A stretch of 17,107 nucleotides of DNA from Sulfurimonas sp. Lineage in GTDB: Bacteria > Campylobacterota > Campylobacteria > Campylobacterales > Sulfurimonadaceae. Below the pieces are notes generated by a model. It was not told where the DNA came from. It made no database searches and saw only the letters and a program-made list of their open reading frames with translations. Positions within the stretch are counted from its first letter, which is position 1, and the number at the start of each line of letters is the position of its first letter. The translations under genes and the position numbers were made by a program. Positions 1-17,107 of the stretch are shown piece by piece. The DNA is taken from contig JAUSKV010000201.1 of assembly GCA_030646745.1 (NCBI GenBank), forward strand, positions 1 to 17,107. Reading direction: 5' to 3'.

Positions 1-272
1 TTTTTGTCAGAATTTTGAATCGAGCCTTGAGAAAATATGCGTGTCATGGAGCTAATTGAAGAACCAAGCCCAACCTGCACGGCATTTTTACCGCCTAATG
101 AGCCCTGAGGAGCCGTAGCGATTGCTTGATTTTGAGCCAAAAGATCTGAAAAATTGGCGCGAGAATATTTAAAACCTGTTGTGTTTACGTTGGCAATATT
201 ATTTGATTCGACATCCATCGCAACTTGATGCGATTGAAGCCCTGAAACTCCAGAATAAAGTGATTTTAACAT
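1..272 (-). CDS. flgE: Flagellar hook protein FlgE, N-terminal 90 codons (partial, runs off left edge)
   Basis: FlgE polymerises into the flagellar hook, the flexible joint outside the cell between rod and filament; it is exported by the flagellar type III apparatus, so no Sec signal is expected and none is seen. The visible N-terminus starts MLKSLYSGVSGLQSHQ and contains NNIANVNTTGFK, the rod/hook family N-terminal helix motif, followed by YSRANFSDLL and SQGSIQ, which closely resemble the major hook proteins of Campylobacter and Helicobacter from memory. The ATG at 270-272 is preceded by AAAAGGA at suitable spacing. It lies after a second FlgE-family gene on the same strand and has its own sigma-54 site at 399-412, with a leader of about 115 nt. 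The C-terminus is outside the window. Confidence 0.93.
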   Translation of the reverse strand, partial: MLKSLYSGVSGLQSHQVAMDVESNNIANVNTTGFKYSRANFSDLLAQNQAIATAPQGSLGGKNAVQVGLGSSISSMTRIFSQGSIQNSDK

Positions 273-307
273 TGTAAATCCTTTTCATTTTCATTTATTT
301 AATACGT

Positions 308-326
308 AAAAGGAACAAGTCCTTTT
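308..326 (-). promoter_or_regulatory. Leader hairpin of flgE
   Basis: Seven-base arms AAAAGGA and TCCTTTT flank a 5-base loop, about 36 nt upstream of the flgE start and inside its predicted 5' leader. The core on the minus strand, GGACTTGTTCC, resembles GAACTTGTTC in the hairpin upstream of the neighbouring FlgE-family gene (1690-1705). A role in RNA stability or translation is inference. Confidence 0.45.
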
Positions 327-351
327 CACTTCGCTAAGGTCACTAAAGCTA

Positions 352-367
352 AGCTTTTTGCAAAGCT
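352..367. repeat. Small inverted repeat in flgE leader
   Basis: AGCTTT and AAAGCT arms surround a 4-base loop. It sits between the predicted sigma-54 start point and the 308-326 hairpin, so the flgE leader could fold into two stem-loops. Related AAGCAAAGCTTT sequence occurs in the repeats at 1836-1854. No function can be assigned. Confidence 0.35.
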
Positions 368-398
368 AGAAATTTTATTTTATCGTATAAGTTATTTA

Positions 399-412
399 GC
401 ATTTAGCGTTCC
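399..412 (-). promoter_or_regulatory. Sigma-54 (RpoN) promoter for flgE
   Basis: The minus strand reads TTGGAACGCTAAATGCTA. GG (412-411), ten bases, then GC (400-399) is the invariant -24/-12 spacing, with further matches to the TGGCAC-N5-TTGC consensus. It begins directly after the stop codon of the FlgE-family gene and predicts a start near 387. Hook genes in this phylum are known to be RpoN/FlgR dependent. The same TTGGAAY-N6-TGCTA pattern recurs at 4416-4429 and 4438-4451. Confidence 0.75.
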
Positions 413-415
413 AAG

Positions 416-1675
416 TTATTTGTGCATACTTAAAGCTTTTTGTATCATTTGATCTGCTGTGGTTACACATTTTGAACTGGCGTCATATGCTTTTTGATGT
501 ATTATTAAATCTGTTAACCCTGTGCTCATTTGAACATTTGAACCCTCTAGTTTGTAGTTCATAATACTTGCACCGACGCTGTCATTGCCCGCTGCATCTT
601 TAAAAAAGATTGCATCTCCGCTATTGGAAGATTTAGAAAATTTTGTTCCGGTTACTCTGTCTAAGCCTTGATCATTTTGAAAATGGTAAACAGCAATTTT
701 CCCGACACTGCTTTGCTTACCGTTTGTAAAAGCAGCTATAACTTCTCCATTTTGGTTAATTGAATACCCTTCCAGATTCCCGCCAATTGTTCCATCAGCT
801 ATACTCGAACTTGATTTATAAATTCCATTCATAGTAACAATTCCACTATATCCACTTCCTAAATTCATTGTTACGTTTGTTCCATTGTTGTCAATGGTTG
901 TTAATGTGGTTGAAAGTAAGTCTCCATTTTCGCCAAACTCGGCAGTTCCTGTTTTTGTATCATATGTAGTTAATCCATCTAAAGATTTAGCAGTTGCTAC
1001 AACATCCCATTGACTCCCGGGAGGAGTTTGAGTGGAACTTTTGGTAAATTCTAATTTCAAACTATTTTTATTACCTGCTGAGTCAACAATCCCAACCCCA
1101 ACAGGTACTGTTTCTGTGCCAAGACCCAGATTAGCAAAGAACTTTGCATTTGTTGTCGGTTCCGGCGGATAGGTTAAATATCTTGGAAATTGTAGTTTTT
1201 CTTGAGCACCTGCAGCACTTAGAGGTATTTCATTCAGTGTTTTTGTAAGAGTATCATTAGAGATATTTCCGCCCATTGTTCCCAAAACATGAAAGCCGTC
1301 ATTGGTTACCAAATCATCATTGGCATCAAAAGAGAAAGCTCCATCGCGGGTGTATAAAGGTTCACCGGAAGATTGTATGCCAAACCATCCATCCCCGTTA
1401 ATTGCTAAATCGGTACTTTTCTCTGAGAGTATTGCAGAACCATTTTGCATATTCATAGTTGTTGCAGATACTCTTGTACCAACCCCGGTTTGACTATTCG
1501 CACTTGAACCTGCAGAAGTTGAATGGAGTGCATTTTCAAAGAGTGATGAAAACTCTGCACTATATCCGCGAAACCCGTTTGTACCGACATTCGCCAAGTT
1601 GTCAGATATTACATCAATGGCTGTTTGGTTACTTTTAAGAGCAGATATTCCGGTATAAAAAGCTTGAGTCATCAT
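416..1675 (-). CDS. Second FlgE-family hook/basal-body protein (419 aa)
   Basis: This is a flagellar hook/rod-family protein. The N-terminus has the family motif DNLANVGTNGFRGYSAEF; residues ~85-120 hold the STDLAINGDGWF and YTRDGAFSFDANDDL signature of the FlgE/FlgF/FlgG core; the C-terminal helix KLEGSNVQMSTGLTDLI is the Flg_bbr_C motif. At 419 residues it is much shorter than the major epsilon hook protein (~700-850 aa), so it is probably the FlgE homologue that accompanies flgD and fliK in this phylum. C403 in the C-terminal helix is unusual, since cysteine is rare in exported flagellar axial proteins. The first of two tandem ATG codons fits AAGGA at 7-nt spacing. No clear promoter of its own was found, so it may be read through from fliK-flgD. 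It could be annotated flgE1 or flgE2 depending on convention. Confidence 0.9.
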   Translation of the reverse strand: MMTQAFYTGISALKSNQTAIDVISDNLANVGTNGFRGYSAEFSSLFENALHSTSAGSSANSQTGVGTRVSATTMNMQNGSAILSEKSTDLAINGDGWFGIQSSGEPLYTRDGAFSFDANDDLVTNDGFHVLGTMGGNISNDTLTKTLNEIPLSAAGAQEKLQFPRYLTYPPEPTTNAKFFANLGLGTETVPVGVGIVDSAGNKNSLKLEFTKSSTQTPPGSQWDVVATAKSLDGLTTYDTKTGTAEFGENGDLLSTTLTTIDNNGTNVTMNLGSGYSGIVTMNGIYKSSSSIADGTIGGNLEGYSINQNGEVIAAFTNGKQSSVGKIAVYHFQNDQGLDRVTGTKFSKSSNSGDAIFFKDAAGNDSVGASIMNYKLEGSNVQMSTGLTDLIIHQKAYDASSKCVTTADQMIQKALSMHK

Positions 1676-1689
1676 AACAAATTCCTTAT

Positions 1690-1705
1690 AACGAACAAGT
1701 TCGTT
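1690..1705 (-). promoter_or_regulatory. Hairpin just upstream of the FlgE-family ribosome binding site
   Basis: AACGAAC and GTTCGTT arms with a 2-base centre form a near-perfect 16-bp palindrome 14 nt before the ATG, abutting the AAGGA Shine-Dalgarno. Its outer part is also the start of repeat unit A of the intergenic repeats. It could affect ribosome access; this is inference. Confidence 0.45.
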
Positions 1706-1927
1706 TTAATATGTAACATAAAATAAAATCTCATAAAGCTTTGCCCTTGGGACATATGTCCCTGCTATTCAAATGGACTTATTCTGTGCTTTCATATAGC
1801 ACAGAATACACGTGTTCGTTTGAATGCGTAACATCTCATAAAGCAAAGCTTTATGTAGCTTTAGGGGGTTGTAGGGACATATGTCCCTGCCATTCAAACG
1901 GACATGTTCGTTTGAATGCGTAACATA
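1699..1927. repeat. Partly duplicated palindromic intergenic repeats between flgD and the FlgE-family gene
   Basis: Three diverged copies lie head to tail at ~1699, ~1814 and ~1906 (the last partial). Each starts GTTCGTTTgAATgcGTAACAT. The first two then have CTCATAAAGC, the perfect 14-bp palindrome GGGACATATGTCCC (1749-1762 and 1874-1887) and CTGCyATTCAAAyGGAC. ATTCAAACG and CGTTTGAAT form a 26-bp imperfect palindrome at 1892-1917; in the first copy the same outer arms are split by a hairpin insert (1780-1808). CATAAAGC/GCTTTATG forms another stem at 1836-1854. This is likely a dispersed palindromic repeat family. No convincing gene lies here. Confidence 0.8.
1780..1808. repeat. Perfect 11-bp stem hairpin nested inside repeat
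   Basis: TATTCTGTGCT and AGCACAGAATA are perfect inverted arms around a 7-base loop. It is absent from the second repeat copy, where the flanking arms are continuous. There is no adjacent T-run on either strand, so an intrinsic terminator is not well supported. Confidence 0.7.
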
Positions 1928-1929
1928 AA

Positions 1930-2628
1930 TTAATACACTTCTTTTACATTTTCAAGCGGAATATAGCTCGAACCTAGCTTCACTAAAGTTTTTCCATTTT
2001 CAAATCGAACCGATTCAATAGGATATGCACCCACTCTGCTTGTATATTTTTCTCCATCACTGCCTACATATTTGGCGTTTACATGATAAATGCTGCTCTG
2101 AGCGCTATTTCCTTTATCATCCTTACCATTCCAGTCAAACTGATATACGCCAGGCTCTTTTATGGTGCGTATCTTTCCATCTTTATCTTTTTGTTGCTGA
2201 GTATCCATAGTAGCAACTACATTGCCTTTTACATCACTTATTTCTATAGTACCTGAGGCTATATTTTCTGGGAAATACATCTCAAATGAAGATGTTTTAC
2301 CCTCATCAAGCGATATAGAGTCGCTGCCTAAATCCGCTCTCTTTCCAATAGCAGCAACGGAGGCAAACTGATCCGTACTCCCCAATGAAGCTGTTAAAGC
2401 CGTTAAAGCCGTATTCGTTTTATCCGCTGCTTCAATAGTTGCTAGTTGAGTAGTTTGCGTTAAAATTTGCTCACTCTCCATAGGCGCAGTTGGATCCTGA
2501 TGCTGAAGTTGAACCAAAAAAAGCTTCATAAAATCATCTTTTCCTAAAGCAGTTTTATCTTTTGCAGTTGCTGCTGCCGCAGTAGCTGTTGCTGTTGCGG
2601 CATTTTCGCCTGTTGCTGTAATTGCCAT
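1930..2628 (-). CDS. flgD: Flagellar hook assembly (capping) protein FlgD
   Basis: FlgD caps the growing hook and lets FlgE subunits assemble; it is exported by the flagellar type III system and then lost. After an Ala/Thr-rich first ~25 residues the protein has LGKDDFMKLFLVQLQHQDP and PMESEQILTQTTQLATIE, which is the diagnostic FlgD N-terminal domain. Residues ~115-232 fit the FlgD Ig/Tudor-like region, with a GVYQFDWNGKDDKG segment typical of it. At 232 aa it has the usual length. ATG is preceded by AAAGGAAA. It follows fliK by 14 bases, so the two are almost certainly cotranscribed from the sigma-54 site at 4416-4429. Confidence 0.95.
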   Translation of the reverse strand: MAITATGENAATATATAAAATAKDKTALGKDDFMKLFLVQLQHQDPTAPMESEQILTQTTQLATIEAADKTNTALTALTASLGSTDQFASVAAIGKRADLGSDSISLDEGKTSSFEMYFPENIASGTIEISDVKGNVVATMDTQQQKDKDGKIRTIKEPGVYQFDWNGKDDKGNSAQSSIYHVNAKYVGSDGEKYTSRVGAYPIESVRFENGKTLVKLGSSYIPLENVKEVY

Positions 2629-2642
2629 TTGTGGTATTTCCT

Positions 2643-4379
2643 TTAAATATATTTAGGAACGACTATTTCTAAAGAGCTTAATATCTCTTCATTTTTTTCT
2701 TCGTTCTCAAAATAGTTATACTCTTTATGAGCCTCTTTTTCTTGCTGTTTTTGCCCTTGCTGCTGGCTTGAAGCAGAGTTATCAGAGCTGTTACTAAAAT
2801 TTAATGTAGCATTATTTATTCCACTATTATTTAACTGTGTTTTTAACTCCATTATATTTGCCGAGAGGGTGTTGATTGCGGTTGAATTTGAGCTGATATT
2901 GACATGTAAATTGCTGCCTCTTTGCACTACCGTCAACTCTACATCACCGAATTTTTCGGGATTAAGCTGCACTTTAACTCTGGTAAATGGTGATTTGTAA
3001 TCTTCGATTGCAGTTTTAACATCCGCTGAGAGATATTTTATCATCTGCTTTGCTTCATTGATTTTCACCTCAAAGCTATCGGCTTTATGTACGCTCAATC
3101 CATCTAGTTTTGAGTTTTTAGAGCTATCAACTTTTGATTCTGTATCGCCGACTAAAAGTTTTTCAAATGGGTTTTGGGATTCGTTTTTTGATTCAGAAGA
3201 AACAGTAGATTCTATCGCCCTCGCTGCAACAACAGAGACATTACTAGCAAGTGCAGATATGCTTTGCGTTGGTTTTTCTCCATTAAGAAGTGATTTTAGA
3301 GTCTCATCAGCTTTGTTTTTAGTGGTTTTTTCTTCAACTTTCAGTGTTCCGCCGGATTTAGCCTGAACCAACTGCTCTGTTGTGTGTTCTGCCGGTGCCC
3401 AGGTTTTTAAAAGTGGTGCAGCTTTTGTTTCTTTTGTTTTAGGCTCTTCGATTGTTGTTATTTTATCAGATTGAACCACATCTCTATCATTTTTAACTTC
3501 AGCTTTGAACTCTTTAGTCTGCGGAGCTTTTACTTTCTTTTCTTTACTATCAAAAACTTCTGTTTTTATCTCTTTAGTTTGTGGAACTTCTACGGTAGCC
3601 ATCTCTTTTGTTTGAGAAACTGGTTGAATTTTGGCTTCTTTAGATACGTTTTTAACTTGTGAAGTTTCTGCAACATTTATCTCTTTTGCACTCTCTTTCA
3701 CAGTTGGTTTAATTTGTGAGACTTCTGTTTTAAGTGCTTCTTTTAAAGGCTCTTTTACTGTTTTGGCTGATTGAACCTCTTGAGACGGACTCTCTTTTGT
3801 AGTTCTGAGAATGTGAGTTTCTGTCGGTTTGGTATTCGGTTTATTAGTTTTTACCTCTGGACGAACATCTTCAATCGTTATTTTACTAATATCTATGCCA
3901 AACTTTTTGCCTACTTCAACTAGGCCTTTGAGTGTTTTTGGAAGCTCTTTTATTTCGGATTTTTTATAATCGTCACTCTCAATAATTTTAGATTTCAGAT
4001 ACTCTTTGGCATCTTTTACTAGAACCTTTAGCTCTTCTTTGCTGAGTGATAAGGTTATTTTTGGGTTTAATTCAAAGGGTGCTGTTGCTTCTTTGAACTC
4101 AGCTTTTAACTCAACTTTTGAATCTACTGATTTAACATCTCTGTTTTTAAGCAGCGATGTTAAAGTTTCAGTTTTTGTAGATGCTTTTGTGCTCTTTGCA
4201 TCTTTTTCTACACTCGGCAGAGATAAAACTAAAGCCCCGTTTTGAACAGGTTGAGTCTCTTTTTTGCCGCTTATTCCTTTTAAAAGTTCAGAGAACGACA
4301 ACTTTGATTTATCTTCTTTTGTCACTAAACTGATGGGCGATGATGAACTGTTTTTTGTTTTTACATCGAATGAAATCAT
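2643..4379 (-). CDS. fliK: Flagellar hook-length control protein FliK
   Basis: FliK measures hook length and switches export specificity from hook to filament substrates. The C-terminal ~100 residues contain VKVQLNPEKFGDVELTVVQR and an NISSNSTAINTLSANIMELK helix, the Flg_hook domain of FliK; the end is Gln/Glu/Lys-rich. The long N-terminal and central part is low-complexity and Lys/Glu/Thr-rich with recurring QTKE / SQTKE / PQTKE segments, as expected for the ruler region. I choose the ATG at 4377-4379 (MISFDVK, GGAG at 5-nt spacing), giving 578 aa. An upstream TTG at 4397 would lie only ~7 nt from the predicted sigma-54 start point and lacks a Shine-Dalgarno. First gene of the hook block; divergent from the outer-membrane gene at 4484. 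Confidence 0.9.
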   Translation of the reverse strand: MISFDVKTKNSSSSPISLVTKEDKSKLSFSELLKGISGKKETQPVQNGALVLSLPSVEKDAKSTKASTKTETLTSLLKNRDVKSVDSKVELKAEFKEATAPFELNPKITLSLSKEELKVLVKDAKEYLKSKIIESDDYKKSEIKELPKTLKGLVEVGKKFGIDISKITIEDVRPEVKTNKPNTKPTETHILRTTKESPSQEVQSAKTVKEPLKEALKTEVSQIKPTVKESAKEINVAETSQVKNVSKEAKIQPVSQTKEMATVEVPQTKEIKTEVFDSKEKKVKAPQTKEFKAEVKNDRDVVQSDKITTIEEPKTKETKAAPLLKTWAPAEHTTEQLVQAKSGGTLKVEEKTTKNKADETLKSLLNGEKPTQSISALASNVSVVAARAIESTVSSESKNESQNPFEKLLVGDTESKVDSSKNSKLDGLSVHKADSFEVKINEAKQMIKYLSADVKTAIEDYKSPFTRVKVQLNPEKFGDVELTVVQRGSNLHVNISSNSTAINTLSANIMELKTQLNNSGINNATLNFSNSSDNSASSQQQGQKQQEKEAHKEYNYFENEEKNEEILSSLEIVVPKYI

Positions 4380-4415
4380 TTTATCTCCATATGACAAAGG
4401 GTTTTACATGTATTA

Positions 4416-4429
4416 GCATTTATTATTCC
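4416..4429 (-). promoter_or_regulatory. Sigma-54 promoter for fliK-flgD
   Basis: Minus strand TTGGAATAATAAATGCTA: GG (4429-4428), ten bases, GC (4417-4416). Predicted start near 4404, about 25 nt before the fliK ATG, leaving room for its GGAG site. This also supports the ATG over the upstream TTG as the fliK start. Confidence 0.75.
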
Positions 4430-4437
4430 AAAATTTT

Positions 4438-4451
4438 GGAACATTTAATGC
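4438..4451 (+). promoter_or_regulatory. Sigma-54 promoter for the SPOR-like outer-membrane protein gene
   Basis: TTGGAACATTTAATGCTA: GG (4438-4439), ten bases, GC (4450-4451). Predicted start near 4463, leaving a 21-nt leader that contains AAAGGGG (4472-4477) before the TTG start at 4484. It differs from the flgE promoter mainly in the spacer. Confidence 0.75.
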
Positions 4452-4483
4452 TATCTATTCAAAATTATTATAAAGGGGTGCTT

Positions 4484-5326
4484 TTGAAATTATTTTATTT
4501 TCTTCTTGTCTGTCTCTTCTTTTCAGCTTCAGTTTTTGCTGATTCCAAATATGTATTAGTTACAAAAACAAAAAGTGAGACTGAATTGCCCTACATAAAA
4601 GCTAAACTTAAAAAATTAGAACTCAATATGGTTGCCTACAAATCTGAAGATGAATATAGTGTGTATTCCGGTGCTTTTAAGAACCATAAATCTGCAATTA
4701 TTGCATTGCAGAGTATTCAAAGCTATTTTCCTGAAGCAGTTGTAGTCTCTTTTGATTCACAAGCAAGCCAAGAAGAAAGAGGAATTTCAAAGGAGGGATA
4801 CTATTTTGTAAATGGTTCATTCGCATCTTTAGGAGTTCCGTTTGCTCATTCTGTCCGAGAAGGAAATATAACGATAAATTCAATTGGTACAAGTGCTATG
4901 GGATATATTTTTGAAGCGGGATATAACTTTGAAAATAATATTTTTATGACTTTAAGCTATTTGAATGTAGCCTCAACTACAAATACAATTGCAAATATTT
5001 ACAGTACAGTCAATTATAAGATGAGAATAGGTCAATTTGAGCCATATGTCGGAGTATTGGGTGGATTAAGCACTCTTAGCTGGACAAAGCCCCCGATGTT
5101 AAATGCAGACAGCGGAGCCGACAGTAGTTTGTTGTATGGTGCTCAAACCGGATTAAGCTATGAGACAGGATTTAGCAATTTAGCACTCTTTATAAACTAC
5201 CAGTTCACTTTTATGAACCATGAAACACCTCTAGCAATTAAAAGCGGAGCGACTACAACAGCGTCTTCAACGCTCACTCAAAACATTATGCATGGAATAA
5301 ATCTAGGAATTCAATATAGATTTTGA
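4484..5326 (+). CDS. SPOR-like/beta-barrel outer-membrane protein (280 aa, TTG start)
   Basis: The signal peptide is LKLFYFLLVCLFFSASVFA followed by DSKYV. Residues ~20-90 (YVLVTKTKSETE, YSVYSGAF, SAIIALQSIQ, FPEAVVVSF) look like a SPOR-type repeat of the kind that binds peptidoglycan. From ~100 to the end are alternating aromatic strands (FEAGYNFENNIFMTLSYLNV, YVGVLGGLSTLSW) finishing in LGIQYRF, a C-terminal aromatic typical of outer-membrane barrels. I choose TTG at 4484 because AAAGGGG precedes it at 6 nt and the result has a compact signal peptide; in-frame upstream codons would precede the predicted transcription start. It is paralogous to the gene at 16045-16896. Divergent sigma-54 control with fliK suggests co-expression with the hook; a flagellar role is inference. 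Confidence 0.8.
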   Translation: MKLFYFLLVCLFFSASVFADSKYVLVTKTKSETELPYIKAKLKKLELNMVAYKSEDEYSVYSGAFKNHKSAIIALQSIQSYFPEAVVVSFDSQASQEERGISKEGYYFVNGSFASLGVPFAHSVREGNITINSIGTSAMGYIFEAGYNFENNIFMTLSYLNVASTTNTIANIYSTVNYKMRIGQFEPYVGVLGGLSTLSWTKPPMLNADSGADSSLLYGAQTGLSYETGFSNLALFINYQFTFMNHETPLAIKSGATTTASSTLTQNIMHGINLGIQYRF

Positions 5327-5333
5327 AAAGTTG

Positions 5334-5765
5334 CTAGAAGTCTGAGTAGTTTAGATTCACTTCCATCTCAACTTCGCATAATCCATCTTTAAAAATTGTA
5401 TTCACGATTGTTGCATTTTTGATTATATTTTGAACATGTGCTCTGACTTCCGAACGAGTTACCTGCATATTTTTAATTGTGTCTTGACCTTCAACTGATA
5501 CGCCTTTTATGCGTTCAGCTATAAGTCTGTAACCATCTACCATGGCAGCACGCTTTGCAAGGGCTTGAGCTTGAGCCGGCATTGTTGTAAATGCAGGAGC
5601 AACACCTTGACCAAATACAGTAATTCTTACATTCTTTTCAGGTTTTAATACAAGACTCTCATCCAAATCTTTTACTTCTTGCATTTTGCCCGATGGAAAA
5701 CCGTCAGCTGCAGAAGCAGCAGAGAAGTTACCGATACAAAATATAAATAAAATTAAATATTTCAT
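5334..5765 (-). CDS. LPP20-family (FlgP-like) periplasmic protein
   Basis: The LPP20 family includes Helicobacter Lpp20 and Campylobacter FlgP, an outer-membrane-associated ring protein needed for motility. A signal peptide (MKYLILFIFCIGNFSAASA) ends before ADGF. Residues ~65-143 contain AQALAKRAAMVDGYRLIAER, KGVSVEGQDTI and a C-terminal EVEMEVNLNY strand, the usual LPP20 pattern. The only cysteine in the signal region is C10, preceded by Phe, which is not a good lipobox, so this member is probably soluble or peripheral rather than a lipoprotein; the family is often lipidated. AGGA precedes the ATG. It converges on the 4484 gene with a 7-base gap and has its own extended -10 promoter. Assigning it as true FlgP would need orthology. 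Confidence 0.75.
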   Translation of the reverse strand: MKYLILFIFCIGNFSAASAADGFPSGKMQEVKDLDESLVLKPEKNVRITVFGQGVAPAFTTMPAQAQALAKRAAMVDGYRLIAERIKGVSVEGQDTIKNMQVTRSEVRAHVQNIIKNATIVNTIFKDGLCEVEMEVNLNYSDF

Positions 5766-5794
5766 TAAAATTCCTAACTTAAATTTTCACAGGC

Positions 5795-5803
5795 ATTATA
5801 GCA
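5795..5803 (-). promoter_or_regulatory. Extended -10 promoter for the LPP20 gene
   Basis: Minus strand TGCTATAAT is a perfect extended -10 element about 30 nt upstream of the ATG. A -35 box is weak (TTTAAT-like, poor spacing), as is common in this phylum. It overlaps the end of the upstream barrel gene. Confidence 0.6.
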
Positions 5804-5816
5804 AAAAGCATATAAA

Positions 5817-6638
5817 TTAAAACGCGTACTTAATGCTAAACTTATTTCCTATAGTTCTAAAGTCGATATGATCTTTCTTTTCGATAGCTTGAAAATCTTC
5901 ATACATGTAGCTATAACCTAAATAAATATTTTTGATAACTTGATACTCTATACCAAACTGATAGCTAGTAGCTTTGGATTCTGAATAGGAGAGGGAGCTT
6001 ATATTTCCAAAGAGAACAAAGTTGTAGCGGTAATATTTAAAGCCTGCATATGGCAATACAATAAGAGCATCTACTTTGTCATACATATAGATTGCAGATG
6101 GGTTTGCATTATCTTTCATCCGTACAAGATAATCAATTACTTTTAAGTTTGCCCCAATGTCAAGCTCTATGTCGCCTAAGTAAAATCCTTTTTTTACTGC
6201 GCCTTTTGCCTTAAAGTCTTGAAAAAATACTGCATTGAGCACCTTATAATCTATATTTGTAGCTGCATTCGTAAAGGGTGTTGAAACCATTGTGACACCG
6301 CGAGAGATATTAACATCGTTCTTTTGCGTCATGTTAAAGTAGCTGATATAGATATTTGGCACATAGTCGTAATCAAATCGTGTCTCCACTGAAAAAAATG
6401 ATGAAGCTGTATTAGCATATTTAAAATCATCTTTGAAGTCAATAACAGAGGGAGCTGCATTCGATAGGGTTCCTTGAAAGTCCGACAGATAGATTGCAGC
6501 TTCAACTGTAGGATGTATTTTTGTGTACCATGCAGTATCTTTTGCGTAATCTTCACCCTTGGCACTCTCTGCAAGAAGCGATTCACCTGCATAAGCAGAT
6601 ACAAACATAACAAACAATAAAAAAAACTTTAACAACAT
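5817..6638 (-). CDS. Outer-membrane beta-barrel protein (273 aa)
   Basis: The signal peptide MLLKFFLLFVMFVSAYA is followed by GESLL. The rest is a run of amphipathic strands (VEAAIYLSDFQG, FSVETRFDYDY, NIYISYFNMTQK, FYLGDIELDIGANLKVIDY, YQFGIEYQV, IYLGYSYMYEDF) ending in FSIKYAF, the C-terminal aromatic signature recognised by the barrel assembly machinery. It resembles the small TIGR04219-type barrels seen in epsilonproteobacteria, but that placement is from memory. The ATG has AAAAGGGG at 6 nt. It lies between two envelope genes on the same strand, with a predicted promoter at 6672-6679. Substrate or function cannot be inferred. Confidence 0.8.
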   Translation of the reverse strand: MLLKFFLLFVMFVSAYAGESLLAESAKGEDYAKDTAWYTKIHPTVEAAIYLSDFQGTLSNAAPSVIDFKDDFKYANTASSFFSVETRFDYDYVPNIYISYFNMTQKNDVNISRGVTMVSTPFTNAATNIDYKVLNAVFFQDFKAKGAVKKGFYLGDIELDIGANLKVIDYLVRMKDNANPSAIYMYDKVDALIVLPYAGFKYYRYNFVLFGNISSLSYSESKATSYQFGIEYQVIKNIYLGYSYMYEDFQAIEKKDHIDFRTIGNKFSIKYAF

Positions 6639-6671
6639 AAAAAACCCCTTTTCACCTTTTTAATTGCAAGT

Positions 6672-6679
6672 ATTTTAAC
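6672..6679 (-). promoter_or_regulatory. Candidate extended -10 promoter for the barrel gene
   Basis: Minus strand TATGTTAAAAT gives TG-N-TAAAAT about 34 nt before the ATG at 6638. The identical 11-mer precedes the lipoprotein gene at the right edge (16985-16995), supporting it as a housekeeping -10 of this genome. Confidence 0.5.
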
Positions 6680-6704
6680 ATAATATTTAAATTACCGCAG
6701 AAAC

Positions 6705-9008
6705 TCATGATGCATTTGTATCGGTATATCTGTAAACTTTAGTAAACTCTATTTCACTTGATACATTTGAGTCTAATTTAGCCCTTTGGCATTCATACAA
6801 GCCATTGGTATCTTTTGGCGTTTGTATATAAATCTGCTTGCCTGTGTTTGCCCATGCTTTGTCAAAGGCAAAATAGTAGCTATCTTGAAAAATAGTTACG
6901 CTTGCATTGGTTTTTGTTGCACCTATGAGCGGGTAGTAGAGTATAACTCTATTTGCTGACTCAAATCCTGAGTTATTGTTAAAATTAAGCGTAAGACCAT
7001 TTACAGAGTCGCTTTCTCTTATTGCTTCAGTCGCATTACTATCAATTAAAGTGTTTTTATAATACGAATCTTTTATGCATGCGAATGCATCAAAAACTGC
7101 ATCTGTTTTGTCAAATATGCTGTATGTTACACTCTCTGCAGTAACATTCATATCAACATAAGTAGAGTTAGTATATGCCGGTTCTAAAGCAGTCTCAACA
7201 ATCGACTGGAGTCTTGGAAGTGTCCACTCATATATATTTGCATCTGTTGAGAGCAGAGCAAATACTCTTTTCACCTCTGCTATTTGTGATATTGCAAATG
7301 TTCTATTACCATCTGAAATTATAATATTCATATCTAGTTCAAGTACCGATAAAACTTCTGATATACTCAAATTTTCATATCCGCTATCTAAAACCCGAGT
7401 CAATAGTGCATTTTTTATTTTGTTCTGCAAATCTTTTTTTTGAACTTCTGTTAATGTCTTGGACATCACTTTTTTTGCTACAAATTCTATGAGTGATTTT
7501 GTAATTTGTATCTCTTGTGAGAGGGCAAAGAGTTGAATATTTTGCATGGTATCGCTTACAATATCACTGCTACTGAAGCCAAACGCATCTCCAATTTTGG
7601 TCACAGAAGCTTCCAATGCTGCCTTATCTTTCATGACCGACTGAAAAAAGAGAATTTTAGCCAAATCTGTAAATGGAGTTAAGGCAATTTTGGTAGCAGG
7701 AAGCGTACTATTTACATCCAATATATTCTGAAATTCGCCCGAAAAAGATTTACTTGTTGCTATATCTGTTCCGCCAAATCCTACAAGAGGAATCATTGTG
7801 TTTTTATTGACTTTGATATTAGAAAAACTGAATGTCCCGTCGCTGAGTGTAGTTGCCGATGGTTCGGTTGTGCTACATACGCCGTTGCTGTCTAAATCTA
7901 AGCAGACTTTAGCTCCGCTGATGTAGCCATCCACCATAAGACCTCCAAAAGAGAGTGTTGTCGTGTTACTCTCAGCCGGTACAGTCGAGTTTGTATCGGT
8001 CGTATTTGTGTCTGTAGTGTTCGTATCTGTGGTATTCGTGTCTGTGGTATTCGTGTCTGGAACGGCAAAGATATCTATATTTATTTTCATAGGAGTAAGA
8101 GAAGCTCCGCTAGTCGCATTCTCTAGTGAGGTAATTACTTTCTCTTGCTCTGTCTCTAAAGCTACTTGATAACTATTAAGATTTGCGGCGGTTAAATTTT
8201 TGTTTGCAACAAAAGAGTCTATTGCCACCTTAAGTTCTGCCACTTGCGCTATAAGAAAAGTTTTTTCATTTGCCGGAATGGTAATGCTAGAGAGTGTTTC
8301 AAGTTTTGTTAGTGCTTTTTCTATATTTATATCTACATCTTCACTAATCTGCGTGAGTATTGCACTTTTTATCTCTTTGCGGAGCTGAAGCAGTTGTACA
8401 GATGTCAATGAGATACCTTTTGCTTTGGCAGCGGCAGCTTCAATGAGTGCTAGAGTCTGCTGAATCTCTTGTGTTATTGCAAATACACCGGCATACTGCA
8501 TAGGGCTTTTATTGATATACCCTTCTGAAATTCTATAGGCAACTGCTACTTGCTTGATAGAGGTTTGCAGCGAAGAGTAAGTTTGTGCTGACGAATTAAG
8601 AAATGAGGTGGCAACCATGTCTGTTAATGGCGTAACAAAAAGCTGCCTAGCTTGTGGTGCATTATCTGTGTCAACAATGCTCTTAAATTTGCCGGTAAAG
8701 CTTTTGTTTGTCGCTGTATCTACACCGCCGCTTGCTATGACCGGCATATAGAGCGTGCCTGTTACATTTATGTCTCCAAAGCTAAATGCTCCGCTGTTTG
8801 AGGTAAGGGTAGATGGCTCGCTCACATCGCATGAACCGTTCATATTAAGGTCTAAGCAGACGCTTGAATTTTTTATGTAGCCATCGACAACAGCACCGCT
8901 GAGAGTTATTTCTTTTGTTGTGCTTCCCGTACTGCTGCTTGTTGTTTCACAGCCGGTAAAAAAGATTAAAGATATATAAGTAAAAAATAAAGAGACCAAA
9001 TATTTCAA
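6705..9008 (-). CDS. Lipoprotein with duplicated ~300-aa unit and two-cysteine C-terminal domain (767 aa, TTG start)
   Basis: A lipoprotein signal ends FFTGC (C20). Two homologous halves follow: VVDGYIKNSSVCLDLNMNGS at ~40 and MVDGYISGAKVCLDLDSNGV at ~358, each with a DxNxNG-like loop, an EP, a GxFSF strand, a TPLTD/TPFTD motif and then a long helical stretch (AITQEIQQTLALIEA / ALSQEIQITKSLIEF). They are joined by five DTNTT-type repeats (~316-340). The last ~130 residues are a separate domain with C~640 and C~740 (AVFDAFAC, RVILYYP, AFDKAW, LYECQR, FTKVYRY) shared with the proteins at 9790 and 14353. The start codon is TTG at 9006-9008, preceded by GGGAG, and puts the lipobox at the normal place. 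Probably anchored at the outer membrane; function unknown. Confidence 0.8.
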   Translation of the reverse strand: MKYLVSLFFTYISLIFFTGCETTSSSTGSTTKEITLSGAVVDGYIKNSSVCLDLNMNGSCDVSEPSTLTSNSGAFSFGDINVTGTLYMPVIASGGVDTATNKSFTGKFKSIVDTDNAPQARQLFVTPLTDMVATSFLNSSAQTYSSLQTSIKQVAVAYRISEGYINKSPMQYAGVFAITQEIQQTLALIEAAAAKAKGISLTSVQLLQLRKEIKSAILTQISEDVDINIEKALTKLETLSSITIPANEKTFLIAQVAELKVAIDSFVANKNLTAANLNSYQVALETEQEKVITSLENATSGASLTPMKINIDIFAVPDTNTTDTNTTDTNTTDTNTTDTNSTVPAESNTTTLSFGGLMVDGYISGAKVCLDLDSNGVCSTTEPSATTLSDGTFSFSNIKVNKNTMIPLVGFGGTDIATSKSFSGEFQNILDVNSTLPATKIALTPFTDLAKILFFQSVMKDKAALEASVTKIGDAFGFSSSDIVSDTMQNIQLFALSQEIQITKSLIEFVAKKVMSKTLTEVQKKDLQNKIKNALLTRVLDSGYENLSISEVLSVLELDMNIIISDGNRTFAISQIAEVKRVFALLSTDANIYEWTLPRLQSIVETALEPAYTNSTYVDMNVTAESVTYSIFDKTDAVFDAFACIKDSYYKNTLIDSNATEAIRESDSVNGLTLNFNNNSGFESANRVILYYPLIGATKTNASVTIFQDSYYFAFDKAWANTGKQIYIQTPKDTNGLYECQRAKLDSNVSSEIEFTKVYRYTDTNAS
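7989..8060 (-). repeat. 15-bp in-frame minisatellite encoding (DTNTT)n
   Basis: About five tandem 15-bp units encode Asp-Thr-Asn-Thr-Thr in the linker between the two halves of the 767-residue lipoprotein. Units differ by synonymous changes (Asp GAC/GAT, Thr ACA/ACT), so they are not freshly expanded. Copy-number change would lengthen or shorten the linker without breaking the frame. Confidence 0.8.
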
Positions 9009-9127
9009 GCAGATACTCCCACCATATAGATGGGGTGCATTTTATCTTAATTTATCTTTATCTCTTTTAAATGGAGTGAAGCCAATGTTTCGATATGGTA
9101 TCGCTTTCGAGGGAACATAAGATTTTC

Positions 9128-9334
9128 TTAAATTCTGTTGGCTGTTTTTTTGTAAACTTCCATGCTATCTCTTTTACCTACTGCAATAACAAATACTTCT
9201 ATTTTATTTTCAATAATTTTATAAACTATCCTTACTCTCTTATTGTTAACATACGCTTTTTTTAGTCCTGCTAGATTATTATTGGCTTTGTTCCCAAGGT
9301 CATCACCTATAAGTGGATTTTGAGCTATTTTCAA
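9128..9334 (-). pseudogene. RelE-like toxin lacking its N-terminal third (68 codons)
   Basis: The sequence KIAQNPLIGDDLGNK, LAGLKKAYVNNKRVRIVYKI, EVFVIAVGKRDSMEVYKK matches the core and C-terminus of RelE/ParE-superfamily toxins, including the Arg-rich RVRIVY strand and the VIAVGKRD strand. Family members are usually ~85-95 aa and begin with a beta-strand and a two-helix hairpin before the IAQNP-type segment; those ~25 residues are missing. The frame upstream is open for only about eight codons and encodes nothing toxin-like, and the antitoxin stop lies 12 bases away, so the start of the gene appears deleted. A TTG at 9332-9334 could start a 68-residue product without good Shine-Dalgarno support. 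Inactive remnant is my preferred reading; a short active variant is possible. Confidence 0.7.
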
Positions 9335-9345
9335 TAGTAAATATA

Positions 9346-9645
9346 TTAGTTTAGCTTGTCTAAATCTATATCAAATGATTTTGCCATCTCTTCAAGGGAA
9401 ATAGTTTTGTATGGCTTAGAAGTTCTTTCTTTGATTATGTTGTAAATTTCTTGATGCTCCAGTAATTCTAAAGCCTCACTCATTTTTTCGTACGCATCTT
9501 TTGAAATTAAAACGGCTTCAACTTTATTATTTTTTAGTATTGCAAACTTGTCTATGGTACTATCTTTGATTTGAGATAAATAACTTCCAAATTTTTTAGC
9601 AAACTCTGATGATGGAATGAGTTCGTTTGTTGCATAAGTTACCAT
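9346..9645 (-). CDS. Phd/YefM-family antitoxin
   Basis: This 99-residue protein matches the Phd/YefM antitoxin family: an N-terminal DNA-binding half (TNELIPSSEFAKKFGSYLSQ, FAILKNNKVEAVLISKDAYEKM) and a C-terminal helical tail (LELLEHQEIYNIIKER, SLEEMAKSFDIDLDKL) that would wrap the toxin. The ATG has AAGGGGAA upstream. It is followed 12 bases on by the truncated RelE-like toxin, so it may survive as an orphan repressor or as protection against related toxins elsewhere. Two TATTGTA direct repeats at 9675-9692 in its promoter are a likely autoregulatory operator. Confidence 0.85.
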   Translation of the reverse strand: MVTYATNELIPSSEFAKKFGSYLSQIKDSTIDKFAILKNNKVEAVLISKDAYEKMSEALELLEHQEIYNIIKERTSKPYKTISLEEMAKSFDIDLDKLN

Positions 9646-9674
9646 GGCTTAATTCCCCTTGATATATTCCGTAA

Positions 9675-9692
9675 TATTGTACGCGTATTGTA
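9675..9692. promoter_or_regulatory. Candidate antitoxin operator/promoter
   Basis: Two TATTGTA direct repeats are spaced 11 bp apart (one helical turn) around a TACGCGTA palindrome. On the minus strand each reads TACAATA, resembling -10 boxes, ~30-45 nt before the antitoxin ATG. Overlap of operator and -10 fits Phd/YefM autorepression; this is inference. Confidence 0.45.
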
Positions 9693-9737
9693 ACGTATTT
9701 TGTGTAAAATTTATATAGAATTGAAGTGAGAAGATAT

Positions 9738-9766
9738 GCCATCGCTTCCGAGAAGGAAGGGATGGC
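9738..9766. terminator. Strong hairpin downstream of the envelope operon
   Basis: GCCATC-G-CTTCC and GGAAG-G-GATGGC form an 11-bp stem with one G:G mismatch and a GAGAA loop, 24 bases after the stop of the 261-residue gene. There is no T-run directly after it on the minus strand, so it may be a transcript-end stabiliser or a dispersed palindrome rather than a classical terminator. Confidence 0.5.
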
Positions 9767-9789
9767 TTGGCTGACGAGAAAGTTTTGTC

Positions 9790-10575
9790 TTAGTTTTTTA
9801 TACTCTCGAGGGGCACCGAGATCTCTTTTAAAGTAGGGAAGGGTGGTATTTTCATGGATGGAAAAATACCCTCAAAGCACTTTTGCTCTTTGAAGTCATA
9901 AACAAAAAACTTTTTGGCTTCATACTCTTTGCTAAATTCAAAAAAACTTTTTGGCATGGCTGGACCGTACTTGTAGCTTCTTTTTGTTTTTGCTTCTACT
10001 TTTGGGTAAATTAACACAATGCGTGTGTCGTTATAAATTCCCTTTTCATGGTGTGAAAAGTAGCGAGATTTTGCACTCATTGTTTCATCTTTACTTAGAA
10101 CGGAATCTTGAGTTCTTCCAGAATCGAGCAAAAAGTTATATTGTTTATCTTCCAAAATCTTTTGACATGCAGAGTTTATAGTATTACTTTTTATATCCAC
10201 TTTTACACCAGAATCAGCCAGTACAAAAAAGGTTACATTAGGCTCCAAATATTTTAGGAGCAACAAATCTCCGGCTAATTTCTCATGTGAAAATACCGCC
10301 CACAACTTACTTACACTGTCATAAACAACTACATATTTCAGCTCTGAAGCTTCGCCAAAAGTTGCTGCAACATCCACACCATCCAGAGGAGTTGTAAGTC
10401 TGTTCCAACCTTTTTTTAAGTCGTATGTTTTTGAGTTGTAAAGTACGGAAGTGTTAGGAATTTCTTTTGAGAGAATCTCTCTCTCGGTTTGAGAGAAAGA
10501 TGGAGAGAGTTCTTGCAAAGAGTTTGCAAGAAGCGTTATACAAAATAGTGAAAGGGTAAAGAACTGCTTCATCAT
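9790..10575 (-). CDS. Secreted protein with GWN module and two-cysteine C-terminal domain (261 aa)
   Basis: No known family is recognised. A signal peptide (MMKQFFTLSLFCITLLANS) is clear. Residues ~50-130 form a module KKGWNRLTTPLDGVD, KYVVVYDSVSKLWAVF, FFVLADSG resembling the GWN / YD-W / YWV modules found in the 1238-residue neighbour. Residues ~133-240 (INSACQKI, RIVLIYPKVEAKTK, FFEFSKEYEAKKFFVYDF, EQKCFEG) align with the C-terminal domain of the proteins at 6705 and 14353, keeping both cysteines ~97 residues apart. It is the last gene of the operon, 21 bases after the giant gene; GAGG at 8 nt from the first ATG lies in the 3' arm of the 30-bp hairpin. Likely periplasmic or surface located. 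Confidence 0.7.
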   Translation of the reverse strand: MMKQFFTLSLFCITLLANSLQELSPSFSQTEREILSKEIPNTSVLYNSKTYDLKKGWNRLTTPLDGVDVAATFGEASELKYVVVYDSVSKLWAVFSHEKLAGDLLLLKYLEPNVTFFVLADSGVKVDIKSNTINSACQKILEDKQYNFLLDSGRTQDSVLSKDETMSAKSRYFSHHEKGIYNDTRIVLIYPKVEAKTKRSYKYGPAMPKSFFEFSKEYEAKKFFVYDFKEQKCFEGIFPSMKIPPFPTLKEISVPLESIKN

Positions 10576-10583
10576 TGCATAAA

Positions 10584-10613
10584 CCTCATTAGCTCCTTAA
10601 GGAACTAATGAGG
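10584..10613. promoter_or_regulatory. 30-bp palindrome over the stop codon of the giant gene
   Basis: Arms CCTCATTAG and CTAATGAGG flank TCCTTAAGGA, giving a 30-bp palindrome with a single mismatched pair. It encodes the last four residues and the TAA stop of the 1238-residue protein and carries the GAGG Shine-Dalgarno of the next gene in its 3' arm. In RNA it would form a ~13-bp stem-loop centred on the stop codon. Confidence 0.8.
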
Positions 10614-13600
10614 TATTTACAGTACCGGTAATTGCTGTTAAATCTATTGGAGCAGCTATACTCGCATCTGCAGCAATTTGAGTTGCAGGGAATGTACCTC
10701 GATAAATTGCACCGTTATACTCTACGAAGAATGTATCACCTGCATACGCAACCACATTCTGAATCTGAACTACTGCGCCTGCGCCACCAGTTATTTCATA
10801 GTTCGCAGTCCATGCAACATCTTGTGTAAAGTTTGCATTTGTTATTGGCGTAAACGACATACGAGCAGTTGCTCCAGTCGCGAGTGCAGCCAAACTTACC
10901 CCAGCGTTTTCACTTGGAAGTGTTTGCGTAGCAGTATTCACACATGCCGTGCTATACACAGAACCAATCTGAGATTTTAAGCCAACACCTTGAGTGTGTG
11001 TTAATACCGTAGCTCCTCTGAGTGCGCTTGCATAGGTAACCTCTTTAGCATCCGAAACATTTGAACTATTCAGAGCACCATCCGCTGCAACTATTCTTAA
11101 AATATTTGTTGTACCAAAAGTAAACTCTGAACAAGCGTTAAATGTCGCTGCACTTGCCGTAGCCGGAAGTGTTTTTACTATGGCAGCAGTTCTTACAGAT
11201 TCTACTTCCGGAATATTATTGCTAAACACATAGAAGTTCGATGGAGTTCCCGTTGCGCCTAAAGTTATACTTGTAGCGCCTGAAGCGACCGGTGTAGTCA
11301 TAACCGGAGCAGCAAAGTCAATACTAACAACACCGCTAGCTGAAACAGCTTGACCTTTACCGTTTACGGCTCGCACTGTAATATAGATCGGTCCCGTTTG
11401 GTTTTGAATAAACTCTCTTAGTGCATAGGTTGATACATCTGCTGTAAATATATTTGTAGTGCCTGTTCTTGTTAATGCAACATCTTCACCGCCGACAGTA
11501 AGGTATGCTGAACTAGCTACCGTATCATCAAGTCCTGTGATAGTTACAGATATTTGACCGCTGTTCATGATATTTGTTGTCGCTAAACCGGCTGCATTAC
11601 TGAAGTAGTATGTATATGCAGAAGGTGTAAATGTAGCCGAAACTATCGAAACAGTATCTGCTGATTTATTTTCTAAGTAAACCCAGTAACCGGCATTATG
11701 GTTAATATTGAAGAGATTAAACTCGTTGTTTAAGAACCACTCACTTTCGTTACGCGTAATATCTATACTGTCCCAAGCAATAGCACTTGATGTATTCGTA
11801 TCTAACTCAGTTGTAGCTTTTAAGATAGCTCTTACATCATATCCCGTTCCGGCATTACGAAGCGTGTAGAGCGGACCATAATTAGCATAGTTAGGTGAAG
11901 CTGCAGGGTTTGTTTTAAGGTCTTCAACCAAATCGCCTAAAGTTATACCGGAACCTAATTTTAATGCTGTAGCTGTATTTATATCATTTGCCGAAACTGT
12001 CAATCCAGAGCCACTAACGGTATTGTTTAAATCAAAGACTGTTATGCCGACGCCCGCAACTGTGATATTTACATCTGCATTGTCTGTAGCCGAATTGTAA
12101 TTATGGCTTGCAGATCCATGTACGCCCAGAGTAGTTTGTATTATGGTATTAATTCCGGCAACCAAGGCATTAAAATATGCTAATCTAGTTGCTGCAGTAG
12201 TACCGAGTGCAGGAGCCGTTACAGTTGTAGTCGTTGCATTAATAGTAACATTCGTATCAAGAGCTGCAGCAATATAAGTAGTACTCATTTGAGGACTCAC
12301 AAACGAGTGCTGAATGAGAGGCAGTCTTGCAACGCCATCAAGAGAGTAAACTCCTCCCACGGCACCTTTAGCAAAATTTGTAGTTGTTGTGCTGGCAGAG
12401 ATTACATCTATGACGCCATGCGGAGTATCTTTGATATCAAAAGAAGAGGTACTATTTGTTACGGCTACAATTTTTGAAACTGTTTCTGTAGCAGTTACCG
12501 TAGTAGCATTTGCATCAATGAGTGATGTTGCCGCTACAGCATGTATGTTATTGGCTAAAGTAGCTGCTGAAATTCCCGAACTAACTGTTGTGGCTGCACT
12601 TCCGGAAACTGTAACATTTCCATCAACTGCCCCGACACGAGCAAAAACACGAGTATAGGTATTATCTTCAAGCGTGTAAGGTACACTATGGGCTACGATG
12701 AGCATGTCCGCCGTGCCATCAAAATCCGTATCTATCTGTGTAGCTGTAGGAGTAGAACCAGCTATAGCTTCAATATTTGTTTCTGCAGTACCAATATTTG
12801 TTAAAATATTTGCTGTTGCAGAACCACCTGTTGTATCGGTACTTGCAAATTTGAGCTTAGAACCGGTAGCATCGGCACCATTGGAAGTTAGTATAGCACT
12901 AGAAGTACCGGCACCCGTAAAAGTTTGTACAATTGTTGCATATTCGCCATACGCTGAGGTAGCTTTATAACCAAGAGCAGAGGTGGCATTTAAATCGACA
13001 ACCGCTGCTTGGACACCATTCACAAACGGATTTCCAGCGTTTAATGTTGTTACTCCTACGCCTCCGCCTATATCAGCAGTACTAACCGAGAACTTTCTGT
13101 CTGAGATAAAAACCATAGTTCCTGCAGCCGAACCTTGGAACACTTTTATATTAAATGTTTGAGGAAGAGTACCAAGAAGTTTCGCAGACTCTATTGCTTT
13201 GTTGATGGCAATAGCATCAGTATGATTACCGGCAGCAGCAATTGCAGCAGTCGTAATAGAGTTTAGTCCGGAGTCGTCCGTAATTATAAATTTATCCGTG
13301 TTGGCTACAGCAGTAAGAACTAAACCTGTTGCTGCATGACGGATATATGGTTTGTGGTCGTCAAATGACAACATGTTCCATCCCGCCGTAAGCGTGCTTA
13401 CATTGCTCTCATCTTGATACATTGCAGGATCCGGAATACCGCTAAGTTCAGCTACAGTACCAAGTATTAGACCTGTCGCACCGTCTTGATCCGGATTTAA
13501 ACCTCCAAGAGCATCTACTCTATCTGCTCTACCCCAATATGCCTTACCTGCAGTAAAGCTAGTGAAATCTTGAGCAGCCGTAGGAGCACCTTTTTGATTT

Positions 13601-14313
13601 ACTTCCCACTGTTGCGTTAGAGCATTGAAGTGGTAAAAACTCGCCGTTGCACCGGTTGCTAAAAGATGAGTAGAAGCATCAAAATATTTTGCTTCAACCG
13701 GATTGTTAGTCATGTTAAAATCGAGCACGCCCGTAACTGTTTTAACTTTGTCTGTTGCAGTAACCACGGCACCTGAGCCCAAAGTAGCAGTTAAAGCATT
13801 TGCCCAAGTACTAGATTCAGTAATTGTTGCTGAATAGAGAGTTCCATTAAGTAAAATCTGTATCGCTTTACCCTCAAGAGAAGCTTTGTAGTTAAACTTT
13901 ACATTAGGAGTGCTAGAACCAACTTTCATGTATATACTGCGAACCGCTTCGGTAGCTTCGTATGCTGTTCCGGTTAAGTCAACTCCTACCGAAAGTGAGG
14001 CTATGACCGGACTAGTAGCAGGTAGCAGGGCTTGAAGCGATGCTAAATTTCCACCGCTAGAGAGACCGGCTGTTGCCATTTCATCAGTAACTACTGTATC
14101 TTCAAGCTCTGTAAGACCGGCAGAAAAAGAAGAACTACTTGTAGATACAGTGCTAGCAACACCATTACTAAAGCCATTCACGCCAAAGAGAGTCCAAACA
14201 CTGTCTGTTACCGTTGAAGACAACGGTAAGTATGTCGCAGCATCATCTGCTACTGCCATATTGCCTAGTGCCATAATAGTCACTAAACTTAATAAACTTT
14301 TTTTATAATTCAT
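10597..14313 (-). CDS. Giant Ala/Thr-rich secreted protein (1238 aa)
   Basis: A Sec signal peptide (MNYKKSLLSLVTIMALGNMAVA) precedes DDAATY. The mature part is very rich in Ala, Thr, Ser, Val and Asn with only two cysteines, typical of extended surface or fibre proteins. Recognisable pieces are SVWTLFGVNGFS (~40), YHFNALTQQWEV with AYWGRAD (~235-260), GWNMLSF (~310), a DTDFDGTAD calcium-loop-like motif (~530), NESEWFLNNEF with AGYWVY (~850-875), and an Ig-like stretch (~905-1010: ISVTITGLDD, ITVRAVNGKG, SIDFAAPV). I see no autotransporter barrel, sorting signal, RTX array or C-terminal barrel, so its export past the periplasm is unexplained. ATG has AAGGA at 6 nt. Third gene of the operon, following two lipoproteins. 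It could be an adhesin, S-layer-like or appendage subunit; no function is assigned. Confidence 0.8.
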   Translation of the reverse strand: MNYKKSLLSLVTIMALGNMAVADDAATYLPLSSTVTDSVWTLFGVNGFSNGVASTVSTSSSSFSAGLTELEDTVVTDEMATAGLSSGGNLASLQALLPATSPVIASLSVGVDLTGTAYEATEAVRSIYMKVGSSTPNVKFNYKASLEGKAIQILLNGTLYSATITESSTWANALTATLGSGAVVTATDKVKTVTGVLDFNMTNNPVEAKYFDASTHLLATGATASFYHFNALTQQWEVNQKGAPTAAQDFTSFTAGKAYWGRADRVDALGGLNPDQDGATGLILGTVAELSGIPDPAMYQDESNVSTLTAGWNMLSFDDHKPYIRHAATGLVLTAVANTDKFIITDDSGLNSITTAAIAAAGNHTDAIAINKAIESAKLLGTLPQTFNIKVFQGSAAGTMVFISDRKFSVSTADIGGGVGVTTLNAGNPFVNGVQAAVVDLNATSALGYKATSAYGEYATIVQTFTGAGTSSAILTSNGADATGSKLKFASTDTTGGSATANILTNIGTAETNIEAIAGSTPTATQIDTDFDGTADMLIVAHSVPYTLEDNTYTRVFARVGAVDGNVTVSGSAATTVSSGISAATLANNIHAVAATSLIDANATTVTATETVSKIVAVTNSTSSFDIKDTPHGVIDVISASTTTTNFAKGAVGGVYSLDGVARLPLIQHSFVSPQMSTTYIAAALDTNVTINATTTTVTAPALGTTAATRLAYFNALVAGINTIIQTTLGVHGSASHNYNSATDNADVNITVAGVGITVFDLNNTVSGSGLTVSANDINTATALKLGSGITLGDLVEDLKTNPAASPNYANYGPLYTLRNAGTGYDVRAILKATTELDTNTSSAIAWDSIDITRNESEWFLNNEFNLFNINHNAGYWVYLENKSADTVSIVSATFTPSAYTYYFSNAAGLATTNIMNSGQISVTITGLDDTVASSAYLTVGGEDVALTRTGTTNIFTADVSTYALREFIQNQTGPIYITVRAVNGKGQAVSASGVVSIDFAAPVMTTPVASGATSITLGATGTPSNFYVFSNNIPEVESVRTAAIVKTLPATASAATFNACSEFTFGTTNILRIVAADGALNSSNVSDAKEVTYASALRGATVLTHTQGVGLKSQIGSVYSTACVNTATQTLPSENAGVSLAALATGATARMSFTPITNANFTQDVAWTANYEITGGAGAVVQIQNVVAYAGDTFFVEYNGAIYRGTFPATQIAADASIAAPIDLTAITGTVNTSLVP

Positions 14314-14340
14314 AAACTATCCTTTTTAAAAATTTAATTT

Positions 14341-14356
14341 ATAGCACGAGTGCTAT
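14341..14356. promoter_or_regulatory. Hairpin at the stop codon of the 222-aa lipoprotein gene
   Basis: ATAGCAC and GTGCTAT arms with a 2-base centre; the TAG stop codon (14353-14355) is inside one arm. On the minus strand it is followed by AT-rich sequence and then the AAGGA of the giant gene. It is the second of three stop-codon hairpins in this operon. Confidence 0.65.
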
Positions 14357-15021
14357 CTATATACTTTTTTCATGCTGATTTGTGTACCAACAACATTATT
14401 TAAAATCAACCTGTAGCATGATGGTTTTGTAGTTATAGCAGATTGCACATACATTGTGTTATCTATTCCTGCAATACTCTTATCACTCCATGCTATATCA
14501 TATGTAAGGAAAAACACACCATCCATCACATAGCTTGTATATCCCTGCAAGTTTAGGTTTCTTATATCGGGAAATGATTTATAAAACAGAGTTACCCATG
14601 TCTTACCTCCATTTACGGAATCACCTTCTAAATGCTCGGATCTAATCTCTAAACCTTGACTCTTAACACTAAAAAAGTCAGAGCCGTTCTCTCCTACATT
14701 TACACCGTTATACGAAGCATCTCTTGCTATTTGATAGGTACTTGCATTACAAGCACTCGCATCATAAATTGCACCGACTGTATCAAAGTCACTTTCAGGC
14801 GTTACAGTTGAACCGCCACCATTAGATGAATTATCATCTGTCGAATTATTGTCATTCGTTGTATTAGAATCTGAGTGTATCGGATTAGGGTCTATTAAAT
14901 CTAAACCTATGCCAATATCACCATTTGTTGTAGCTGAAGAGTTCGCTGAATTTGACGATGTATCCACACCGCAAGAACAGAGAAAAACAATTACAAAAAT
15001 TGAGACTAATAACTTCATCAT
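14353..15021 (-). CDS. Lipoprotein with low-complexity linker and two-cysteine C-terminal domain (222 aa)
   Basis: The signal sequence ends FLCSC (C17), an acceptable though slightly unusual lipobox. An Asn/Asp/Ser/Thr-rich linker (~20-78: SNTTNDNNSTDDNSSNGGGS) spaces the membrane anchor from a C-terminal domain (~80-222) that aligns with the end of the 767-residue lipoprotein: VGAIYDASAC / AVFDAFAC, GDSVNG / SDSVNG, VTLFYK / VILYYP, FFLTYDIAW / YYFAFDKAW, SMKKVYR / FTKVYRY, with C91 and C~202 conserved. Two tandem ATG codons are possible; the second (15018) is 6 nt from TAAGG and may be the real start. Second gene of the operon, 17 bases after the small lipoprotein gene. Function unknown. 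Confidence 0.75.
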   Translation of the reverse strand: MMKLLVSIFVIVFLCSCGVDTSSNSANSSATTNGDIGIGLDLIDPNPIHSDSNTTNDNNSTDDNSSNGGGSTVTPESDFDTVGAIYDASACNASTYQIARDASYNGVNVGENGSDFFSVKSQGLEIRSEHLEGDSVNGGKTWVTLFYKSFPDIRNLNLQGYTSYVMDGVFFLTYDIAWSDKSIAGIDNTMYVQSAITTKPSCYRLILNNVVGTQISMKKVYR

Positions 15022-15031
15022 ATACCTTACA

Positions 15032-15052
15032 CTCTTTCCTAACTAGGAAGAG
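15032..15052. promoter_or_regulatory. Hairpin at the stop codon of the small lipoprotein gene
   Basis: CTCTTTCCTA and TAGGAAGAG arms (one bulged base) around a 2-base centre, with the TAG stop (15039-15041) in the stem. It is the first of three such stop-codon hairpins in the operon and ends about 10 nt before the next start. Confidence 0.65.
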
Positions 15053-15287
15053 GCGGAGGTGTTCCTAGGGATGGGTTAAGACTAACGCCAAGTCCATTTC
15101 CGGTAGTTGTACCACTTACATTGCCATTATCGACGCCTGCAGGAGTTGTTGGTGTTGTTGTTGTACTTGTGTTACTTGTACTGCCACCTGTGCTACCGCT
15201 TGCTGAGGTTGCCCCACTACTACTCTCTCCACACCCTGCTAACATTAACATAGAAATGCTAGCCAAAAGGAAAATTCCTTTTTTCAT
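15039..15287 (-). CDS. Small Ser/Thr/Gly-rich lipoprotein (82 aa)
   Basis: The protein starts MKKGIFLLASISMLMLAGC, a textbook lipoprotein signal with cysteine at 19. The 63-residue mature part is low-complexity: Ser/Gly/Thr-rich, then TTTTPTTPAG, then a Gly/Asn segment and a proline-rich tail (LGTPPPLPS). No folded domain is visible, so it may be a spacer-like or accessory envelope peptide. AAAAGGAG lies 5 nt before the ATG, an excellent ribosome binding site. It is the first gene of the four-gene envelope operon and lies ~110 nt downstream of the predicted sigma-54 start. Low complexity makes homology searches uninformative, but signal, lipobox and Shine-Dalgarno argue that it is real. Confidence 0.8.
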   Translation of the reverse strand: MKKGIFLLASISMLMLAGCGESSSGATSASGSTGGSTSNTSTTTTPTTPAGVDNGNVSGTTTGNGLGVSLNPSLGTPPPLPS

Positions 15288-15357
15288 TTTAACTCCTTTT
15301 AAATTGAAAATTGTTTCATGTCTATATCGACAACATAAAACAATTTATTAATATAAA

Positions 15358-15374
15358 TTTACGAACATTGTAAA
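15358..15374. promoter_or_regulatory. Imperfect dyad in the operon leader
   Basis: TTTAC and GTAAA arms enclose seven bases, about 70 nt upstream of the small lipoprotein ATG and inside its predicted leader. It could be an operator or a minor stem; support is weak. Confidence 0.25.
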
Positions 15375-15409
15375 TTCCGCAAAAGGAACTCATCAATTGG
15401 TGCAACCGA

Positions 15410-15423
15410 GCAAATAGTGTTCC
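15410..15423 (-). promoter_or_regulatory. Sigma-54 promoter for the four-gene envelope operon
   Basis: Minus strand AGTGGAACACTATTTGCTCG has GG (15423-15422), ten bases, GC (15411-15410), and matches TGGCAC-N5-TTGCT at all but one base. Predicted start near 15398, giving a ~110-nt leader, much like flgE. The rest of the 284-base gap 15288-15571 holds no gene I can support. Confidence 0.65.
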
Positions 15424-15571
15424 ACTTTTATTTGAAATTGTAATTTTGTTTGTTGATTGTTTACTTAGGGTGGAATGGGGGAAAGTGATGATGTGATAGA
15501 GCACAGTTTCGTTCTCTTGGGAGGCGATGGTGAGCTAGGGCTAAAGTGATGTCATGGAAGCTGTAATATTT

Positions 15572-15817
15572 TTAATCATAACTATTTTGTCTATGTAAAA
15601 CCCTACCGATAATTATTGTGTCATTAGCTACATCAAAAAGTATTCTATAATCACCAACCCTTAATCTGTATGCTGGTTCAAAGCTTGTAAGTTTTTTAAT
15701 ATTTGATAGATTTGGAAAGTTCTTGAGTTCTAAAATTTTTGTATGAAGTTTTGTTTTAAGTGGCTCATTAATAGATTTTAAATCTTTAATAGCACTTTTT
15801 CTAATCTCAATTTGCAT
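15572..15817 (-). CDS. RelE/ParE-family toxin (complete)
   Basis: This 81-residue basic protein fits the RelE/ParE superfamily: N-terminal strand QIEIRKSAIKDLKSI, a helical hairpin (LKTKLHTKILELKNFP), then LTSFEPAYRLRVGDYRILFDV and TIIIGRVLHRQNSY, the typical YRLRVGDYRILF and VLHR strands of mRNA-cleaving RelE-type members. The start ATG lies inside the 3' end of the upstream antitoxin gene (11-base overlap), indicating translational coupling. Unlike the truncated toxin at 9128-9334 it retains its N-terminal strand and helices and should be functional. Whether it cuts mRNA or poisons gyrase cannot be settled from sequence. Confidence 0.85.
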   Translation of the reverse strand: MQIEIRKSAIKDLKSINEPLKTKLHTKILELKNFPNLSNIKKLTSFEPAYRLRVGDYRILFDVANDTIIIGRVLHRQNSYD

Positions 15818-16001
15818 TTTTTAAATATTCTTCAAAAGATATACTTCCCTCATGTCTTGAAGCACTTAAAAGTTTTAAATCTTCAATATCTTCTTTTGAG
15901 ACTATCTCTAAGCCATCATTTTTAAAGTGCTCTAGTAACCAAATAACTTTTTCAACAAGAGATTCATTTTGGATATTAATTGTTAATGATTGCATGCCCA
16001 T
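15807..16001 (-). CDS. Antitoxin of the RelE/ParE module (small, 62-64 aa)
   Basis: A short acidic protein directly upstream of, and overlapping by 11 bases, a RelE/ParE-type toxin. The N-terminal MQSLTINIQNESLVEKVIWLLEHF is strand plus helix as in ribbon-helix-helix-like antitoxins; the C-terminal part (DIEDLKLLSASRHEGSISFEEYLKN) looks like a toxin-wrapping tail, and SISFEEYLKN recalls antitoxins that accompany such toxins. The ATG at 15993-15995 is better spaced (9 nt) from AAAGG than the first ATG at 15999-16001. Identification leans on gene order as much as on sequence. Confidence 0.75.
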   Translation of the reverse strand: MGMQSLTINIQNESLVEKVIWLLEHFKNDGLEIVSKEDIEDLKLLSASRHEGSISFEEYLKNAN

Positions 16002-16044
16002 AAACCTTTATACTAATTTTTATAGATGTTTATTATATCTAATT

Positions 16045-16896
16045 CTAAAACTTGTACTGAATGCCAAAGAGTATATTGTCTAATCTTTTGTGATGCAGTT
16101 CTGAGCTGCTGCCCGGTATCTCTAATGCGGATACATGATCCATCGCAGCAACTCTATATGCTAAGGAGAGTGAAATTTCATCATTTATTGGATAGCTAAC
16201 TCCAAATTGTGCACCTGTCAATACGGATGTGCTTTGGTCATCAAAAGAGGTAGGATTTTCTATGGGGTACATGTTCCATTTGAGGTAACTGTTTCCTACA
16301 AATAGACCAAAATAGGGAGAAAAGTTGTAGTAAGTTAAAAACTTGTAATTAAGAGTGAGATAGATATTATCCATTATAATGTCACCGTTTATTATTTGAG
16401 AATAGCCTAAAGTACAGAAGATTCCATTTTTAAACTCGTAGCCTAAATCCAGACCATAGCTTCCAAAATCCTCATACGGAGCCTTCGCAACAACGCTTCC
16501 CTCTTTGCCAATGTGATTGGATGCTGAATTGCTGTAACCCAAATCTAAGCCGACAAAAAAATTATCATCACCTTTACTTGAAATATTTTTGCTTTGACTG
16601 TCTTTTTGTTTTATAACCCTCTGCGCATCCTCGCTTTTAACTATAAAAGCTGAAGGAATATATTTTTTTATTATCTCTAACCCCTCTTTAGCAGACTCTT
16701 CATCATCGTAAGGACCGGCATAGATAAGATATTTAGAGTCAGTATAGCTATATTTAATAGGCACACCAATTTCCGCAAACCTTGAGTTTACGGATAAGAG
16801 TGTATTTTTGCTTGATGTTTTGGCAATCTTAATATACGACTGCTCATAGCCAAAAACAGTGGATACCAATAAAAAAATAAAAATTATAATTTTCAA
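16045..16896 (-). CDS. SPOR-like/beta-barrel outer-membrane protein, paralogue of the 4484 gene (283 aa, TTG start)
   Basis: The signal peptide LKIIIFIFLLVSTVFG precedes YEQSY. A SPOR-like N-terminal region (YIKIAKTSSKNTLLSV, YLIYAGPYDDEESAKEGLEI, YIPSAFIVK) is followed by a barrel (GLDLGYEFKNGIFCTLGYSQI, NIYLTLNYKF, YFGLFVGNSYLKW, GAQFGVSYPI) ending FGIQYKF. Length, order of parts and many motifs match the protein at 4484-5326 (AGYNFENNIFMTLSYLN, YVGVLGGLSTLSW, LGIQYRF). TTG at 16894-16896 is chosen because AAGGAAG precedes it and gives a compact signal peptide; the in-frame upstream extension is Lys/Arg-rich and unlike a leader. No sigma-54 site is visible; a GCCGATAT box suggests sigma-28 or sigma-70. 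Probably an outer-membrane protein bound to peptidoglycan; function unknown. Confidence 0.8.
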   Translation of the reverse strand: MKIIIFIFLLVSTVFGYEQSYIKIAKTSSKNTLLSVNSRFAEIGVPIKYSYTDSKYLIYAGPYDDEESAKEGLEIIKKYIPSAFIVKSEDAQRVIKQKDSQSKNISSKGDDNFFVGLDLGYSNSASNHIGKEGSVVAKAPYEDFGSYGLDLGYEFKNGIFCTLGYSQIINGDIIMDNIYLTLNYKFLTYYNFSPYFGLFVGNSYLKWNMYPIENPTSFDDQSTSVLTGAQFGVSYPINDEISLSLAYRVAAMDHVSALEIPGSSSELHHKRLDNILFGIQYKF

Positions 16897-16938
16897 GCTA
16901 ACTTCCTTATATCTTCTATGTTTAGATTTCGTCTCAGT

Positions 16939-16965
16939 ATATCGGCATTTTTTTATTTTCCTTAA
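16939..16965 (-). promoter_or_regulatory. Candidate sigma-28-like or sigma-70 promoter
   Basis: Minus strand GCCGATAT (16946-16939) equals a flagellar sigma-28 -10 box; TTAAGGAA 11 nt upstream is a poor -35. The overlapping TATACT could equally be a sigma-70 -10. Either would start transcription ~35 nt before the TTG at 16896. Confidence 0.35.
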
Positions 16966-16984
16966 CAAGGAGACTTAATACTTT

Positions 16985-16995
16985 TATGTTAAAAT
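16985..16995 (+). promoter_or_regulatory. Extended -10 promoter for the right-edge lipoprotein gene
   Basis: TATGTTAAAAT (TG-N-TAAAAT) lies 35 nt before the ATG and is identical to the element upstream of the barrel gene at 6638. Confidence 0.5.
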
Positions 16996-17029
16996 ATCAA
17001 GAATAATAATCTTTCATAACTAGGGGCTG

Positions 17030-17107
17030 ATGTTGAGATACAGTGTAAGAGTGGCGATTGCTAGCATTATACTTTTCCTCTTATCTGCATGTGAGAATTC
17101 AAAATTT
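17030..17107 (+). CDS. Lipoprotein, N-terminal 26 codons (partial, runs off right edge)
   Basis: The reading frame from ATG at 17030 encodes a basic start (MLRYSVRVAI), a hydrophobic core and the lipobox LLSAC, followed by ENSKF, so the product is a lipoprotein. The Shine-Dalgarno AGGGG is only 3 nt from this ATG but 6 nt from the next codon, TTG, so TTG at 17033 may be the real start, as in other envelope genes here. It is divergent from the 16896 gene. The mature domain is outside the window, so the family cannot be named. Confidence 0.65.
   Translation, partial: MLRYSVRVAIASIILFLLSACENSKF

Follow-up and report, generated by a model that had tools for sequence, protein, structure and literature searches.

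A 38-bp site between fliK and the divergent gene for a predicted outer-membrane protein, OM1, is probably a compact two-way RpoN promoter that could admit one holoenzyme at a time and would drive fliK-flgD-flgE leftward and OM1 rightward. This reading was drawn from the sequence of a 17,107-nucleotide stretch of Sulfurimonas DNA, here called the window, and from comparison with related genomes, the window's own genome being designated G000. An earlier note on the same DNA had described two divergent sigma-54 promoters fused into one 38-bp palindrome. Both promoter sequences were found, each with an exact GG-N10-GC, but perfect symmetry is limited to the inner 16 bp; over the full 38 bp the palindrome is partial, the two spacers being different.

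The features concerned are:

398-413, minus strand: sigma-54 sequence directly after the flgE stop codon (matrix score 22.7), facing the next leftward gene
416-1675, minus strand: flgE, hook protein (Pfam PF22692, PF06429, PF00460, PF07559)
1930-2628, minus strand: flgD, hook cap (Pfam PF03963, PF13860)
2643-4379, minus strand: fliK, hook-length control (Flg_hook domain, Pfam PF02120, E 9.5e-13)
2808-2823, minus strand: sigma-54 sequence in the 3′ part of fliK, 195 nt before flgD
4404, minus strand: predicted fliK transcript start, 24 nt from the -24 element
4415-4452, both strands: putative double sigma-54 core promoter, divergent, AGCATTTATTATTCCAAAATTTTGGAACATTTAATGCT
4430-4415, minus strand: fliK-side sigma-54 promoter sequence, TGGAATAATAAATGCT
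4426-4441: perfect 16-bp palindrome, TTCCAAAATTTTGGAA, two facing -24 boxes with an A/T centre
4432-4435: bases that both holoenzymes would cover, computed from -31 to -7 coverage (PMC2680985)
4437-4452, plus strand: OM1-side sigma-54 promoter sequence, TGGAACATTTAATGCT, with GG at 4438-4439 and GC at 4450-4451
4463, plus strand: predicted OM1 transcript start, 24 nt from the -24 element
4484-5326, plus strand: OM1, 280 residues, with a signal peptide (by eye), a SPOR-like fold and an eight-strand outer-membrane barrel (modelled)
15409-15424, minus strand: sigma-54 sequence TGGAACACTATTTGCT before the lip82-lip222-big1238 genes (matrix score 19.6)
16045-16893, minus strand: OM2, a paralogue of OM1, with a SPOR match slightly below the cut-off
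16939-16965, minus strand: sigma-28-like TTAA-N15-GCCGATAT before OM2, one of eight places in the window that match a loose regex

Two sigma-54 promoter sequences with facing -24 boxes

On both strands of 4415-4452, GG-N10-GC occurs in a TGGNAYRNNNNWTGCW context, and neither half departs from the consensus at any of the 11 scored positions. The earlier description of back-to-back -24 boxes inside a perfect 16-bp palindrome is borne out at 4426-4441: the centres of the two GG pairs lie 10 bp apart, and the -24 boxes have no bases in common. To score the halves we used a weight matrix derived from 71 fliK promoters of other genomes of the same genus, for which the median training score was 22.95. 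When all 16-mers of the window were ranked, the fliK half came first (24.4) and the OM1 half second (22.8). They were followed by three further sigma-54 sites at 22.7, 22.7 and 19.6, after which scores dropped to 5.4. Strict sigma-54 matches numbered five in the window, compared with a mean of 0.33 and a maximum of 3 in 100 dinucleotide shuffles. Counts of TGG-N10-GCA were uninformative (7 in the window against 6.5 expected); this pattern demands a final A, so both halves of 4415-4452 go uncounted.

The predicted starts at 4404 and 4463 are 59 bp apart. With these starts the leader before the fliK ATG (4379) would be about 25 nt long and that before the OM1 TTG (4484) about 21 nt, in agreement with the expectation of sensible leaders for fliK in one direction and for an outer-membrane gene, here modelled as a barrel, in the other. 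Both halves are very probably promoters.

The fliK operon holds further sigma-54 sequences. The one inside fliK recurs upstream of flgD in all 81 same-genus regions, and encodes GINNA, GIQNA or GINSA. The codons ATA and GCT were used there in all 79 framed cases (the 81 regions minus two without a fliK frame), compared with 0.49 and 0.36 across fliK. This codon bias at the equivalent of 2808-2823 suggests that flgD-flgE have a conserved promoter within fliK.

Conservation of the two halves

We detected flgD in 164 of 200 family genomes, 94 of which belong to the window's genus. Regions upstream of fliK were read in 81 of these 94 (80 and the window), leaving aside the other 13 and the other genera; two had no fliK frame and four were ended by contig ends, so that 75 were readable. 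With at least 10 of 11 positions required, and A, T or G permitted before TGC, a fliK-side sigma-54 sequence was found in 74 of the 75, the exception being G085. Four of the 74 start with AGG.

The double site is much rarer. A pattern with an inner gap of 0-24 matched in 3 of 228 family genomes (G000, G144 and G149) and its reversed control in none, and all three matches lie between fliK and OM1 with an identical gap. As this strict pattern required RTGCT, it missed the sites between Maf and PseB-like genes described below, and 3 of 228 is therefore a floor for double sites in general. A laxer pattern matched in 10 of the 228 genomes, again with no match for the reversed control: the same three, four with the Maf/PseB-like pair, G162, G104 and G052. 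The match in G162 has a gap of 24 and lies between the gene for a large repeat protein and a relative of OM1. Across the phylum, the double-site pattern matched in 3 of 397 genomes, namely G000 and two of another genus, where it has a gap of 14 and separates an FlgL/HIT pair.

Among the three genomes from which the fliK/OM1 double site is known, G144 has the same 38 bp as the window. G149 has 7 changes in the 38 bases, all outside TGG, TGCT and the three bases after TGG. One change replaces A by G before TGC, where G occurs in 18% of fliK promoters. The six central bases of G149 read AAACAT and are not self-complementary, so the centre of the palindrome is lost while both GG-N10-GC motifs are kept. 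It therefore appears, from this comparison of sequences, that the promoters rather than the palindrome are conserved.

The OM1 half was kept in three of the four genomes found with the fliK/OM1 pair. In the fourth, G145, whose OM1 is 53% identical, the fliK promoter is intact and an AGCATT arm is in register on the OM1 side, but the GG is absent. OM1 and fliK of G145 are on two contigs that have 55 identical bases in common at their ends. Its OM1 side carries TTAA-N15-GTCGATAC, a weak sequence that is sigma-28-like by regex and falls below the level of the flagellin-trained matrix (it is not among the 27 regions that pass, see below). The missing GG speaks against a double site kept in every genome with the pair; the earlier expectation that relatives with the gene pair would keep the dyad held for G000, G144 and G149 and failed once, in G145. 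More distant relatives of OM1, in G192, G174 and G162, have weaker sites resembling sigma-54 promoters at a distance of 52-59 nt upstream of the gene. These begin with AGG, and the G192 sequence, which is the same in G162, scores 7.7 on the fliK matrix.

Sigma-28 promoters opposite fliK in the genus

Opposite fliK, 49 of 74 regions (for example G163 and G109) carry the gene for a small, secreted-looking protein that has about 70-105 residues and the motif CRxVCDKK; the one member tested gave no Pfam match. Sigma-28 sites were called with a matrix built from 12 flagellin promoters, at a threshold equal to the 99% shuffle level. Sigma-28-type sites pointing away from fliK passed this threshold in 27 of the 74 regions and sites pointing toward it in 2, where chance would give 0.74; a regex used in place of the matrix yielded 28 of 74, with a chance expectation of 0.75. 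The small CRxVCDKK gene lies downstream of 25 of the 27 divergent sites, and 24 of the 49 genomes with this gene had no sigma-28 site above the level. In 5 of the 27 the TAAA box starts inside the fliK sigma-54 core, in 15 it lies 4-6 bp past the core and in the remaining 7 it lies 12-34 bp past it. Sigma-54 and sigma-28 promoters thus seem often to stand back to back at fliK in this genus. A second flagellar promoter set against that of fliK in about one third of regions is a more interesting finding than the double site.

The motifs used here agree with those from start-site mapping in Campylobacter jejuni, where CGATwt is given as the sigma-28 motif and GGaa-N6-tTGCTt as the sigma-54 motif (PMC3847290). 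By eye, G174, G156, G178 and G127 have a sigma-54 site facing away and a CGAT box toward an OM2-like gene. FliA scored over the cut-off in four of six genomes tested and slightly under it in G145; it was not recovered in the window's genome, which is incomplete, the assembly being 74% complete. Before OM1 in the window, the regex matches included no sigma-28 site of the form TAAA-N15-NNCGATWT. One flagellin gene of the window's genome (L319, contig C262) has the sigma-54 sequence TGGAACAGTAGTTGCT upstream, and no CGAT within 160 nt upstream.

OM1 and its gene cassette

No Pfam family matched OM1 over the cut-off. The best AlphaFold2 model, made with eight aligned sequences, had a mean pLDDT of 68 and a pTM of 0.51 (the other four models had a pLDDT of 35-47); in it a beta-alpha-beta-beta-alpha-beta unit precedes eight long strands. 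When this model was used in a Foldseek search, the NspA and OmpA barrels were the best PDB matches. With modest confidence, the most likely reading of OM1 is a barrel of the outer membrane that carries a SPOR-like domain in the periplasm. One relative, 83% identical, comes from a Sulfurimonas MAG; this record, like the named Sulfurimonas MAG that has a site in common with G171, puts the lineage close to Sulfurimonas.

OM1 heads a cassette common to G000, G144 and G149, which spans 4484-16893 in the window with OM2 at its other end and comprises OM1, an flgP-like LPP20 gene, a barrel gene, genes for large secreted-looking proteins and OM2. A diverged cassette, whole or cut by contig ends, was found in G162, G174, G156, G192, G178 and G145. 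In two of these, G192 and G178, the cassette has fliK on one side and the small CRxVCDKK gene on the other. Of 12 genomes searched for this small gene four have it, and the search did not find it in G000, G144, G149 or G145. The cassette, we infer, was inserted where fliK and the small gene had been neighbours.

Relative to the window, fliK of G149 is 80% identical and OM1 84%, whereas flgD is 58% identical (64% by another search); flgD of G144 is 81% identical. Protein identities for fliK and the nine cassette genes found in G149 range from 76 to 92%. These values suggest a block exchange in G149 with one end between fliK and flgD, and the contrast between fliK/OM1 and flgD suggests that G149 is a partly independent sample.

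Other promoter sequences lie within the cassette. As the loose regex matches eight places in the window, the sigma-28-like site before OM2 is weak on its own; its layout (GTCGATAT) can also be read upstream of OM2 in G144 and G149. The 16 letters of the sigma-54 site at 15409-15424 are identical in G144 and G149. Between this site and lip82 there is a sigma-28-like TTAA/TAAT...GTCGATAT at 15325-15351 on the minus strand, so the lip82 operon may be read from a tandem pair of flagellar promoters. The cassette also contains genes for a Phd/YefM-type antitoxin (9346-9645) and a ParE-type toxin (15572-15817), both on the minus strand and about 6 kb apart, with no counterpart in any of ten compared loci.

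Similar dyads elsewhere

Divergent sigma-54 dyads were also found between Maf and PseB-like genes in G200, G117, G138 and G171 (L346-L349), with gaps of 7, 7, 8 and 9. The Maf (PF20157, PF01973) and PseB-like (PF02719) domains were tested on a locus of a Sulfurimonas MAG, L257, which has a 39-bp site in common with G171. Maf and PseB-like genes are flagellin-glycosylation genes.

In named genomes, the dyad pattern with gaps of 0-20 matched at least 120 stretches. Among the matches listed, 33 of 120 were in short divergent intergenic places, where 1.5% of positions drawn at random from those loci fall, and 40 of 120 were inside called coding frames; in a listing of 80 of the at least 120 matches, 24 were in short divergent intergenic places against 1.8% of random positions. 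The matches listed include dyads between PHB depolymerase and GST genes of Hyphomicrobiales (L189, L199, L213, L229, L241 and others; gaps 0-16), the domains having been tested on L189 only. They also include an apparent proline-catabolism pair in Paenibacillus, named by eye, and an FlgL/HIT pair in Helicobacter, likewise by eye with the flagellin domain tested on L184. Another of the matches listed, L212, is a perfect palindrome beside a LysR regulator gene, and looks like an operator. Because operators are similarly enriched in divergent places, the survey supports, but does not prove, a class of facing sigma-54 promoters across bacteria.

RpoN, its activator and exclusive occupancy

Genes for RpoN and for an AAA+ activator are present in the window's genome. 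Two strong sigma-54-activator matches were obtained, one with receiver, AAA+ and Fis-type HTH domains (PF00072, PF00158, PF02954); this NtrC-type activator would be FlgR. Two rpoN genes were found in G000 (C53, L002), G144 (C11, L160) and G091, and the second rpoN of G000 has activator-interacting, core-binding and DNA-binding domains by domain scan. A second RpoN was considered as the reason for two promoters and rejected: G149 keeps the double site, and only one rpoN was found in it.

In another organism, sigma-54 has been modelled to cover -31 to -7, and the modelled activator hexamer also extends upstream of -24 (PMC2680985). Two holoenzymes placed in this way on 4415-4452 would overlap by 4 bp, from which exclusive binding is predicted; occupancy of the site by one holoenzyme at a time is a reasonable prediction of this model. 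The sigma-54 closed complex is described as stable (PMC2680985; PMC9770992). For sigma-70 bidirectional promoters, competition was reported only when one direction was substantially activated (PMC12825309).

A two-way promoter could work as follows. RpoN would transcribe both halves, and the NtrC-type activator would switch both on at the hook stage, which would place OM1 in the hook-stage regulon. Overlap of the closed complexes would let a template serve one direction at a time, so that the two outputs would compete under strong activation and hardly interfere under weak activation. The site would have arisen in a genus in which the fliK promoter often had an opposing sigma-28-type flagellar promoter. 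In the lineage of the window, the OM1-headed cassette would have taken the opposing place and either brought or acquired a sigma-54 promoter.

Alternative readings

The foremost alternative, which we regard as possible but distinctly less probable, is that two independent divergent sigma-54 promoters are close by chance, and that the genes are co-regulated without meaningful interference. In its favour, five sigma-70 bidirectional promoters were found to have a basal activity too weak for their two directions to compete (PMC12825309). Against this stands the stable closed complex of sigma-54 (PMC2680985; PMC9770992), because of which occupancy should matter more than it does for sigma-70.

The earlier note went further, and suggested that the exclusive geometry is itself a device forcing alternating or either-or firing of hook-length control and an envelope protein. 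The predicted 4-bp overlap speaks for such a device, and activated sigma-70 bidirectional promoters do show competition (PMC12825309). However, the inner gap varies at similar dyads (7, 7, 8 and 9 for Maf/PseB-like pairs, 0-16 for PHB depolymerase/GST pairs), which argues against a tuned spacing, and one sigma factor, and probably one activator, would serve both genes, which favours co-expression. Forced alternation is unlikely on this evidence and is speculation; simple co-regulation fits equally well. A fixed helical phasing of facing sigma-54 sites was likewise rejected, as the gaps differ at other dyads.

Something of a long shot is the conjecture that control of fliK in Sulfurimonas works by promoter hand-over. 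The RpoN holoenzyme at the hook operon promoter and a second flagellar holoenzyme would contend for one stretch of DNA, and occupancy by one tier would shut off the other. The second holoenzyme would be sigma-28 in many members of the genus and sigma-54 in the lineage of the window, and completion of the hook would flip the site from fliK to the opposite gene. If this were true, RpoN regulons would contain, in back-to-back promoters, a circuit element that recurs and has gone undescribed.

It is quite improbable that the fliK half alone is a promoter, the OM1 half being a mimic and OM1 being read from elsewhere. The fliK half is near-universal in the genus and the OM1 half occurs in three genomes, and G145, which has no OM1 half, has a weak sigma-28-like sequence instead. 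But the score of the OM1 half is that of a real fliK promoter, its TGG and TGCT are unaltered in G149 despite the 7 changes in 38 bases, and no sigma-28-like site was found before OM1 in the window.

An operator for a dimeric regulator, suggested by the perfect 16-bp palindrome and by the frequency of operators in divergent intergenic regions, was rejected as extremely improbable: G149 loses the palindrome at its centre and retains both promoters with GG/GC and spacing, two facing -24 boxes of the kind usual in this genus would produce the inner TTCCA/TGGAA, and the strict pattern found no second arm at the fliK promoter in the other family genomes among the 228.

Comparison with known systems

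The preferred reading, a two-way RpoN promoter occupied by one holoenzyme at a time, predicts that an unstudied surface gene cassette belongs to the flagellar regulon. The genus offers a series in which sigma-54 and sigma-28 promoters stand apart, abut or overlap, together with the sigma-54/sigma-54 case, and this series would be a test of how promoter overlap couples flagellar tiers. The stability of the sigma-54 closed complex should make competition cleanly measurable. No description of facing -24 boxes or of back-to-back sigma-54/sigma-28 promoters was found in the literature searched, which covered few subscription journals.

The hyc/hyp region of E. coli, in work attributed to Lutz in 1990, is said to have divergent sigma-54 promoters that are well separated, with activator sites between them. 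Both that region and 4415-4452 have two RpoN promoters pointing apart, but here the -24 boxes leave no room between them. Johansson in 2008 reportedly described a divergent sigma-54/sigma-70 pair, non-overlapping by its title, in which the sigma-54 holoenzyme controls the other promoter. An RpoN holoenzyme affecting its divergent neighbour would be common to both cases; in that pair, however, only one half is sigma-54.

At glmY/glmZ, overlapping sigma-54 and sigma-70 promoters let two holoenzymes compete for overlapping DNA, as is predicted for 4415-4452, but they serve the same gene with different sigma factors (PMC3844500). In E. coli, spacers between divergent units hold 17 of the 71 peaks of RpoN holoenzyme, and sgrR and sgrST are both assigned to RpoN with NtrC (PMC8743547). 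The sgrR/sgrST pair is the nearest likeness in the literature searched; the excerpts of that report used here do not give facing -24 boxes.

The sigma-70 bidirectional promoters of Warman, Grainger and colleagues (PMC12825309) combine a short pseudo-symmetrical sequence, two transcripts and mutually exclusive polymerases, as is predicted for 4415-4452. They share a -10 element, and their starts are usually 10, 18 or 23 bp apart. At 4415-4452 there is no such shared core element and the predicted starts are not spaced by about 10-23 bp; instead the site has distinct back-to-back -24 boxes, its predicted starts lie 59 bp from one another, and an ATP-driven activator is needed. Bidirectional promoters are known as a kind, and what would be new is a version built from sigma-54 elements. 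Such a version, with facing -24 boxes, would extend bidirectional promoters to activator-dependent transcription.
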